NCBI GenBank assembly: GCA_003216775.1
Contig: QCII01000004.1
Span: 1-64,000 of the forward strand
Direction of reading: 5' to 3'
Length of the DNA stretch: 64,000 nt
Origin: Prochlorococcus sp. AG-402-K21
GTDB lineage: Bacteria > Cyanobacteriota > Cyanobacteriia > PCC-6307 > Cyanobiaceae
Both the position numbers and the translations under genes were made by a program. Positions 1 to 64,000 of the stretch are shown here, one piece after another. The notes under the pieces were generated by a model. That model saw only the letters and a list, made by a program, of their open reading frames with translations. It did not search any database and was not told where the DNA came from. Positions within the stretch are counted from its first letter, which is position 1. The number at the start of each line of letters is the position of its first letter.

Positions 1-71
1 CAAATTTAAACTAAGCTAAAAAAAACACAATAAGCAAAACTTCTTAAAAATATTTTTAATTTAGATTATTT

Positions 72-428
72 TCAATTTAATATATATTTTTCTGCCCTTC
101 TTAAGGCTTTTATTGCTCCTCTATAATCGAGATTTTTTAATTTTTCCTCACTTTTACTTTCCAACATTTTTACTATTTCATTTAGCTTTATTTCATCAAT
201 TTTCAGCTTATGATCAAAGATAAGATCGAATTTTGAAGAATACAAAGTAGATAATTCTTCCCTATATTTTTTAATGATTTTTTGATCACAAGATTTAGAT
301 TTTAATATTGCATTAGCCTTGATTTTATCTTCTAAAGCGCCTTTAAAATTTCCTAGTTTAAATTTCTTTTCACTTGATCTGGTCAGCTTAATAATATTTT
401 CCAAAATCAATTCACCAGAATCTTCCAT
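72..428 (-). CDS. Hypothetical protein with two TPR-like helical repeats
   Basis: A 118-residue, lysine-rich, soluble protein that I do not recognise by name. Two similar segments can be seen: residues about 22-40 (around G-N-F-K-G-A-L) and 94-115 (around L-D-Y-R-G-A-I). Both follow the small-residue/aromatic/G-A pattern of a degenerate TPR helix pair, separated by charged helical sequence. There is no signal peptide or membrane segment. TPR-like folds usually bind other proteins, but no partner is suggested by the neighbours, which are also small unknown genes on the same strand. Confidence 0.6.
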   Translation of the reverse strand: MEDSGELILENIIKLTRSSEKKFKLGNFKGALEDKIKANAILKSKSCDQKIIKKYREELSTLYSSKFDLIFDHKLKIDEIKLNEIVKMLESKSEEKLKNLDYRGAIKALRRAEKYILN

Positions 429-504
429 TTTTTTTTTAATTTAAATTAATCCTATCAGAATAAAAAAAAACAAATTATTTTTTAATACTCAAATAATTGA
501 ACTA

Positions 505-804
505 TTAACCAATAACAAGTCCCTTTTCAAGAAGTAAATCGAAAACCTCAACACTTTTCGTTTTCCCAAATTGAGGGGGCTTATGTAAATCTAATATTTC
601 AGCAAGGCACATAATCCAATAAGTATCTTTTTTTAAATTAAGACCTGCACAAATATGAGAGGGGGCCGATTTAAAACAGCCAAATTCTCTTGATATATTA
701 ATATTCATGATTTGAGTTTCAAGTTCAATACTTAAGAGTTCTATTTCTTGCTCAGAAAGGGTTGTCCCAAAAGAATATGATTCAATTAAAAGTTGATAAT
801 TCAT
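505..804 (-). CDS. Conserved-looking hypothetical protein, 99 aa
   Basis: A soluble 99-residue protein starting at an ATG. The N-terminal half is acidic and helical (repeated E, I and L after a T-L-S-E-Q-E-I motif); the C-terminal half contains three cysteines and a K-P-P-Q-F-G-K segment. No domain is recognised. It lies 13 bases downstream of the DUF3764-like gene on the same strand, so the two may be cotranscribed. It may be a lineage-specific protein of marine picocyanobacteria; this is inferred from size and context only. Confidence 0.55.
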   Translation of the reverse strand: MNYQLLIESYSFGTTLSEQEIELLSIELETQIMNINISREFGCFKSAPSHICAGLNLKKDTYWIMCLAEILDLHKPPQFGKTKSVEVFDLLLEKGLVIG

Positions 805-817
805 AAAAGATTTATTT

Positions 818-1099
818 TTAGGAGATCCAGCGAGTTATTTTTGTGCCTACATAAATATGCCCTGAAGCTTCAACAATAGATTTTGTTTCAGGATTCATAA
901 AAATTTCATATAGAACATTTTCTGGTCCTTGAAAAATTACAGTCGCCCTTTGAGGATCATCTAGTGATTTGCCAATATAAAGTGTCTTAACACCCATTTC
1001 TTTAAACATCATCTACTGTTCCTTAGCATTCATATGTGATTCATAATCCTCGAAGGTATTACTTAGTTGAAAATCTAGAATAGTCGTTTCAATAGTCAT
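818..1099 (-). pseudogene. DUF3764-family gene interrupted by an in-frame amber codon
   Basis: From the ATG at 1099 the frame encodes 28 residues beginning M-T-I-E-T-T-I-L-D-F-Q-L. It then meets TAG at 1015-1013, followed at once by two ATG codons and 64 more residues in the same frame. The joined product of about 93 residues has the size and layout of DUF3764 proteins of picocyanobacteria: an N-terminal E-T-T-x-x-x-F-Q-L strand, a central G-K-S-L-D-D-P-Q-R segment and a C-terminal A-S-G-H-I. Either the gene is broken, the stop is read through, or translation restarts at 1012 to make a shortened 64-residue protein. A sequencing error cannot be excluded. Confidence 0.7.
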
Positions 1100-1231
1100 A
1101 AGAATAATAAAAGTTTTTGAATTCTAAATCTTTCTTAAAAAAATTAATCTAAAAATTAGTTTTTATTAAGCAAAGTATTAACTAATTTTTATTTATGAGT
1201 TATAAATCAACTATAAAAAACGATTTTAATT

Positions 1232-2575
1232 TTGGACTCAAAAATTTCTCAAAGAGAACAATGGACTAGTAAGCTAGGATTCATTCTCGCAGCTGCTGGT
1301 AGTGCAGTAGGTCTAGGCAACCTTTGGGGTTTTGCTTACAGGGCATCTCAAGGTGGAGGGGCTGCTTTTGTACTTTTATATATATTGATCGTTTTAATTG
1401 TATGTCTTCCGGTATTTGTTGCTGAAATGGCTTTAGGTAGAAACGCGATGGCAAGCACATTACTTGCACCTGTTAAGTTGGCTGGGAAAAATTGGTATCC
1501 ATTAGGAATTCTTTTCTTCATAGCTCCCCTTGGAATAGCATCGTATTATTCAGTCATAATGGGATGGACAGCAGATACCTTGTTCCATTCTATATTTTTT
1601 GGATTGCCGAAGAATATAATTGAAGCGGAAACCTTCTTTGGCTCGATTAGTAGTGGAAGCAGTGTTTTATTGGGGCACTTATTAAGTCTCATACTTACAG
1701 CAATAATAGTTTCATCAGGTATAAAAAAAGGTATAGAAAAGGTTACTAGATATTTCATGCCAATCCTTTTCATAATTATTGTAATTCTTGCTATTTGGGC
1801 CGCTTCACTTTCAGGCGCATGGGAAGGATATAAGACATTTCTACTTAAGTTTGATTTTAATGAATTAAGAAATCCTCAAACAATAAGAAATGCTTTTACA
1901 CAAGCATTCTTTTCATTAAGTTTAGGGATTGGAATTATGGTTACTTATGCCTCTTATCTAAATAAAAAAAGTAATCTTCCTAAGCTAAGTATTGGAGTCG
2001 CATCATTAGATACTTTGGTTGGACTAATGGCTGGATTTATAACTTTCCCAATAGTTTTAACATTCGGTTTAAGTGACGCTATTTCTGAATCCACTGTTGG
2101 TGCTTTATTCATATCAATTCCAACAGGCCTAGGTTCTTATGGAGCAGCAGGAAGAATTGTAGCTGTTGCATTTTTTGCACTAGCTTATATTGCAGCTATA
2201 ACTTCATCTGTTTCATTATTAGAAGTTCCAGTTTCCTCTTTAATGGATAAATTTGGTTTTAAAAGAGAAAAATCGGTTTGGTTGATAACACTATTCTTAT
2301 TCTTAGCAGGCATTCCTTCTGCATTGAACTTAAATATTCTTGGAACAGTTGATTCTATTTTTGGAGGTGTATTACTAATCTTTGGTGGATTCTTGGTAAC
2401 TTTCTTTATGGGATGGGTAGTCCCAGGGAAGTTCAATGAAGAACTTAGTGATTCAAAAGTTGGAATCAAAACTACCCGTTATCTAAAATTCATGACAAGA
2501 TGGGTTGCCCCTCCAATTATTGGTTTTGGACTATTTATTAGTGTTTTTGATTTGCTAAAAGGCTGGGTAAGTTAG
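1232..2575 (+). CDS. Sodium-coupled neurotransmitter-symporter-family (LeuT-fold) transporter
   Basis: A 447-residue inner-membrane protein with about eleven hydrophobic segments. The N-terminal signature S-A-V-G-L-G-N-L-W followed by Q-G-G-G-A-A-F matches the Na+- and substrate-binding TM1 region of the neurotransmitter:sodium symporter family (LeuT, MhsT, TnaT). Bacterial members import amino acids driven by sodium; the substrate here cannot be read from sequence. It starts with TTG at 1232, chosen because the conserved Q-R-E-Q-W-x-S-K-L-G-F leader of the family begins directly after it. The usual R of the TM1 'NLWRFPY' motif is G here (NLWGFAY), as the family varies at this point. It is a single transcription unit preceded by a short AT-rich gap. 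Confidence 0.9.
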   Translation: MDSKISQREQWTSKLGFILAAAGSAVGLGNLWGFAYRASQGGGAAFVLLYILIVLIVCLPVFVAEMALGRNAMASTLLAPVKLAGKNWYPLGILFFIAPLGIASYYSVIMGWTADTLFHSIFFGLPKNIIEAETFFGSISSGSSVLLGHLLSLILTAIIVSSGIKKGIEKVTRYFMPILFIIIVILAIWAASLSGAWEGYKTFLLKFDFNELRNPQTIRNAFTQAFFSLSLGIGIMVTYASYLNKKSNLPKLSIGVASLDTLVGLMAGFITFPIVLTFGLSDAISESTVGALFISIPTGLGSYGAAGRIVAVAFFALAYIAAITSSVSLLEVPVSSLMDKFGFKREKSVWLITLFLFLAGIPSALNLNILGTVDSIFGGVLLIFGGFLVTFFMGWVVPGKFNEELSDSKVGIKTTRYLKFMTRWVAPPIIGFGLFISVFDLLKGWVS

Positions 2576-2946
2576 AAAATTTTTACATTTAATATAGTGC
2601 GGAAATAGGGGGAGGGGTAGAAATCAAAAATAATTAAATAGTTTTACTTTTTCGCATTATTTTTGAGCAAACTTAAAAAAATACAAGTCAATAAATATCT
2701 ATTTGCAATGGTTTTTAATTAAAAAATTAATATGCTGGCTAAGTTCTTTTTTGATTTTTAAAAGTGTAAAATTTTTCTCAAGAAAATGTTTTATTGCGGA
2801 ACATTTTTGTGTAAATATTAAATTTCAACTTCTATTTAATTTAAAAAGTATCAGTAGAAACAATCCCTGATAGAAAATATATAAAATATATCTAGGTGTT
2901 AAATTTAAAGAAATTACAACGCAATCAAGAATAGATTACAAATTAA
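2576..2946. other. Intergenic stretch without recognisable gene
   Basis: About 370 bases between the transporter and the SelO gene. I see no open frame longer than about ten codons with a plausible start, no tRNA-like fold and no strong terminator. There is a G-rich patch near 2607-2620 and AT-rich runs that probably hold the selO promoter. Confidence 0.5.
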
Positions 2947-4650
2947 ATGTCAACCAAGTCTGATTCACTAAAAGAAAAGCTTACGGAAAATTTTTCTGAA
3001 TTTTCTAAACTTTCTGACTATTCTTTTATGAATTCTCTTAAAGCAGATCCTCAATCAACAAAAGATGGAAATGATCATAAACCGCGTTCAGTATATTCAG
3101 GCCATTACGTACCAGTTGTTCCAACTCCAATTCCAGAATCAAAATATATTTCTCATAGCAAGAAACTTTTTAAAGAACTAGGACTAAGCTCAGATCTTAC
3201 AAAAGACCAGAAATTTTGTAGTTTTTTCTCAGGTGATATTTCTGTTGCTGATTATCCAATGATTCCTGTTGGTTGGGCAACAGGTTATGCATTATCAATT
3301 TACGGGACTGAATATACCCAACAATGTCCCTTTGGTACTGGCAATGGTTATGGCGATGGCAGAGCAATTTCTGTTTTTGAAGGTTTATTCAATGGGAAAA
3401 GAATGGAGATGCAACTTAAAGGAGGAGGCCCAACTCCCTACTGTCGTGGAGCAGATGGTAGGGCTGTCTTAAGGTCTAGCGTTAGAGAATTTCTTGCACA
3501 GGAATTGATGAATGCCTTGGGAATTCCCACCTCAAGATCTTTAACACTTTTTGTCTCAAAATCAGAAAAAGTTAGGAGGCCATGGTATTCCAAAGGCTCT
3601 AGGTATTTTGAACCTGACATCATGATTGATAATCAGGCAGCAATTACTACGAGAGTCGCTCCATCTTTTTTACGTATTGGCCAGATTGAACTTTTTGCAA
3701 GACGGGTTCGCAATAATGCTCATGAAGAGGCCCTCAGTGAACTAAGGATGATAGTTCAACATCTTATTGATAGAAACTATAAAGGTGAAATTGAATATGA
3801 GATTTCACTTGAAAGTAAGGTAATAAAACTGGCTTCTTTATATAGATCAAGACTTATATCTCTTGTAACCAACTGGATGAGAGTTGGTTATTGCCAGGGC
3901 AACTTCAATAGTGATAATTGTGCTGCTGGAGGCTACACCTTGGACTATGGACCCTTTGGATTCTGTGAATTATTTGACCCAAGATTTCAACCATGGACAG
4001 GTGGAGGAGAACATTTCTCATTTTTTAACCAACCTTTGGCTGCGGGAATCAACTTTAAAACATTCTGCTCTTCCATAAGTCCGTTACTTTCAGAAAGCAA
4101 ACAAGATCAAGAAAAGTTAGATCAAATCGAAAAGGATTTTGCAGAATTGATGAACAAAAAGCTGAAGAAAATGTGGGCAAACAAGCTTGGCTTAGAACAT
4201 TACAACGAAACTCTTGTAAATGAATTTTTTAATCTTATGGTCATTTCCAAAGCAGATTATACAATTTTGTTCCGTAAACTCTCTGAAATACCAGATAACT
4301 TAGATTCGTTAAAAGACAGTTTTTATTTACCAATTAATAATGAGCTCAATAATAGATGGGAAGTCTGGCATGAAAACTGGCAATCAGTCTTAAAGAAAGA
4401 GGCAAATATTAAAGCAAAATCAGAATCGATGAAATCCCTTAACCCAGTCTATACATGGCGCGAATGGATGGTCGTTCCTGCATATGAAGAAGCTGAAAAA
4501 GGAAATTACAACAAAATAAAAGAGTTGCAAGATGTTTTTAGCAATCCATATATAGAACAATCCTCAGAAATAGATCAAAAATATAATCGACTAAAGCCAA
4601 GTCAGTACTTTAACTGTGGAGGAGTATCTCACTACAGCTGTTCTTCATAA
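2947..4650 (+). CDS. selO: SelO-family (YdiU/UPF0061) protein AMPylase
   Basis: A 567-residue soluble protein of the SelO pseudokinase family, which transfers AMP from ATP to protein hydroxyls and is linked to redox control. Signature blocks are present in order: G-D-G-R-A-I-S-V-F-E-G, M-Q-L-K-G-G-G-P-T-P-Y-C-R-G-A-D-G-R-A-V-L-R-S-S (nucleotide-binding lysine region) at about residues 155-180, R-V-A-P-S-F-L-R-I-G at about 238, N-x-D-N with T-L-D-Y-G-P-F-G-F at about 324-345. The C-terminus ends C-S-S, placing cysteine where some eukaryotic SelO proteins have selenocysteine. The catalytic loop reads Q-G-N-F-N-S-D-N rather than the usual H-G-V-M-N-T-D-N. It is a lone gene and its substrates are unknown. 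Confidence 0.88.
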   Translation: MSTKSDSLKEKLTENFSEFSKLSDYSFMNSLKADPQSTKDGNDHKPRSVYSGHYVPVVPTPIPESKYISHSKKLFKELGLSSDLTKDQKFCSFFSGDISVADYPMIPVGWATGYALSIYGTEYTQQCPFGTGNGYGDGRAISVFEGLFNGKRMEMQLKGGGPTPYCRGADGRAVLRSSVREFLAQELMNALGIPTSRSLTLFVSKSEKVRRPWYSKGSRYFEPDIMIDNQAAITTRVAPSFLRIGQIELFARRVRNNAHEEALSELRMIVQHLIDRNYKGEIEYEISLESKVIKLASLYRSRLISLVTNWMRVGYCQGNFNSDNCAAGGYTLDYGPFGFCELFDPRFQPWTGGGEHFSFFNQPLAAGINFKTFCSSISPLLSESKQDQEKLDQIEKDFAELMNKKLKKMWANKLGLEHYNETLVNEFFNLMVISKADYTILFRKLSEIPDNLDSLKDSFYLPINNELNNRWEVWHENWQSVLKKEANIKAKSESMKSLNPVYTWREWMVVPAYEEAEKGNYNKIKELQDVFSNPYIEQSSEIDQKYNRLKPSQYFNCGGVSHYSCSS

Positions 4651-4695
4651 AAGTTCAATCCTTAAAATCCAGATTAAACAACTTTGAGAAAAATC

Positions 4696-5118
4696 TTATT
4701 TATTTATGGCCGTAGGCATTCCAACTACTGATACAACTCCAACATGGAGTATGGCCGGCTTCTTTCCAACATTTTTCACATAGTGGGGGCCTCCATTATT
4801 ACTCTCTATAAATGCATCACCTGCTTTAAAGAAATTAATTTCTTCACCCCTCACATGCTTTAATCTTCCTCTGGTGACATGAATCAACATTGGGGAAGGA
4901 TGAGTATGAATAGGAGTTTTCAATCCAACCGGAATTTTTACTTTTAAGAGTCTTAATTCAGGCTTACCCTCGAGATAATTAAAATTTTTACCACTAAGTC
5001 CTTTTGAACTTTGAATAAGGGGTATAACTTCAATCTTTTCTTCAGTAAGAGAAGGGTATGGTAAAGCTAAAGTCCCAATAAAAAGATATATGAATGGAAT
5101 AATTTTTGTTAATTTCAT
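4696..5118 (-). CDS. Exported single-domain cupin protein
   Basis: A 140-residue protein with a hydrophobic N-terminal signal segment (residues about 5-22). A cupin_2 barrel follows, with the metal-binding pattern H-T-H-P (about residue 78) and R-G-R-L, then G-D-A-F-I-E-S and P-H-Y-V-K-N further on. Cupins bind metal ions and small molecules; this one probably acts in the periplasm, with unknown ligand. It is convergent with selO, whose stop lies 45 bases away. Confidence 0.75.
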   Translation of the reverse strand: MKLTKIIPFIYLFIGTLALPYPSLTEEKIEVIPLIQSSKGLSGKNFNYLEGKPELRLLKVKIPVGLKTPIHTHPSPMLIHVTRGRLKHVRGEEINFFKAGDAFIESNNGGPHYVKNVGKKPAILHVGVVSVVGMPTAINK

Positions 5119-5169
5119 TAGATATTGTTTTCACTCATAGTAGTTAGTTTTTAAAAGTAATAAACTAAT

Positions 5170-5331
5170 TTATTTTTTATATAACTTTTCTAATTGCTTA
5201 ATTTCCTCTCGTAAATCCTTACCTCTCTTATTCAATTTATTATTTTTATTTATTATTGGGATAATCCACCAAGCTTGAAGACCTAAAAAGATAAATACTA
5301 GAATCAATAATTCAAAAGTACCAGGCTGCAT
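5170..5331 (-). CDS. Small single-pass membrane protein, 53 aa
   Basis: A 53-residue frame from ATG at 5331: a short polar N-terminus, one hydrophobic helix (residues about 8-27, ending W-W-I-I-P) and a basic/acidic coiled tail (K-D-L-R-E-E-I-K-Q-L-E-K-L). The composition is that of a real small membrane-anchored protein rather than chance. No family is recognised. Confidence 0.55.
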   Translation of the reverse strand: MQPGTFELLILVFIFLGLQAWWIIPIINKNNKLNKRGKDLREEIKQLEKLYKK

Positions 5332-5405
5332 TTGATAACTAAACCTTCTTTGTTAATAACATTAATTCTAAAAGTTATTAAACATTCATGGGATACTCAA
5401 TATTT

Positions 5406-5588
5406 CTAGGCTGCCTCTAATTCAATATTAAGTTCGATACCCTTCGAAATGATTGCTTTTTTAAATTCAATAAGTTTGGAAATTATTCTTTGTTTCTCAT
5501 TATCAGTTTTATAGATATCCTCTATAACTTCCTGCATTGCAAGTGTTACTTTTTGTAGTTTGATTTCTAAATCTTCCCTGTAATTCAT
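5406..5588 (-). CDS. Small helical hypothetical protein, 60 aa
   Basis: A 60-residue soluble protein with a heptad-like distribution of I, L, V and charged residues (E-I-K-L-Q-K-V near residue 8, then E-K-Q-R-I-I-S-K-L-I), so probably one long helix or helical hairpin. It begins at ATG 5588. No signal peptide and no known domain. Confidence 0.5.
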   Translation of the reverse strand: MNYREDLEIKLQKVTLAMQEVIEDIYKTDNEKQRIISKLIEFKKAIISKGIELNIELEAA

Positions 5589-5738
5589 AAGCTTAAAAAA
5601 AATTACCTTTTTTATTAAAAAACAAAATAATTATTAGTAAATAAGTACTTAACCTTAAAAGGATTGACAGCTAAACAAGTAGGATATAATTTATAGTACA
5701 AACGTATTAATATTCTTCCAGATAATTAAAGGTAAAGA

Positions 5739-6008
5739 ATGGAGCCTAAGTACTCATTTGGTTGTAGCACTAGCAAGCCAAACGGATGCCTACTAAATCC
5801 CGAAGGCAGCAGAATGATCTTCTTCGAAGAATGCAAAAATTCTGCAAAAACTAATTTTAAAATTGATACTCATCTTTTCTATACAAATCACCTTGGAGAA
5901 CCTGGAGGGTACAAATCCTCTGAAAAACTAAACATAGATTTAGCCTGGGAAAAGTGGCACGAACTTCACCAAAAAGGGTGGACTGAAGTAGCTCACAATT
6001 ATGGATAA
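5739..6008 (+). CDS. DUF1651-family protein
   Basis: An 89-residue protein. The layout G-C-L-L-N-P-E-G-S-R-M-I-F-F, then L-G-E-P-G-G-Y-K-S-S, then A-W-E-K-W-H-E-L-x-x-x-G-W matches DUF1651, a small family found in Prochlorococcus and marine Synechococcus (pattern: W-L-x-x-P, G-E-P-x-x-x-K-S-R, A-x-x-x-W-x-E-L-x-x-x-G-W). Function unknown. Its stop overlaps the start of a tiny frame that leads into the amidotransferase gene, so the three may form one message. Confidence 0.75.
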   Translation: MEPKYSFGCSTSKPNGCLLNPEGSRMIFFEECKNSAKTNFKIDTHLFYTNHLGEPGGYKSSEKLNIDLAWEKWHELHQKGWTEVAHNYG

Positions 6009-6090
6009 GGACTCCTGCCAAGAAAAAGCTATGAAGTGGTTTAGCGCAAATGTCTGTTCTGAATCAGCTGAAATAATGGAAAGTAAATGA
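6001..6090 (+). CDS. Possible tiny bridging ORF, 29 aa
   Basis: A 29-codon frame whose ATG lies inside the end of the DUF1651 gene and whose TGA overlaps the ATG of the next gene (ATGA at 6087-6090). The protein has C6 and C19 and a K-W-F motif. It may exist only to couple translation of its neighbours, or be chance; no homologue is recognised. Confidence 0.3.
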   Translation: MDKDSCQEKAMKWFSANVCSESAEIMESK

Positions 6091-6824
6091 AGGAAATAAG
6101 ACGCCTATTAGTTTTGCAGCATTTAGAAATAGAGGGGCCAGGTCTTTTTGAACAATTTGCTAAAGAAAGAGATTTAAAAATCGAAATAATACGTTTAAAT
6201 AATAAAAATCCTCTGCCTCAAACAACAAAGGGTGACTTAATTTTAATTATGGGTGGACCAATGGGAGTGAAAGATATTGGAAGCGACAGATATCCATGGC
6301 TTAAGTTAGAAAGAGATTTTATAAAAAAAGAATTAGAGAATAAGAGACCTATAATAGGTGTTTGCTTAGGTGCTCAGTTGCTTGCGAGTGCGGCTGGAGG
6401 AGATGTAGAAATTTTAAAATCTGGATCACCTCCAAAAGCATTACCAGAAATTGGATGGCATCAAATTTTTATAGACAAATCAAACAAAGACTTTAAAGAT
6501 CTTTTTGAAGAGCCTTTTCATGTCCTACATTGGCATGGAGATAGGATTTTATTACCTAATAAGGCAGTACTCATCGCTAGTAGCATACGTTGTAAAGAAC
6601 AGTTCTTTAGGATTGGGGATTTTGCTTATGGGTTACAATTCCACATAGAGTTAACTAGGGCAATGATAGATAAGTGGATTAAAGAAGATAAAGAATTTAT
6701 CCTTAAAGGATTGGGCTCAAATGGTCAGGAAATTTTAAAAGAAGAGAATAAAAAATATATTGATAAAACTTTTTTAAAAAGAAAGCTTCTAATAAGTAAA
6801 TTATTTGAATTATTAGTTAATTAA
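6087..6824 (+). CDS. Class I glutamine amidotransferase (GuaA-type GATase domain)
   Basis: A 245-residue single-domain amidotransferase. It shows the nucleophile elbow G-V-C-L-G-A-Q-L-L-A (catalytic Cys about residue 93), an oxyanion-type M-G-G-P-M-G near 55, and the catalytic pair F-H-I-E (His about 193). It resembles stand-alone 'GMP synthase - glutamine amidotransferase domain' proteins (COG0518), which lack the ATP pyrophosphatase domain of GuaA. The true substrate is unknown; such proteins may hydrolyse gamma-glutamyl compounds. The family and catalytic residues are clear, the reaction is inferred. Confidence 0.85.
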   Translation: MKEIRRLLVLQHLEIEGPGLFEQFAKERDLKIEIIRLNNKNPLPQTTKGDLILIMGGPMGVKDIGSDRYPWLKLERDFIKKELENKRPIIGVCLGAQLLASAAGGDVEILKSGSPPKALPEIGWHQIFIDKSNKDFKDLFEEPFHVLHWHGDRILLPNKAVLIASSIRCKEQFFRIGDFAYGLQFHIELTRAMIDKWIKEDKEFILKGLGSNGQEILKEENKKYIDKTFLKRKLLISKLFELLVN

Positions 6825-6848
6825 AAGGGAATCATAATCCACTAAAAA

Positions 6849-6866
6849 AGGGCTTAATAAAGCCCT
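6849..6866. terminator. Bidirectional terminator between amidotransferase and hli genes
   Basis: A 7-bp perfect stem (AGGGCTT / AAGCCCT) with a 4-base AATA loop, flanked by A-rich and T-rich sequence on the two sides. It sits between two convergent genes and can serve both. Confidence 0.7.
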
Positions 6867-6890
6867 GAAAAATTTAATAAGGATTTTTTA

Positions 6891-7019
6891 TTAGAAAATT
6901 CCTGGAAGAATTTGACCAGTAAAATAATAAGCTCCCACAAGAGCAAACATTCCAAGCATTGCCGCTTTACCATTAAGCTTTTCTGCTTTTTCGGTCATGA
7001 TTTTTTTTGCGAATTCCAT
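6891..7019 (-). CDS. hli: High-light-inducible protein (HLIP), 42 aa
   Basis: A 42-residue one-helix protein from ATG 7019. The helix contains L-N-G-K-A-A-M-L-G-M-F-A-L-V-G-A-Y and ends T-G-Q-I-L-P-G-I-F. This is the chlorophyll-binding E-x-x-N-G-x-x-A-M-x-G motif of the HLIP/Scp family plus the C-terminal T-G-Q-I-x-P-G-x-F tail typical of Prochlorococcus. HLIPs sit in the thylakoid membrane and protect photosystems and chlorophyll synthesis under excess light. It is oriented divergently from the three-gene hli operon that begins 300 bases away. Confidence 0.93.
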   Translation of the reverse strand: MEFAKKIMTEKAEKLNGKAAMLGMFALVGAYYFTGQILPGIF

Positions 7020-7323
7020 AATAAAGTGAAATAGAGTATATCTAAAAACTAATTATGAAAATTTTAGAGTGATGTAGTTTTTTCTACCAAATTGATATAT
7101 TTCTAAAGATTTAAATATAAATACTTAAACATCTAATTGAACTCTTATTAGTTTGCAAACAGTCTGTAAAGCGTAGTAAACCCTGAAAAACAACTATTCA
7201 ATTACATTTGTAACGATTATGCTACAATTATGTAATAAATATTTTGAAAATAACTTAATTTCGGCTTAATACTTTACATTTGTTAATAGTAGTGTTACAT
7301 TAATTAACAATTACATAACTCAA
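7020..7323. promoter_or_regulatory. Divergent hli control region with an inverted TTGTA/TACAA site
   Basis: About 300 bases between the divergent hli genes. It contains a perfect inverted repeat TTGTA-N10-TACAA at 7208-7227. That resembles, but is not identical to, an NtcA-type GTA-N8-TAC operator, because the spacer is two bases longer. Several further TTACAT/TGTTAC elements lie near 7285-7315. No gene is seen. Stress control of the hli genes from this region is inferred. Confidence 0.4.
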
Positions 7324-7530
7324 ATGGCTAATTCAAACGTTACTACTGAATCAGGCGGCAGACAGAATATGTTTCCTACTGAGACACGTCCTTACATTGA
7401 TGAGTCTGTTTCATACGACAGCTACCCACAAAATGCAGAAAAAGTTAATGGTCGTTGGGCAATGATTGGGCTTGTTGCATTAGTAGGTGCTTACGTTTCA
7501 ACTGGACAAATAATTCCTGGAATTTTTTAA
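7324..7530 (+). CDS. hli: High-light-inducible protein (HLIP), 68 aa
   Basis: A 68-residue HLIP with a polar N-terminal extension of about 38 residues and a C-terminal chlorophyll-binding helix: E-K-V-N-G-R-W-A-M-I-G-L-V-A-L-V-G-A-Y, then S-T-G-Q-I-I-P-G-I-F. The N-G-R-x-A-M motif carries the chlorophyll ligands of the LHC superfamily. First gene of a three-hli operon; its TAA overlaps the next ATG (TAATG at 7528-7532), which indicates translational coupling. Confidence 0.95.
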   Translation: MANSNVTTESGGRQNMFPTETRPYIDESVSYDSYPQNAEKVNGRWAMIGLVALVGAYVSTGQIIPGIF

Positions 7531-7790
7531 TGAGTCCACTTTCAGGTTTTTTGGCCGTAATTGTATTCTTTACAGCCATCCTCGTTGCTTATCTAACCAA
7601 GCAATTTCAAAACGAAAATTTAAACTATTCATCTTTTAATCAAATGAAAAACACAAACACAAAAGTCAAAACAATAGAGAAAGAAAAAGTTGTTGCTGAA
7701 ACTCTTAACGGAAGATTCGCAATGCTTGGATTAATCGCTGCTGTTGGAGCCTATCTAACTACAGGTCAAATAATTCCTGGTTTCGTTTAA
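7530..7790 (+). CDS. hli: HLIP with an extra N-terminal membrane helix, 86 aa
   Basis: An 86-residue protein started at ATG 7530, which overlaps the stop of the preceding hli gene; the open frame reaches further upstream but only inside that gene. Residues about 5-24 form an additional hydrophobic helix (F-L-A-V-I-V-F-F-T-A-I-L-V-A-Y-L), followed by a polar linker. The HLIP helix comes next (E-T-L-N-G-R-F-A-M-L-G-L-I-A-A-V-G-A-Y) and the T-G-Q-I-I-P-G-F-V tail. It is therefore a two-helix member, unlike its one-helix neighbours, probably also a thylakoid pigment-binding protein. Confidence 0.9.
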   Translation: MSPLSGFLAVIVFFTAILVAYLTKQFQNENLNYSSFNQMKNTNTKVKTIEKEKVVAETLNGRFAMLGLIAAVGAYLTTGQIIPGFV

Positions 7791-7825
7791 AACTAACTAC
7801 TTAATTAACCTACAATTCAAAAAAA

Positions 7826-7954
7826 ATGGAAAATTCAAAACAAACTTATTGGCAAAACGCCGAGAGAACTAATGGAAGAATGGCAATGATGGGTCTATTT
7901 GCATTAGTCGTAAATTATGGCTTATTCGGCTGGATAATTCCTGGAATTTTTTAA
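7826..7954 (+). CDS. hli: High-light-inducible protein (HLIP), 42 aa
   Basis: A 42-residue single-helix HLIP from ATG 7826: A-E-R-T-N-G-R-M-A-M-M-G-L-F-A-L-V, then W-I-I-P-G-I-F. The chlorophyll-binding E-R-x-N-G-R-x-A-M core is intact. The tail has L-F-G-W-I-I-P-G in place of the T-G-Q-I-I-P-G of the other copies. Third hli of the operon, 35 bases after the previous stop and 1 base before the next small gene. Confidence 0.93.
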   Translation: MENSKQTYWQNAERTNGRMAMMGLFALVVNYGLFGWIIPGIF

Positions 7955-7955
7955 G

Positions 7956-8135
7956 ATGAATTTAGGCATACTTTTTCTTAAAGTAAATACTCTAGGAGTT
8001 ATAAATCTCACTGAACTTGATTGGATAACTAACCATCAATCTGAATTTTCAAGACTAGATATGGCTTTGGTTATCAAAATCGGCCGTCTTATGGATTCTG
8101 GAGCGGTGGAAATTGATAATAGATTACCTGTTTAA
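7956..8135 (+). CDS. Small conserved hypothetical protein at the end of the hli operon, 59 aa
   Basis: A 59-residue protein whose ATG follows the hli stop by one base, so it is surely cotranscribed. It is soluble and mixed in character: an N-terminal L-G-I-L-F-L-K-V-N strand and a helix around L-T-E-L-D-W-I-T-N-H-Q. Linkage suggests a role in the same light-stress response, but this is inference. Confidence 0.65.
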   Translation: MNLGILFLKVNTLGVINLTELDWITNHQSEFSRLDMALVIKIGRLMDSGAVEIDNRLPV

Positions 8136-8157
8136 TTATTAAAATTGATCGTCATGA

Positions 8158-8192
8158 GTGTTTGTCAATAGGGATACTGACAAGCACTTTTT
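8158..8192 (+). terminator. Rho-independent terminator of the hli operon
   Basis: A 10-bp stem (GTGTTTGTCA pairing with TGACAAGCAC, one G-T wobble) with a 10-base loop, followed directly by TTTTT. It lies 22 bases after the last gene of the operon. Confidence 0.8.
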
Positions 8193-8216
8193 AATAAGAA
8201 AAAATATTTTAGAAAA

Positions 8217-8249
8217 GAGAGATTGTTTCTTAGCTAAAAACAATCTCTC
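8217..8249. terminator. Strong 12-bp hairpin downstream of the hli operon
   Basis: A perfect 12-bp inverted repeat (GAGAGATTGTTT / AAACAATCTCTC) with a 9-base loop. There is no T-run on the plus-strand side, but a TTTTCT run follows the stem on the minus strand, so it may terminate transcription coming from the minus-strand genes. Confidence 0.5.
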
Positions 8250-8341
8250 AATTACCTAATTGCTACATGAAAATTTCAAGTAAGCTAACAGATTTTACCT
8301 GATTTTTTTTTATAGTAAATATGTAAGAATGCTTTTGTTAT

Positions 8342-8557
8342 TTATCTTTTTAAACCACCTCTTTTTATCCAAAAAAACCATGTAACCCAAATAGGAGGGA
8401 GAAATCTTATTAAAAAAGAAATTTTATAAATATAAAATGGCGCATTTTCACTTTGAAATAAATTTATCAAAAAAGTAGATATGGATACCCAGAGTAAAAT
8501 TAGTAATATATTAGCTCCCAGCAACGCGAACTTATTTTGTTTAAATATTTTTGGCAT
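8342..8557 (-). CDS. Small membrane protein, 71 aa
   Basis: A 71-residue protein with two hydrophobic segments (about 10-32 and 44-64) and basic ends (K-R-G-G-L-K-R at the C-terminus). The second segment has a P-P-I-W-V-T-W-F-F-W motif. No family recognised. It belongs to a minus-strand run of small membrane proteins. Confidence 0.55.
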   Translation of the reverse strand: MPKIFKQNKFALLGANILLILLWVSISTFLINLFQSENAPFYIYKISFLIRFLPPIWVTWFFWIKRGGLKR

Positions 8558-8615
8558 AGGGTAAATTTTATATATTCTTGATTTTAAATAATCTCGGGAA
8601 TTTAATTATAAATTT

Positions 8616-8867
8616 TCAAAAAAACTTTAAATTTAAAATCCATATCCAAATAAAAAAAATACTAAATTTTAATCCCTCTCCAAATAACATTCCAAAAACA
8701 ATAGGAGGAGAAAATATTAAAAAAAGAATAGAGAATAAACTAAATAAAGCAAATGATCCTCTTAGAAAAAAATTTTTTCTTTTTGTTCTTCTTAAATTTT
8801 TTAAGGTATTCCACTCCCATTTGATAAACCTGTAGAATTTTTCTGAAAGTAAAAATAAGTACTTCAT
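8616..8867 (-). CDS. Putative small membrane protein, 83 aa
   Basis: An 83-residue frame with a basic N-terminal half (aromatic and K/R rich) and two hydrophobic segments at about 37-60 and 65-80, including F-S-P-P-I-V-F-G. The S-P-P-I resembles the P-P-I-W of the neighbouring 71-residue protein, so they may be distant relatives. An 85-codon frame overlaps on the other strand; the minus frame is preferred because of its membrane-protein pattern and matching orientation. Confidence 0.4.
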   Translation of the reverse strand: MKYLFLLSEKFYRFIKWEWNTLKNLRRTKRKNFFLRGSFALFSLFSILFLIFSPPIVFGMLFGEGLKFSIFFIWIWILNLKFF

Positions 8868-8920
8868 TAATATTATTAATTTCTATCGGCTTTTCCTATT
8901 TATAAAATTAATTTCTCCTC

Positions 8921-9226
8921 TTAGCAATAAACTTTATCCCCTTCTTCAGAAAGATAGTAAATTCTATTTTCTGAACTTATAAAGAAAGTTAATCCCTTAT
9001 ATTGTGATCTTCTAAATTTATCCAATCTAAGTTTGTGTAAATCCCAATTATCTGTACTTACATCAGGATTAAATTCTTGTTCTTTTAAGAAAGGTACATA
9101 AGTTGGACTAATTGTTGTTTTTTTGGCTGACCTCTTATTTCGTTTTAAATAAAAAAATAATAGAAATAAAAGTACAAAAAAAACAATCAGATAAAAAAGA
9201 ATTAATAATATGCTTGTCATTGTCAC
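8921..9226 (-). CDS. Membrane-anchored hypothetical protein, 101 aa
   Basis: One N-terminal hydrophobic helix (residues about 5-27) is followed by a strongly basic stretch (K-R-N-K-R-S-A-K-K) that should stay in the cytoplasm, then a soluble C-terminal part with L-R-L-D-K-F-R-R-S-Q-Y-K-G-L-T-F-F-I-S-S-E-N-R-I-Y-Y. I do not recognise the family. Confidence 0.55.
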   Translation of the reverse strand: MTMTSILLILFYLIVFFVLLFLLFFYLKRNKRSAKKTTISPTYVPFLKEQEFNPDVSTDNWDLHKLRLDKFRRSQYKGLTFFISSENRIYYLSEEGDKVYC

Positions 9227-9382
9227 TTTTTCTAATTTGAAAGAACTTTATTTTGGAGAATCAAGAACTTTTCACAATAAATTTTTTAGTAAGTAAAAAA
9301 TCCTATTTTTATATTCTTGTATTTTTGAATACTTATCAAGGGTGTACTTAGATCAGATTATAAAGTGAGTCGCATTTTCAAC

Positions 9383-9526
9383 ATGACTCAAAATTCCATG
9401 AATACTCCTTATGCAAAAAGAGTAGCTGAAAAATTTAGAGAGGCTCAAAACTATTTAAAAACAAACGGTTTTAGTAGATCAACTAAACATTTACTTGAAG
9501 ATATTGAAAATTCTGTTGAAAAATAA
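9383..9526 (+). CDS. Small helical hypothetical protein, 47 aa
   Basis: A 47-residue frame with ATG at 9383, rich in K, E and N, probably a two-helix peptide (Y-A-K-R-V-A-E-K-F-R-E-A and S-T-K-H-L-L-E-D-I-E). Its stop is two bases before the next small gene, which supports a two-gene operon. Function unknown. Confidence 0.5.
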   Translation: MTQNSMNTPYAKRVAEKFREAQNYLKTNGFSRSTKHLLEDIENSVEK

Positions 9527-9528
9527 TA

Positions 9529-9687
9529 ATGCCAATACCCCCTCACTTACCACAATTACAATATGGCTACGATGATGGCTTTACAACCATTTTTTTTGGG
9601 TTAATAGGGAGTTGCTTAGGGTGTATCCTAATTTTATTAATTTCATTTTTTGAATTTAAATTCAAAAAGCAAAATAGTAAGCCTTAA
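9529..9687 (+). CDS. Small single-pass membrane protein, 52 aa
   Basis: A 52-residue frame from ATG 9529: proline-rich N-terminus (M-P-I-P-P-H-L-P), a helix of about 23 hydrophobic residues with G-x-x-x-C-L-G-C, and a basic tail (K-F-K-K-Q-N-S-K). It is likely an inner-membrane or thylakoid small protein. It follows the previous small gene by two bases and runs convergent to ychF. Confidence 0.5.
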   Translation: MPIPPHLPQLQYGYDDGFTTIFFGLIGSCLGCILILLISFFEFKFKKQNSKP

Positions 9688-9695
9688 ATGACTAA

Positions 9696-10787
9696 TTAAA
9701 CATTAAATAAGAACTCCATTACATCCCCTTCTTTAACAACATATTCCTTACCTTCACTTCTTAAAAGACCTTTAGTTTTTGCATTAGCAATTGAACCTGA
9801 ATCAATTAAATTTTGATATGAAATGGTTTGAGCTCTTATAAATCCTCTTTCAAAATCAGTATGAATTACTCCTGCTGCTTGTGGCGCAGTCATACCATCT
9901 TTTATGGTCCATGCTTTTGTCTCCTTTTCTCCGGTAGTGAAATAAGTTTTTAATCCCAATAATTTATATGTTGATCTAATTAAAGAAGTTAATCCCCCTT
10001 CTTCTACTCCTAAACCCATAAGGTAGTCTTTTTTATCTTCTGGTTCTAACTCTATTAATTCAGATTCAACTTGTGCTGATATTTTTATACATTCTGCATT
10101 TTCACTGCTTGCATAACTCTGCACTTCTGATGAGAATTCATTACCTTTAGCCAAATCATTTTCATTCAAATTTGTTGCATAAATAATTGGTTTTGCAGTA
10201 AGGAAGCCTAATTGCTTAATTATTAAATTTTCTTCTTCACTCAAAGATATCGATCTTACTGAAAGTCCTTTCTGTAGCTCTTCTTCAATTTTTTCTAGTA
10301 AAGTATCTTCTTTTGCTGCCTCTTTACTAGTTCTAACCTGTTTTTTAATTCTTTCTCTTCTTTTTTGGAGCTGGGATAAATCAGCTAGATTCAATTCTAG
10401 ATTAATTATCTCAATGTCATCAAGGGGATCTACCTTTCCAGATACATGAATTACATCACTATCTTCAAAGCACCTAACAACATGAACTATTGAATCAACC
10501 TCCCTAATATTTGATAAAAATTTATTTCCCAAACCTTCGCCTTTACTGGCTCCTTTTACAAGTCCTGCGATATCAACAAATTCAATTTTTGTTGGGATAA
10601 TATTTTGGCTAGAACTTAAATCACCTAACTCTTTCAACCTTTGATCTGGGACTGAAACAATTCCTTTATTTGGTTCTATAGTACAAAAGGGGAAATTAGC
10701 CGCTTGGGCTTTAGCATTTTCTACAAGTGCATTAAATAAAGTTGATTTTCCTACATTTGGCAATCCAATAATACCGGCTTTTAACAT
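9696..10787 (-). CDS. ychF: YchF/OLA1-type ATPase
   Basis: A 363-residue ribosome-associated P-loop NTPase of the Obg family that prefers ATP. It has G1 G-L-P-N-V-G-K-S-T at residues 8-16, switch G3 D-I-A-G-L-V-K-G-A at about 72, and the altered G4 T-N-L-N-E (N-x-x-E instead of N-K-x-D), which explains the ATP preference. A C-terminal TGS domain follows, with A-P-Q-A-A-G-V-I-H-T-D-F-E-R-G-F and V-K-E-G-D-V-M-E-F-L-F-N. Length is normal. It is divergently oriented from the membrane fusion gene. Confidence 0.97.
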   Translation of the reverse strand: MLKAGIIGLPNVGKSTLFNALVENAKAQAANFPFCTIEPNKGIVSVPDQRLKELGDLSSSQNIIPTKIEFVDIAGLVKGASKGEGLGNKFLSNIREVDSIVHVVRCFEDSDVIHVSGKVDPLDDIEIINLELNLADLSQLQKRRERIKKQVRTSKEAAKEDTLLEKIEEELQKGLSVRSISLSEEENLIIKQLGFLTAKPIIYATNLNENDLAKGNEFSSEVQSYASSENAECIKISAQVESELIELEPEDKKDYLMGLGVEEGGLTSLIRSTYKLLGLKTYFTTGEKETKAWTIKDGMTAPQAAGVIHTDFERGFIRAQTISYQNLIDSGSIANAKTKGLLRSEGKEYVVKEGDVMEFLFNV

Positions 10788-10933
10788 TTGAAAAAAAATT
10801 TATGGAAAAATTATCAAGAAAACATCTTCTAGTAATATAGTATTTACTTAACCAATCTTGGATAAGTTAATTATAATCGTTTTGATTGTTTATTTAGTTC
10901 CTAAATATTCTCTATTGCTGTTTTTCAAAAGAA

Positions 10934-11995
10934 ATGCTTGATTTAATAAAAAAAAATATAAATCTAAGAAGTGGCATTATATTGCTTTCTCTAACAATAT
11001 TTTTCGTTTTTATAACCAATTCCTTCAAGAAAAATAAATTAAAAGATATTTCCGATTTTGTAGTTCAAGTTGAAAAAGGAATCCTCTCAGATTCAATCAA
11101 TACTAGTGGTGAAGTAAAGGCAATAAGGACAAGCAATATTGGGCCTAGGAAGCAAGGTGTAATTAAAGAAATTAAAGTAGAAGAGGGCGATCTTGTAAAA
11201 AAAGATCAGGTATTAGCTTCTCTTGATGATGAAGACTTCATCTATAAAATTGAAGAACTTGAATTAAATGTAGAAAAGCAAAAAGCTGAATTTCTAAGAA
11301 GAGAATATTTATACAAAGAAGGAGCAGTCAGCGAAGAAGATTATGAAAGTTATAAAAACAACTACAACATCAGTAAAGCCAAACTTAATGATGCAAAAGC
11401 AGAAAAAAGTTTCTATTTAATTAAAGCCCCTTATAAAGGCAAAATAACTGCAAAATATGCGGAGATAGGGTCTTATGTCACCCCAAGTACAAATTTAAGT
11501 TCAGACTCTAAATCTAAAAATTTTGTTTTTGAACTGTCACAAGGCCTCGAAATTATTGCCAAAGTCCCTGAGAGTGACATTGGCAGAATAAAAGAGGGTC
11601 AAGAAGCCTCTGTAAGAATTGAGGCTTATCCCTCAAAACAATATAGTGCAATAGTTAAAAAAATAGCTACAAGAGCTGTAAAAGATAATAATGTAACCTC
11701 ATTCGAAGTTTCTTTATCTTTTAAAGACATTTCTGAAGAAATTAAAATTGGAATGACTGCTGATCTTGAATTTAAAGTTGAGGGTAATGAAGAAAAAATC
11801 ATCGTACCAACAGTTTCTATTGTCACAGAAAAAGGCGAAAAAGGAATTTTGAAAGTCGATAAAAATAATTTTCCCAAATTTGAAAAAATCGAAATTGGTA
11901 TTAGTAGTGGCAATAAAACTTCAGTAATTGAGGGATTAGAACCTGGAGAGCAAATCTTTATTGATATTCCACCCTGGGCTAAGAAAAGAAAATGA
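10934..11995 (+). CDS. Membrane fusion (periplasmic adaptor) protein, HlyD/MacA-like
   Basis: A 353-residue protein with an N-terminal membrane anchor (residues about 14-30) and the adaptor layout. First comes a biotinyl-lipoyl half (V-E-E-G-D-L-V-K-K-D-Q-V-L-A-S-L-D), then a helical hairpin (about 85-145), then the second lipoyl half (A-P-Y-K-G-K-I-T), a beta-barrel (I-K-E-G-Q-E-A-S-V-R-I-E-A) and a membrane-proximal domain. Such proteins link inner-membrane ABC or RND pumps to the envelope. No pump gene is adjacent. The stop overlaps the polA start (ATGA at 11992-11995), so the two are translationally coupled. Confidence 0.85.
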   Translation: MLDLIKKNINLRSGIILLSLTIFFVFITNSFKKNKLKDISDFVVQVEKGILSDSINTSGEVKAIRTSNIGPRKQGVIKEIKVEEGDLVKKDQVLASLDDEDFIYKIEELELNVEKQKAEFLRREYLYKEGAVSEEDYESYKNNYNISKAKLNDAKAEKSFYLIKAPYKGKITAKYAEIGSYVTPSTNLSSDSKSKNFVFELSQGLEIIAKVPESDIGRIKEGQEASVRIEAYPSKQYSAIVKKIATRAVKDNNVTSFEVSLSFKDISEEIKIGMTADLEFKVEGNEEKIIVPTVSIVTEKGEKGILKVDKNNFPKFEKIEIGISSGNKTSVIEGLEPGEQIFIDIPPWAKKRK

Positions 11996-14900
11996 GTTTA
12001 AAATCAGAAAACTCTAAAAAACCAATTTTACTTTTAGTTGATGGACACTCACTTGCTTTTAGAAGCTTCTATGCATTTAGCAAAGGGATTGATGGAGGTT
12101 TAACTACCAAAGAGGGATTTCCAACAAGTGTTACATATGGATTTCTAAAAAGTCTTTTGGATAATTGCAAAAACATAAGTCCTGAGGGTGTTTGTATTAC
12201 ATTTGATACAGAAAAACCTACATTTAGGCATGTTGAGGACTTTAGTTATAAAGCTAATAGAGGGGTTGCACCTGATGAGTTTTTTAAAGATGTTGAACAA
12301 TTAGAACTAATCTTGAAAGAAAGCCTGAACCTTCCAATTCTTAAATCTCCAGGAGGAATTGTATGTGCAAATATTAATGGGAAAGTAGAATTCAGTTCTG
12401 AAGCTAGAACCAAATTTTATAAAGTACCCTATGCACCTGTAGTAACTCAAGCTGAAAATGATTTTTTCTTAAAGATAATTCCTAATAGCAATAGTTCGGA
12501 TCAAGTACAAACTATTAAAGTTACGGAAAAGTCAATTTTATTTGTTGAAGATGGGCAATTTGTTAATAGTGGTTTTGAAATTGCTCAAATTACTGCATTT
12601 GAAGCTGATGATCTATTGGGCACAATAGCAAATGATGCATCTTCTAAAGGTTGGTGTGTAAATATTCTTTCTGGTGATCGCGATTTATTTCAATTAGTTG
12701 ATGATCAAAAAGATATTTATGTCCTTTACATGGGTGGAGGTCCATATGCGAAAAGTGGTAATCCAACCCTTATGAATCAAAATGGAGTAAAAGAAAAATT
12801 AGGTGTTACTCCAGAAAGAGTCGTTGATTTAAAAGCTCTAACAGGAGATAGTTCTGATAATATTCCTGGTATTAAAGGGGTAGGTCCAAAAACTGCGATT
12901 AATCTACTAAAAGAAAACGATACGCTTGATGGAATCTATAAAGCTTTGGACAAGATTCAGCATGACAATGATAAAAAATATAAAGGATTCATAAAAGGTT
13001 CAGTTATCGAAAAGCTCAAAAATGATAAGCATAATGCTTATCTATCAAGGGATTTAGCAAAAATAAATACTGAAGTGCCTTTGATATTAAGTGATGGTTA
13101 TGAATTAAAAAATATAAATCAAGAACTTCTCAAAGAGTCACTGCAAAAATTAGAATTATCAACACTACTTCGGCAAATTGATATTTTCAATTCAACTTTT
13201 AGTAAAGGTGGTTTTGAGAAAAATAACGTGGCTAAAAAGGAGGAGAAAAATCCAAAGGACTCTAGTAAAAGTGAATTAGAAAATAGTGAAAATAAAATCC
13301 CTAAAATCAAAGTAACTGTTGTAAATGATTTTAAATTACTTGATAAATTAACTCAAAGATTAGTAAAGACCAATGAGATAGTTTCTTTAGATACAGAGAC
13401 TAATAGTTTAAATCCAATCGATGCGGAACTTGTTGGGATAGGATTATGTCTTGGAGAAGAAATTGATGATTTATTTTATATACCTCTTGGTCATCAAACA
13501 AAAAAAGAGACTCCCAATCAATTATCAATTGAAGATGTTTTCTCAAAACTAAGAACTTGGATAGAAGATCCAAAAAAAGAAAAGGCACTCCAGAATTCTA
13601 AATTTGATAGGCAAATATTTTTTAATCATGGACTCGATCTTAAAGGGGTAACCTTTGACACCCTTCTAGCAGACTACCTTCTAAATAATCAGGAGAAGCA
13701 TGGGTTAAGTGAAATTAGTTTTAGATTATTTGGATTTAAGCCCCCTTCATTTAAGGAAACAGTTGGAAAAAATAAAGACTTTTCATTTGTTGATATTGAC
13801 GAAGCAAGTATTTACTGCGGTTATGATGTATTTCTAACTTTTAAGATTGTCAAAATTTTCAAAGAAAGATTTTCAACAGAAACAGATAAATTAATCAAAT
13901 TGTTCGAAGAAATCGAGCTTCCTTTAGAGCCGGTATTGTCCCAAATGGAGATGAATGGGATCATAATTGATGTCTCTTATTTAGAGGAACTTTCAAAAGA
14001 GTTGAAAAGCACAATAGAAAATATTGAAGCTAAAGTTTATGAACTGGCAGAAGAAAATTTTAATTTGTCCTCACCAAAACAACTTGGTGAAATTTTATTT
14101 GAGAAGTTATCTCTAGACAAAAGGAAATCAAGAAAAACAAAGACCGGTTGGAGTACAGATGCAGTAGTTCTTGAAAAATTAGTCGACGAACACGAAATAA
14201 TCCAACATTTAATAAAACATAGAACTCTTAGCAAATTACTTAGTACTTATATTGATGCACTTCCAAATCTTATTAACGAAAAGACGGGGAGAGTTCATAC
14301 AAACTTTAATCAGGCAGCTACTGCTACTGGAAGACTAAGCAGTAGCAATCCTAATCTTCAAAATATCCCAGTCAGAACTGAGTTTAGTAGGAGGATAAGG
14401 AAAGCCTTCTTGCCGGAAAAAGGCTGGAAACTATTATCAGCTGATTATTCACAAATAGAATTAAGAATACTTGCTCACTTAGCAAATGAAGAAATACTAA
14501 TTAATGCATTCCAACAAAATGATGATATTCATTCTTTAACTGCAAGACTAATTTTTGAGAAAGAAGAAATATCACCTGACGAGAGGAGGATTGGTAAAAC
14601 GATAAATTTTGGAATTATTTATGGAATGGGACCTAGAAAACTAGCTCGTTCAACAGGAGTAAGTACAGAAGAAGCAAAAGATTTCCTAATAAAATATAAA
14701 AAAAGATACGCAAAAGTTTTTACATTTTTAGAACTTCAACAGCGTCTTTCTCTTTCCAAAGGTTATGTAGAAACTATTTTTGGAAGGAAAAGAGAATTCA
14801 AATTTGATAAAAATGGATTAGGTAGATTATTAGGGAAGAATCCATATGAAATAGATTTACAAACTGCCAGGAAAGCTGGAATGGAAGCCCTATCATTATT

Positions 14901-15165
14901 AGCCGCCGCAAACGCACCTATTCAAGGTTCAAGTGCAGACATTATTAAAGTAGCCATGGTTCAACTTAATAGGAAATTTATAGAAATGAGCGTCCCAGCA
15001 AAAATGCTTTTACAAGTACATGATGAATTATTATTTGAGGCTGAACCAAATTCTTTAAAAGAAACAACCAAATTAATTAAGGAAACAATGGAAGGTTGTG
15101 TAAAATTGAGTGTGCCTCTTTTAGTTGATATTGGAATTGGAGACAATTGGATGGAGACAAAATAA
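11992..15165 (+). CDS. polA: DNA polymerase I with a domain inserted in the 5'-nuclease
   Basis: A 1057-residue family A polymerase for Okazaki processing and repair. The 5'-nuclease begins L-V-D-G-H-S-L-A-F-R and has F-E-A-D-D at 203-207 and L-S-G-D-R-D-L-F-Q-L. The 3'-5' exonuclease keeps S-L-D-T-E-T, so proofreading looks intact. Polymerase motifs are D-Y-S-Q-I-E-L-R (A), R-R-I-G-K-T-I-N-F-G-I-I-Y-G (B) and V-H-D-E-L-L-F-E (C). It is unusual in carrying about 81 extra residues (122-202) directly before F-E-A-D-D; without them it would be 976 residues. The gene overlaps the upstream adaptor gene by four bases and precedes cysS by 24. Confidence 0.97.
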   Translation: MSLKSENSKKPILLLVDGHSLAFRSFYAFSKGIDGGLTTKEGFPTSVTYGFLKSLLDNCKNISPEGVCITFDTEKPTFRHVEDFSYKANRGVAPDEFFKDVEQLELILKESLNLPILKSPGGIVCANINGKVEFSSEARTKFYKVPYAPVVTQAENDFFLKIIPNSNSSDQVQTIKVTEKSILFVEDGQFVNSGFEIAQITAFEADDLLGTIANDASSKGWCVNILSGDRDLFQLVDDQKDIYVLYMGGGPYAKSGNPTLMNQNGVKEKLGVTPERVVDLKALTGDSSDNIPGIKGVGPKTAINLLKENDTLDGIYKALDKIQHDNDKKYKGFIKGSVIEKLKNDKHNAYLSRDLAKINTEVPLILSDGYELKNINQELLKESLQKLELSTLLRQIDIFNSTFSKGGFEKNNVAKKEEKNPKDSSKSELENSENKIPKIKVTVVNDFKLLDKLTQRLVKTNEIVSLDTETNSLNPIDAELVGIGLCLGEEIDDLFYIPLGHQTKKETPNQLSIEDVFSKLRTWIEDPKKEKALQNSKFDRQIFFNHGLDLKGVTFDTLLADYLLNNQEKHGLSEISFRLFGFKPPSFKETVGKNKDFSFVDIDEASIYCGYDVFLTFKIVKIFKERFSTETDKLIKLFEEIELPLEPVLSQMEMNGIIIDVSYLEELSKELKSTIENIEAKVYELAEENFNLSSPKQLGEILFEKLSLDKRKSRKTKTGWSTDAVVLEKLVDEHEIIQHLIKHRTLSKLLSTYIDALPNLINEKTGRVHTNFNQAATATGRLSSSNPNLQNIPVRTEFSRRIRKAFLPEKGWKLLSADYSQIELRILAHLANEEILINAFQQNDDIHSLTARLIFEKEEISPDERRIGKTINFGIIYGMGPRKLARSTGVSTEEAKDFLIKYKKRYAKVFTFLELQQRLSLSKGYVETIFGRKREFKFDKNGLGRLLGKNPYEIDLQTARKAGMEALSLLAAANAPIQGSSADIIKVAMVQLNRKFIEMSVPAKMLLQVHDELLFEAEPNSLKETTKLIKETMEGCVKLSVPLLVDIGIGDNWMETK
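12355..12597 (+). other. RpoC2-like insertion (about 81 codons) inside polA
   Basis: Residues 122-202 of PolA, between L-P-I-L-K-S-P-G and F-E-A-D-D, have no counterpart in ordinary family A polymerases, where a short loop joins these parts. The inserted protein contains N-G-K-V-E-F-S-S, Q-A-E-x-D-F-x-L-K-I-x-P, S-I-L-F-V-E-D-G-Q and A-Q-I-T-A. From memory, the segment of Prochlorococcus RpoC2 (beta') just after its T-F-H-T-G-G-V motif has T-G-K-V-E-F-S-S, Q-A-E-V-D-F-L-L-K-I-V-P, S-L-L-F-V-D-D-G-Q and A-Q-I-T-A in the same order and spacing. The insertion is a multiple of three and has no stop. Exact borders are uncertain by a few residues. Confidence 0.8.
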
Positions 15166-15189
15166 CCCTTATGAAATACTTAGTTTAAA

Positions 15190-16659
15190 ATGATCAAACT
15201 TTTTAATACTCTAAGCAAAAAAGTTGAGGTTTTTAAGCCTATTGATGATGTAGTAAAAATTTATTGTTGTGGAGTAACTGTTTATGATTTATGTCATCTT
15301 GGTCATGCCAGAAGTTATATAGCTTGGGATGTATTGAGAAGATTTTTAATTTACAGTGATTTCAAAGTGAAGTATGTTCAAAATTTTACAGATATAGATG
15401 ACAAGATCTTAAAAAGAGCGAAAGAAGAAAGCAGTTCAATGAAGGAAGTATCTGAAAAGAATATTATTGAATTTCATAAAGATATGGATTCTTTAGGGAT
15501 AATGCGTCCGGATAGTATGCCAAGAGCAACGAATCATATATGCAATATCTGCTCGTTCATTACAATCCTAGAGGACAAAGGTTATGCATACTCTAAGGAT
15601 GGAGATGTTTATTATTCTGTTTTTAAAAATAAAAACTATGGAAAGCTAAGTAATCAAAATATACAAGAACAAAATAGCAATCAGCAAGGAAGAATGGATA
15701 ATGAGGAAAATAGTAAAAAACTCAATCCTCAAGATTTTGCACTATGGAAAAAAGCCAAAGATGATGAACCATATTTTAATTCGCCATGGGGTAAAGGTAG
15801 GCCAGGATGGCATATTGAATGTTCGGCGATGGTTAAAGATGAATTAGGAGATACTATTGATATCCATTTAGGTGGTTCTGATTTAATTTTTCCACATCAT
15901 GAAAATGAAATCGCCCAATCAGAAGCCGCCAATGGCAAAAAGCTAGCAAATTATTGGTTACATAATGGGATGGTCAATGTAAATGGACAGAAGATGAGTA
16001 AATCCCTGAAAAATTTTAAAACTATCAGAGAGCTAATAAAGTCTGGTATAAGCCCTATGACTTTGCGATATTTTGTTATGACTGTGAATTATAGAAAACC
16101 ACTTGATTTTACTGAAGAAGCTTTAAGGAGTGCTTCAGAAGCTTGGAAAAACATTAATATAGCCCTTTCTTTTCTGGAACTTACAAAAGGTGCTTTTAGA
16201 TCTATTGAAAAAAATGAATCTATCAAAGAAGAATATAAAGAGAAAATAAGTTTTGAATTATCTCAAAAAAAGCTTAAATTTTCTGAAGCTCTGGGTAATG
16301 ACCTTAATACAGCAGGTGCTATTGCAATTATTTATGATTTAGCGAAACCATTAAAAAATTTTTTAAATCAATTTCAAAGGATTAAAGGTTTTGAAATAGA
16401 CCTAAATGAAAAATTTTTTCTAGTTGAGAATTTTAAAACTCTTGAAAATTTGACTCAGGTACTTGGTCTTAAAAAAGAGGATTTAGTAAAAGAAAGCAAA
16501 ATTAAAGAAGAAGAAATATCATCTCTTATTAATGAAAGATTGAAAGCAAAAAAGGAAAAGAATTATGAGAAGGCCGATGAAATTAGGAATTTGTTAAAAG
16601 AAAAAGGTATTGAACTTATTGATCAATCAAAGGAAATAACAACATGGATAAGGGTCTAA
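15190..16659 (+). CDS. cysS: Cysteinyl-tRNA synthetase
   Basis: A 489-residue class I aminoacyl-tRNA synthetase that charges tRNA-Cys. It has the HIGH-type motif C-H-L-G-H-A-R-S-Y at residues about 37-45, zinc ligands (C28 at Y-C-C-G-V, C in W-H-I-E-C, H in F-P-H-H-E-N-E), the K-M-S-K-S motif in N-G-Q-K-M-S-K-S-L-K-N at about 270, and a helical C-terminal tRNA-binding part with a typical A-D-E-I-R-N-L-L-K-E-K-G end. Length is normal for bacteria. It directly follows polA on the same strand. Confidence 0.98.
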   Translation: MIKLFNTLSKKVEVFKPIDDVVKIYCCGVTVYDLCHLGHARSYIAWDVLRRFLIYSDFKVKYVQNFTDIDDKILKRAKEESSSMKEVSEKNIIEFHKDMDSLGIMRPDSMPRATNHICNICSFITILEDKGYAYSKDGDVYYSVFKNKNYGKLSNQNIQEQNSNQQGRMDNEENSKKLNPQDFALWKKAKDDEPYFNSPWGKGRPGWHIECSAMVKDELGDTIDIHLGGSDLIFPHHENEIAQSEAANGKKLANYWLHNGMVNVNGQKMSKSLKNFKTIRELIKSGISPMTLRYFVMTVNYRKPLDFTEEALRSASEAWKNINIALSFLELTKGAFRSIEKNESIKEEYKEKISFELSQKKLKFSEALGNDLNTAGAIAIIYDLAKPLKNFLNQFQRIKGFEIDLNEKFFLVENFKTLENLTQVLGLKKEDLVKESKIKEEEISSLINERLKAKKEKNYEKADEIRNLLKEKGIELIDQSKEITTWIRV

Positions 16660-16741
16660 ATTTTAAGAAAAAAACCAATTTGAAATTTTTGTTTTTTAAA
16701 TACACCTTTAAATGGGAAGATATTAGAAATATCAGAGAAAA

Positions 16742-17971
16742 TTGAAATACATTACTGTGCTCGGTTCTACTGGTTCAATTGGGACTCAAACTCTCGAAAT
16801 AGCTAGTGAGCAGCCTGATAAGTTTAAAGCCGTAGCTCTTTCGGCAGGAAGAAATATTAATTTATTAACCGAACAAGTTAAAACACATAAACCAGAAGTA
16901 GTTGCGATTGAGGATGAAAATCTTATAGAAGATTTAAAAGATAATATTAATAACTTAGATTTGGATGATACTCCCTTGGTTTTGAGTGGGAAAGAGGGGA
17001 TTAACACAGTTGCAGCATGGGATAAGGCAGATACTGTGGTTACAGGGATAGTAGGCTGTGCAGGCTTAATTCCAACAATGTCAGCAATTAATGCGGGGAA
17101 AAATATTGCACTCGCTAACAAAGAAACTTTAATTGCGGCAGGGCCAATTGTTATTCCTGCATTAAAGAAAAATAATAGTAGGCTTTTACCTGCTGATTCA
17201 GAACACTCTGCTATCTTTCAATGTTTACAAGGATTACCCAATTATGAAAATGCAGATTTTTCAACCGGAGAGATGCCTAAGGGATTAAGAGCCATACATT
17301 TAACAGCTTCTGGTGGTGCTTTCAGAGATTGGGCCGTTGAGGATTTAAAGCATGTCACAGTGGAAGATGCGACTTCACATCCTAATTGGGATATGGGAAA
17401 GAAAATAACTGTAGATTCTGCAACTCTTATGAATAAAGGATTAGAAGTTATAGAAGCTCATTATTTATTTGGGACCTCTTACGAAAATATCGAAATAGTT
17501 ATCCACCCACAAAGTATTATTCATTCAATGATTGAGATGGAAGATTCTTCAGTATTAGCTCAATTAGGTTGGCCAGATATGAAACTACCGATTTTATATG
17601 CGATGAGTTGGCCTGAAAGATTTAAAACAAATTGGAAAAGATTAAACCTAAGTGAAATTGGAAAATTAACTTTTAAAGAGCCAGACGAGTTTAAATATCC
17701 ATGCATGGGACTTGCCTATGCCGCAGGAAAATCTTCTGGGACTATGCCTGCAGTTTTAAATGCTGCTAATGAAATGGCTGTTGAACAATTCCTTAAAGAA
17801 AAAATTTCTTTTCAAGAAATTCCAATATATATAAGTAAAACTTGTGAATCACATATGAAGAATTTGAATTTAAGTCCAGACTTGGAGGATATTCTTGAAG
17901 TAGACAACTGGGCTAGACTTTTTGTTAAGCAAGAAATTAAAAGAGGAAAAAAATACGTAAGTATTGGATAA
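16742..17971 (+). CDS. dxr: 1-deoxy-D-xylulose 5-phosphate reductoisomerase
   Basis: A 409-residue second enzyme of the MEP isoprenoid pathway, converting DXP to MEP with NADPH. The N-terminal G-S-T-G-S-I-G (residues 8-14) binds [13 protein letters not shown] and L-T-A-S-G-G-A-F hold metal and substrate residues; H-P-N-W[17 protein letters not shown] is fully conserved. The start is TTG at 16742, fixed by the family's N-terminal K[10 protein letters not shown]. The pathway feeds chlorophyll and carotenoid synthesis. It is the last core gene before the accessory island. Confidence 0.97.
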
Positions 17972-18180
17972 AAGTTAAGATTAAAAAGCATCTGAGATAC
18001 TAAACCCACTTTAACCTTTTGAGCAATTCCCAAGAACTCATTTATTGTTATAAATTTCAAGCAAGAGACAATATAAAATTAATCTATTTAATTAAATTTT
18101 ATGCTGTCAAAAATTAACGCTTTTTTCTAATTTGTATTGCACTTCAATAGTCTTCAATTAAATTTTTTTTGTTCTAAACT

Positions 18181-18789
18181 TTAAAAATTATAATTATTGT
18201 TCCAATATTCTTCCCCTTCATAGTTACTGTAGATTACTTGTGAAATACCATTTGTAATTCCGAAGAAAATAAACTGATCTTCAAAACCTCTATCTTCAAT
18301 CTCTCCCTCATATTCTTCTATCTCATTTCCTAGATAATTAAAACCAACAATAATATTTGAGTTTTGTTCACCATAAAGTTCATGTTTAATGTTTGATGGT
18401 AGTTTTACTGGAACAGAGATTTCTAAAAATTCATTTTTATCAAATGTTTCATCAATTGACATATCAAATTCTAATGAACATTTTGACAGTCTCATAATGA
18501 CCGCATAAGTTCCATCTTTGAAAGTTTTCCCATCTATTATGCTAGGCCCAATTTGATCAATATCTTCGCTAAAAGAAATTTTTCCCTCATTACCAAAATC
18601 ACCCTCTCCCCCATTATTGAAAACGCCCTCTGCTTCGTTATCCATGCCATCGTATCTCAGTTCTTCAAGCTCTTCGTCAAGAGCATTATTTTTTAATGAA
18701 TCTTTAAGCAGAATAATTTGATCATCGTCTAATTCGCAGAAACCAATTCTTCCCGCTGGTTCTGATTTCATGTAAATTGATTTTTCCAT
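18181..18789 (-). CDS. Acidic hypothetical island protein, 202 aa
   Basis: A strongly acidic protein with no signal peptide or membrane helix. It begins with a strand and a G-R-I-G-F-C-E-L-D-D-D-Q-I segment, has a Gly/Asp/Glu/Asn-rich low-complexity part (about 45-72) and then beta-rich sequence including T-Y-A-V-I-M-R-L-S-K-C-S-L-E-F. The opening pattern (strand, Gly, x3, C/G, x, hydrophobic, two or three acidic residues) recurs in the 265- and 417-residue proteins of the same island. Not recognised by name. Confidence 0.65.
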   Translation of the reverse strand: MEKSIYMKSEPAGRIGFCELDDDQIILLKDSLKNNALDEELEELRYDGMDNEAEGVFNNGGEGDFGNEGKISFSEDIDQIGPSIIDGKTFKDGTYAVIMRLSKCSLEFDMSIDETFDKNEFLEISVPVKLPSNIKHELYGEQNSNIIVGFNYLGNEIEEYEGEIEDRGFEDQFIFFGITNGISQVIYSNYEGEEYWNNNYNF

Positions 18790-19050
18790 TTTAAATTTAT
18801 TTGGATGGAACTAGATGAACACTACTCCATATAATAAAATTGTTATCTAAAGATGCTTCCTCAGACATATCAGTTAAAAATAATATTAAATTATTAAATT
18901 TATAAAAAGTAAAGTAATATATGGATATAACTATTTATTCATTTAATACCCTTGAAAAATATTTTGGCTTTATGAAAAAATAGTACTATATTGTTTGGAC
19001 TTAGTTCTATCGCATGGGCAGGTCATTAATTGCAAGAATTTTTTTGAATC

Positions 19051-19227
19051 ATGAAAAGAATTATTGATGACGAAACAAAAACGATCTGGTATTACAGCGA
19101 ATCAGGATTTCCAACTTACATGGCAATAAAAGTTTATAGGGAACGAAATCCATCTTATGAGCATTGCATTGCTAGTAAAGAAACTTGGGAAAGATTATGT
19201 AATACTAACAAACCGATGAGATTATGA
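19051..19227 (+). CDS. Small hypothetical island protein, 58 aa
   Basis: A 58-residue frame from ATG 19051 with aromatic and basic residues (T-I-W-Y-Y-S-E-S-G-F-P-T-Y, R-E-R-N-P-S-Y-E-H-C) and no hydrophobic segment. It is unlike its acidic neighbours and lies alone on the plus strand between two minus-strand genes. A DNA- or protein-binding role is possible but not shown. Confidence 0.45.
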   Translation: MKRIIDDETKTIWYYSESGFPTYMAIKVYRERNPSYEHCIASKETWERLCNTNKPMRL

Positions 19228-19357
19228 TTAAAGGGATTTTACTCTCAAAATTGAATTTATAATTTAGTTAGTTTTGGTTTTTAACAAGAAAATTTATAAA
19301 TAAAAAATATCCTAGAAAAGATTAGTGAGCATCTATACAAGCTGGATCTATAAAGAT

Positions 19358-19371
19358 TTAGTCCACACTTT
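19358..19371 (+). repeat. Direct repeat TTAGTCCACACTTT, copy 1
   Basis: The 14-mer TTAGTCCACACTTT lies just beyond the stop end of the 198-residue acidic gene; an identical copy is at 20825-20838. A shorter related stretch (CACTTTAACC) is also near 18006, so this may be a small dispersed element of the island. Confidence 0.5.
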
Positions 19372-19398
19372 AACCATTAAAGTTTTGTATTTTTTTTA

Positions 19399-19995
19399 TT
19401 AAGTAATGTTTTTAAAAAAATTTTTTGCTACTTCTTTAACATTTTGAATATATTCATCTTCATTATCCTCATTAAGCTCTAAGGGTAATTGGGCAAAAGC
19501 TGCAGATCTTAAACTTTGAATTTCACCAGTTTTATCTAAAAATCTAAAAGTTACAAATTGATCAGCAGTGCCTCCATCTCCTTGAGACTCATATTCACAA
19601 CTTTCACCTGCTTGTTTAATATCAAATAAAAGCTTTCCATTATCATAAGTTTCAAACTCTACATCTAAAGGAGAATCATCATCGAAGTAATTAAAAAGGT
19701 AACTTGCATCTTCTAGTGTATGTTCATGAATAAGTTGAAAAGGTTCTTTATCTGTTGGGTCGGGAATCAAAGGAGTTTCTTTTTCTATTAAATTTTGTTC
19801 AAATATTTCCCCATCTTCTTTTTCTATATAAAGGTCAAGTACTAAATAAGGTTCTGTTTCAATTTCAGTTCTTTCCCATAAAAAATCTTTTAAAATTTCA
19901 AATAAATCTTCCTCACTACTAATAGAATTTCTTTCGTAATTTGAATAATCGAATTCAAAAATACATTCTGGTGTAAGTGTACCTTCCTTGTTCAT
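19399..19995 (-). CDS. Acidic hypothetical island protein, 198 aa
   Basis: A soluble, very acidic protein. It combines beta-rich stretches (Y-L-V-L-D-L-Y-I-E-K-E, D-Q-F-V-T-F-R-F-L-D-K) with one central acidic helix (Y-L-F-N-Y-F-D-D-D-S-P-L) and a C-terminal helix. A G-E-S-C-E-Y-E-S-Q-G-D-G-G loop sits at about 133-145. It is divergently paired with the 221-residue gene (78 bases apart), and the two share one promoter region. No known domain. Confidence 0.6.
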   Translation of the reverse strand: MNKEGTLTPECIFEFDYSNYERNSISSEEDLFEILKDFLWERTEIETEPYLVLDLYIEKEDGEIFEQNLIEKETPLIPDPTDKEPFQLIHEHTLEDASYLFNYFDDDSPLDVEFETYDNGKLLFDIKQAGESCEYESQGDGGTADQFVTFRFLDKTGEIQSLRSAAFAQLPLELNEDNEDEYIQNVKEVAKNFFKNIT

Positions 19996-20073
19996 TTTTT
20001 TTAATGCTTTTAAAGATATTACTTTACTTTAAATAAATTCAATTATTATGTATCAAAATTATATTTTATCTAG

Positions 20074-20739
20074 ATGTCTAAAGACACTTTTATAAAGAAT
20101 TGGAATAAATTCTTCAATGATGGTTCTAATAATGAGAATTTAACAATTTCTATAGGGTGGGGTGGTGAACTATTTCAGCATGATCAGAACTATTTTTCTA
20201 AGAAAGAACTTGAGGAGTTTTTTTCTGATGATAGTTTTGGTCCTGATGAATTAATTGAAGCGGCTGAATGTTGTAATGATTTTTATGGAATGCTTTTTAA
20301 TGGAGAATTAACATTAAATGTTAATGGTAAAGAGATGAATATAAATGAGAAGGATCTTTTGACTGCGGAATTATTAGAAATAAGGAACTCAATAATTGAT
20401 CAGTCGGACTCTTATGCAGAAGTTGCTAAGACATTTTCTGGGAGCGAAGATTGGAAACATGAATTTGAGATTGAAGAAGAAAAGTTTGATATCAGAAAAT
20501 TAAAAATATGCCTAGCAAAATATAACGTATTAGGGTATGAATTTAAGGGCGTCGTGAATGTTGAATATGACGGAAATGAAAGTGAGACCGAGATTTCAGA
20601 TTCTGGATTAGAAAACAATAGTACAGGAGTTGTATTTTATGAAAAGACGGAAGAAGGTTTCAAAAAATCAAATGAAATTTATGATGATGATTTTTATGAT
20701 TTAGATACTCTCCAAACAGGCGTAAATGAATGGATATAA
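20074..20739 (+). CDS. Acidic hypothetical island protein, 221 aa
   Basis: An acidic soluble protein. It opens with an I-S-I-G-W-G-G-E-L strand-turn, followed by an acidic helix (S-K-K-E-L-E-E-F-F). Further on, F-D-I-R-K-L-K-I-C-L-A-K-Y-N-V-L-G resembles F-D-I-S-K-L-L-I-S-V-E-K-F-T-L-G near the end of the 417-residue protein at 30528-31781, which indicates that the two share a C-terminal domain. The only acidic gene besides that one on the plus strand. Function unknown. Confidence 0.65.
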   Translation: MSKDTFIKNWNKFFNDGSNNENLTISIGWGGELFQHDQNYFSKKELEEFFSDDSFGPDELIEAAECCNDFYGMLFNGELTLNVNGKEMNINEKDLLTAELLEIRNSIIDQSDSYAEVAKTFSGSEDWKHEFEIEEEKFDIRKLKICLAKYNVLGYEFKGVVNVEYDGNESETEISDSGLENNSTGVVFYEKTEEGFKKSNEIYDDDFYDLDTLQTGVNEWI

Positions 20740-20824
20740 CTAATAATATATTTAACCTAGAAAGTAGACTGCCCAAAAAGTGCCCTGCAATTTATGGATA
20801 CAACATCCAAGATATTATTCCGAA

Positions 20825-20838
20825 TTAGTCCACACTTT
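20825..20838 (+). repeat. Direct repeat TTAGTCCACACTTT, copy 2
   Basis: Identical to 19358-19371. The two copies flank the divergent pair of acidic genes (198 and 221 residues). Confidence 0.5.
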
Positions 20839-20861
20839 CTTCTCTAAATGTACAGATTATT

Positions 20862-21623
20862 TTAGGATGGTGGGATATTGATATAAGCATCATATGTCTC
20901 TATTTCTGCGATAATCTTATTTCCTAGTAAGAGAGAAAAATTAATGGTTTGTATTTGATCTAAGAAGTCAAGGGTGCACTTATATAAACGCTCAAATTCT
21001 TCTTTCTGCACATGATCTCCATTAAGTTTTAAGGCGAGACTTTTTATGAAATATAAACCTTTTCCATTGCCTTCGATATCAAGTTTAGAAATTGAATAAT
21101 GATCTTTTTTTAGAAAATAATCAGCATAATTTTCAGTACCATCATCATAACTTATTGACAAATTATCTAAATATATCGCTTCCAAGTCGATATCATTTGA
21201 TTCCTCAAATTCACATGATACATCTTCATTTAATACTATTTCCAAAAAGCTGGATTTTGGAATCTCAATTTTAAGGCCATTTTCATCTATTAGTCTTATA
21301 TCTCCAAATGCCAGGTTATTTATGCGTTGAAAATAGGTTGATTCATCCAATTGATTTTGCATATAAAAATGTTTAGAAATACATTCCTTTAAACCTTCAT
21401 GATTCCATTCATAAGAATTTAATTCCTCTTCCTCTTCATTAAGAATTAATATTGCCCTATCTTCATCAGAACTATCGCAATCACCATCCATATATATAGC
21501 TATCTCCCCTTCTGAGTCTGAAAACAATTCCATGATTGGAAGTGATCTCTCGGGTCCTGTTTCTTCAAGCCTATAAAGGAGACTGTCGATTAACAATTCA
21601 TTTTCTAATATTGATTTATCCAT
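20862..21623 (-). CDS. Acidic protein at the end of the nuclease-ligase operon, 253 aa
   Basis: A soluble, acidic, mixed alpha/beta protein. It has an early E-G-E-I-A-I-Y-M-D-G-D-C-D-S-S-D-E-D segment, a strand rich in I and L around I-R-L-I-D-E-N-G-L-K-I-E-I-P, and a helical C-terminal third. The gene starts 20 bases after the nuclease-helicase stop, so it belongs to the same operon. It could be an accessory or regulatory subunit, or a DNA mimic; none of this is proven. Confidence 0.65.
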   Translation of the reverse strand: MDKSILENELLIDSLLYRLEETGPERSLPIMELFSDSEGEIAIYMDGDCDSSDEDRAILILNEEEEELNSYEWNHEGLKECISKHFYMQNQLDESTYFQRINNLAFGDIRLIDENGLKIEIPKSSFLEIVLNEDVSCEFEESNDIDLEAIYLDNLSISYDDGTENYADYFLKKDHYSISKLDIEGNGKGLYFIKSLALKLNGDHVQKEEFERLYKCTLDFLDQIQTINFSLLLGNKIIAEIETYDAYINIPPS

Positions 21624-21643
21624 ATAATTTATAATAATAAAAA

Positions 21644-24600
21644 TTATTTTTTTTCGCTTAACTTACAAAAAGTATTTAGCAATTCAGCGTCTTTTATTGT
21701 GTTAACCAATGTTGAGGAGAGATTATTAGAACCCACTATTATTGATAAACATTTTGCCCTACTAATAGCTACATTAAGTCTATTTGGTTGAAATAGAAAT
21801 TCTAGCCCTCTTGGTGCATCATCTCCCGAACTGGCAGTTAATGAAAATATTGATACAGGAGCTTCTTGTCCTTGGAATTTATCAACAGTACTAACTCTAG
21901 CTTTATCATCCAAATAATTTCTTAGAAGATTTACTTGAGCATTATAAGGTGCGATAACAAGAATTTCTTCTTTAGTAATTTTTCCCGATTTTAATTTACC
22001 ACTAGAAAAATATTCATAACTACTTAAATAAAGTTTATCTACAATTTCTTTTATTTTTAATGCCTCTTCTTTTGATGTTTGACTATTTCCAATATGACTA
22101 ATATTTTCAAAGTGGAATCCCTGATTAGGAAAATACATTCCACTTGATGACTTGATTTTCTCTCTCCAAATTATTTTGTTAACACAATTTTTATGATAAC
22201 TTTTTAGTTTGCTTTCATAAAAAATATCGGAAACAATTGAGGCTATTGATGGCTCCATCCTCCAACTTTTTGATAAAAAAATACCAAGATTATTTGGGAC
22301 TACTTTTTTATTATTAATCCAATACTCAAGGACCGATAATCCTCCCCCAAATTTATGATTAGCTTTTGTTGGTTGAGAAAGTTGTTGTTGATCTCCGACT
22401 AAAATGATTGATTTGGCGCACCTAGAAATAACAGCGGTATTTGCAAGAGACATTTGTCCTGCCTCTTCAATCACTAATACATCATACTTATTAATGGATT
22501 CTTCAATGGAATGTGCCCAAGTTGTACCACCAACAACAAGCATTTCTGAAGTTATTTTTTTGGACTGAATTGTATTTATAGAATTTTCTGAAAGTTTTTC
22601 TGTTCTTAAACTGGATCTAGTATTATCGCTTTTTACAATGCAAATATCTGATGATTTTTTATCAGAAATTTCTTTTATTTTGATTAATAAGTTATCTATG
22701 GCTGGATGACTATTAGCACAAATAGCAATTCTTTTACTTTTTAATGCCAAGCCTTCAATTACTTCAGCAATCAATGTTGTTTTTCCTGTACCAGGTGGTC
22801 CCTGAATAGCTAAGATTGCTGAATTTTGTTTACTCATATACTCAGTAATATGATCTGCAAATCCTAAATCTATGTTTTTGAGATTATTATTTAATTCAAC
22901 TAATTCATCTTTACCTTCACGTTCTAATAAGTTTTTAAGTGATTTTGGTAGTGATTGTTTTTTTTCTATCCAAGATTCAGCTTGAGGCAGCAATCTATTA
23001 ATTAATGATCTACTAAGATCACTTCCTTTCTTGAATAAAGAGCAATTTTTTATTAAACCTGGGAAATTATTTATTTCAAAATCTTTTATATTTGGGTTTT
23101 CTTTCTTCCAATTTTCACATTTTTTCTCTTGAAATTTAAAACTTATTATTCCTGAATCTTCCTCTAATTTTTGAACATTGAGACTTAATCCAGTTTGTTG
23201 AATTTCCATTTCTAAACCTCCATCTAAGAAATCAGATTGTAATTTCGAATTAGAGAATGGTTCAAATTTGAAATTATAAAGATCTATGCCTTTATCTTTA
23301 TCTCTTTTTATATCTTGAAAAATAGCTTCATGGATGCATTCTGGATCTTTTTCTAATTCAAAAATATCAGCCTTTTTCCTATCAAAATATCTCCACCATA
23401 AGGCTTTTGCTTCATTAGAGTGAAATCTTAATAATTGAGAAAGAACTATTTGCGATTTCCAAGAAATATCAAAGGAACCTTTATTCATTAATAATTGATT
23501 TGAGTCATTAAAGTCATTTTCTTCATCTAAATATCGTAATTCTTTAGGGATAAAAGAAAAAAATTCATCACTTATTTTATTTATTGCTTCATAAAGATTT
23601 GGTTCTTTATTTTTTGATTCGTTAGATAAACCTTTTTCGAAATTTTCTTCGGCGAATAAATTTATATCTTTATATATTTTCGTTAAATCAAGCAAGTATG
23701 TATGTAATTCTTCTGTCGACTCACAATCATCTTTATTATATAGTTCTATATTTTGCAAAAGAGGACTTTCTGAAACTTCTTTTTTCTCTCCCGATTCAAG
23801 AAAACGTTGATAAGCAACAACTGAATCTGCAGCATTTGTTATAACTGTTTTTCTCTCTTCTTTATAGAGCTTTTCGACTTTCTTTATAGAATAACTCTCT
23901 TCTCCAAGGAATATAGCATTTTTAACAATTGGAAGAAGGTCCACCATTAAATCTTCACGTAACCAATCATCTATTATTTTTACAGCAAAGGAGTTTGGAT
24001 GTTTTTGTTGAAGTTTTCTCATAGCGTCCTTTTCATAATTTGCATAGTGATAAATATGAAGTTTTGGGTACTTAATTCTTCTTGCTTCAATCCAATTAAC
24101 CCAATTCTCAAATGCTTCAGCTTCCTGAGCATGATTATGTGCCCACCATTTTTTAAATTCAATTTTTCCATTCTTTTCATAACAAGCACCAAAAAGATAC
24201 TCAAGCTTTATTCCTTTCACTGAATCATTAAATCCTTCCATATCAAACCAAACATCTCCATCATCTCTTAAAGGAATAATATTTTTAATCTTGCCTTCTT
24301 TCAAATAAGAATTTTTCCAAACGCGGGGTTCAATATTGGGTTTCCCATCTGATGATCTTGGCCTGACTTGAACCTTGGCTTGATTATATAAGTTTCTTAA
24401 CGTATCTTTTTTACTTCCAAATATTTTATTGTCTGGTTTTAAAGCAGCAAAATCATCTATGGTTTTTATATTTTTTTTAATTAATTTGACTCTTTGTGAT
24501 TGTGTCATGCCAGCTACCATTATCAAATCTCTATTTTTCTTAAGTTTTTCAGTCACATAATCTGTCCACTTACCGTGATTACCTGGGACAAATTTGATTT

Positions 24601-25201
24601 CCATATCTTCGTTGAAATTCTCAATAAATTTTTTATATTTTTTTTTTAAAAGAGAATACCAATTCCAATATTTCTTAGTCTCAAATCTTTTAAAGTTCAT
24701 CCCACCAAGATAAAGCTCAAATTGACTTGCCTTTTGCCCTTGATAGTCTCCAAGTAAGTCGCAATATGCGCATGATTGAATTATGAAAGTTGTCTTAGAA
24801 GTTGAAGAAAGCTTACATTCTATTGGAATATAGGACCAATTCCCTAAGTTAGAAGGCTCGTCAATTCTTTTTAAGACATCAGCAGAACCTTTAATTTCAT
24901 TATTTTTCAGGGATGCTTGGTAGATATAGGAAGCTCCATTAATCATTGCTATCTTTGTCTCTTTAATCCTCTCTTCTTCTGCGAAATTACCAATATTTAC
25001 AACTTCATTATTTTTATTTTGAAAACTTTCGATAAGACTTTCTTCATGTTTTTTTCCATCTTTAATAAGTTGTTTTGCTAATTCGGATTTTGGAGGAATT
25101 TTATCTTTAAATTTTTTTCGGATGGTTAATTCTTCAAGTTCAGCAGCAAGTTCTGAAATCGCAAAAATAGATATTTGAGTTGGAGTGATAATTCTTCTCA
25201 T
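21644..25201 (-). CDS. RecB/Cas4-like nuclease + DEDD exonuclease + Dna2/Upf1-type helicase fusion
   Basis: An 1185-residue three-part DNA or RNA processing enzyme resembling the TM0106 family. (1) Residues 1-180: PD-(D/E)xK nuclease with H52, D108, E128-C-K130 and Q142-x3-Y146, all the RecB/Cas4 core motifs. (2) About 312-520: RNase H-like DEDD exonuclease with W-F-D-M-E-G, H-Y-A-N-Y-E-K-D and Y-N-K-D-D-C-E. (3) About 780-1180: SF1B helicase with Walker A Q-G-P-P-G-T-G-K-T-T, Walker B V-I-E-E-A-G-Q, G-D-Q-Q-Q-L, D-K-F-Q-G-Q-E and N-V-A-I-S-R-A-K. All catalytic residues look intact. Fifth gene of the operon, 12 bases after the ligase. Confidence 0.92.
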   Translation of the reverse strand: MRRIITPTQISIFAISELAAELEELTIRKKFKDKIPPKSELAKQLIKDGKKHEESLIESFQNKNNEVVNIGNFAEEERIKETKIAMINGASYIYQASLKNNEIKGSADVLKRIDEPSNLGNWSYIPIECKLSSTSKTTFIIQSCAYCDLLGDYQGQKASQFELYLGGMNFKRFETKKYWNWYSLLKKKYKKFIENFNEDMEIKFVPGNHGKWTDYVTEKLKKNRDLIMVAGMTQSQRVKLIKKNIKTIDDFAALKPDNKIFGSKKDTLRNLYNQAKVQVRPRSSDGKPNIEPRVWKNSYLKEGKIKNIIPLRDDGDVWFDMEGFNDSVKGIKLEYLFGACYEKNGKIEFKKWWAHNHAQEAEAFENWVNWIEARRIKYPKLHIYHYANYEKDAMRKLQQKHPNSFAVKIIDDWLREDLMVDLLPIVKNAIFLGEESYSIKKVEKLYKEERKTVITNAADSVVAYQRFLESGEKKEVSESPLLQNIELYNKDDCESTEELHTYLLDLTKIYKDINLFAEENFEKGLSNESKNKEPNLYEAINKISDEFFSFIPKELRYLDEENDFNDSNQLLMNKGSFDISWKSQIVLSQLLRFHSNEAKALWWRYFDRKKADIFELEKDPECIHEAIFQDIKRDKDKGIDLYNFKFEPFSNSKLQSDFLDGGLEMEIQQTGLSLNVQKLEEDSGIISFKFQEKKCENWKKENPNIKDFEINNFPGLIKNCSLFKKGSDLSRSLINRLLPQAESWIEKKQSLPKSLKNLLEREGKDELVELNNNLKNIDLGFADHITEYMSKQNSAILAIQGPPGTGKTTLIAEVIEGLALKSKRIAICANSHPAIDNLLIKIKEISDKKSSDICIVKSDNTRSSLRTEKLSENSINTIQSKKITSEMLVVGGTTWAHSIEESINKYDVLVIEEAGQMSLANTAVISRCAKSIILVGDQQQLSQPTKANHKFGGGLSVLEYWINNKKVVPNNLGIFLSKSWRMEPSIASIVSDIFYESKLKSYHKNCVNKIIWREKIKSSSGMYFPNQGFHFENISHIGNSQTSKEEALKIKEIVDKLYLSSYEYFSSGKLKSGKITKEEILVIAPYNAQVNLLRNYLDDKARVSTVDKFQGQEAPVSIFSLTASSGDDAPRGLEFLFQPNRLNVAISRAKCLSIIVGSNNLSSTLVNTIKDAELLNTFCKLSEKK

Positions 25202-25213
25202 ATATTTTTTAAA

Positions 25214-26581
25214 TTAATTTCTAATTATCCACCCTTTTTTGATATTAGATTCTATAAATTTATTTGCTATTTCTTGTGCCTCCTCTTTATTTCGAGCTGT
25301 TTTTAACTTTCTTTCCAAAGGAGACTTTCTCCCTGAACTAAAATCCGAGTAAAAAACAATCCATTCTGGCCAACCATTCCAAATCTCAGATTTAAAGGTT
25401 TTTAAGGTTATTATTTTCCTGATCGAAATACCATTTTTGCCATCTTTTATCCAAACTTTTCTATCAATTAATTTACTTTTTGGTAATTCAATTTGTTTTA
25501 TTTTTTCATTAATTATTTTTGAATCTAAAAAAGATTCTATTTGGGATATTCTTATATCTGTTTCATCGGAATCCTTATCCAATCTCTCACGAATTATGAC
25601 TGAGTGAATTAAGCTTACACTTTTTGTTAGCGCGAGAGGTTCCCAAATATTATTTTTGAATTCTAAAACCATTCTCCTGATATTGTTAGCATTACTATCT
25701 TCATTTTGAATTTCAGTACATTTAACTTCTAGGACTACTTTAGGTTTGACAAAACGGTAAAGGTTTCCATCACTGCTTGAATGCCTGAATTTACTTTCGC
25801 ATTCAATATTTTCTAACTTTTTAAATAGATCTTCTTTTAGTGAGGCAGATAAATTACCGCAAGCTCCTATTATTAGAATTGATTTGTCCTTCCTCTTTAA
25901 TCCAAGTAACACAGATCTGACTTTTTCTGTTTCATTTACCTTATTTGTAAATCCAACTACTAATGCATCAATAGAAATAGATGGCTTCACCTTATATGTT
26001 ATTTCACTTCCTGTACGAATAACGATCCCTTCAGCATTTTCTTTTTTAACAGATTTTTCATAAAAATCTTTTAAAGAATTTTTGTCATTAACTTCTTTTG
26101 TCTCTATAACTTTAATATTATTTTTTTGTTTCTTAAAAATTGATTGAATTTCTACTAATCTTTTTTCGTAATTTAAGGGAAGTATTTTGCCTTCAATCTT
26201 TATCAAATCGAAAATAGCAAAAGATAAATTATTAAAATCTTGTTCAGAAATAGCTTTAGCAACATCTCCTACTCTCTCTCTAGAATCCTTTTGAACATAT
26301 AGTTCACCTGCCAAAATTAAATTTTTTATACTACTTGGCAAGCAACCTTTTAGGGATTCAATTATTTTGCCTTCTTTTATAAATCTTCCACCCTTAGCAA
26401 ATAATATAGCACCATCTTGATCGATATAAGCTAACCATAATTCGCCATCAATTTTTTTACTAACAAAAATTTTTCCTGAAGGTATTAAACTTATTTCCTC
26501 AGGTTTTAATGGCCGATATTTTGCTGCGATAGTATGTTTATATTTTTTTGCAATTGATTCAAAATTAATTTCTTCTTTCAT
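25214..26581 (-). CDS. ATP-dependent DNA ligase
   Basis: A 455-residue enzyme of the ATP-dependent ligase family. Motif I K43-I-D-G (adenylated lysine), A-G-E-L (about 90), motif III F-A-I-F-D-L-I, motif IV E-G-I-V-I-R-T-G and motif V Y-K-V-K-P-x(6)-D-A-L-V-V-G-F are present, followed by an OB fold. The last 80 residues (W-P-E-W-I-V-F-Y ... A-x-x-I-A-N-K-F-I-E-S-N-I-K-K-G-W) vaguely recall a WGR-type domain. Start at ATG 26581, whose A is shared with the TGA of the gene before; a TTG one codon upstream is possible. Bacteria normally replicate with NAD+-dependent LigA, so this is an accessory ligase. Confidence 0.9.
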   Translation of the reverse strand: MKEEINFESIAKKYKHTIAAKYRPLKPEEISLIPSGKIFVSKKIDGELWLAYIDQDGAILFAKGGRFIKEGKIIESLKGCLPSSIKNLILAGELYVQKDSRERVGDVAKAISEQDFNNLSFAIFDLIKIEGKILPLNYEKRLVEIQSIFKKQKNNIKVIETKEVNDKNSLKDFYEKSVKKENAEGIVIRTGSEITYKVKPSISIDALVVGFTNKVNETEKVRSVLLGLKRKDKSILIIGACGNLSASLKEDLFKKLENIECESKFRHSSSDGNLYRFVKPKVVLEVKCTEIQNEDSNANNIRRMVLEFKNNIWEPLALTKSVSLIHSVIIRERLDKDSDETDIRISQIESFLDSKIINEKIKQIELPKSKLIDRKVWIKDGKNGISIRKIITLKTFKSEIWNGWPEWIVFYSDFSSGRKSPLERKLKTARNKEEAQEIANKFIESNIKKGWIIRN

Positions 26582-27273
26582 CAACTTATTGATTTGAGTT
26601 CTAAGTTAGATAAACGCATTAATAATGCATATGCATCATCTTGAACACGTCCCTCAAGAAATGCTCTCCAAGGTAATCCATTGTTTTGAAAAATTAGAGG
26701 TTCCTTACCTTTCTCTCCACCCCCAAGAAGCATCATTTCATCATTTTCATCTAATTCCTTAGCAATATTGAAAAGAAATTCAAAAGTTAAACCATCTGAG
26801 TGCCAAAGTTGAAGAGTTCTGCTAAAAACAAATTTTCTTACAGCATCTTTTCTTTTCAATTTCAATTTTGTAAATCTTATTGGTAGTTCATCAGTAATAT
26901 TAGATAATTTATCTTCAGGGATTCTCCTATCTTTTTCATTCCCATCTTTATCAAAAATTAATTCAATCCAATTTGGAGCTATTTTCATAATTTCATTTTT
27001 TTTATTTATAAAAACTGTGTTTGTTTTTTCAATAGGTCTACCAATTAATTCAAAATCCAATTCAGGATCTTCATCTAGTAATAGATTAGGCAGTTCATCT
27101 TTATATTTAGATAATAAACTTTCATAATCACTATTCTCTCCGGAGAGCAAAAATCTTTTTGAAAAGACCTTTTCTTTACGAAAAGCCCTAACTGGATTTG
27201 AGGGGGCTTTTATTGGTGCAAAATGCACAAATGTATTTTTTGAATTTGAATCTGAAATATGTATCTTTCTCAT
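26581..27273 (-). CDS. Unknown operon protein, 230 aa
   Basis: A soluble 230-residue protein. Visible features are a basic N-terminus, an acidic L-L-L-D-E-D-P-E-L-D-F-E-L segment at about 69-81, I-A-P-N-W-I-E-L-I-F-D-K-D-G, and a conserved-looking end W-R-A-F-L-E-G-R-V-Q-D-D-A-Y-A-L-L-M-R-L-S-N-L-E-L. No membrane helix and no known catalytic motif. It is 2 bases after the 199-residue gene and overlaps the ligase gene by one base, so it is probably a partner of the ligase. Confidence 0.7.
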   Translation of the reverse strand: MRKIHISDSNSKNTFVHFAPIKAPSNPVRAFRKEKVFSKRFLLSGENSDYESLLSKYKDELPNLLLDEDPELDFELIGRPIEKTNTVFINKKNEIMKIAPNWIELIFDKDGNEKDRRIPEDKLSNITDELPIRFTKLKLKRKDAVRKFVFSRTLQLWHSDGLTFEFLFNIAKELDENDEMMLLGGGEKGKEPLIFQNNGLPWRAFLEGRVQDDAYALLMRLSNLELKSIS

Positions 27274-27275
27274 TT

Positions 27276-27875
27276 TTAAAACATTTCAAAGTCTAATTCA
27301 TCATCTTCATCAGATTCTTCATTCTCAGGAGGAAGAGCATTTGGAGATAGCAAAATAACATGATTTGGAATACCAACAATAGCGAAATATCCACTATCAT
27401 TTTTTAGAATAAAACAAGTTTCCATTCTGTAATCAGCTCTAAAATTAAAATTACATTTCCAAATTTCACCTTTATCTAAAGAACTTTCTAGATCTTTAGA
27501 TATTTCATCGGGAAATATTGAATATACAGTTGTTACAGATAGGTCGAGAAGTTCTTTTTGATTTGTAGGACCTTCTAAGACTTGTTTAATACCTAAAGTA
27601 GAGGGAATCAAATTTAATGCATTTTCAAATTCATCAATAGCTCCTATTTCATTTGATTCAATTTGTTTGCCTCCATCAATAAACCATCCTTGAGAAGTCA
27701 TTCCTGAAGTAATTAATATTTTTCCATCTTCAGTAAGTGAAGCCCTGTTGCATTCTTCATTATTTTCATCAATGGCCAATCTCTTTTTGTAACCGTATAA
27801 TTTTTTTCTTTCAATTTTTTTAATTTGAAAGATTGATTCTTTATTATTCATAGTTACGATGATTGGTTTAGCCAT
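27276..27875 (-). CDS. Unknown operon protein, 199 aa
   Basis: A soluble protein with a basic N-terminal third (I-E-R-K-K-L-Y-G-Y-K-K-R), then L-T-E-D-G-K-I-L-I-T-S-G-M-T-S-Q-G-W-F-I-D and a strongly acidic C-terminus (E-N-E-E-S-D-E-D-D-E-L-D-F-E). The basic start suggests nucleic acid contact, while the acidic tail resembles those that bind clamp or SSB-type surfaces; both are inferences. It lies 7 bases after the 265-residue gene and 2 bases before the 230-residue gene. Confidence 0.7.
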   Translation of the reverse strand: MAKPIIVTMNNKESIFQIKKIERKKLYGYKKRLAIDENNEECNRASLTEDGKILITSGMTSQGWFIDGGKQIESNEIGAIDEFENALNLIPSTLGIKQVLEGPTNQKELLDLSVTTVYSIFPDEISKDLESSLDKGEIWKCNFNFRADYRMETCFILKNDSGYFAIVGIPNHVILLSPNALPPENEESDEDDELDFEMF

Positions 27876-27882
27876 TTATTTT

Positions 27883-28680
27883 TTAATATGCTCCAGCTTC
27901 ATATAGTACTTCTTCTTCTGAGTCTAAAATTTGCAAATAATCATTCTCCCACTCGCCTTTTCCTTCAATTGAATAAGAATTTATCTTATGTTTTTCTTTG
28001 ATTTTTTCAGTCAAATCAAAACCCCATATTTCCTCTTGCATACTTTCTTCAAAGTCATAATCTTTTTCTAAATCATTTTCATCAAATTCTTGACCATGAC
28101 TTTTTAATGCACTCTTAAGATAAGATTCAAAAGTATTTTTAGGTATATAGAGAAAATGTTCAAGGATCTCATCTTCAACATAATCCATTACTTCATCAAG
28201 AAGGATAAATCCAATATAAATATTTTTAGGATCGAAAATCTCTTCATCATTTAATCTAATGTAGTATGTGGCAGTAATTCTTTTCTCATATTTTTTTGTA
28301 TAAATCACTAGTCCAGAATCTTCAACATCCTCATGTCCAGGACATGATGTTGTGAATATTTTAATCCCACTCTCATCAATGGAGCCATCAAATAATTCGT
28401 TAAATTCTAGATCATCTGGATTATCATATTCTGATTCATTTTTAACACATGCCTCTTCAATAATAACTTCTGCTTCCCGTATATTTGGACCGTATAAATG
28501 AAAACTTTCATCGTACATAACTGCATCAAAATCTTCCCCATTTTCAAGCACGCAAGAAGATGCTATATCACCATTATCGATTGTGTTTTTTATGGAAGAT
28601 ATAAGATCCTCATCATTAATGGTTCCACAAGTAAATTCGCCTCCTGTTTCTGTTATTGATACTCTTATGAATTTTGGCAT
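27883..28680 (-). CDS. Acidic protein at the head of the nuclease-ligase operon, 265 aa
   Basis: First gene of the six-gene operon, from ATG 28680. The product is strongly acidic (many D/E runs, such as D-E-N-D-L-E-K-D-Y-D-F-E-E-S), soluble and mixed alpha/beta. The N-terminus I-R-V-S-I-T-E-T-G-G-E-F-T-C-G-T-I-N-D-E-D-L matches the pattern seen in the 202- and 417-residue island proteins. Four cysteines occur before residue 115. It may be a DNA mimic or a regulatory subunit; unknown. Confidence 0.7.
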   Translation of the reverse strand: MPKFIRVSITETGGEFTCGTINDEDLISSIKNTIDNGDIASSCVLENGEDFDAVMYDESFHLYGPNIREAEVIIEEACVKNESEYDNPDDLEFNELFDGSIDESGIKIFTTSCPGHEDVEDSGLVIYTKKYEKRITATYYIRLNDEEIFDPKNIYIGFILLDEVMDYVEDEILEHFLYIPKNTFESYLKSALKSHGQEFDENDLEKDYDFEESMQEEIWGFDLTEKIKEKHKINSYSIEGKGEWENDYLQILDSEEEVLYEAGAY

Positions 28681-28844
28681 TGCGTGTTTTTTTTAAAAAA
28701 GATATCAATCTTTTTAAGGTAGGGTTAATAATATTATAAGTCTAAAATAATTTGTAATATTCCTCATATATAAAATTAGGGAAGTAAAAAAGGTATTTTT
28801 ATACTGATAAAGGAAGAAAATAAATTTTTTTAACTAAGTTTTTC

Positions 28845-29360
28845 TTATCTACAAATTGGTCCTTCAACTAATAGTTTTTCTTTTGAAAGTTTAATTTCTG
28901 CTTCTTTATAACGGGCCAATGCATCATCACCCCATACCCATTCATGGGGCATTTTTCTTGCTAATTTCATTGAACTTAATTTTTTGTCCTCTTCTCTAAG
29001 GATCATTGCCACATATCCTGCCTTAGAAAGAATATCCTCAACTTCTGTTTGTTCTAATGGTGCCTGTTCAAGTAGTTTTGATCTAACTATTGATGCGGGT
29101 ATTGAATGCTCATAAACAAATGGTTGTTTAGTTCCATAAAACTTTGCTCTTTTATACCTTTTATTTAAATCAATATTCCTCTCTTTGATTACTTTTAAGG
29201 CTTCATTAGAAATATGGTAAAAAGAACTAGCTAGGGTTACTTTAGCAATCATATTGCTTAGCAGATATCCAGAATCTCCTTTCAAATCTCTTACTTCATC
29301 GATCCTTAATCCGGAAGTAATCCATTGAATTAATGCTCTCTGATCAGAATTCCAGTTCAT
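28845..29360 (-). CDS. EHxIP-motif protein, paralogue 1, 171 aa
   Basis: A basic soluble protein with a conserved-looking core F-V-Y-E-H-S-I-P-A-S-I-V, then R-K-M-P-H-E-W, then A-R-Y-K-E-A-E-I. The gene at 29990-30523 has F-T-Y-E-H-P-I-P-S-K-I-I, R-M-P-N-G-W and E-R-Y-K-I-A-G in the same order, so the two are paralogues. The E-H-x-I-P motif could be a divergent metal-binding site such as that of an HNH-like nuclease, but only one conserved His is obvious. It is 19 bases downstream of the BRCT gene and 165 bases upstream of the operon. Confidence 0.7.
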   Translation of the reverse strand: MNWNSDQRALIQWITSGLRIDEVRDLKGDSGYLLSNMIAKVTLASSFYHISNEALKVIKERNIDLNKRYKRAKFYGTKQPFVYEHSIPASIVRSKLLEQAPLEQTEVEDILSKAGYVAMILREEDKKLSSMKLARKMPHEWVWGDDALARYKEAEIKLSKEKLLVEGPICR

Positions 29361-29379
29361 TTATCAATAATTGCAACTT

Positions 29380-29634
29380 TTAAGATTTTATCATTTTTAG
29401 AAATGTTGCTTCATCTACAATCTTAACTCCCAAGTTTTTTGCCTTTTCAAGCTTGCTTCCTGCTTTTTCACCAGCAACCAAAAGTTTTGTTTTACCACTA
29501 ATAGAACCAGTTGGAGAGCCACCTGCCATCCTTACTAGTTCTTCCCCTTGCTTACGGTCTATTTGAGTTAATTTTCCAGTAATAACAACTGTTAGTCCTT
29601 CGAGGGAGGTTGGATTAACTTTGAATTCTTCCAT
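29380..29634 (-). CDS. Stand-alone BRCT-domain protein, 84 aa
   Basis: Almost the whole 84-residue product is one BRCT domain of the type at the C-terminus of NAD+-dependent ligase LigA: L-E-G-L-T-V-V-I-T-G-K-L, then R-M-A-G-G, then G-S-I-S-G-K-T-K-L-L-V-A-G-E-K-A-G-S-K-L-E-K-A and L-G-V-K-I-V-D-E-A-T-F. BRCT domains bind DNA ends or phosphopeptides and recruit partners. An orphan copy beside an ATP-dependent ligase that lacks BRCT suggests it serves that ligase in trans. First gene of a minus-strand pair. Confidence 0.9.
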   Translation of the reverse strand: MEEFKVNPTSLEGLTVVITGKLTQIDRKQGEELVRMAGGSPTGSISGKTKLLVAGEKAGSKLEKAKNLGVKIVDEATFLKMIKS

Positions 29635-29768
29635 GCCTTTAAAAAAAACTAAAAATTTTATTTAATAATAACTAAAAAGCAAAAGGATAATTAATCAAAT
29701 GAACGAAGATTTATAAAGAAAGATATTTATAATTATTATGAGAATTATTTTATTTTGAGGATTACATC

Positions 29769-29921
29769 ATGAGAACTTGGGAGATAAAGTATCGTTTACA
29801 ACCAGTTGGAGGAAAGTATTTCTTCAGAAGAGTTGAAGCAAAGTATCAGCATGAGGCCAATGCAATTTTCGATGCAGAAATGCCAAGTGCAACAAGATGT
29901 GGATCTGCAAGGCCTTTGTGA
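29769..29921 (+). CDS. Small basic island protein, 50 aa
   Basis: A 50-residue frame from ATG 29769, opening M-R-T-W-E-I-K-Y-R-L-Q-P-V-G-G-K-Y-F-F-R-R-V-E-A-K. It is compact, basic and aromatic, with an Arg/Lys-rich strand-turn-strand look that may bind nucleic acid. A GAGGATTAC sequence precedes the ATG by about 10 bases. It is on the plus strand, in the divergent region between the two gene groups. Confidence 0.55.
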   Translation: MRTWEIKYRLQPVGGKYFFRRVEAKYQHEANAIFDAEMPSATRCGSARPL

Positions 29922-29989
29922 ATTTCTATGCATTAGATCTTTAATAAAGTTTTTTCTTGAGGTCACTTTCTAAAAATTCAAAATTGACG

Positions 29990-30523
29990 ATGAATTCATT
30001 ACAAAAAAAAATCTATAGTGTGATAAAAGCAATTGTAGAAATTGATGATTTTGAAAATTACTATACTGAGCATTCAATAAGCTATGGATTAAGGAATTAT
30101 GTTGCTAAATATAGTCTTTCAAAAGATGAGTATTTAATTACAGAGGATGCATTGCATTATTTAAATAATAATAATTTATTGAATGAAGGATGTCTAAGAA
30201 GAGGTATTAAGAACTCAAAGAAAAATGATAAGAAAAATAATGGTTTCACATATGAGCATCCAATCCCTTCAAAAATCATCACAGATGAAATAGTTAAAAA
30301 TAGAAAATTGCCGAATAAAATTATTGAAATACTTAATTGGGCTGATCTTATTGTCATAGTGACAAAAAATGAAGATAAGTGTCTTCAAAGGATTGGTTTA
30401 CAAAGCAGAATGCCAAATGGCTGGAAATATCTTACTGATAGCCAATTTGAAAGATATAAAATAGCAGGTTTATTAACTAAACCATTTCAAAAAATTAAAA
30501 TGTATGGTTCAATTGTAAGATAA
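29990..30523 (+). CDS. EHxIP-motif protein, paralogue 2, 177 aa
   Basis: A basic soluble paralogue of the protein at 28845-29360. It carries F-T-Y-E-H-P-I-P-S-K-I-I (about residue 90), R-M-P-N-G-W (about 149) and E-R-Y-K-I-A-G. The ATG at 29990 is chosen because the two paralogues then align from their first residues (M-N-S-L-Q versus M-N-W-N-S); an upstream TTG at 29957 would add 11 residues. It is 4 bases from the next gene. Having one copy in each divergent arm suggests duplication within the island. Confidence 0.7.
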   Translation: MNSLQKKIYSVIKAIVEIDDFENYYTEHSISYGLRNYVAKYSLSKDEYLITEDALHYLNNNNLLNEGCLRRGIKNSKKNDKKNNGFTYEHPIPSKIITDEIVKNRKLPNKIIEILNWADLIVIVTKNEDKCLQRIGLQSRMPNGWKYLTDSQFERYKIAGLLTKPFQKIKMYGSIVR

Positions 30524-30527
30524 AAAA

Positions 30528-31781
30528 ATGAAAGAGTTACCTAAGAGTTGGATTAATTTGAATGATGAACAAATAATAGAAAAATTAAACAATGAAGTAG
30601 TAGATCTTGATATTATTGAAAAGCTTGCTGAATCAGATAATCCTGAAATTAGTGAAGCGGCAGAAGAAGCTTATGCGACTCAAGAAGCCAGGAAAATAGC
30701 CAATCAAAAACCAACTGAATGGAAGAATTTATCAAGAAATGAAATAATAAATAAGATCAGAAATGAAAAAATAGAAAATAGGTTTTTAACTTTCTTTGCA
30801 GAAAATTCTTTAGATAAAAAGATTCTAGAAGAGGTAGTTCTCAATGAAAATCTTCAAGAAACTGATCTAAATAAAATAATTAAAAAAAATATTATTTCTA
30901 AAAATAAAATACTTGCTTACAAAGTAATGCCTGAAGGATTTTGGAAAAACAAAGAAGATGAAATTCTTAATGCAATTGAAAAAGGTAAGATTAATAGTGA
31001 ATCTTTAGATTGTTTATACAATTTCTTAGAAGAATGGAACGGTGATAAAAGTGATTTCTTTTCAATAGAAGTAAATCAAACGGCATTACAAAAAGCTATA
31101 TCTTTATCCCCAAATGTCTCCATAGAAATTTTAAAAAAATTTTGCAATGACTATAATTTGGACAATACAATAATTCAGTCTGCTAAAAAAACATTAATGC
31201 AAAGACAACCTAATTTGATTAGCAAAATTAATGATACGAAGAGTTCACGAACACTATTTATTAAGGGGACTGGCTACGATATTGGATGTGATGAGGTAGA
31301 TGAGGATAAATTTGATGAGCTTCTTAGTGCTGATGAATCTGATTTTGGATCATTGTTATACGATTTTGATGTAGATATTGATGATAGCGGGCCTGAATTT
31401 CCCCCTATCTTAATCTTAAAAAATAATGCAACAGGTGAAGAATTATGTATTAACGACTTAAACTCTTTTGAAAATCTAGGACTTTCAATTGATGGGGATT
31501 ATCCAATAAGTGAAAATTCCAGTGAAGATGAAAATGAATCTAGTTATGATCAAATGGTTACCAAAGTAGAAAAACTTAAGGGAATTTGGGGCAAATTTGA
31601 ATTTAATAAGGGAGAAGATTTTGATATCTCAAAACTTTTAATAAGTGTTGAGAAATTTACTCTTGGTAAAAAAGAAGCAAAATCTGAAATTAACATTTGT
31701 AGAGTTTACTACGATGATATTGATATGGATGAAGACGCCGTAGAGACAAGAGGAATATCAATTGATTATTTTCTTGAATAG
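30528..31781 (+). CDS. Repeat-containing protein with acidic C-terminal domain, 417 aa
   Basis: Two parts can be seen. Residues 1-230 are helical and hold three degenerate repeats, each opening with P-x(2)-W (W8, W65; W139 as P-E-G-F-W) followed by E-I-I/L-x-x-I and a hydrophobic helix, recalling a helical solenoid of HEAT/LRV type. Residues about 234-417 are very acidic and beta-rich. They start F-I-K-G-T-G-Y-D-I-G-C-D-E-V-D-E-D-K, the pattern shared with the 202- and 265-residue proteins, and contain F-D-I-S-K-L-L-I-S, which resembles the 221-residue protein. It therefore looks like a solenoid fused to the island's acidic domain. It follows paralogue 2 by four bases. Confidence 0.7.
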   Translation: MKELPKSWINLNDEQIIEKLNNEVVDLDIIEKLAESDNPEISEAAEEAYATQEARKIANQKPTEWKNLSRNEIINKIRNEKIENRFLTFFAENSLDKKILEEVVLNENLQETDLNKIIKKNIISKNKILAYKVMPEGFWKNKEDEILNAIEKGKINSESLDCLYNFLEEWNGDKSDFFSIEVNQTALQKAISLSPNVSIEILKKFCNDYNLDNTIIQSAKKTLMQRQPNLISKINDTKSSRTLFIKGTGYDIGCDEVDEDKFDELLSADESDFGSLLYDFDVDIDDSGPEFPPILILKNNATGEELCINDLNSFENLGLSIDGDYPISENSSEDENESSYDQMVTKVEKLKGIWGKFEFNKGEDFDISKLLISVEKFTLGKKEAKSEINICRVYYDDIDMDEDAVETRGISIDYFLE

Positions 31782-31815
31782 TTAAAGAAATCTTTGAATA
31801 GCCAGAAAAGAATTT

Positions 31816-31890
31816 ATGAAACTTATGGAAGAAGGATGGAAGAAAACTTCTATAATTTTGATAGCTATGCATGCCATAGAATTAGCTTAA
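31816..31890 (+). pseudogene. Possible gene remnant at the right edge of the island
   Basis: A 24-codon frame whose first part reads M-K-L-M-E-E-G-W-K-K-T-S-I. An E-x-G-W-K-x-T ending is typical of small picocyanobacterial families such as DUF1651. The frame runs a few codons upstream without a start before meeting a stop. It may be the decayed end of such a gene, or chance. Confidence 0.25.
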
Positions 31891-31916
31891 TGACAGTATG
31901 AAAAAGGGATTTTAAA

Positions 31917-32267
31917 ATGACAAAAGGGGTTCATAAACACCTTCTACTATGCGCAACACCCACAAAACAGAAATGCTTTAAAGGCAATGAAGGTCAAAAA
32001 ACATGGGAATGTCTGAAAAAGACTTTAAAAAAATTTGAGAATGATCCCTCTACAAAAAACGTTCACATATTAAGATCAAAAGCTGACTGTTTAAGGATAT
32101 GTAAGAACGGCCCAATTCTTCTTGTGTGGCCTGATGGTATTTGGTATGAGAAAGTTTCTCCAGATAAAATTTCAGAAATTTTTACCTCACATATTATTAA
32201 CGGTAAGCCAATAGAAAAATGGATTTTCAAAAAAACCCCATTTTTAAATAGTCCTAGATACTCATAA
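31917..32267 (+). CDS. Thioredoxin-like [2Fe-2S] ferredoxin
   Basis: A 116-residue protein of the thioredoxin-fold [2Fe-2S] family common in cyanobacteria. It has the pattern H-L-L-L-C (Cys12) with K-C-F (Cys19), then D-C-L-R-I-C (two Cys about 59-63) followed by G-P-I-L-L-V-W-P-D-G-I-W-Y. The cluster ligands thus appear complete. It probably acts as a low-potential electron carrier or cluster sensor; the partner is unknown. The 3' end overlaps the convergent hydrolase gene by 14 bases. This is the first core gene after the island. Confidence 0.85.
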   Translation: MTKGVHKHLLLCATPTKQKCFKGNEGQKTWECLKKTLKKFENDPSTKNVHILRSKADCLRICKNGPILLVWPDGIWYEKVSPDKISEIFTSHIINGKPIEKWIFKKTPFLNSPRYS

Positions 32268-33339
32268 ACCAGTTCTTTACGACTTCATCTGACCAGCAGC
32301 CATTAATCGAATGAAAACCATTATGACCTCCTTTTTCAGTTATAAAAATAGTGAATTTATCAATAGGTTCTTTTCTTAAATTCAAAGTATCCTTATATGG
32401 AACCCAGGGATCATCCTTGGCATGAATAAAAAGCATTGGAGGTAATTGTTTTATTGAGTTTTGGATTCTAAATATTGGAGAAGCTTTAATATAATAATCC
32501 TCTAAAGAATTAAATCCCCAACTAGGAGCTGTAAATTTCTGATCAAATTCTCTTATACCTTTTAAACTTCTAATTTTTTTTCTTAATTTCTTGTTATTAA
32601 AAATTTTGCCTTCATCATTATATCCATCCCATAACTGATTTTTTAATCGGTGTAGTAACCATCTTTGGTAGATATAATTTCTAGGTTTTTCAATACAGAT
32701 ACTGCATGATGATAAATCTAAAGGGCTACTCACGCAGGCTAGGCCATCTAAAAGTTTTTCTCCATTTTTTTCATCGTAATCTAAGCAGGCATTTAAAAGG
32801 ATTGTTCCACCTAAAGATAATCCAACTCCGTAAATTGGAAGATTATTCATCTTAATGGTATCTTTAAACTCTAAATTAATGAATTTTTTAAAATAATTAA
32901 TTGCTGAAATAACATCATTGGAGCATCTGGCACAATAATTTCCTTTAGCTAAATATCTCGCAGATCCAGATCCTCTCAGATTTAATTTAAGAACTCCAAA
33001 ACCATTATTTGCTAATTTCCTAGAGATTCTTCTTAAACCAAACCGTTTAGTTGAGCCCCCTAAACCATGTGTAACGATTACAAAACCCACAAGAGTGTCA
33101 TAGTTTTCAGGTAATTCTAAAAACCCTAGAAGATAATCACCTTCAAATTTTTTAGAAAGAATTTTATTAACTGGAAAGAATATTTTTTTATTTTTTTTTG
33201 GTTTACCAAAATCAATAACAAAAGTATCTCTCAAAGTTTGTAAGTCGCCACCTATCCAAGGTAAGACTTCTTTAAATGGCTTATTTTTTAAGTAATCTGA
33301 AAAACTAGAAGATATACTATTATTTCTCCCCAACTCCAA
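32254..33339 (-). CDS. Alpha/beta hydrolase, YheT/EMB8 type
   Basis: A 361-residue hydrolase of the YheT (COG0429) group. The oxyanion region is V-I-V-T-H-G-L-G-G-S, the nucleophile elbow G-V-G-L-S-L-G-G-T-I-L (Ser about 172), and the acid and histidine are near D-D-P-W-V-P and G-G-H-N-G-F. The cysteine-bearing Y-C-A-R-C and C-S-I-C are unusual but unexplained. The natural substrate is likely an ester or lipid. The start region overlaps the end of pntB by 20 bases, so it may be cotranscribed with the pnt genes. Confidence 0.88.
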   Translation of the reverse strand: MELGRNNSISSSFSDYLKNKPFKEVLPWIGGDLQTLRDTFVIDFGKPKKNKKIFFPVNKILSKKFEGDYLLGFLELPENYDTLVGFVIVTHGLGGSTKRFGLRRISRKLANNGFGVLKLNLRGSGSARYLAKGNYCARCSNDVISAINYFKKFINLEFKDTIKMNNLPIYGVGLSLGGTILLNACLDYDEKNGEKLLDGLACVSSPLDLSSCSICIEKPRNYIYQRWLLHRLKNQLWDGYNDEGKIFNNKKLRKKIRSLKGIREFDQKFTAPSWGFNSLEDYYIKASPIFRIQNSIKQLPPMLFIHAKDDPWVPYKDTLNLRKEPIDKFTIFITEKGGHNGFHSINGCWSDEVVKNWFMSI

Positions 33340-34759
33340 GATCCTTTAATTCTCCAATCAAATCATTCAGTACCTTTTTTGCATCGCCAAAGACCATAGA
33401 GGTATTTGGTAGATCAAATAAATCATTTTTTATTCCGGAGTAACCTGCACTCATACCTCGTTTAATTACAAATACCGTTCTTGCTTCCTGTACATCAAGA
33501 ACTGGCATGCCATATAAAGGAGAAGAACTATCATTTTTAGCTTGAGGATTAACTACATCATTTGCTCCTAAAACTAAAACAACATCCGTTGCTGGAAAAT
33601 CAGGATTTACAACGTCCATCTCTTTAAGTTGTTCGTAAGGAACATCTGCTTCTGCTAAAAGTACATTCATATGTCCAGGCATCCTCCCTGCTACAGGATG
33701 TATTGCGTAAACAACTTCAATACCATTTTGCTCTAGTTTTTTTGTCACTTCCCTTAAAGTATGTTGGGCTTGGGCTACTGCTAGACCATAACCAGGAACA
33801 ATTATTACCTTGTTAGCTGCCTCTAAAGTCAATGCACATTCTTCAACACTGCAAGAAGTTATATTTGTATATTCTCCTGAACCAGAAGAGGCTGTACTTT
33901 GTGCAGATAAAGATCCTCCAAAAAGAACTGAGACCAATGATCTATTCATACCCTTGCACATTACTTGAGTAAGAATTAGACCTGCTGCTCCAACCATTGC
34001 ACCTGCCACTATCAAAAGCTGACTATCAACAACAAAACCTGCTGCTGCTGCTGCGATTCCTGAATAGCTATTCAACAGAGAGATAACAACTGGCATATCT
34101 GCCCCACCAATTGGTAAAGTAACTCCTATTCCTAACAAAGAAGAGACTATAACTAGAAGCCAAATAGAGCTTGTATTGCCATTTATCAGATCAAAAAAAG
34201 CAATAAAGGAAGCAACTGCAAAAACTATATTTACAAAATGTCTAACTTTGCTTTGAGTCCATCCCGGAGTTGACAACCAACCCTGTAACTTTGCCATTGC
34301 GACAATCGAACCAGTGAAGGTTATGGCACCTACAAATATAGAAACAGATATAGAAACTTCGTTAATAAGTGACTTGAAAAAATCAAAATTTTCCAGGCTA
34401 GTAGATATAGGGAAAATAGCTACTCCCAAGGCCACTAAAAGTGAAGACATTCCTCCACAACCATTGAACAATGCCACTGTCTCAGGCATAGAGGTCATAG
34501 GTACTTTTTTTGCAAGTATTGCTCCGAATAAACTACCTACAATTGATCCAATTATTATCCAAATCCAAGACTCAATAGCAATTCCAGATGTACCCAAATA
34601 ATAAGAAAGTAGTCCTACTACTGATAGCGACATTGCAAATGCAGCTAATCTATTAGCATCCCTTGCTGATTTTACTTTTGACAATCCTTTAATTCCCAAA
34701 GCCAGTAAAAGTACGGCTAGAAGGTCAATAAGGAATTTAATGATTACAGGTATATTCAT
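33320..34759 (-). CDS. pntB: NAD(P) transhydrogenase subunit beta
   Basis: A 479-residue inner- or thylakoid-membrane subunit with about nine membrane helices followed by the NADP-binding domain III. That domain has P-G-Y-G-L-A-V-A-Q-A-Q-H, H-P-V-A-G-R-M-P-G-H-M-N-V-L-L-A-E-A and G-A-N-D-V-V-N-P at their usual positions. The enzyme couples proton flow to hydride transfer from NADH to NADP+. Third gene of the pntA-pntA2-pntB operon, eight bases after the preceding stop. Confidence 0.97.
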   Translation of the reverse strand: MNIPVIIKFLIDLLAVLLLALGIKGLSKVKSARDANRLAAFAMSLSVVGLLSYYLGTSGIAIESWIWIIIGSIVGSLFGAILAKKVPMTSMPETVALFNGCGGMSSLLVALGVAIFPISTSLENFDFFKSLINEVSISVSIFVGAITFTGSIVAMAKLQGWLSTPGWTQSKVRHFVNIVFAVASFIAFFDLINGNTSSIWLLVIVSSLLGIGVTLPIGGADMPVVISLLNSYSGIAAAAAGFVVDSQLLIVAGAMVGAAGLILTQVMCKGMNRSLVSVLFGGSLSAQSTASSGSGEYTNITSCSVEECALTLEAANKVIIVPGYGLAVAQAQHTLREVTKKLEQNGIEVVYAIHPVAGRMPGHMNVLLAEADVPYEQLKEMDVVNPDFPATDVVLVLGANDVVNPQAKNDSSSPLYGMPVLDVQEARTVFVIKRGMSAGYSGIKNDLFDLPNTSMVFGDAKKVLNDLIGELKDLGVGEK

Positions 34760-34767
34760 GTTAAAAA

Positions 34768-35061
34768 TTACTTCTTATTTGATGGTTTACGACTAAACAT
34801 CGCGAGCATTCGATCAGTCACAAAGAAACCACCTACAACGTTGAAAAGAGCAAATCCTAGCGAAACTGAACCAATGATTAAAAGTGGTACGTTACCATCT
34901 GCTTTTACAATTAAAGTTAATGCTGCCAGCATTGTTATTCCTGAAATTGCATTTGCACCACTCATCAAGGGAGTATGAAGTGTTGGAGGAACTTTTCCAA
35001 TTAACTCTAGGCCTAACAAACTTCCGAGTAAAAGGACCCAAAGAAGACTTACAAAAGACAT
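34768..35061 (-). CDS. pntA-2: NAD(P) transhydrogenase subunit alpha, membrane part
   Basis: A 97-residue protein with three hydrophobic segments and the conserved V-P-P-T-L-H-T-P-L-M-S-G-A-N-A-I-S-G-I motif. It forms the membrane half of the alpha subunit, which is separate from the NAD-binding part in cyanobacteria. It lies between pntA-1 and pntB with gaps of about a dozen bases. Confidence 0.95.
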   Translation of the reverse strand: MSFVSLLWVLLLGSLLGLELIGKVPPTLHTPLMSGANAISGITMLAALTLIVKADGNVPLLIIGSVSLGFALFNVVGGFFVTDRMLAMFSRKPSNKK

Positions 35062-35073
35062 AATCTTAAAACC

Positions 35074-36204
35074 TCAATTTTCAAAAACTTTATTTTGAAG
35101 GACAACTCCTTCATCACTTAATAGACATCCAGAAATAAGTTCATCCTCTTTATCTAATTTAATTACACCATCTTTTATAAATGGTGTAATCAAAGATGTT
35201 AAGTTCTTAGCATAAAGAGAACTAGCATCATAAGGGACTGATGAAGGTAATTCACCAGCACCTATAAGCTTGACACCATTTTTGATTATGGTTTCATTTG
35301 ATTTTGTTCCTTCGCAGTTACCTCCTTGCGAAACTGCTAAATCTATTACCACAGCACCAGGTCTCATTTTGTCAATCATTGGAGAGTCTATTAAAACAGG
35401 TGCCTTTTTACCCAAAACTTGAGCAGTACAGATAGCTACATCTGCTTCAGATAAATATTTAGTTAAAGTAGCCTTCTGTTTTGAAAGGAATTCGGCTGTC
35501 ACAGCTTTTGCATAACCTCCGGCCTCTCCAGGTTTTTCATCCACTTCAGGAAGTTCTATAAATCTTGCTCCGAGGGACTCTACTTGTTCCTTGACAGCAG
35601 GTCTAATATCGGATACAAAAACTATTGCACCAAGTCTTTTTGCTGTGGCAACAGCCTGCAATCCTGCAACGCCTCCACCAAGAATCACTACTTTGGCAGG
35701 CTGGACGGTGCCTGCTGCAGTCATAAGCATTGGGAAATATCTATCCAACTCACTTGCAGCTAAAAGAACTGCTTTATATCCAGCGATATTGGCCTGTGAA
35801 GAAAGAACATCAGATGACTGAGCTCTACTAATCCTCGGAAGCAACTCTAATGATAAAGCTGAAATCTTATTGTTATTTATAATCCTGAGAAGATCCTTAT
35901 TACCATATGGGTTAAGAAGACCAAGAAGAACAGCGCCTTTTTTTAATTTAGTTAAATTATCCTCTGATGGAGTTTGAACACAAAAAATCAAGTCCGCTTC
36001 ACCCCAAATTTTTTGATCTAGATTACCTATTATTGTTCCTCCCGATTCTTCATATGATAAGTCACTAAATCCTGATAATTTTCCTGCTGAACTTTCAATA
36101 TAAACATCACATCCAAGGCTTTTTAATTTCTTTACCGCTTCTGGTGTAGCTGAAACTCTCCTTTCACCAGAGCTTGTTTCGGAAGGAATAAGTATCTTTG
36201 TCAA
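35074..36204 (-). CDS. pntA: NAD(P) transhydrogenase subunit alpha, NAD-binding part
   Basis: A 376-residue soluble domain I of transhydrogenase, related to alanine dehydrogenase. It has N-terminal P-S-E-T-S-S-G-E-R-R-V-S-A-T-P-E-A-V, the R-I-S-R-A-Q-S-S-D-V-L-S-S-Q-A-N-I loop, a Rossmann G-G-G-V-A-G-L-Q-A (about 179) and the mobile loop with Y-A. It binds NAD(H). First gene of the operon; the gap to the divergent gene at 36332 must contain the promoter. Confidence 0.96.
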   Translation of the reverse strand: MTKILIPSETSSGERRVSATPEAVKKLKSLGCDVYIESSAGKLSGFSDLSYEESGGTIIGNLDQKIWGEADLIFCVQTPSEDNLTKLKKGAVLLGLLNPYGNKDLLRIINNNKISALSLELLPRISRAQSSDVLSSQANIAGYKAVLLAASELDRYFPMLMTAAGTVQPAKVVILGGGVAGLQAVATAKRLGAIVFVSDIRPAVKEQVESLGARFIELPEVDEKPGEAGGYAKAVTAEFLSKQKATLTKYLSEADVAICTAQVLGKKAPVLIDSPMIDKMRPGAVVIDLAVSQGGNCEGTKSNETIIKNGVKLIGAGELPSSVPYDASSLYAKNLTSLITPFIKDGVIKLDKEDELISGCLLSDEGVVLQNKVFEN

Positions 36205-36331
36205 TTTATTTATTTTTTTAACATACTAAATATAAATTGAAGAAAGTCAAAAGTCTTAGATTTTTGTTAATAATATATTTTCTTTTCTATAAAAAATAGC
36301 TATCTAGAATATATAAGTACTAAATAATCCA

Positions 36332-36910
36332 ATGAGTATAAAAGCAATCGAATGTCCTGATGGAGTATGTCATAGTCATCATGGTGGTCACGCTGTTCCA
36401 AGGCAAACTATGCAGAAAAATCTAGAAAAGCATGGTAAAGACTGGTGTGAGAAATTAGCAGAGAGAATTTATGAAATGTCAGTTGATACTTATTCACAGA
36501 CAGTCATGCCCAGTCTCCACTCGGCAGGTTGGCAAAGAAGGCATTTAGATTGGGAATTTAAGCTTGCAGAAAATGATTCTGAACCTGATGAAGCTCTTGT
36601 TGAAGGAATTATTAATGCCACAGAAAGCTTTTTAAGGAGTAGTGAGGTGCATCGATTATTTATTCAAGAATTAGTCCAGGGCACATTTGAGGAAGCAAAT
36701 GACAAAAAAATAATTTCTAAAGCAATAAAATCTATAATTGAAGAAGAGATTGTTAGTTCACTGAGAGAAAAGAAAGAAACTCTTTTAAAGAAAGTATCCT
36801 CAAAATTAATATCAGAAGAAAAAGTTAGCGAGGAACTTGCAATAAATTCAGCTAAAGAGGGTTTTGAGGAAGTTGAAAGGCTACTTGCAAATCATAGCGA
36901 GGCAGTTTAA
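36332..36910 (+). CDS. Conserved hypothetical protein with Cys/His-rich N-terminus, 192 aa
   Basis: A soluble, largely helical protein. The first 25 residues include C-P-D-G-V-C-H-S-H-H-G-G-H, a plausible metal-binding patch. The rest holds Y-S-Q-T-V-M-P-S-L-H-S-A-G-W-Q-R-R-H-L-D-W-E and a C-terminal charged coiled coil (about 135-185). Probably a conserved cyanobacterial family of unknown function. It is divergent from the pnt operon. Confidence 0.65.
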   Translation: MSIKAIECPDGVCHSHHGGHAVPRQTMQKNLEKHGKDWCEKLAERIYEMSVDTYSQTVMPSLHSAGWQRRHLDWEFKLAENDSEPDEALVEGIINATESFLRSSEVHRLFIQELVQGTFEEANDKKIISKAIKSIIEEEIVSSLREKKETLLKKVSSKLISEEKVSEELAINSAKEGFEEVERLLANHSEAV

Positions 36911-37064
36911 ACCTATTTCTTTATAATTTCTTTATAATTTACTGAAAAATTAGTCCAAATATAAATTAAAGATTAAATTATTGTTTGGAAGTACAAAGTT
37001 GTAACTTTTTTGACAATAAATATTCCTTTCTATGTGTTTATCTATATACAACTTTTAAGTTTCA

Positions 37065-37289
37065 ATGGACAATTTCATTAGAAAAAGGATCGACATTGCA
37101 ACCTGTTGGGCAACCAATAGAATTTCCGCAATGGATACTCTAGAAAGATATGAAGACAGTTATGCAATCGCCGAGGAATTTAGAGAATGGATATTACATA
37201 TTGGAGAAAAGAACGAAAATATAAAAGAGTCTGTTTTAAACTTGCCAAAGGAAATAAATAATTTTTTAGACCAAAAAGTCAACGATTAA
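37065..37289 (+). CDS. Small conserved hypothetical protein, 74 aa
   Basis: A 74-residue helical, acidic protein with C-W-A-T-N-R-I-S-A-M-D-T-L-E-R-Y-E-D and R-E-W-I-L-H-I-G-E-K-N. It is soluble and begins at ATG 37065. It precedes the NTRC gene on the same strand by 80 bases. I do not assign a family with confidence. Confidence 0.6.
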   Translation: MDNFIRKRIDIATCWATNRISAMDTLERYEDSYAIAEEFREWILHIGEKNENIKESVLNLPKEINNFLDQKVND

Positions 37290-37368
37290 ATAACAAATCG
37301 TTCGAGTGAAATCCGTCCTACATCTTTTGGGTTTGTTTATTATTATTAATAGTGAAATTAGCTTATAA

Positions 37369-38745
37369 ATGGAAAATACAGAAAAAAATCCTAACGTAGA
37401 AAATGTTGTAATTATAGGTTCAGGTCCTGCCGGTTATACGGCTGCAATATATGCAGCTAGAGCAAATCTTCAACCTTTGCTAGTAACAGGATTTAATTCT
37501 GGTGGAATTCCTGGTGGACAATTAATGACTACAACATTTGTTGAAAATTATCCAGGTTTCCCAGATGGAGTACTAGGTCCTGAATTGATGGATCTAATGA
37601 AGGCTCAAGCAGAAAGATGGGGTACTAATTTGTACGAAAGTGATGTTATATCAATAAATACTGATTCATATCCCTTTGAATTAAAAACTTTAGAGGGAAC
37701 TATAAAAGCTAACTCAATTATTATTGCAACTGGGGCAAGTGCAAATAGATTAGGAGTGATAAATGAAGATAAATTCTGGAGTAAAGGAATAAGTGCTTGT
37801 GCAATATGTGATGGAGCTACCCCACAATTTAGAGATGAAGAATTAGCTGTTATAGGGGGAGGCGACTCTGCATGTGAAGAAGCAGCATACCTCACAAAAT
37901 ATGGCAGCAGAGTGCATTTGATTGTTAGATCAGAAAAATTAAGGGCTAGCGCAGCAATGGTTGATAGAGTAAAAGCTAATTCAAAAATAGAAATCCATTG
38001 GAACACAAAAGTTGATAAAGCTGATGGTTCTGAATGGCTTGAGAAAATAGAAACTATTCACTCTCATGAAGGTAAAGGGGAAATAAATGTAAAGGGTCTT
38101 TTTTACGCGATAGGGCACACACCAAATACGAAGTTCTTAGGCAACAAAATTGATTTAGATAATAAAGGATATATTGCTTGTAAATCAGGAAGACCAGAAA
38201 CATCTATTGATGGCATTTTTGCAGCAGGTGATGTTGTTGATTCTGAATGGAGACAAGGAGTTACAGCTGCAGGAACTGGATGCATGGCAGCATTAGCGAC
38301 CGAAAGGTGGCTAGCCGAGAAAAACTTGGCAAAAACTATAGTCAGAGAAACACCCGAACCAGAAAAAAAACTTAATTCATCAGATTTTAATGAAGAAGAA
38401 GTTAATGAAGATACTTTCGATGAAAACTCTGAATGGCAAAAAGGCAGTTATGCATTAAGGAAACTTTATCACGAGAGTAGAAAACCTATCCTAGTAATTT
38501 TTAGTTCCCCAAGCTGCGGCCCATGTCATGTTTTGAAACCTCAGTTAAAAAGAGTAATTAAAGAACTTGATGGTGCAGTGCTTGGTGTTGAAATTGATAT
38601 TGATAAAGATCAAGATATTGCAAAACAAGCTGGTATTAATGGCACGCCAACAGTTCAACTTTTTAAAGATAAATTATTAAAAAAACAATGGCAAGGTGTT
38701 AAACAAAGAAGTGAGTTTAAAGAAGCGATAAAAAATATTATCTAA
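37369..38745 (+). CDS. trxB: NADPH-thioredoxin reductase fused to thioredoxin (NTRC)
   Basis: A 458-residue flavoenzyme. Residues 1-315 are thioredoxin reductase: FAD-binding G-S-G-P-A-G-Y-T-A-A-I-Y-A-A-R-A, redox C-A-I-C-D-G (about 144-149), NADPH-binding G-G-G-D-S-A-C-E-E-A, and the C-terminal G-I-F-A-A-G-D-V motif. After an acidic linker (about 330-360) comes a thioredoxin domain with active site C-G-P-C-H (about 384-388). In cyanobacteria and plastids this fusion uses NADPH to reduce 2-Cys peroxiredoxin and regulates chloroplast-type enzymes. Length fits the family. Confidence 0.96.
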   Translation: MENTEKNPNVENVVIIGSGPAGYTAAIYAARANLQPLLVTGFNSGGIPGGQLMTTTFVENYPGFPDGVLGPELMDLMKAQAERWGTNLYESDVISINTDSYPFELKTLEGTIKANSIIIATGASANRLGVINEDKFWSKGISACAICDGATPQFRDEELAVIGGGDSACEEAAYLTKYGSRVHLIVRSEKLRASAAMVDRVKANSKIEIHWNTKVDKADGSEWLEKIETIHSHEGKGEINVKGLFYAIGHTPNTKFLGNKIDLDNKGYIACKSGRPETSIDGIFAAGDVVDSEWRQGVTAAGTGCMAALATERWLAEKNLAKTIVRETPEPEKKLNSSDFNEEEVNEDTFDENSEWQKGSYALRKLYHESRKPILVIFSSPSCGPCHVLKPQLKRVIKELDGAVLGVEIDIDKDQDIAKQAGINGTPTVQLFKDKLLKKQWQGVKQRSEFKEAIKNII

Positions 38746-38758
38746 GGTAATTGACTGT

Positions 38759-39028
38759 TTACTTATTATTCCTCTTAGGATTATTTTTATTAGTAGTAGG
38801 CCTGGCACCTCCTCCAGCATTCCTCTCTCGATAGGTTATCCTCCCTCGAGAAAGATCATAAGGACTTATCTCAACTAACACTTTGTCTCCAGCTAATAAT
38901 TTAATTCTAAATTTAGTTAATTTACCTGCAGCTCTGCATAAACATTGATGTCCTTCAGGTTGCTCTAAGGTAACCAAATAAAATCCATTGCCCTGCTCTT
39001 TTTCTATTACACCTGAAGTTTCGATCAT
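38759..39028 (-). CDS. infA: Translation initiation factor IF-1
   Basis: An 89-residue S1/OB-fold factor that binds the ribosomal A site during initiation. It has M-I-E-T-S-G-V-I-E-K-E, L-E-Q-P-E-G-H-Q-C-L-C-R-A-A-G-K-L and G-D-K-V-L-V-E-I-S-P-Y-D-L-S-R-G-R-I-T-Y-R. The C-terminal basic tail (G-A-R-P-T-T-N-K-N-N-P-K-R) is longer than in many bacteria and typical of picocyanobacteria. Unusually it is not next to ribosomal protein genes here. Confidence 0.95.
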   Translation of the reverse strand: MIETSGVIEKEQGNGFYLVTLEQPEGHQCLCRAAGKLTKFRIKLLAGDKVLVEISPYDLSRGRITYRERNAGGGARPTTNKNNPKRNNK

Positions 39029-39120
39029 TAATTAATTTTTTACTAAATTTATATTATCAGAAAAAGATTGGCCAAAATTTATTTAAGAAAAATTAAATAA
39101 GTAAAAATATGGAATTAAAT

Positions 39121-39333
39121 TTAAATTGAGAACTTAATTTCGTTAATTATTTGAAGTTGACCATAGTAAAAATTAGCTTTCGCAATTTTTTCAGAATCTT
39201 CTAATTGATCAAAAAATACAAAGCCAAGGCTTTCCCATAATGAAGATCCGCAAACGTTATTCAATTCATTTTTTGCTTCTTTTGCAAAATTATCTAGTTT
39301 TCGTTCAAGATTTTTAGACTTAGAAACAGACAT
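39121..39333 (-). CDS. Small hypothetical protein, 70 aa
   Basis: A soluble 70-residue protein with a charged N-terminal helix (S-K-N-L-E-R-K-L-D-N-F-A-K-E-A-K-N-E-L) and a second part with L-W-E-S-L-G-F-V-F-F-D-Q-L. It lies between infA and the ycf39-like gene on the same strand. Function unknown. Confidence 0.55.
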   Translation of the reverse strand: MSVSKSKNLERKLDNFAKEAKNELNNVCGSSLWESLGFVFFDQLEDSEKIAKANFYYGQLQIINEIKFSI

Positions 39334-39386
39334 AGATCAAAGATGTACATAGTACAAATATACTATGTAAGTTTAAAATTGCAATA

Positions 39387-40349
39387 TTAAAAAGGTAATC
39401 TCTTTTTTTCTTCAATATTTAGATCAGCTTCCATTTCCCTTAACCTCTTAAGTATTTGTTGATAGTACTCTTTGATATAACTCTCTAGAGACGTCATATC
39501 TTCTTTTTTTAGATCCAATATTTCGTAGGTTTTGCTCATGTCAGCATCTAATGATTCTCCACTACTTGTTACTTCAGCGAAAGCCAATCTTTCAGCAACA
39601 TTTAAAGAGTCTTGAAAAAAAGAAACTACTTTCTGAGTGAAACTAATCAGAAAAGGAGAAACTCTAAAAATTTTAGCTTTCTTTTCGCTAAATTTTTCAC
39701 ATAGGGATATGATTTCGTTTGAATCCCATGCTTTAGGACCAACCAATGGCAATGATGATCTATGAGTTTTTGGGTTATTAATTGCTGCGACAATAACTTT
39801 TGCCATGTCTTGAGTATTCATATATGCGATTTTAGTTGGAGTTCCACTCATCCAAACTGCTTGACTATCTAAAATTGGAATGGCAAATTGACTTATAACT
39901 CCTTGCATAAAGGCTGCACATTTGAAGATTGTATAATCTAGATCAGACTTCTCAAGAAGTTTTTCAGTACAATATTTAATGTCCATTAATGGAACATTTC
40001 TAAATTTTTCTGTTAACAGGATTGAAAGGAATATGACTTTTTTTACATTTAAAGATTCACAAGCATTGAACAAGTTGACTTTTCCATCCCAATCTATTTC
40101 ATAAATACTCCTAGGATCATCTGGTTTACTGGTAGCAGCATCAATAACAACTTCAATATCTTGCAAAGCATATTCAATATCAGAAAAATTTAATAAATTA
40201 CCTTTCGTCAGCTCACACCCCCATTCTTGTAGAAAAGAAGCTTTTCTAGGGTTTCTAACAAAGCATCTTACTTCATGTCCATCTTCTGTAGCTTGCTTTG
40301 CTATTTGTCTACCAAGTGTCCCTGTTGCTCCTACTAAAAGAATCTTCAT
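39387..40349 (-). CDS. ycf39: Ycf39-like NAD(P)-binding protein (atypical SDR)
   Basis: A 320-residue Rossmann-fold protein of the NmrA-like atypical SDR group. The N-terminal V-G-A-T-G-T-L-G-R-Q-I-A (residues 5-16) binds the dinucleotide, with G-H-E-V-R-C-F-V-R-N-P after it. Cyanobacterial Ycf39 works with HLIPs in photosystem II reaction centre assembly and chlorophyll recycling. The adjacent petM gene on the same strand and the hli genes elsewhere in the window fit that role. Length and motif are normal. Confidence 0.85.
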   Translation of the reverse strand: MKILLVGATGTLGRQIAKQATEDGHEVRCFVRNPRKASFLQEWGCELTKGNLLNFSDIEYALQDIEVVIDAATSKPDDPRSIYEIDWDGKVNLFNACESLNVKKVIFLSILLTEKFRNVPLMDIKYCTEKLLEKSDLDYTIFKCAAFMQGVISQFAIPILDSQAVWMSGTPTKIAYMNTQDMAKVIVAAINNPKTHRSSLPLVGPKAWDSNEIISLCEKFSEKKAKIFRVSPFLISFTQKVVSFFQDSLNVAERLAFAEVTSSGESLDADMSKTYEILDLKKEDMTSLESYIKEYYQQILKRLREMEADLNIEEKKRLPF

Positions 40350-40406
40350 ATTTAAGATTTACTTAACCTGTAGACCATAACTCAATTTGTTATGTATTCG
40401 TGAGAA

Positions 40407-40505
40407 TTAATCACCCTGAAACTTTAATAATAGTGCACCACCAATCAATCCTATTGGTATGAGTATCCAAAAAACTGCTGCAATACTAAAAATTTCTTTA
40501 GCCAT
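40407..40505 (-). CDS. petM: Cytochrome b6f subunit PetM, 32 aa
   Basis: A 32-residue single-helix subunit of the thylakoid cytochrome b6f complex, translated from ATG 40505: [20 protein letters not shown], with the end K-F-Q-G-D. This is the canonical PetM sequence. It is 57 bases upstream of the ycf39-like gene on the same strand. Confidence 0.95.
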
Positions 40506-40580
40506 AGTAAAATTTAATGATGACTATAATTTACATTCTATTTACATTTTTTTGTTAAAAAAGTAGATAATGCAAATATC

Positions 40581-41549
40581 TTGAAAATCTTTGAATATAT
40601 GAATATTAAATCTAAAGAAGAAAATATTAACTTTCCTAACTACTGGAATTGGAATGGTTTTAAAATTTGTTGGAGTGTTACAGGCGAAGATAACGAAATT
40701 CCAATTGTCTTTCTTCATGGATTTGGCGCTAGTCGAAAACATTGGAGAAACAATTTACAATATTTTGCAAAAAGGAATTGTGCCTCTTATTCTTTGGATT
40801 TAATAGGATTTGGGGAATCAGATCAGCCTGGAATAAGACAAATTGGAAGATTAAATAATGAGATTTGGTGTAATCAAGTTCAAGACTTTATTGCACAGGT
40901 CATAAGACCAAAGAATTCTGGGAAAGTAATTCTTATTGGCAATTCCCTTGGGTCATTAGTTGCTTTAACATGTGCTGTTTCATTAGAGGATCAGATCGCA
41001 ACAGTTATTGCATCGCCTTTACCAGACCAAATTCAAGAAAACAAGAAGTCCATTACAAAAAAATCATTATTTAAAAAATTTAAAGATAAATTTATCAAAA
41101 TATTTTTTATATTTTTCCCTTTAGAAATTATTTTATTTTTAATAAACAAGTTAGGGGTAATAAAACTAGGGCTAAATTCTGCTTATTTCAAAAAAGATAG
41201 TATTGATTGCGAACTAATAGATCTAGTAACAAAACCAGTCCTGAGGCGAACTGCAGCTAGATCATTAAGAGCTATGTGCATTGGAATGTCTACAAGAGAT
41301 GAAATACTACAAGCCTCTTATCTTTTAAGAAAACTTAGCACCTCAAAAAAAGTTCCTTTTTTATTAATTTGGGGAGATAAAGATAATTTCATACCTTTAT
41401 TTATTGGTAAAAAGATTGCAAATTTCCATAGATGGGTAAAATTAAAAATAGTATCCAATTCAGGGCATTGCATCCATGATGAAGACCCTTCAGTATTCAA
41501 TAGGATCTCTTATGAATGGATTAGAGATTTAAAACTTTTTAAAATATGA
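40581..41549 (+). CDS. Alpha/beta hydrolase
   Basis: A 322-residue alpha/beta-hydrolase fold protein: oxyanion region [14 protein letters not shown], nucleophile elbow [10 protein letters not shown] (Ser about 120), acid in W-G-D-K-D-N-F-I-P and base in [10 protein letters not shown]. The cap contains a hydrophobic patch ([11 protein letters not shown]) that may touch membranes. The substrate is unknown. It starts with TTG at 40581, though ATG at 40599 is also reasonable. It overlaps ilvH by four bases. Confidence 0.85.
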
Positions 41550-42070
41550 AACATACACTATCAGTTCTTGTAGAAGACGAATCTGGAGCTTTGAGTAGAA
41601 TCTCAGGCCTCTTTGCTAGAAGGGGGTTCAACATAGACAGCCTTGCAGTAGGTCCTGCAGAATCCAAAGGAATTTCAAGATTAACTATGGTTGTAGAAGG
41701 TGACGATGAAACTCTTCAACAAATGACCAAGCAACTTAATAAGTTATTTAATGTTCTTGGAGTTGTTGATTTTACTAATCTCGCAGCTGTTGAGAGGGAA
41801 TTGATGTTACTAAAAGTTTCATCTAAAGAAGATACTCGTAGTAATATTCTTGATATAGTTCAAATATTCCGTGCAAAAGTTGTTGACGTTTCTGATATGG
41901 CTTTAACACTTGAAGTGGTTGGGGATCCTGGGAAGCTAGTTGCTTTAGAGAAATTACTTGAACCTTACGGCATTCTTGAAATAGCAAGAACTGGAAAGGT
42001 CGCTCTTAAACGCTCTTCAGGAGTAAATACAGAAATGTTGAAAATCAACAAATATTCTTTAGAAATTTAA
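41546..42070 (+). CDS. ilvH: Acetolactate synthase small (regulatory) subunit
   Basis: A 174-residue ACT-domain regulatory subunit of branched-chain amino acid synthesis. [33 protein letters not shown] opens the ACT domain, and the second domain ends with K-V-A-L-K-R-S-S-G. It binds valine to control the catalytic IlvB subunit, which is elsewhere. It overlaps the upstream hydrolase (ATGA) and is convergent with the cyclophilin gene, sharing four bases. Confidence 0.97.
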
Positions 42071-42708
42071 TTAGATATCTGGACATCGACTATGTAGTCG
42101 TCTTTCTTGATTTTTTCAAGTACATCTAATCCTCCAATAATCCTACCAAAAATCGAATATCTTCCATCTAGTGCTGGAATTTTATTAGTTACAAAAAAAA
42201 ATTCAGTGGATGAAGAGTTGTTCTTTCCGCTCTTAACCATAGCGATAGAACCACTCTCAAAGGTAAAGACTAAATTTTCAGTTTCAGAAGGATTTTTTAT
42301 TTGATAGTTGTATTTTGGTTTAATTTCTTCTTTGAATTTTATTTCTAGAGGTATTGAAGGACTTGTTTTATTTAGTGTTTGATTGTATTCAATAAAAAAT
42401 TTATTTTCTGGATTTACCCCTCCGTGTATAAATTTTAATTTGGGGTAATTTATTATTTTATAAAATTTTTGATTTACATAAATACCATTGTGTATGTTTT
42501 CTAGAAAATTTGATACTGTTACTGGGTGATCTTTACCAAATAATTTAACCTCAAAATCACCTTTTGAAGTTTTAAAAAGAATTATTTTATTATATTTGGT
42601 GCAACTTAATTTGAGTTTTTGGCAGTAATAATTGGAATCAAAATCATTTTTAAAACTACAAGCTGATACAAGAAACAAAATTTGAATTAAAGTTAATGAT
42701 TTTAACAA
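42067..42708 (-). CDS. Cyclophilin-type peptidyl-prolyl isomerase, lipoprotein
   Basis: A 213-residue exported isomerase. The N-terminus is a lipoprotein signal (L-F-L-V-S-A-C, lipid-bearing Cys about 17). The cyclophilin core follows: [19 protein letters not shown], then [18 protein letters not shown] and [18 protein letters not shown]. It catalyses proline isomerisation of proteins in the periplasm or lumen. Only 7 bases separate it from the upstream ycf4. Confidence 0.88.
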
Positions 42709-42715
42709 TTTTTTT

Positions 42716-43273
42716 TTATTTTAAACCCTCCAATTTAACGTTTAAAAATTTAGCTAAACGTGCTCCCTCTTCTTCAACTTGAAGAATTGGCTTAAGTTCA
42801 CCTGCTCCGCTTAAAGGAAGTGGTTTTTTTCTACCTTTAAGTACCAAGGCAATCCTTCTTCTTGGATTAAATCCCTCACTTATATCCAACTTAACTGACT
42901 TAATTTCATCGAAATTCAATTTGATTTCAATATCTTTAAATAATCCTTTTCTTTTTATTTCTATAGATTTTGAGGATTTATCAAAAGAATTACTTCCTGA
43001 ACCAAAGTTTATGTAAACCAAATACCATAAATAAAAATTTAATAAATTAGCTATTACTCCATATGCTCCCATTATTATCCCTTGAGGTATAAATAATAGG
43101 GACGAAGGATTTCCTAGAGGTAATAGATCTCTTCCTGTATAGCTTGATATCGAGGCCAAAAGAAAACCAATACCCCCAATAGTTAGCATCAGACCAATAA
43201 TGTAATTAGAAATTTTTCTTGATCCACCAATTAATTGTTCTATTTTATCGAAAGACGTCAAATCTGAATTCAT
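42716..43273 (-). CDS. ycf4: Photosystem I assembly protein Ycf4
   Basis: A 185-residue thylakoid protein with two transmembrane segments (about 23-44 and 66-88) and a soluble C-terminal domain with D-E-I-K-S-V-K-L-D-I-S-E-G-F-N-P-R-R-R-I-A-L-V-L-K-G. Typical Ycf4 motifs are G-S-R-K and L-P-L-G-N-P-S-S-L-L-F-I-P-Q-G-I-I-M. It helps PSI assemble. Divergent from psbD and followed by the cyclophilin gene. Confidence 0.95.
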   Translation of the reverse strand: MNSDLTSFDKIEQLIGGSRKISNYIIGLMLTIGGIGFLLASISSYTGRDLLPLGNPSSLLFIPQGIIMGAYGVIANLLNFYLWYLVYINFGSGSNSFDKSSKSIEIKRKGLFKDIEIKLNFDEIKSVKLDISEGFNPRRRIALVLKGRKKPLPLSGAGELKPILQVEEEGARLAKFLNVKLEGLK

Positions 43274-43455
43274 TTTTATCCTTTTTTAGGGCCTAATTAA
43301 GATAATTTAACAAACTAAGGGAGTATTCTTACCTAATTTTTAATAAAAAAGTCAGGAAAGCTTTACAAGGCGTTTCAGATATACAAATATTTCCCCACAT
43401 TACTCTCAATCTTTGTTACAGTCACTGCGTATCCCGAAGCTAAAAACGATTTCTC

Positions 43456-44532
43456 ATGACGATCGCAGTTGGTAGCGCCCCACAAAGAGGATGGTTTGAT
43501 GTCCTCGATGATTGGTTGAAGCGCGACCGCTTTGTATTTATTGGTTGGTCCGGACTACTCCTACTTCCTTGTGCATATCTTGCAATAGGTGGTTGGTTTG
43601 TCGGAACAACATTTGTTACCTCTTGGTACACACATGGAGTTGCAAGCTCATACCTTGAAGGTTGTAACTTTTTAACAGCAGCTGTAAGTACCCCTGGTGA
43701 TGCCATGGGACACAGTCTTCTTTTTTTATGGGGTCCTGAAGCCCAAGGTAGTTTTGTTAGATGGCTACAACTTGGTGGTCTTTGGAACTTCGTTGCATTA
43801 CATGGAGTATTTGGCCTTATTGGTTTTATGCTTCGTCAGTTTGAAATTGCTGGCCTTGTTGGAATTAGACCATACAATGCTTTAGCTTTCTCAGCAGTAA
43901 TTGCAGTATTCACAAGTATTTTCCTTATTTATCCTTTAGGACAGCATAGTTGGTTCTTCGCACCTTCATTTGGTGTTGCAGCAATCTTCCGTTATATCCT
44001 GTTCATACAAGGTTTTCATAATATTACTTTAAACCCATTCCACATGATGGGAGTTGCTGGAATTCTTGGTGGTGCTCTTCTTTGCGCTATTCATGGAGCT
44101 ACAGTACAAAATACATTGTATGAAGATACAAGTATTTACACAGATGGAAAAGTTCAAAGTTCAACTTTTAGAGCTTTTGACCCAACACAAGAAGAAGAAA
44201 CCTATTCAATGATTACAGCGAATAGATTCTGGAGTCAAATCTTTGGTATTGCTTTCTCTAACAAGAGATTCTTGCACTTCTTGATGTTATTTGTACCTGT
44301 TATGGGTATGTGGACATCTTCAATTGGTATTGTCGGCTTAGCACTAAATTTGAGAGCTTATGATTTCGTAAGCCAAGAAATTCGTGCAGCAGAAGACCCA
44401 GAATTTGAAACTTTCTATACAAAAAATATACTTTTGAACGAAGGTATGCGAGCATGGATGTCTTCTGTGGATCAACCACACGAAAACTTTGTATTCCCTG
44501 AGGAGGTTCTTCCACGTGGAAACGCCCTTTAA
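43456..44532 (+). CDS. psbD: Photosystem II D2 protein
   Basis: A 358-residue reaction centre protein with five transmembrane helices. Conserved features include the N-terminal M-T-I-A-V-G, the chlorophyll and non-haem iron histidines ([23 protein letters not shown]), and [14 protein letters not shown]. Together with D1 it binds the primary electron donor and quinone acceptors. Its 3' end overlaps the psbC start by 17 bases, as in most cyanobacteria and plastids. Confidence 0.99.
44501..44506 (+). promoter_or_regulatory. psbC ribosome binding site within psbD
   Basis: A perfect AGGAGG lies inside the last codons of psbD, nine bases before the GTG at 44516. It decides the psbC start, because the open frame reaches further upstream. 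Confidence 0.9.
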
Positions 44533-45898
44533 TAACTTATTAAGAGCTCCAAACCAAAGTATTGAGGAAACTGGCTATGCCTGGTATGTAGGTAACGCTA
44601 GACTAATCAATTTATCTGGACGTTTATTAGGAGCTCACATTGCTCACTCTGGACTTATAGTCTTTTGGGCGGGAGCAATGATGCTCTTTGAGGTTAATCA
44701 TTTTACTTTTGATAAACCCATGTGGGAGCAAGGTTTAATCTGTATGCCACACGTCGCAATGTTTGGTTACGGAATAGGACCCGGTGGTGAAGTCACAGAT
44801 ATCATGCCTTTCTTCCAAGCAGGTGTGGTTCACTTAATAGCTTCTGCTGTTCTTGGTTTTGGTGGTATTTACCATTCATTAGCAGGCCCAGAAAAACTTG
44901 AAGAAGATTTCCCATTTTTCTCCACTGATTGGAGAGATAAGAATCAAATGACAAATATTCTTGGATATCATTTGATCGTATTAGGTGTTGGTGCATTAGC
45001 ATGGTCAGTTAACTGGTGTTTTATTGGCGGTGCATATGACACATGGGCACCTGGTGGTGGAGAAGTTAGACTTGTCAATCCAACTTTAGATCCAAGAGTT
45101 ATTCTTGGTTATCTATTTAGATCTCCATGGGGAGGGGCTGGTTCAATAATCGGCGTCAACTCTATTGAAGATATTGTAGGTGGACATGTTTATGTGGGTA
45201 TTACTGCAATTATTGGAGGAATATTCCATATCTTTACCAAACCATTTGGATGGGCAAGAAGAGCATTCATATGGAATGGAGAAGGACTGTTAAGTTATGC
45301 ACTTGGTGGAATTTGCGTTGCAAGTTTTATTGCTTCAACTTTCATCTGGTTTAACAACACTGCTTACCCATCAGAGTTTTATGGCCCAACAAATGCTGAA
45401 GCTTCTCAAGCCCAGAGCTTTACTTTCCTTGTGAGAGATCAAAGAATTGGAGCTAATGTAGGTTCAACAATGGGACCAACAGGTCTAGGTAAGTATCTCA
45501 TGAGATCTCCTACTGGTGAAATTATATTTGGTGGTGAAACAATGAGATTTTGGGATTTCAGAGGACCATGGTTAGAACCTTTAAGAGGTCCTAACGGATT
45601 GAGCCTTGAGAAGATTCAAAATGATATTCAGCCTTGGCAAGTAAGAAGAGCTGCTGAATATATGACTCATGCCCCTAACGCTTCTATCAACTCGGTTGGT
45701 GGAATCATTACAGAGCCTAATGCTGTTAATTTCGTTAATTTAAGACAATGGTTAGCTGCAGCTCAATTCTTCCTAGGATGGTTTACATTCATTGGTCACC
45801 TTTGGCATGCAGGACGTGCCAGAGCAGCCGCTGCTGGTTTCGAAAAAGGAATCGACAGAAAGAGTGAACCAGCTCTAGAAATGCCTGATCTAGATTAA
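44516..45898 (+). CDS. psbC: Photosystem II CP43 protein
   Basis: A 460-residue core antenna protein with six transmembrane helices and the large lumenal loop between helices five and six. That loop has [20 protein letters not shown], including the Arg near the oxygen-evolving cluster. Many chlorophyll-binding histidines are seen (H-I-A-H-S-G-L, Y-H-L-I-V-L-G). GTG start at 44516, set by the upstream AGGAGG. Translated from the psbD-psbC message and ending at a strong terminator. Confidence 0.99.
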
Positions 45899-45912
45899 TC
45901 TCTAGTTCATAT

Positions 45913-45945
45913 AAAAAACCCTATCAATTGATAGGGTTTTTTTTT
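45913..45945 (+). terminator. Rho-independent terminator after psbDC
   Basis: A perfect palindromic stem around ACCCTATCAATTGATAGGGT followed by ten T residues, 14 bases beyond the psbC stop. A-runs on the left also let it stop the convergent maf-side transcript. Confidence 0.92.
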
Positions 45946-45956
45946 GCTCAATTTTC

Positions 45957-46568
45957 TTATTTATATAAATTTTTTCTAAGCCAAGGCAAACTTAAACCCA
46001 TCACATTACTGAAACAACCCTCTATTCTTTCTATATATTTACCGCCTATTCCTTCCAAGGCAAATCCTCCCGCGCAATATAAAGGTTCATTTGTATCTAC
46101 ATAACTCTTGATTTCCCAATCTTCCAACTTAGAAAAATAAACTCTTGAAGTAACTGTTTTTTTTATTATTTCAGTGATTTTAAAAATTTTGGAAGTTGCA
46201 TCAAAATTCCCAATTATTAGAGTATGACCAGTATGTAAAAATCCAAATTCTCCAGACATTTTTTTCCATCTAAAAAATGCCTCTTCTTTATTAGATGGTT
46301 TTCCATAAGCTTCTCCTTTAAATTCGAAAATTGAATCACACCCTAGTATTTCAAAAGGACCATAATTAATTTCTTTAGGCAATGAAATTTTTTGAATATT
46401 TTCAGATAATCTATTAGCCTTTTGAAAAGATAATTCCAAAACTAAATTAAATATGTTCTTTTCTTGGATAGTAGTTTCATCAAAGTCACTTGATATTTGG
46501 ATGAATTCAATTTGACAATTTTCAAGTAATTTCTTTCTAGATTGAGAAGCAGAGGCTAGAATTAACAC
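45957..46568 (-). CDS. maf: Maf-like nucleotide pyrophosphatase
   Basis: A 203-residue house-cleaning nucleotide pyrophosphatase. It opens [14 protein letters not shown], has the conserved glutamate-type motif [25 protein letters not shown] and a C-terminal [27 protein letters not shown]. The Maf group hydrolyses non-canonical or excess NTPs. Convergent with psbC. Confidence 0.92.
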
Positions 46569-46634
46569 AAATTTTTTACCAAATTATAATTCAATTTACT
46601 AATGAATAAATTTTAAAATTAATATAAATTACTA

Positions 46635-48164
46635 ATGGAGTTAGAAGCTAAATTACACGAAATAAAGAAACCAATAATGGTCCTAGGTACTTCCAGTGGA
46701 GCAGGTAAATCGTTAACAGTTACTGCTATTTGCAGGATTCTAAAAAATATAGGAGAAGAACCAATACCTTTTAAAGGACAAAATATGAGTAACAATGCCT
46801 GGGTTGACTGGGAAGGTGGAGAGATGGCATATTCACAAGCACTTCAAGCTTTTGCTTGTGGTATTAATCCCTCTGCAGAAATGAATCCCATTTTATTAAA
46901 ACCACAAGGCAATTCAATAAGTGAGGTTATTCACCTTGGCAAAAGTATAGGAATAACAACCGCCAAAAATTACTACCAAGATTGGTTTATTCCAGGATGG
47001 GAAGTAATTAAAAAAAGTCTAAGTACTATTTATGAAGAAAGCCCAAATTGCCGTTTAATTATCGAAGGGGCTGGAAGTCCGGTAGAGATGAATTTGATTC
47101 ATAGAGATCTCACAAATTTAAGAGTTGCTAAGTATTTAAATGCAAATTGCATTTTGGTAACTGATATTGAAAGGGGAGGAGTATTTGCACAAATAATCGG
47201 AACCCTTGAATTAATGAAACCAGAAGAAAAAAAACTTATTAAGGGAATAATTATAAATAGATTCAGAGGAGACTTCTCATTATTTGAAGAAGGTAAAAAA
47301 TGGATAGAAAGTAAAACTAAAGTCCCTGTTATTGGGATTATTCCATGGTTAAATGATTCATTTCCCCCAGAAGATTCTTTAGATTTAATAGAAAAAAAAT
47401 CACGTGTCTCAAATCCTGAGATCAAAGTTGGAATTATAAAATTGCCATCTATAAGTAACTTTTCAGATTTTGATCCATTAGAAAATGAAGAATCAATATT
47501 AATTGAATGGATTAGAGAATCGCAAAACTTGAGAGAGTATGATTTTATTATTCTTCCTGGGAGTAAACAAACTATTAAAGATCAAATATTTCTTGAAAAT
47601 TCAGGCTTATCTCGGGATATAAGAGAATATTCAAATAGTAATGGAAACATAGTTGGGATCTGTGGAGGTTTGCAAATGTTAGGAACAACACTTGAAGATC
47701 CTTATTCTAAAGAGGGTTCCAAAATTTATTCTGAACAAAAAACTAAAGGGATTGGATTACTGCCATTAAAAACCACTTTCCTCGAGAAAAAATTGACACG
47801 TCAAGTCAATTCCGAATCTTTGTGGCCATGCCAAACAAAAATCAATGGATTTGAAATTCACAATGGGCAGACCAAATTAGATAAAACTCAAAACGTATCA
47901 AACATTAAACCTATATTCAAAGACTTAGATTTAGGTTGGTACAAAGAAAATAATGGGGGTGGAACTATTGCAGGAACATATATTCATGGGATATTTGAAA
48001 ATGATAGTTGGAGAGAAAAATATATTAATTTAATAAGGAAGAGTAAAAATTTACCATCATTAAATAAAAAATCAATATCTTATAAAAAAAAGAGAGAATC
48101 CATTATTGATAATCTTGCGAATGAGTTCAATAAACATTTAAACCTCAAATCACTTTTAAGTTGA
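46635..48164 (+). CDS. cobQ: Cobyric acid synthase
   Basis: A 509-residue glutamine amidotransferase of late cobalamin synthesis, which amidates the corrin ring side chains. The N-terminal DTBS-like domain has L-G-T-S-S-G-A-G-K-S and F-K-G-Q-N-M-S-N-N; I-L-V-T-D-I-E-R-G-G-V-F-A follows. The GATase domain has G-I-C-G-G-L-Q-M-L-G (catalytic Cys about 345) and Y-I-H-G-I-F. It overlaps the following ferredoxin gene (TTGA at 48161-48164). Confidence 0.97.
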   Translation: MELEAKLHEIKKPIMVLGTSSGAGKSLTVTAICRILKNIGEEPIPFKGQNMSNNAWVDWEGGEMAYSQALQAFACGINPSAEMNPILLKPQGNSISEVIHLGKSIGITTAKNYYQDWFIPGWEVIKKSLSTIYEESPNCRLIIEGAGSPVEMNLIHRDLTNLRVAKYLNANCILVTDIERGGVFAQIIGTLELMKPEEKKLIKGIIINRFRGDFSLFEEGKKWIESKTKVPVIGIIPWLNDSFPPEDSLDLIEKKSRVSNPEIKVGIIKLPSISNFSDFDPLENEESILIEWIRESQNLREYDFIILPGSKQTIKDQIFLENSGLSRDIREYSNSNGNIVGICGGLQMLGTTLEDPYSKEGSKIYSEQKTKGIGLLPLKTTFLEKKLTRQVNSESLWPCQTKINGFEIHNGQTKLDKTQNVSNIKPIFKDLDLGWYKENNGGGTIAGTYIHGIFENDSWREKYINLIRKSKNLPSLNKKSISYKKKRESIIDNLANEFNKHLNLKSLLS

Positions 48165-48412
48165 AAGAAAAAAACATAAAAATTATATGGTCAAATAATA
48201 ATGAAACATTTGTTTCAGAGGGAGATGATTGGTTCTCTTCTGCTGAAAAAGCAGGTTTAGAAATACCGACTGGCTGTCTTACAGGAAGTTGTGGAGCCTG
48301 TGAAATAGATGTAAATGGCGAAACAGTAAGGGCTTGCATCAGCAAAATTAAAAATAATAAAAAATGTACATTAAGGGTTTCTTTAACTGCTGACCCCTTT
48401 TGGGAAAACTAA
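48161..48412 (+). CDS. Plant-type [2Fe-2S] ferredoxin
   Basis: An 83-residue ferredoxin. The cluster motif is C-L-T-G-S-C-G-A-C with the last ligand at V-R-A-C about 22 residues later, giving all four cysteines in the plant-type C-x4-C-x2-C...C pattern. It is shorter than the main photosynthetic ferredoxin and probably serves a specific reductase or biosynthetic partner. TTG start overlapping the cobQ stop, so it is translationally coupled to cobalamin synthesis, which may be its electron-demanding partner. Confidence 0.85.
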   Translation: MKEKNIKIIWSNNNETFVSEGDDWFSSAEKAGLEIPTGCLTGSCGACEIDVNGETVRACISKIKNNKKCTLRVSLTADPFWEN

Positions 48413-48593
48413 ATTTTCTGATTTTTTTGATAAAAATTTAATCTATATTCTTTATCTTCTTTTTTTTGAAGTGAGTAAGGTACAAATTAGAGTAATTAGC
48501 TAAAACTAAAAGCAACAATAAAAAAGTATTTAAAAAGTTCAAAATAATTTTGAAAATTATATTACTCTTTAATCTAACGTCAAATATTTCGAT

Positions 48594-48684
48594 ATGAAAC
48601 TCCCGGCTTTAACGCTTGTGAGTAGCCAAGGAAAGCTGTAATTACCAACAAAAAGAAGGCCTCTATAACTAGAGGCCTTCTTTT
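48594..48684 (+). ncRNA. Candidate small RNA or leader peptide with strong terminator
   Basis: A short, comparatively G+C-rich segment ending in a strong terminator: stem GAAGGCCTCT / AGAGGCCTTC at 48655-48680, extended by AAAA/TTTT pairs. An open frame of 15 residues (M-K-L-P-A-L-T-L-V-S-S-Q-G-K-L) runs from 48594 to TAA at 48641. The isolated, compact structure fits an sRNA or a tiny peptide message, neither of which I can name. Confidence 0.4.
48651..48684 (+). terminator. Strong Rho-independent terminator
   Basis: A 10-bp perfect stem with 6-base ATAACT loop, flanked by A4 and T4, which could extend it to 14 bp. It ends the candidate RNA and could also serve the minus strand. Confidence 0.85.
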
Positions 48685-48798
48685 GGTTTTACTAAATAAA
48701 GTGTTTCCTTGTTTCCACTATTTTAGAAAACCACTCCTTCACACACTAAAAGAATATGCTATAAATTTCGTTTTCGCGGGAGAGACAAATGAAATGTT

Positions 48799-48826
48799 AC
48801 TAAACTGTCACATGTGACAGTTTAGT
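48799..48826. promoter_or_regulatory. 28-bp perfect palindrome
   Basis: The two arms ACTAAACTGTCACA and TGTGACAGTTTAGT are exact inverse complements with no spacer, ending in TATTCTTT. It could form a loopless cruciform or hairpin, act as a terminator, or be an operator: the centre TCACATGTGA resembles half-sites of CRP-family regulators. Confidence 0.6.
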
Positions 48827-48976
48827 ATTCTTTAGGCCCATAAAAAGCAAATAGTGGGATTGTAGTTAGCACCTTATGGCAGTAAGCGACACCAACTTTC
48901 CCTAATTAATTATTATCTCTTCGATATAAAGAAGAATTCTCGATTTATTGAATCCCATGGCAATTTTTATATCAAT

Positions 48977-49001
48977 AAACGGAGAGAGTTTAAGTTGAGA
49001 T
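48977..49001 (+). repeat. AAACGGAGAGAG element, copy 1
   Basis: A 25-base element beginning AAACGGAGAGAG and ending AGTTGAGAT, repeated at 50180-50204 with two differences. A downstream TTCTACCAACA is also shared (49118 and 50278). Confidence 0.6.
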
Positions 49002-49198
49002 TAATTCATGAGACAATCTCGTACATTAAATATAATCTGGAGAGAATAATTGTTGATTTGTTTCTTTGAGAAATCACTAAATATAATATTACATCAATAA
49101 TTTATTAGAATGTTTAATTCTACCAACATTCGCAGCAACGTTTATGTTTTTTAATTATTATTCAACGAGAAAATATTTCGATTTGGTTAAAATACTTT

Positions 49199-49633
49199 AT
49201 GAATATTTACATTAAAAACTTTAATAAAATAAGCTTTTTTTGTTTTTTAGGTTTAACTTATATCCCTTTAAACGCAGAAGAGACTTGGATTGAGATTAAT
49301 GAAGGTAAAATTCCACCATCAGTCATAACATCATCTAAGTTTAAAGGTTATGGATTTGTTAACTATCTAGATCTTAAATCATTAGTAAAGAAAAAGGATA
49401 TAACTTATTTCAATTGGAATACTAGGTTAAAAAAACCCAATGGAACTCTAGTTAATACTGACTTTGATGCAAGTAAAAAAGGAGGGAGAATAAATTGTAA
49501 GAATAAAACTGTTTATTTTAGTAATTCTTTTACACCAATAAACGAGGACTTAGGTGCATTACCTTATGCCATGTGGAGTGAAGTTTATCCTATAGTCTGC
49601 GAAAAAAATAACCCTAAATGGAAATTTTGGTAA
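49199..49633 (+). CDS. Exported hypothetical protein, 144 aa
   Basis: A 144-residue protein with an N-terminal signal peptide (hydrophobic residues about 11-22, cleavage near N-A-E-E). The mature part has two cysteines (R-I-N-C and I-V-C-E), a W-x-E-I start and a G-Y-G-F-V-N-Y-L-D segment, in keeping with a small beta-rich periplasmic protein. Not recognised by family. Confidence 0.65.
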   Translation: MNIYIKNFNKISFFCFLGLTYIPLNAEETWIEINEGKIPPSVITSSKFKGYGFVNYLDLKSLVKKKDITYFNWNTRLKKPNGTLVNTDFDASKKGGRINCKNKTVYFSNSFTPINEDLGALPYAMWSEVYPIVCEKNNPKWKFW

Positions 49634-49964
49634 TTATTATATTTTTTAATCGAACCCCTGGCACTAAAACTTTTGTTTAAAAATTCTCATATTGTATGAA
49701 TTCAGTTGACACTATTAAGACCGTATTTTTATGAAAAAAATTAAAAAACAAATGTAATTACTTGTTTTAATAAGATTATGAATTTATCAGAATTTCACAA
49801 TCGCTTTCAGATATTAAAAAAACTCTGAAAGAGCGTAATTCTATTTAACTCTTTGTGGCACTAACTGATCCTAAGACCAAATTCTTTTAGGTTTTTAAAT
49901 GTGTCAAACTTTCTTTTCACATTTGTCTTTTAATGCTAAGAATAGGGAAATTTTTTATTCTATA
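49634..49964. other. Intergenic region with an imperfect hairpin
   Basis: About 330 bases. An imperfect hairpin (CGCTTTCAGA pairing with TCTGAAAGAGCG, two-base bulge) lies at 49802-49835. I see no credible gene; the sequence before 49965 in the next gene's frame lacks support as coding. Confidence 0.4.
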
Positions 49965-50114
49965 ATGGACAAAGAAAATCTCATCAAACTTGCTCAACCT
50001 GCAGCCACTTCATTATTAGCACTAAGCATTTTAGCCTTCCCATTTATTTCTAATGCAGGTTACTATGATGCGGGTGGGCAAGGTAATCCATTTTATGTGA
50101 AACTAGTGAATTAA
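49965..50114 (+). CDS. Small exported or membrane-anchored protein, 49 aa
   Basis: A 49-residue protein starting at ATG 49965: a polar N-terminus, a hydrophobic helix (about 12-29) and a short end N-A-G-Y-Y-D-A-G-G-Q-G-N-P-F-Y-V-K. It could be a cleaved secreted peptide. An upstream in-frame ATG at 49899 would add 22 residues with no signal-like character. Confidence 0.5.
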   Translation: MDKENLIKLAQPAATSLLALSILAFPFISNAGYYDAGGQGNPFYVKLVN

Positions 50115-50179
50115 TTTCCATCAAAAGAGTTAGATCTAATTTCATCTAATGGCACTGAATATCGCATACTGTGGCCTTT

Positions 50180-50204
50180 AAAAACGGAGAGAGTGTTAGT
50201 TGAG
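50180..50204 (+). repeat. AAACGGAGAGAG element, copy 2
   Basis: Second copy of the element at 48977-49001, about 1.2 kb downstream. It is followed by ATG at 50203 and a 15-codon frame, but the coding frames of the two copies do not match, which favours a non-coding role. Confidence 0.6.
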
Positions 50205-50321
50205 ATGATTACATTAGACATCATCAGAAACATAGTGAGGCCGATATTTTAATAATTAGTTCTAATTCCCCCGAGATTTCTACCAACACTATATTTTGAT
50301 ATTGTTCTTTATAATCACTCT

Positions 50322-50711
50322 TTATTGACATTTATAATTTTGGATAATTCCTTCACTTCCGTCAAAAAAAGTTTCTCTGCTTATAAAAGATTTTCTTTGT
50401 AAATTAAAAATATCCAAGTATATTCTTTCTTCATCAACTATTACATCCACTGTTGATACAATATTTCTATTTGAAAAAACTACCTGCAAGGGTTGATTAA
50501 CAGACCATTTGTCACCATTTTTTGAATCATAGGAAGATATATGTGTAACAGATACAGGATTGGTATTTATTTTAAAAACGGATACAAAACCATCTTCATT
50601 TTCACAGGTCCAATAATTTGACGCATTTATTTTTTGAGGAGAAATAAAAGGAATAACAAGAAGAATGACTCCCAGTGACCTTAATTTAAAATCCTTTAAA
50701 AGAGTAAGCAT
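50322..50711 (-). CDS. Secreted hypothetical protein, paralogue of the lipoprotein at 51726, 129 aa
   Basis: A 129-residue protein with an N-terminal signal peptide (about 12-31). The mature part starts W-T-C-E-N-E-D-G-F, has V-T-H-I-S-S-Y-D-S-K-N-G-D and ends Y-K-C-Q. The protein at 51726-52139 shows W-T-C-V-N-K-D-N-G, K-H-I-S-S-Y-N-P-R-N-D and a final F-K-C-Y, so they are paralogues with two conserved cysteines probably forming a disulphide. Function unknown. Confidence 0.65.
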   Translation of the reverse strand: MLTLLKDFKLRSLGVILLVIPFISPQKINASNYWTCENEDGFVSVFKINTNPVSVTHISSYDSKNGDKWSVNQPLQVVFSNRNIVSTVDVIVDEERIYLDIFNLQRKSFISRETFFDGSEGIIQNYKCQ

Positions 50712-50801
50712 AGTAATTAATTATGTCGTATTAATTATAAGATTTATTTTTACATTATAAAGTTAAGTTGAATCCATTCCTCCAACACTTCCCCAACATT
50801 T

Positions 50802-50984
50802 TTATCTCCTTGATAAGTAAATTATTATTATCATTGTAGACATTGAAACTATTCCAAAATTCCATATAGTTGATGATTTTCCACTAAGGTTTTGAATCCA
50901 AGAAGGAATTCCTTCACTCATAAAGAAAAAAGTTAATCCTATTAACAAAATTATTGGAAATCCTAGTGCAAAGATTAATTCCAT
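50802..50984 (-). CDS. Small membrane protein, 60 aa
   Basis: A 60-residue protein with two hydrophobic helices (about 3-22 and 40-57) joined by M-S-E-G-I-P-S-W-I-Q-N-L-S-G-K. It has a short basic C-terminus. No family recognised. Confidence 0.5.
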   Translation of the reverse strand: MELIFALGFPIILLIGLTFFFMSEGIPSWIQNLSGKSSTIWNFGIVSMSTMIIIIYLSRR

Positions 50985-51009
50985 AATTTACTTTGAATAA
51001 AACTTTAAA

Positions 51010-51132
51010 TTAACTAAAAATTATTGCTTTAATAACTCGAACAATTAATACTCCAATAAAAGCTCCTACTCCATAAGTAATAAATGTTTTGACACTATTA
51101 GTAAATCCGGAAGAATCTTTTTTGTTAATCAT
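51010..51132 (-). CDS. Small single-pass membrane protein, 40 aa
   Basis: A 40-residue frame from ATG 51132: polar N-terminus (M-I-N-K-K-D-S-S-G-F), then a helix with Y-G-V-G-A-F-I-G-V-L-I-V-R-V-I-K. Likely a small membrane peptide; weak support. Confidence 0.4.
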   Translation of the reverse strand: MINKKDSSGFTNSVKTFITYGVGAFIGVLIVRVIKAIIFS

Positions 51133-51273
51133 AAGTAAACTATTTAGAATTATTTTAAATAATTACACAATTTTTAAATAAAAAAATTTTTTGTTAAAAA
51201 ATTCAATCAAGGATCTTCAAAGATAATATATTTTATTTAACTTTAAGATAATTTTAATTAGAGATGAAATTAT

Positions 51274-51591
51274 CTATTCTTTTTCAATATCAATATTTTT
51301 TTTCTTATCATTAATTGCTTTTTTTTTCATGTTTTTAGTCATTTCGTAAGATATTAAACCCATAAAAAGTTGAATTGGATATTTAACTTCACGACTTAAT
51401 TCTTCTTTACCAGTGTTATACATAGTTAATAATGCAATAAAAAGACCTAAAAGATAAGGAACTAAAGCAAGACTCCAAGACCTCTGTCTTATCCCCCAAA
51501 TAACAGAAGTCAAAGGAGAAATGAAACCTACACAGGCACCGATTAAAATAGGATTACATTTTTCTCTTCTTTCATTATGAGTAAGAGTCAT
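51274..51591 (-). CDS. Small membrane protein, 105 aa
   Basis: A 105-residue protein with two or three hydrophobic segments (about 17-30, 37-57 and a weaker one near 72-83) and a C-terminal lysine-rich tail (K-N-M-K-K-K-A-I-N-D-K-K-K). W-G-I-R-Q-R-S-W-S-L-A-L-V-P lies between the first two. Not recognised. Confidence 0.55.
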   Translation of the reverse strand: MTLTHNERREKCNPILIGACVGFISPLTSVIWGIRQRSWSLALVPYLLGLFIALLTMYNTGKEELSREVKYPIQLFMGLISYEMTKNMKKKAINDKKKNIDIEKE

Positions 51592-51725
51592 TTATTTAAA
51601 TAATCCATTATTTAAACGATAAAGATATTAATAATTAAGTCAAGGAAAGTTTGTTTTGCGTGATTGAACCCATTCCCACAACACCTCCCACAAATAAATT
51701 TAATTAAATATGCTTACTAAACCTA

Positions 51726-52139
51726 TTAATAACATTTAAATACTTGTCCTTTACCAACCATTGGAGAAGACAAATAATGTCCACTTTGTGTGTAAAGCAT
51801 TTGATCTAAGTGGAAAACGTAAAAATTGACTTTTGCTTGCATCTGAGAATTTTTAGTCGCGAATACTTTATTACTATCAGAAGATATAATCTCAACTGGC
51901 AAATCAACTTTATAAGTTTTATCGTTTCTTGGATTATATGAACTTATATGTTTAATTGATTTCTGAACTCCTTTATCTATCTCAAAAACCGTTGTGAAAT
52001 TTCCATTATCTTTGTTAACACAAGTCCATCTAACTTTATCTTCTTTTTCACTAATTACCTGATAATTGCAACTACTTACAAAAAAAGATAATGCAATAAT
52101 TGAATTAACCCTCAACAATCGACAAATCATATTTTTCAT
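51726..52139 (-). CDS. Lipoprotein, paralogue of the secreted protein at 50322, 137 aa
   Basis: A 137-residue protein with a lipobox (F-F-V-S-S-C, lipid-bearing Cys about 24) rather than a cleaved signal. The mature domain W-T-C-V-N-K ... K-H-I-S-S-Y ... V-F-K-C-Y parallels the 129-residue protein at 50322-50711. One copy would thus be anchored in a membrane and the other free in the periplasm. Confidence 0.65.
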   Translation of the reverse strand: MKNMICRLLRVNSIIALSFFVSSCNYQVISEKEDKVRWTCVNKDNGNFTTVFEIDKGVQKSIKHISSYNPRNDKTYKVDLPVEIISSDSNKVFATKNSQMQAKVNFYVFHLDQMLYTQSGHYLSSPMVGKGQVFKCY

Positions 52140-52188
52140 ACAATTTAAATACTATAAAAACAAAATTAATTAAATACTATTAATTAAG

Positions 52189-52273
52189 CGGAGAGGGTGG
52201 GATTCGAACCCACGAATAGTTAACTATTAAACGATTTCGAATCGTTCGCTTTCGACCACTCAGCCACCTCTCC
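52189..52273 (-). tRNA. tRNA-Ser (CGA anticodon)
   Basis: An 85-base cloverleaf on the minus strand: acceptor GGAGAGG pairs with CCTCTCC, D arm GGCTGAGTGGTCGAAAGC, anticodon stem AACGA/TCGTT with loop TTCGAAA giving anticodon CGA (reads UCG), a long variable arm (class II, TAGTTAACTA) and T arm GTGGG-TTCGAAT-CCCAC. The long variable arm and anticodon confirm serine. CCA is not encoded. Confidence 0.95.
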
Positions 52274-52334
52274 TGTTTTATAAGTATGTATTGAATAAAT
52301 TAAAAAATCAAAATTTATCTAATTTCCTTGATTT

Positions 52335-53357
52335 TTAATCCCAACCTGCATCTTTCATTAATTTTATTGCAAGAGAATTATTACCTCCTAGATCATCTAC
52401 AGTAACTTTGTCAGGAGTAAATGCTCCAAAGTTTTTTACAATTGGATTTTGATTAACCTCTTTTAATGGATGTTCAAAGGTAGGGGCAGCCAATCCCTTA
52501 CTTCCGCTGGGAGATGCTAAATATTCGAGTAGTTTAATTGCTTCAGCTTTGTTTGTTGCATATTTAGAAACCCCACCAGCACTAATATTCACGTGAGCAG
52601 GATTTGGGGTGAGGACAAAGGTTCGTTGCGCATATAAAGCATCTCTTCTCCCATTAACACCCGCTAACATCCTAGCGACATAGTAATGATTAACGATTCC
52701 TATACCGCATTTTTTCTTAGAAACTGCCCTAACAATTGATATATCACCTGGGAAGAAAGGCTGAGAAACATTAGAAATCATCCCACTTAACCAAGCTTTA
52801 GTTTTCTCTTCGCCTTTATTAGTTATTTGGTTAGCAACTAAAGACTGATTATATGGACTTTTTCTATTTCTCAAGCACACTTTGCCTTTCAATGATGGAT
52901 CTGCTAAATCTGTGTAGTCCTTTATCTTACTTATATCCACAACCTTTGGATTGGCAACCATAACCCTTACTCTTCTAGTTAATGCATACCATTCTTTATT
53001 TTTATCTTTTAACCCAATTGGAACATCATTTTCTAAAGATGTAGAATCAATTTTTTGAAGTAATCCAGCTTTAGCAGCATTAGTAATTCTAGCTGCATCA
53101 ACTAATAATATTAAATCTGCTTTAGAATTCTTTCCCTCTCTTTTCAATCTTTCAATTAAAGAAATACCCGCCGCTTCGATAAGCCTGACTTTAATTCCTG
53201 TTTCTTCTGCAAACTTTTTATAAACAGCTCTATCAGTGTTGTAATGCCTACCTGAATAAACTCTGACTTCTTTTTCTGTTGAATTGGCAGGAAAATTTAC
53301 ATTGAGTAAGAATGAAAATGTAAGTGCTGAATATAGTAACTTTTTTAGATTTTGCAA
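52335..53357 (-). CDS. futA: Ferric iron ABC transporter substrate-binding protein
   Basis: A 340-residue periplasmic binding protein of the FutA/IdiA/FbpA group. After a signal peptide (to about residue 28) come V-R-V-Y-S-G-R-H-Y-N-T-D-R, G-I-K-V-R-L-I-E-A, S-K-A-D-L-I-L-L-V-D-A-A-R and I-V-N-H-Y-Y-V-A-R-M. The tyrosines in Y-S-G-R-H-Y and N-H-Y-Y match known Fe(III) ligands. It captures ferric iron. Divergent from the piuC-like gene. Confidence 0.93.
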   Translation of the reverse strand: MQNLKKLLYSALTFSFLLNVNFPANSTEKEVRVYSGRHYNTDRAVYKKFAEETGIKVRLIEAAGISLIERLKREGKNSKADLILLVDAARITNAAKAGLLQKIDSTSLENDVPIGLKDKNKEWYALTRRVRVMVANPKVVDISKIKDYTDLADPSLKGKVCLRNRKSPYNQSLVANQITNKGEEKTKAWLSGMISNVSQPFFPGDISIVRAVSKKKCGIGIVNHYYVARMLAGVNGRRDALYAQRTFVLTPNPAHVNISAGGVSKYATNKAEAIKLLEYLASPSGSKGLAAPTFEHPLKEVNQNPIVKNFGAFTPDKVTVDDLGGNNSLAIKLMKDAGWD

Positions 53358-53459
53358 TTTTTCAAAATAGTATCTATGGTTACTTTATATGGAACTTAAT
53401 AACAAGGCCTCTCAAAGAGAATTTCTATACATAATTTTGTATCATTTTTTATACCAAAA

Positions 53460-54122
53460 ATGAATTATTTAACTAATCAACTCTTGAATTCTGAAGAATT
53501 AGAAATCCTCGGAAATTTAAGCAAAGAAGAATTATTTTGGGAAGATGGAAAGGAAACTGCGGGTAAGTATGCCGCAAAGGTAAAAAATAATTTACAACTT
53601 AGAAGAGATTCAGAATTATCAAAAAAGTTTTCTTCTTTAATTACAAAAAAAATTTTGAGCAATGAACTAATCAAAAGCTTCGCTTTACCCAAAAAAATTC
53701 ATGGAACAATCTTCTCAAAATCCCAAAAAGGCATGGGTTATGGATGTCATATTGATAATCCATATATGTCCACTGGGAGAGCAGACTTATCTTTTACTAT
53801 TTTTTTAAATTCTAAAGAAAATTATGACGGAGGGGGATTAATAATTGAAAGTTTCAACTCCGAAGAGAAATTTAGACTGGCCGCCGGGGAAATAATAATT
53901 TATCCAAGTACCTATTTACATTCAGTAGAGGAAGTTACTAATGGCGAAAGATTAGTATTTATTGGGTGGATTGAGAGCTATATAAAAAGTATTGAAGAAA
54001 GAGAATATTTATTTGATCTAGATGCTGCGGCCAGATCATTACTAGCTAAATATGGAAGATCAAGTGAGGTTGATCTTATCTTTAAATCATATTCAAATCT
54101 TTTAAGAAGATTAGGTAGTTAA
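53460..54122 (+). CDS. piuC: PKHD-type Fe(II)/2-oxoglutarate hydroxylase (PiuC-like)
   Basis: A 220-residue dioxygenase of the PKHD/PiuC group. Fe(II) ligands appear as H-I-D in Y-G-C-H-I-D-N-P (about 96-98) and H in Y-L-H-S-V-E-E-V (about 157); the 2-oxoglutarate Arg is in G-E-R-L-V-F-I-G-W. PiuC proteins are linked to siderophore-type iron uptake in other bacteria. Its divergent placement next to futA supports an iron role. The hydroxylated substrate is unknown. Confidence 0.88.
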   Translation: MNYLTNQLLNSEELEILGNLSKEELFWEDGKETAGKYAAKVKNNLQLRRDSELSKKFSSLITKKILSNELIKSFALPKKIHGTIFSKSQKGMGYGCHIDNPYMSTGRADLSFTIFLNSKENYDGGGLIIESFNSEEKFRLAAGEIIIYPSTYLHSVEEVTNGERLVFIGWIESYIKSIEEREYLFDLDAAARSLLAKYGRSSEVDLIFKSYSNLLRRLGS

Positions 54123-54195
54123 TTTAGAATCATTTTATACATCATTAAGAAAATAATTTTTTTTGGATCTAGAATAATTGATAATATTAAATTAT

Positions 54196-54435
54196 ATGAA
54201 AAAGAAAAACTCTATCGCTATTTTTCTGGCTGCTACGAGTGCACTATCCATAACAACCTCTGATGATTTTTCTTTGAAAGCTGAAGAAAATAATTTAGGT
54301 GGATTAAAGGAATGGAATACTGACATGCCATTAGAAGCGGATTTTCTTCTAGATAAAGAAGCTCAAAGACTAGCTGAAGAAGCAAAAGAATCAAGTACAT
54401 GTATTCCAATTGGAGAGGGTGAGAATTGTTGGTAG
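54196..54435 (+). CDS. Small exported protein, 79 aa
   Basis: A 79-residue protein starting at ATG 54196 (an upstream TTG would add six residues). It has a signal-like hydrophobic start (I-A-I-F-L-A-A-T-S-A-L-S-I-T-T) and an acidic mature part containing L-L-D-K-E-A-Q-R-L-A-E-E-A-K-E, with two cysteines near the end (S-T-C-I-P-I-G-E-G-E-N-C-W). Possibly an envelope peptide. It lies after piuC, before a terminator. Confidence 0.55.
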   Translation: MKKKNSIAIFLAATSALSITTSDDFSLKAEENNLGGLKEWNTDMPLEADFLLDKEAQRLAEEAKESSTCIPIGEGENCW

Positions 54436-54460
54436 AATTTTTTTTCAAATAATAAAATGT

Positions 54461-54524
54461 CTCATATTGAGGCCTTTTTTAATTGCCAAATAATAAAAAA
54501 AGGCCTCAATATGAGGCCTTTTTA
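54461..54524. terminator. Bidirectional terminator formed by a 44-nt tandem duplication
   Basis: AGGCCTCA-ATA-TGAGGCCT with a T5 tail (54501-54524) forms a strong hairpin. A near-copy of the unit lies exactly 44 bases upstream (CTCATATTGAGGCC at 54461 versus CTCAATATGAGGCC at 54505). The two copies are themselves complementary over 20 bases, so longer alternative hairpins are possible. It separates the convergent small gene and porin gene. Confidence 0.85.
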
Positions 54525-54542
54525 AATTTCCAAATAATAAAT

Positions 54543-55841
54543 TTAGAATTTGAAAGTAGTAGTCAAAACAGCACCGAATATGTCATCAGTATCGTCTGTC
54601 ATGGTATCTGAACCGCCGAAGATAGCAGGTCTGATTTCAATTCCATCGTTAGGTCTGAAAGCATAGTAAGCCTCCCAAATGAATGGATCAACCTCTGCAG
54701 TGTTACAAGTACCATTACAGTCAGTAACTTTAAGTGGCTGAGTTACAGCAAAACCAATTCTATCGTCTGCTTGGAAGATATCTTTCCAAGTTAAACCTAC
54801 GAAGTAGCTATCAGAATTCTTTCCTGTTCCTCCGGCTACAACATTATCCGCAGATCTTGTATCATATCCAACAGAAATTTCGGGAGTTGCAGTACCAGTA
54901 TTTTCTGGTCTCCAATAACCTCTATAAGCTACACCTGTGAAGTCTCCAGAATTCATGCCCGCTGCCTGAGTAGTAGCATTGTATGAATGTGATGTCCAGT
55001 CTTGCTGATTAGAGTAAGTAGCAGAAAGATGCCATGTATCAGTAGTATAGGCAATCTGAGTATCCCATTTGTTTGTATCACCCTTTCCGAGCATTCCAGA
55101 AGTAGAATCTGAATCCTTAGACACTATATTAGAGGCTAAACCAAATCCATTATCAGTTTCGAATTTGAAACCTGCTCCTACGTCTGTACTAGCTCCAAAG
55201 TTGGCATTACCTCCGAGCTTCATTGATTTTAGAATACCTGGCTGATAGATTGAAGGAGTAATATACATGTAGTAGTTTTCAATTCTTGGTCCAGCGAAAA
55301 ATGTGATGTTTTCACCAAGAGTACCTGAGTACCACATTTTATCTACATGTAGTTCATCATCATAATCTTTTGTGTCTATACCATAAGTTGGCTTGATATC
55401 CCAAACACTGGCGCCAGTTCCACCAACATCTCCAGCCTTAAGACGAACATAGAGATTATCATCACCAGTGAAACTTGTGTTCAAGTTCATTGTGTATGTG
55501 TAACCTGTTTCAACAGCTTCGTGGCCACCGATTGTATCGCCACCGTCTACTGCACCAATCCAAAATATGGCCTTACCATCCATGGATGTCGTACTTGAAA
55601 AAGCACCTGCTTCAAAATTATTTTGCTTAGCCTCAAGTCCGTCAACGCGTCCCTTAAGGTTTGCAATATCTCCACTAACTTCGTTAATGAATGTTTTATT
55701 GTCTAATCTTGATTTGTTTGATTTGCTACGAGCGTAGCTATTCATTTCATCTAGATTAATAACGTCGGAAGCTTGAGCAGCAACAGGAGCCAATAAGCTC
55801 AAAGATGCGCCTGCTACCAACATTTGTTGGAAGAGTTTCAT
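54543..55841 (-). CDS. Outer-membrane porin
   Basis: A 432-residue porin. It has a signal peptide (A-P-V-A-A-Q-A-S), an N-terminal coiled coil (I-A-N-L-K-G-R-V-D-G-L-E-A-K) where larger cyanobacterial porins carry SLH domains, and then alternating beta strands ending in aromatic F-K-F at the C-terminus, as required for outer-membrane insertion. It lacks a visible SLH domain, so it is a short variant. Such porins carry small solutes; the neighbouring iron genes suggest, without proving, a part in iron entry. Confidence 0.85.
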   Translation of the reverse strand: MKLFQQMLVAGASLSLLAPVAAQASDVINLDEMNSYARSKSNKSRLDNKTFINEVSGDIANLKGRVDGLEAKQNNFEAGAFSSTTSMDGKAIFWIGAVDGGDTIGGHEAVETGYTYTMNLNTSFTGDDNLYVRLKAGDVGGTGASVWDIKPTYGIDTKDYDDELHVDKMWYSGTLGENITFFAGPRIENYYMYITPSIYQPGILKSMKLGGNANFGASTDVGAGFKFETDNGFGLASNIVSKDSDSTSGMLGKGDTNKWDTQIAYTTDTWHLSATYSNQQDWTSHSYNATTQAAGMNSGDFTGVAYRGYWRPENTGTATPEISVGYDTRSADNVVAGGTGKNSDSYFVGLTWKDIFQADDRIGFAVTQPLKVTDCNGTCNTAEVDPFIWEAYYAFRPNDGIEIRPAIFGGSDTMTDDTDDIFGAVLTTTFKF

Positions 55842-55970
55842 TTTACCTCACACTAAAATAACCCAGTAAATGGGGTAACTATACTGTATCGGCTGTAACA
55901 TAAAAAGAAAGAAAAATAAGTTTCTAATTGATGTAACTTTTGATACGTAAATTTTATGAAAATTTCTATT

Positions 55971-56843
55971 TTAATTTTTTATTAATGGATAATCTAGGAA
56001 TTCTCTTTCTGCAATCCAAGATGAAGCAACTTCTCTTGCTAATTTTCGAATATTTTCAATATATTGAGCACGATCAGTAACTGAGATTACTCCTCTCGCA
56101 TCGAGCAAATTAAATGTATGACTACATTTTAAGACAAAATCAAGCGCAGGATAAGTTAATTTTTTCTCAATCAAAGAATTTGCCTCTATTTTGTAGATTT
56201 CAAATAGTTTTCTAAGATTTTCAGGATTAGATTCAGTAAAATTATAAGAGCATTGACTTTTTTCAAATTGAAGCCAAATATCACTATATTTCAGATTTTT
56301 ATTCCAATTTAAGTCCCAAATACTTTCTTTATCCTGCAAAAACATTGCAATTCTCTCTAAGCCATAGGTGATTTCAATTGGGATTGGATTGCAATCTAAC
56401 CCTCCGCATTGTTGAAAGTAAGTAAATTGAGTAACTTCCATTCCGTCCAACCAAACTTCCCAACCCACACCCCAAGCCCCAAGTGTTGGTGACTCCCAAT
56501 TATCTTCTACGAATCTTATGTCATGATTTTTAGGATTAACTCCTAGTGATTCCAAAGATGTCAAATATTTCTCTTGTATCTCATCTGGTGAGGGCTTAAT
56601 TATTACTTGATATTGAAAGTAATGTTGCGCCCTATTTGGATTATCGCCAAAACGCCCATCTGTAGGTCTTCTACATGGCTCTACATATGCCACACTCCAA
56701 GGTTCTGGTCCAATAGCCCTTAAAAAAGTATGCGGATTCATTGTCCCAGCACCCTTTTCGGTATCATAAGGCTGCATAATCAAACAACCTTCTCCTGACC
56801 AAAAATTATTTAAATTTTTGATTATATCCTGAAAAAACATCAA
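55971..56843 (-). CDS. glyQ: Glycyl-tRNA synthetase alpha subunit
   Basis: A 290-residue class II synthetase alpha subunit of the bacterial (alpha-beta)2 type. Conserved [38 protein letters not shown] and [18 protein letters not shown] are in place. The beta subunit gene is not in the window. Confidence 0.98.
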
Positions 56844-56954
56844 ATAAAATTAGTATAAAAATTTAGATGAAGCCCATTAAACATAATAACAAAGCTTAAA
56901 AATAAAAAAATGTCATTCAATTAGATCCTCGATAAAATATTGATTAGGAATTAT

Positions 56955-57341
56955 TTATGTAAAAAAATCTAATGGCAATGGTCCAAAAGTATTAGATTCT
57001 TTAGAATCATCGTCATATTGACATGTTATTAGAATCCCTTGACCAAGACCATTTTCAGATCTAACAAATACATTACCAGTTTTTTGATTACCTTTTAAAA
57101 AAACACTTCCATCAGCATGAAGCGAATTTAAATTACCAAATTTAATTGTGGAATATTTCTTAGAAATTGATTGTAATGATTCAATAGCCCTATCATCACT
57201 AGGTGCCATTATTCCTATTGTTATCCAATCGGAATTTATTATATTGAATTCAAGCTCGTCTAGTAGTTTTTTATTTTGTCTTTTATTTAATTGAGGCGCT
57301 GATCTAAAACTATTTAAATCGAATAATGTATTTATTTCCAT
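56955..57341 (-). CDS. DUF1824-family protein
   Basis: A 128-residue soluble protein matching the cyanobacterial DUF1824 pattern: L-R/N-S-F-R-S-A-P, then I-T-I-G-I-M-A-P-S-D-D-R-A-I-E-S-L and V-F-V-R-S-E-N-G-L-G-Q-G-I-L-I-T-C-Q. Present in cyanobacteria and plants; no biochemical role known. It is 27 bases from the tautomerase gene on the same strand. Confidence 0.8.
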   Translation of the reverse strand: MEINTLFDLNSFRSAPQLNKRQNKKLLDELEFNIINSDWITIGIMAPSDDRAIESLQSISKKYSTIKFGNLNSLHADGSVFLKGNQKTGNVFVRSENGLGQGILITCQYDDDSKESNTFGPLPLDFFT

Positions 57342-57368
57342 GAGATTTAAACCAAAAAAAAATAATTC

Positions 57369-57701
57369 TTAACCAAATGTTATTCCATTCCAAGCCCACA
57401 ATTTAGCAGGCACGTCCTCAAAAGAAATATAAATCTTATCATTGGGAATTCCCATTTTCTTATATACGAAATCGGATATTGGCTTTGCCATTTCTGAAGG
57501 TTTTAAAGAACCTATTGACTTTATTTCTAAAAAGCAAGATGGGGCCTCATCATCAAAATACATTTGGCAATTATCATCTAGTTTGACCATGACAAATCGT
57601 TTTGATTTATTAGTTAAAGATGAAATTAGAATTGAAATTTCCTCGAGTATTTTTTTTTTATCATCTAATTTTGCTGAAGTAGAAATATTAATATAAGGCA
57701 T
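57369..57701 (-). CDS. MIF/tautomerase-family protein
   Basis: A 110-residue member of the macrophage migration inhibitory factor fold. Met is followed by Pro (M-P-Y-I-N-I-S-T), so the catalytic N-terminal proline is present after Met removal. Other family-like pieces are L-E-I-K-S-I-G and the I-Y-I-S-F-E-D-V-P-A-K-L-W-A-W-N-G end. Such enzymes tautomerise keto-enol acids; the natural substrate here is unknown. It forms an operon with the small gene upstream. Confidence 0.85.
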   Translation of the reverse strand: MPYINISTSAKLDDKKKILEEISILISSLTNKSKRFVMVKLDDNCQMYFDDEAPSCFLEIKSIGSLKPSEMAKPISDFVYKKMGIPNDKIYISFEDVPAKLWAWNGITFG

Positions 57702-57703
57702 CT

Positions 57704-57874
57704 CTATGCAACGAAATAATCTTTTTGAGAATCTGTCTTTAGAAAAATATTTTTATTTCTTAAATTTCTTTTTGATGAAAGAAATGCCATATCGTATGAA
57801 CTTATTCCGTTTTTATAGGGATTGAAAAGGAAGTTTTTAGACCTTTTTTTTTTGCTACTTTTGAACTCAATCAT
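57704..57874 (-). CDS. Small basic hypothetical protein, 56 aa
   Basis: A 56-residue, very basic frame from ATG 57874 (S-S-K-K-K-R-S-K-N-F-L-F-N-P-Y-K-N-G-I, then S-S-K-R-N-L-R-N-K-N). It contains a run of ten A bases, so the frame is sensitive to slippage or sequencing error. The stop is two bases before the tautomerase ATG, which supports cotranscription. Confidence 0.5.
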   Translation of the reverse strand: MIEFKSSKKKRSKNFLFNPYKNGISSYDMAFLSSKRNLRNKNIFLKTDSQKDYFVA

Positions 57875-58026
57875 TATTAATTAAATTATTAGCTCTAATT
57901 TAACTTTTTTTAAATAGATGTCTAGTTTTTTTCAGAATTTTTAATTTATAAATAAAAATAAATTTCTAAAACACAAAAGGAATTTCTATTTACTAAATTT
58001 GATATACGAATACTAAATTTCTTGTT

Positions 58027-58665
58027 TTGGAAGTCCTAAATAATTATCAAAGGGAAAAACCAGATGAAAGTAATGATGAAGAATTTTATTCTAATCCAAA
58101 ATTTGTCTATCATCTAGATGCAAACTTCAGGAAAAATTTGTCGGCTCTGTATGAAAGTGAAATTGATAATTATTCAACTGTCGTTGATTTAATGTCCAGT
58201 TGGGATAGTTATTTACCTAAAGGGAAAAAATATAAAAAAGTTATTGGGCATGGATTAAACAAACAAGAACTTGAAAAAAACAAGATTTTTGATTCTTATT
58301 GGATACAAAATTTCAATCTAAATCAAGAAATTCTGCTAGATAGAGAAAGTGTTGATTATTGCTTAATGGTGGCTGCATGGCAATATTTACAATATCCTGA
58401 GAATTTAACCAAAGAAATTGCAAGAATTTTGAGTAGTAAGGGCAAGTTTATTATTTCTTTTTCAAATAGAGCATTTTGGCATAAAGCTCCTAAAATATGG
58501 ACTTCATCTACTGAAGAAGAGAGAATCAAATATGTAAGAAAAGTATTAATTTCAAATGGATTTAATGAGCCAAAAATCATAAAAAAGTTTAATCATCCAG
58601 TGCTTAATATCTTTAGTTTTTTAAATAAAGATCCTTTTTATTGCTTAATCGCAACTAAAGAGTAA
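58027..58665 (+). CDS. SAM-dependent methyltransferase-like protein
   Basis: A 212-residue protein with a class I methyltransferase layout. S-T-V-V-D-L-M-S-S-W-D-S-Y is the SAM-binding strand (usual glycines replaced), V-D-Y-C-L-M-V-A-A-W-Q-Y-L-Q-Y-P is the post-II region and I-A-R-I-L-S-S-K-G-K-F-I-I-S-F-S follows. The glycine motif is degenerate, as in some picocyanobacterial members. It starts with TTG at 58027. The substrate is unknown. Confidence 0.7.
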   Translation: MEVLNNYQREKPDESNDEEFYSNPKFVYHLDANFRKNLSALYESEIDNYSTVVDLMSSWDSYLPKGKKYKKVIGHGLNKQELEKNKIFDSYWIQNFNLNQEILLDRESVDYCLMVAAWQYLQYPENLTKEIARILSSKGKFIISFSNRAFWHKAPKIWTSSTEEERIKYVRKVLISNGFNEPKIIKKFNHPVLNIFSFLNKDPFYCLIATKE

Positions 58666-58773
58666 ATGATTACTAGAATTAAATTAAAAAAGAATATTAT
58701 TAAAGTTATCAATCATTATTCATAGCCATATTTTTAAAATTTTACTAATATTGGGTAGTTAAAAATTAATCAT

Positions 58774-59019
58774 ATGGGTTCTAAAAGAGAAAAATATCCT
58801 GAAAAATGTCCTTGGGATCTTGGACCTAATCAACATCTAGCCAAGGAAGAAAACTGGACTTTAAGATTAGGAGAAGCAAATGTATGCTTTAGCAAAAATA
58901 AATTAGATAATAATTATTTTCATGTAATAAGCAATGAAAATGAAGAACAAATTTTAGCTTTTAGAGCAAGACTTCTTTATCAAAAACTGCTTGATAAAGG
59001 CTTTAGACTGGTAGAATAA
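58774..59019 (+). CDS. Small conserved hypothetical protein, 81 aa
   Basis: An 81-residue soluble protein with K-C-P-W-D-L-G-P-N-Q-H-L-A-K-E-E-N-W-T-L-R and E-E-Q-I-L-A-F-R-A-R-L-L-Y-Q-K-L-L-D-K-G-F. It is probably specific to picocyanobacteria. Starts at ATG 58774 and is convergent with the DUF3386 gene. Confidence 0.6.
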   Translation: MGSKREKYPEKCPWDLGPNQHLAKEENWTLRLGEANVCFSKNKLDNNYFHVISNENEEQILAFRARLLYQKLLDKGFRLVE

Positions 59020-59023
59020 AAAA

Positions 59024-59692
59024 CTAATTTAATAAACATAGATCCTCGAAAACAAACTTTTGTGTTTCTAATTCATGATTTTGGTTTAAGTATTTTATTG
59101 TCCTCGAATTTAATATCCAATAATCCTCTTTATCTATATTTACAAATTCATCCACGTATTCCAATTTTTGAGAATTTGCCTCAAGTGTATTTGGATCAAT
59201 TTGTTGACTACTGTATTTTTTACTAAGGGTACCTATTCCTGTATCTAAGAAATCATCAACAAATATTTCAACTATTGTTTCATGAATTTTTCTATAGACC
59301 ATATTAATACAGCCATTTTTAACTCTATATTTATCCCCTTGATTCTTCCCTGAAACTCTCATTTCAATCCCACTTTCAGAATTTTTAAGTAAATGAAAAT
59401 TATTTTCTGAGTGCACTGATTCAAATTCTCTCTTTACCCTATGTATGCACACTTCAAATAACTGAGAGGCAATACTTTTAACAACTTTTTCATCTTCTAT
59501 TTTTTGAATATTTGGTTTAAAGTCTTTACCTAATACGAAGTCACCTTTGTAAATATTCTTATTAGTCAAGAAAATACATTTACCTTGGTAACCATAAAAA
59601 TCTTTTTTCCAGGTGTAACGATTTTCATAAGCCTTTTTGAAAATCTCCTTACAATCAATATCTTGTAGATTATCCATTAATTTTTTGAACAC
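59024..59692 (-). CDS. DUF3386-family protein
   Basis: A 222-residue soluble protein. Y-E-N-R-Y-T-W-K-K-D-F-Y-G-Y-Q-G-K at about 22-38, R-V-S-G-K-N-Q-G-D-K-Y-R-V-K, T-I-V-E-I-F-V-D-D-F-L-D-T-G-I-G and the C-terminal W-I-L-N-S-R-T-I-K-Y match the DUF3386 family of cyanobacteria and plants. Function unknown. It lies directly downstream of pcb on the same strand, after a terminator. Confidence 0.75.
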   Translation of the reverse strand: MFKKLMDNLQDIDCKEIFKKAYENRYTWKKDFYGYQGKCIFLTNKNIYKGDFVLGKDFKPNIQKIEDEKVVKSIASQLFEVCIHRVKREFESVHSENNFHLLKNSESGIEMRVSGKNQGDKYRVKNGCINMVYRKIHETIVEIFVDDFLDTGIGTLSKKYSSQQIDPNTLEANSQKLEYVDEFVNIDKEDYWILNSRTIKYLNQNHELETQKFVFEDLCLLN

Positions 59693-59707
59693 TTGAAATA
59701 ATTTTAC

Positions 59708-59742
59708 AAAAAAAAACCTCCCTTTTAGAGGAGAGGTCTTTT
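59708..59742 (-). terminator. Terminator downstream of pcb
   Basis: On the minus strand, ACCTCTCC pairs with GGGAGGT (one wobble) around a TCTAAAA loop, followed by a run of nine T residues. It lies just past the pcb stop at 59754. Confidence 0.75.
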
Positions 59743-59753
59743 ATTAGATCAAA

Positions 59754-60812
59754 CTAGTTTTGAGTAATTTTTGTATTTTCAATATTGTCAAAAGCTTGAC
59801 CAATTTTCTTAAAGTCAAATCCCATTGCTCTAAGTGCGTGCCAAAGATGACCTTGTAAGAAAAAGAAACCCAAATAAAAATGAGTATTAGCAAGCCAAGC
59901 TCTTGAGCTATACGCTCCTGAACCTAAATCTACTGTATCAGTAAAATAAGGGGCGAATTCAAATTGAAGCTTTAAGGGTTCTCCATATAGATCAACTGGA
60001 TATATGGTTGTATTTGAAGCACACCAAAAAGCAGCCACGAAAGCCATATAAGAAACACCAACAACTGAGTATGACAAAATTGCCTCAGCGCCGAGTAATC
60101 CTTTTCCTTTAAATTCTGTATATTCTCCAAATTGTTTAGTACAAATATGGAAAACACCTCCAATTATCTCCAGGAAAGCTAAGAAAGCATGTCCCCCCAT
60201 AACGTCTTCCAGACTATCAATTTTTAAAAAATCAAATTGATGATTCCAGATAGCGGCAATATCTAAATTGTAAATAACTTGTCTTGTAGATCCTATTGCT
60301 GGGTCGTAAATTCCATGAATACGAGCCCATTCAACGAACATAATTGCTCCAAGCCCAAGAAAAATTAGATGATGACCAAGAATAAAAGTTAATTTATCTG
60401 GGTCATCCCATTCGAAATCAAATTTTTGTGGCTTACTATTTTCTGGGTAGTCTCCAAGATCACCTGCAAATTTGTTGGAATGTAATAATCCCCCAGCACC
60501 CAATACTGCTGAAAAAATTAGATGTAATGTGCAAATTACAACAATTCCATATGGTTCTGTAATAACACCATTTTCAATACCACCAATTCCAATACCCGCT
60601 AGATGAGGCAAAACAATTGCTTTCTGTGCACCCATTGGAATACTGGCGTCGTAACGAGCCAATTCAAACAATCCAAAAGCTCCTGCCCAGAACATCATTA
60701 GGCCTGCATGGGCAGCATGAGCAGCTATGAATTTACCTGAACGGCCAACAACACCAGAATTCCCTGCGTACCAGTCATAGGTGACATCAGATTTTCCGTA
60801 AGTTTGTAACAC
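59754..60812 (-). CDS. pcbA: Prochlorophyte chlorophyll a/b-binding antenna protein (Pcb)
   Basis: A 352-residue, six-helix thylakoid antenna of the CP43/IsiA family that binds divinyl chlorophylls a and b in Prochlorococcus in place of phycobilisomes. It has F-I-A-A-H-A-A-H-A-G-L-M-M-F-W-A-G-A, V-L-P-H-L-A-G-I-G-I-G and I-L-G-H-H-L-I-F-L-G-L-G-A with the chlorophyll-binding histidines. The long lumenal loop of CP43 is missing, as in all Pcb proteins. It sits next to isiB flavodoxin. Confidence 0.97.
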   Translation of the reverse strand: MLQTYGKSDVTYDWYAGNSGVVGRSGKFIAAHAAHAGLMMFWAGAFGLFELARYDASIPMGAQKAIVLPHLAGIGIGGIENGVITEPYGIVVICTLHLIFSAVLGAGGLLHSNKFAGDLGDYPENSKPQKFDFEWDDPDKLTFILGHHLIFLGLGAIMFVEWARIHGIYDPAIGSTRQVIYNLDIAAIWNHQFDFLKIDSLEDVMGGHAFLAFLEIIGGVFHICTKQFGEYTEFKGKGLLGAEAILSYSVVGVSYMAFVAAFWCASNTTIYPVDLYGEPLKLQFEFAPYFTDTVDLGSGAYSSRAWLANTHFYLGFFFLQGHLWHALRAMGFDFKKIGQAFDNIENTKITQN

Positions 60813-60955
60813 TTGATTTAAGTAAACAGCAAATTGAGCATATTGCTTATCAGCATTGTTTTTACATGTTCTTTACAGATTTAATTACTTATGTAAAAAA
60901 AACATATTGTGAAAGAACAAATGTTACAAACTAAGGAAGTAATATCTGAGAAAGC

Positions 60956-61480
60956 TTACGCCAAAGAAGGGATTTCACCCTTAAGCTGAGAAGCCCATGT
61001 TTCAAGGCGCGAATCGGTCAAATCCGATTCACTATCCTCGTCAAGAGGTAATCCACAAAAGCTTTCACCTATAACACTTTTAGACTCATCAAATGTATAA
61101 GATGATTTATCTACATAACCGACCATTTCGGCGCCTGCTTTTGTGAAGTAGCTATGAAGTTCTTCCATTGCATCACAATAATTTTCTGTATATGTAGAAG
61201 AATCTCCTAAACCAAAAATTGCAACTTTTTTTCCAGATAAGCTTAGTTCACCAATATCCTCTAAGATTGAATCCCATGCAGTTCCCGATCTTTCTTCATC
61301 GGCACCAGTATTCCAAGTAGGTATCCCGCAGATAATTCCATCAAGACCTTCAAATTCTGAAAGATCATCCACATCAGATACATCTTTAGGTGCTTCTGCT
61401 GAAGAGATAAAGTTGTGAAGACGATCAGCGACGTCTTCCGTTTTTCCAGTTGTAGTTGCGTAATAAATTCCTACAGTCAT
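60956..61480 (-). CDS. isiB: Long-chain flavodoxin
   Basis: A 174-residue FMN electron carrier that replaces ferredoxin when iron is scarce. The phosphate loop is A-T-T-T-G-K-T-E-D-V-A, with P-T-W-N-T-G-A and G-L-G-D-S-S-T-Y-T-E-N-Y at the flavin-binding loops. It has the extra 20-residue loop of long-chain flavodoxins. It is upstream of pcb on the same strand with its own likely promoter in the gap. Confidence 0.97.
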   Translation of the reverse strand: MTVGIYYATTTGKTEDVADRLHNFISSAEAPKDVSDVDDLSEFEGLDGIICGIPTWNTGADEERSGTAWDSILEDIGELSLSGKKVAIFGLGDSSTYTENYCDAMEELHSYFTKAGAEMVGYVDKSSYTFDESKSVIGESFCGLPLDEDSESDLTDSRLETWASQLKGEIPSLA

Positions 61481-61619
61481 AACTTCAAAATGTTTACATT
61501 AAAATAATAAAATCTAAAAACATTAAATTAATTTCTTTAAAAACTTTTTCATGTAAAATTTTATACTAATTAAGGTAAGAAATTTTTTTGAGAATAATTT
61601 ATAAAACATTCAAACCATC

Positions 61620-62354
61620 GTGACAAACAAATTTCAAAATGATATTAAAAATCTTGCAGAAGAATTCAACCTTAATGGAAAGAAAAAATTTAAATTAATT
61701 GTTTTATTTGGTTTATTGGGAGATTTTGATAGCTTTGAATATGCAATAAATTTGAAAAGTTTTATCGACAATAATCAAGATGAAAATTTAGATATTTTTG
61801 CAATTGCTATTGGGAACCAAAATGGGAAAGAAAAATTCTGTAAATTTACTGGCTTTCGTAAAGAAAATTTAATAGTTGTTTCTAATAACCAAATTCATAA
61901 AAATCTTAAAGTCTCAAGAGGATTGAATATAGGTTTAGGAGGTTGGATCAATATGCTTTTGATGCTATCAGGAATAAATTCTTTTAAAACAATTAAAGAA
62001 GTTATTAGAGGTTACACCGGCGATCGAAAAGCTAAGCAAATCTATTCAGAGTTTGACAAAATTGACGTTTTAAAATTTCTAAAATTTTCAGGTAATTCTT
62101 TTAAACAGGTTTTCGGAGATGGTTATTTGAGACCATTTGAATTAGCAACATTTAGATTAAACAATATGAATGAAATAATCCAAAATTGGAGTGATTATAT
62201 GCTTAATGAAGAATACCTTCCTCAAAGAGGAGCTTCCTTCTTATTAAATGATCAAAATCAAGTTGTTTATAAATTTTTTTCAAGTGATGTTCTTGGATAT
62301 TCATCAAACATGAGAGATCCTTTAGGATTTTTATCTGATTTAATTAAAAAATAG
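61620..62354 (+). CDS. Peroxiredoxin-like (PRXL2/AhpC-TSA-like) protein
   Basis: A 244-residue soluble protein. F-K-L-I-V-L-F-G-L-L-G-D-F-D-S-F-E-Y-A and the C-terminal Y-L-P-Q-R-G-A-S-F-L-L-N-D-Q-N-Q-V-V-Y-K match cyanobacterial proteins annotated as AhpC/TSA-family, peroxiredoxin-like. The T-x-x-C peroxidatic motif is not evident, and the only two cysteine-like positions are not in a redox pair, so activity is doubtful. It starts with GTG at 61620. Nearby isiB and pcb suggest, without proof, a stress link. Confidence 0.65.
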   Translation: MTNKFQNDIKNLAEEFNLNGKKKFKLIVLFGLLGDFDSFEYAINLKSFIDNNQDENLDIFAIAIGNQNGKEKFCKFTGFRKENLIVVSNNQIHKNLKVSRGLNIGLGGWINMLLMLSGINSFKTIKEVIRGYTGDRKAKQIYSEFDKIDVLKFLKFSGNSFKQVFGDGYLRPFELATFRLNNMNEIIQNWSDYMLNEEYLPQRGASFLLNDQNQVVYKFFSSDVLGYSSNMRDPLGFLSDLIKK

Positions 62355-62370
62355 TTCTTAAAATATTTTT

Positions 62371-62634
62371 ATGAATGTAGATATATTCGGATATTTTGCA
62401 GCAATTTTAACAACAGCGGCATTTCTACCTCAATTGATAAAAACTTTAAAAACAAAAAAGGCAGATGATGTTTCCTTGACAACATTAATAATGTTTATTA
62501 TCGGTGTTTTGTCTTGGATTATTTACGGTTATAAAATTTCGTCAACACCAATATTGATAGCAAATTTAATTACCCTAATTTTAAATCTATTGATATTAAT
62601 TTCCAAAATATATTTTTCAAAAAAATTAAAATAA
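62371..62634 (+). CDS. SemiSWEET sugar transporter
   Basis: An 87-residue, three-helix half-transporter of the SemiSWEET (MtN3/PQ-loop) family. I-F-G-Y-F-A-A-I-L-T-T-A-A-F-L-P-Q-L-I-K-T-L-K-T-K-K-A-D-D-V-S-L shows the P-Q motif, with W-I-I-Y-G near 50. Two copies dimerise to move small sugars. It is 16 bases after the previous stop, so it is likely cotranscribed. Confidence 0.88.
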   Translation: MNVDIFGYFAAILTTAAFLPQLIKTLKTKKADDVSLTTLIMFIIGVLSWIIYGYKISSTPILIANLITLILNLLILISKIYFSKKLK

Positions 62635-62702
62635 GTAAAAAATTTTTTTTTAAACTAATAAATTTTGATTTATTTAAATCTTGATTAAAATAGAATAAAA
62701 AT

Positions 62703-62936
62703 TTGTTGGTTTTGAAAACTTCAAAATGCTGGGTTTGGTTTAAAGGTAGCCTTAACAATGGTGGATACTGGAAAGAAGGGTTTTCTTGTACTTTTGATGA
62801 GAAACCAGGAGTTTTAATAGAAAGTCCTGCTTACGTAACATGTCGGGTTCCTACATGGAGAGTTGTGACTAAAGAACCAGAAAATTTATATGAATCCCCT
62901 CTGATCCCTGACAAAGCAATCTGGAAAATAATTTAA
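62703..62936 (+). CDS. Small hypothetical protein, 77 aa
   Basis: A soluble, aromatic protein with C-W-V-W-F-K-G-S-L-N-N-G-G-Y-W-K-E-G-F-S-C-T-F and C-R-V-P-T-W-R-V-V. The start is uncertain: the first in-frame codon is TTG 62703, and another TTG occurs three codons later. Function unknown. Confidence 0.45.
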   Translation: MLVLKTSKCWVWFKGSLNNGGYWKEGFSCTFDEKPGVLIESPAYVTCRVPTWRVVTKEPENLYESPLIPDKAIWKII

Positions 62937-63008
62937 ATGAATAATAAAAAACTTTTTGACTGCACTACGGCAAGTTAATATTGCTTTAATAAATATTTAA
63001 TAAATACC

Positions 63009-63920
63009 ATCTACTCCCTTTTCATAAATATTATCCCTTTTTTAATCTTTGGCTTTCTTCTAGGGAAAAGGAATCCAAAGATTTCAAAATATATTGCAAG
63101 ACCTCTAATAAGATTTGGCATCCCATTAAGTGTAATGGGTCTCCTTTTAAAGGAAGGTATAGATATAAACCTAATTAAAAGTGCATTTTTAGCATTTTCC
63201 CTAATTGGATTTTTAATAGTTTTAATAAATATAATCCCAATATTTAAAAAGAGGCTTCCAAATCACACATTGCAGCTTGCAGGCCTCATAGGTAATACAT
63301 CATTTCTTGGAATACCCATCGCTATAGCTCTTCTACCTTCAACAACTATAAATTTCACTATAGGATTTGATTTAGGAACAACACTTTTCGCTTGGATATT
63401 TGGACCTTTTTTTCTTCAAGAAAAATCAATAAACAAGAACATCCCAAACATCAAAGGATTATTAAATGCATTGATAAATAGTCCTGCATCAAGAGGGATT
63501 ATTGGTGTACTTCTAGCGTATCTTTTTCAAATAGATGAAATTTTAGGCAATTACCTTTGGATTCCTGCAAGGATAGTTATTGCTTTGGCAATAATAATTG
63601 TTGGAACAAGACTTGGAATAATCACAAATCAAAAGGGGAGGATTTTAGATCTAAATAAAGAAATTAAATTTTCAATTTTATTAAAGCTATTTATTCTACC
63701 TTTGATTATTTTTTTAGTTTGCAAATTCTTAAATTTTAACTTCTATCAATCATCAGCATTAATTCTGCAGGCAGGAACCCCAACAGCAATATCCACAATA
63801 TTAATGGCTGAGGCTTATGGTGTGAAACAAAAAATTGCATCAAAAATTCTTTTTACTACAACTTTAATTTCAATAATTACAATTCCTCTATTAAAAATTT
63901 TTATGAATACATTTATTTAA
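63009..63920 (+). CDS. AEC-family (auxin efflux carrier-like) permease, unusual start
   Basis: A membrane protein with about ten hydrophobic segments and AEC-family character: I-P-F-L-I-F-G-F-L-L-G-K-R-N-P and G-I-P-L-S-V near the start, G-L-I-G-N-T-S-F-L-G-I-P-I-A in the middle and Q-A-G-T-P-T-A-I-S-T near 260. The protein starts naturally near 63009 (codons I-Y-S-L-F-I-N-I-I-P), giving 303 residues. No ATG, GTG or TTG occurs in frame before ATG 63135, which would cut off the first helix. An ATC, ATA or ATT start is therefore possible. It exports or imports small organic acids; substrate unknown. Confidence 0.75.
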   Translation: MYSLFINIIPFLIFGFLLGKRNPKISKYIARPLIRFGIPLSVMGLLLKEGIDINLIKSAFLAFSLIGFLIVLINIIPIFKKRLPNHTLQLAGLIGNTSFLGIPIAIALLPSTTINFTIGFDLGTTLFAWIFGPFFLQEKSINKNIPNIKGLLNALINSPASRGIIGVLLAYLFQIDEILGNYLWIPARIVIALAIIIVGTRLGIITNQKGRILDLNKEIKFSILLKLFILPLIIFLVCKFLNFNFYQSSALILQAGTPTAISTILMAEAYGVKQKIASKILFTTTLISIITIPLLKIFMNTFI

Positions 63921-64000
63921 TCAACTCTAGGACTTACGTAGCACGCATGATTAATGAAAATTGTAAAGATAATATCCTGATAACTAAATAATGTCTTAAG
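63921..64000. other. Window end without recognisable feature
   Basis: The last 80 bases after the permease hold no open frame or hairpin I can support. Confidence 0.4.

Follow-up and report, generated by a model that had tools for sequence, protein, structure and literature searches.

Three neighbouring genes from Prochlorococcus sp. AG-402-K21, encoding p199, p230 and an ATP-dependent DNA ligase, probably form a diverged Ku/ligase end-joining (NHEJ-like) module, with a free-standing BRCT protein in the window's family. The window is the whole stretch of DNA that was analyzed, i.e., 64,000 nucleotides of contig QCII01000004.1. The original prediction had read this region as a DNA-end processing and sealing system. 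In this it was well supported, by the Ku-like predicted fold of p199, the LigD-like ligase and BRCT genes in related genomes, but the gene set was wrong in detail. p199, p230 and the ligase, with BRCT in the window's family, stood as a set; the nuclease-helicase did not, and the acidic and EHxIP genes proved to be local neighbours.

All genes are transcribed from the minus strand, in the order BRCT, EHxIP gene, a gap of 164 bp, acidic 265-aa protein, p199, p230, ligase, nuclease-helicase and acidic 253-aa protein (Table 1). The compact operon, its two acidic proteins and the upstream BRCT and small EHxIP genes were all found as predicted. Within the six-gene run, the gaps in transcription order are 7, 2, −4 (overlap), 12 and 20 bp. 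A spacing of 0–20 bases with two shared ends had been claimed; the close packing was confirmed, but one end is shared, not two.

Table 1. Features of the operon and of the insertion that holds it, in window coordinates.
Feature	Position	Strand	Basis or remark
Insertion (genomic island) after dxr	17994..31934	.	BLAST junctions against empty sites; boundaries approximate; holds whole operon
Acidic ORFan, 253 aa, last gene of run	20862..21623	-	Net charge −37; outside conserved module
TM0106 RecB-like nuclease + RNase H-fold (DEDD-type) + Upf1/Dna2-type SF1 helicase, exchangeable partner	21644..25201	-	TIGR03491, RNase_H_2, AAA_12
ATP-dependent DNA ligase, LigD-LIG-like (adenylation + OB)	25214..26584	-	PF01068, PF04679, hhalign to LigD
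p230, conserved third component	26581..27273	-	In all 10 trio genomes
p199, predicted Ku-like DNA-end-binding protein, acidic C-terminal tip	27276..27875	-	AF2 model, Foldseek, VIA-align, BFVD
Acidic ORFan, 265 aa, first gene of run	27883..28680	-	Net charge −46; outside conserved module
EHxIP-motif gene	28845..29360	-	Paralogous to 29957–30523, E 7e-13 to 2e-16
Free-standing BRCT domain, LigA type, probable module accessory	29380..29634	-	NF005932

Of the 11 cyanobacterial genomes with any of these genes, 10 had the complete trio of p199, p230 and ligase, nine of them with the same order and strand; the queries behind this count differed (ligase, p230 or p199). In genome G1050, p230 overlaps the ligase and p199 is found on another contig, so the co-occurrence of the trio outlasts the loss of linkage. 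Trio genomes with named kinship span four cyanobacterial families (f1, f23, f26, f41). A scan of genome contigs with the ligase yielded one further trio, and the p199 homolog of G1050, used as a query, retrieved only itself (1 of 155 genomes). The window and locus L025 share 86.9% DNA identity over 2724 bp, a stretch that starts 16 bp ahead of p199 and extends 32 bp into the nuclease-helicase gene.

In the window, the operon is part of a 13.9-kb island at a variable site. The distance from dxr to the alpha/beta-hydrolase gene (32254–33339) is 14,288 bp here and below 500 bp in 66 of 82 genomes. The island ends showed no perfect repeat as a target-site duplication, only a partial 8-nt overlap. 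Of 13 island proteins scanned, 10 against Pfam and three more against NCBIfam only, none matched an integrase or transposase. A phage or plasmid origin of the module was rejected: in pattern-based scans of viral contigs, relatives were confirmed for none of ligase, p230, p199 and EHxIP gene, no p230 relative was found in plasmids, and the ligase gave only partial, weak matches to phages and plasmids.

Several related loci lie amid defence genes, and therefore both repair and defence are possible. Genes for Vsr, a cytosine methyltransferase and PDC-M33A/C are found nearby in L025. In G275 (locus L026), the ligase is followed at a distance of 47 bp by genes for a MoxR-type AAA protein and a DUF2201 vWA protein, and MzaB and MzaC adjoin the nuclease-helicase in G013. 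In an anti-phage system, the nuclease-helicase would degrade invading DNA and the trio would sense ends, or shield and reseal self DNA. This reading is plausible yet rather doubtful. It agrees with these neighbourhoods, with the variable insertion site and with the rare, patchy ligase (4 of 300 genomes of the window's family). Against it, PADLOC has no model for ligase, p230 or p199, and its matches to the nuclease-helicase (MkoA, MkoC, DpdJ) cover the helicase part only. Moreover, the trio lies amid ordinary-looking genes, as judged by eye, in L052, L054 and L079, and a ligase would be an odd effector.

The nuclease-helicase (1185 aa) carries the predicted Cas4/RecB, DEDD and Dna2/Upf1 parts. 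Residues 32–503 match the TM0106-type RecB-like nuclease family TIGR03491 with 176.5 bits (curated cut-off 97.45), and RNase_H_2 (E 3.6e-18) and the superfamily-1 helicase AAA_12 (E 8.2e-31) were matched as well. The nuclease motif is placed at residues 128–130 and the helicase Walker A at 801. It adjoins the trio in two of the ten trio genomes (G000, G1086), and we hence rejected the whole four-gene set as a unit: on co-occurrence, the trio recurs and the nuclease-helicase passes only weakly. In G228 it lies about 29 kb off on the same contig, with a second copy on another contig, and in G139 it is found on other contigs. Six further trio genomes (G275, G785, G807, G839, G849, G1050) gave weak partial matches (E 4e-10 or worse) or none. 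Between the window and L025 it is 48.2% identical, compared with 82–91% for the trio. Relatives with no ligase detected occur in G025, G013 (a half-complete genome) and G045. The nuclease-helicase is an exchangeable neighbour of the trio. We rejected its membership in Mza; a passage of PMC9523054 describes MzaA as a sigma factor.

The discordant identities and the relatives lacking a detected ligase would also suit ordinary island cargo, i.e., genes without joint function that are adjacent by chance or through shared transfer. We consider this unlikely, given that the trio recurs in 10 of 11 genomes, those with named kinship belonging to four cyanobacterial families, and survives unlinking. 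Cargo is nevertheless a likely description of the acidic and EHxIP genes, which had no relative in 20 loci (310,636 bases) of other genomes (best E 0.087), and a possible one of the nuclease-helicase. Paralogy of the two acidic proteins was unsupported (best pair E 0.002–0.006).

The end-joining reading depends largely on p199. This protein of 199 aa ends in the acidic tip DELDFEMF, and a tip with DFxM was present in all ten homologs. Its AF2 model has a mean pLDDT of 69; blocks 1–20 and 91–170 average 84–96, and residues 24–77, the region where Ku builds its ring, are mostly below 50. With Foldseek against the PDB, all 50 among the matches listed were Ku or Ku-containing complexes (best E 1.1e-3), where the Ku chain in entries titled DNA-PK or NHEJ was inferred from chain length. 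The TM-score was about 0.40, and no PDB match reached E 0.001. In the viral library BFVD, the two matches with a probability above 0.9 were both Ku (E 4.4e-4 and 4.3e-3), and the next match had E 0.32. VIA-align superposed the model on MtbKu with Z 10.9 (rmsd 7.2 over 114) and Z 10.4 (rmsd 2.8 over 103), pairing residues 1–175 with MtbKu 3–174. On this medium-confidence model, p199 has the predicted Ku-core fold of bacterial NHEJ. The fold search was made blind to the LigD-like neighbour gene.

Homology to Ku was also sought by sequence and stayed unproven. None of nine p199 homologs matched the Ku family PF02735 up to E 10, a search in which HMMER filters drop many weak matches. p199 matched no known sequence family, and a PDB profile search returned no Ku. 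An hhalign comparison between the p199 family and 15 Ku proteins was not significant (P 0.078; 9 of 200 column-permuted controls reached the score), nor was it after addition of the most distant homolog (P 0.29; 144 of 300 controls). We therefore call p199 Ku-like as a prediction from its medium-confidence fold and its gene linkage.

A non-ring barrel is possible for p199, because the SPOC, MED25 and INTS13/14 barrels score Z 7.6–8.5 on its model. p199 might then be merely a SPOC-like β-barrel adaptor, and the trio a non-NHEJ ligation complex, e.g., for nick or gap repair. The unreliable ring region of the model and the non-significant sequence comparison with Ku are in line with this. However, Ku led the matches in two libraries, by a clear margin in the viral one, the match extends over the complete Ku core and not just over a barrel of 130 aa, and the neighbouring ligase is LigD-like. 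We judge the adaptor reading to be quite unlikely.

The ATP-dependent ligase predicted for the operon was confirmed by matches to PF01068 (E 1.5e-16) and PF04679 (E 5.8e-7). KIDGE, AGELY, FAIFD, AEGIVIR and YKVKP, which we take to be ligase motifs, are present and intact; K44 is the presumed catalytic residue. The protein aligned to the ligase domain of LigD with hhalign (probability 98.4, E 4.7e-15, 256 columns) and thus has the LigD-type ATP ligase domain of bacterial NHEJ. All 23 matches of a PDB profile search were DNA ligases, with DNA ligase 4 among the best. A C-terminal extension of about 90 aa belongs to no known family; a WGR domain had been suspected there by eye, but there was no such Pfam match among nine members. 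Polymerase or phosphoesterase domains were not found on or near the ligase: the 456-aa ORF aligns to the LIG part alone, and p230 had no LigD match. Some bacterial Ku partners lack these two domains. An RNA repair cassette, with an RNA ligase and partners that heal cleaved RNA, is very improbable, since the RNA_ligase match (PF09414, E 5.6e-8), although Upf1-type helicases do include RNA helicases, is far poorer than that to the DNA ligase model, the PDB matches are all DNA ligases, and nine of nine family members carry the DNA ligase C-terminal (OB) domain.

p230 (230 aa) is frameshifted in G849, and in G785 the ligase follows 3.7 kb further on. Nothing scored above the curated cut-off in Pfam or NCBIfam, PADLOC and the PDB gave no match, and the best PHROGs match had E 0.4. 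Profile comparisons with Ku, p199 and LigD returned nothing, and the AF2 model had a pLDDT of 33.

The BRCT protein resembles the C-terminal end of LigA (NF005932 residues 589–664, E 3.4e-23). A free-standing BRCT accompanies the trio in four of five genomes of the window's family. The window's gene lies 1.5 kb from p199. In G275, G228 and G139 (loci L026, L027, L028), a six-frame search located relatives 80–148 bp from p199, divergently transcribed and 58–62% identical to the window's (E 1e-24 to 1e-25). L025, the four filamentous-type loci and G1050 showed no BRCT within 3 kb of p199. We consider the BRCT gene a probable accessory of the end-joining module.

In the Ku/ligase reading, p199 would encircle or cap broken DNA ends like the Ku core, as its predicted fold suggests, and the ligase, whose family is established, would seal them. 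p230, conserved throughout, may be an obligate third partner that perhaps serves as a bridge or end-processing subunit. The BRCT protein and the acidic p199 tip could help the parts to dock. The TM0106-Upf1 nuclease-helicase, in the operon here and in one other genome, might unwind and trim ends before sealing. The module appears to move as a cassette that often lands in defence-gene islands; the breaks handled may therefore come from phage conflict or from neighbouring restriction systems. More broadly, and with nearly as much chance of being right as wrong, we tentatively suggest a second cyanobacterial NHEJ lineage that is unrecognisable by sequence and consists of a minimal Ku, a LigD-like ligase, an obligate p230 and, in the picocyanobacterial family, a separate BRCT subunit. 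Such a cassette would pass through defence islands, swap its end-processing partner (TM0106-Upf1 nuclease-helicase, MoxR-vWA or other AAA proteins) and rejoin chromosomal breaks from phage attack or restriction.

On the prevailing view, cyanobacteria have no NHEJ; among 146 genomes sampled from Cyanobacteriota, canonical Ku (PF02735) turned up in one. A hidden Ku-ligase module, if true, would alter this view and give two uncharacterised protein families a function. It would offer a small reconstitutable system, open the role of end joining in conflicts between marine phages and their hosts to testing and possibly aid genome editing in cyanobacteria.

In line with the original prediction, which named no known system, our literature searches listed no description of this gene set. 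Bacterial NHEJ (Ku and LigD) shares with it the predicted Ku-core fold, the LigD-like ligase domain and the linkage of the two genes. It differs in that no signature of the Ku sequence is detectable in p199, the window's ligase ORF lacks the polymerase and phosphoesterase domains, and the module adds the conserved p230, the ligase extension and, in the window's family, the BRCT partner. DNA ligase IV, which acts with Ku in eukaryotic NHEJ, carries BRCT domains. The likeness here is DNA ligase 4 among the best ligase matches and an accompanying BRCT protein; in contrast, the window's module consists of separate genes with a LigA-type BRCT, and no XRCC4/XLF was recognised. In the Lhr-ligase-exonuclease repair cluster, an Lhr helicase and a metallo-nuclease are found beside an ATP ligase.

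In Mokosh, the MkoA helicase either includes a nuclease part or works with a partner. The window's SF1 helicase part is related to MkoA (E 3.7e-59), but the best stretch spans 884–1173 only, and nuclease part and partners appear to differ. A phospholipase-D-type nuclease was absent from the best 25 of 29 Pfam matches and from the other operon genes scanned, and the MkoA match is confined to the helicase. With the vWA-MoxR conflict systems (Kaur et al. 2020, PMC7159879), the likeness lies in the two G275 genes after the ligase. The ternary system was not found here: vWA was not among the Pfam matches listed for the 20 window proteins scanned, and PF13203 is absent from the window's own genome. 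Among five ligase passages listed from PMC7159879, none deals with a DNA ligase, and one is an entry on ubiquitin ligase in the reference list. The likeness to MORC/Vsr restriction islands and Mza lies in the Vsr/methyltransferase neighbours of the L025 trio and the MzaB/C neighbours of the nuclease-helicase in G013, but none of their genes are in the window's operon. The TM0106-family nuclease is like the window's enzyme over its N-terminal match to TIGR03491, from which the latter differs by its fusion to an Upf1/Dna2-type helicase and its place in a ligase operon.

The minus-strand operon outlined in the original prediction was recovered here as ORFs with identical coordinates. The run extends from 28680 to 20862, with intergenic gaps of 7, 2, −4, 12 and 20 bp. 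In domain searches, one gene proved to encode an ATP-dependent DNA ligase and another a 1185-aa protein that combines a TM0106 RecB-like nuclease, an RNase H-fold domain and an SF1 helicase, here termed nuclease-helicase. For p199, p230 and the acidic proteins these searches gave nothing above the curated cut-off, and PADLOC and PHROGs gave nothing of note.

Features of the dxr-linked island and its flanks
Feature	Position (strand)	Remark
dxr	end at 17971	left flank of island
Insertion	~17994-31934	bounds from BLAST against empty sites
Acidic ORFan	20862-21623 (−)	
Nuclease-helicase	21644-25201 (−)	
Ligase	25214-26584 (−)	
p230	26581-27273 (−)	
p199	27276-27875 (−)	
Acidic ORFan	27883-28680 (−)	
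EHxIP gene, copy 1	28845-29360	
BRCT gene	29380-29634 (−)	
EHxIP gene, copy 2	29957-30523	
116-aa gene	at 31917	right flank; ferredoxin-like by eye, no Pfam match
Alpha/beta-hydrolase gene	32254-33339	right flank

The genome (G000; 1.64 Mb, low G+C) carries the operon within an insertion after dxr. We searched 101 genomes of the genus and located both dxr and the hydrolase gene in 82. The two genes lay less than 500 bp apart in 66 of these, 500-2000 bp apart in 11 and more than 5 kb apart in five, one of them the window (14,288 bp). The operon hence lies inside an insertion at a site of varying size, i.e., it is accessory and the site variable. Four other genomes (loci L037-L042) had 5.9-7.5 kb insertions after dxr with genes that by eye look metabolic, such as asparagine-synthase-like and carbamoyltransferase-like ones. 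The island also encodes six strongly acidic ORFans (18181-31781, net charge −30 to −46), which were not significantly similar to one another; 20 other loci yielded no relatives of them. Its two divergent EHxIP-motif genes lie on opposite strands; neither matched a family above cut-off, and viral relatives of copy 1 were not confirmed.

p199, p230 and ligase form a rare but conserved trio. The ligase query was positive in 4 of 300 family genomes (G000, G139, G228, G275) and in Prochlorococcus sp. AG-363-P06 (G1086), the closest named ligase relative (86% identity). The p230 profile found 2 of 386 genomes in the phylum (G000, G565) and 5 of 195 in the order of G565 (G565, G785, G807, G839, G849), the p199 profile 2 of 388 in the class (G000, G1050); as the samples overlap and were drawn out of larger groups, these counts show rarity, not exact frequency. 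Order and strand were identical in nine genomes (G000, G1086, G139, G228, G275, G785, G807, G839, G849), with the ligase 3.7 kb further on in G785 and p230 frameshifted in G849. In G1050 the p199 homolog sits on a separate contig, and p230 and the ligase overlap. In G565, p230 is accompanied by a truncated ligase fragment (locus L034, 9445-10635), and p199 was not found in the 20 kb inspected; this locus is apparently a decaying module. Ten of the 11 genomes thus have all three genes. By eye, caspase-like and TPR/NTPase genes lie near the G565 fragment.

By its predicted fold, p199 is Ku-like. The AF2 model, built from five sequences, had a mean pLDDT of 69, and ten-residue blocks at 1-20 and 91-170 averaged 84-96. 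In Foldseek against the PDB, the best 50 of 520 matches, counted to E 10, were all Ku, or DNA-PK/NHEJ entries containing Ku; the lowest E was 1.1e-3, and no match fell under 0.001. VIA-align superposed the model on B. subtilis Ku at Z 10.9 (114 residues, rmsd 7.2) and on M. tuberculosis Ku at Z 10.4 (103 residues, rmsd 2.8); other barrels (INTS13/14, MED25, SPOC) reached 7.6-8.5. Two of the best 50 matches listed from a viral structure library exceeded a probability of 0.9, both Ku. Sequence comparisons, by contrast, did not support Ku: searches gave no Pfam or PDB match, and hhalign of the p199 family with Ku yielded P 0.078 (9 of 200 permuted controls equally good), and P 0.29 with the G1050 homolog included (144 of 300 controls). 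An acidic C-terminal tip with DFxM, which may resemble the SSB tip, was found in 10 of 10 p199 homologs.

The ligase aligned with five LigD proteins over 256 columns, covering the adenylation and OB domains (hhalign probability 98.4, E 4.7e-15). All 23 rows of the PDB profile search were DNA ligases, DNA ligase 4 among the best. Pfam had no match in a C-terminal extension of about 90 residues, and a polymerase or phosphoesterase part was absent from the ORF.

Because a Ku-like p199 is linked to a LigD-like ligase and the genes are kept together even when unlinked, the trio is most likely an end-joining module, in which p230 would be the third component and BRCT an accessory. Gene linkage, ligase family and predicted fold are the observations behind this reading. 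The module would bind and join DNA ends; p230 and BRCT would have roles in this, docking may proceed via the p199 tip, and the nuclease-helicase may trim. The module would share its working principle with Ku-ligase NHEJ. However, Ku-LigD systems have PF02735 and LigD accessory domains, and searches of the trio found neither; the trio is therefore not assignable to them. PF02735 itself occurred in 1 of 146 sampled phylum genomes. Searches of open-licence papers, including PMC7159879, PMC10907252, PMC9523054, PMC5704561 and PMC2292703, gave no description of the trio, which is weak evidence that it is new.

The nuclease-helicase is an exchangeable neighbour. Compared with the AG-363-P06 locus (L025), identity was 81.9% for p199, 90.9% for p230 and 85.7% for the ligase, versus 48.2% for the nuclease-helicase; DNA identity of 86.9% across 2724 bp ends 32 bp inside its gene. 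Relatives without a detected ligase were found in G025, G045 and G013. In G013, whose genome is half-complete, the gene is fragmented (L031, 1-4868; roughly 69% identity to the window copy) and immediately precedes fragments of MzaB and MzaC. Four of five trio genomes of the window's family carry it full-length or split (G000, G1086, G228, G139, but not G275), compared with 2 of 36 other genomes of the genus, a contrast that is suggestive only because the samples differ. Downstream of the trio, G275 has a MoxR-type AAA gene, a DUF2201 vWA protein and a leucine-rich repeat protein, and G139 a tandem AAA protein. In G228 (L080, 7640-14071), a nuclease-helicase is followed after about 0.8 kb by an ORF resembling, by eye, NAD-dependent LigA; this lies about 29 kb from the trio.

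In a six-frame search with the other nine island proteins across 20 loci (310,636 bases), only BRCT had relatives. Free-standing BRCT genes (95-104 aa) lie divergent from p199 at 148 bp in G228, 138 bp in G275 and 80 bp in G139; a fourth match, in L080, was the BRCT end of an ORF that by eye looks like LigA. The window BRCT lies 1.5 kb upstream of p199. BRCT so joins the trio in four of five genomes of the window's family, counting AG-363-P06 as a member. L025, the filamentous-type loci L052-L055 and L074 (G1050) yielded no BRCT gene within 3 kb of p199. The C-terminal ends of the GapS2 and PDC-S48 defence models also match the window BRCT (E 1.7e-6 and 1.6e-12).

The module may serve general repair or survival of phage attack: the neighbourhoods of L025 (Vsr, methyltransferase and PDC-M33 genes), L026 of G275 (MoxR-vWA) and G013 (Mza) point to conflict, whereas those of L052, L054 and L079 looked ordinary by eye. 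Beside the L025 trio, positions 1116-7506 hold Vsr, cytosine methyltransferase, DUF6339/PDC-M33C and PDC-M33A genes, a candidate defence cluster. The G275 trio region (L026, L035) includes by eye a trypsin-like gene and large DUF4062-like NTPases with weak Avs1b matches.
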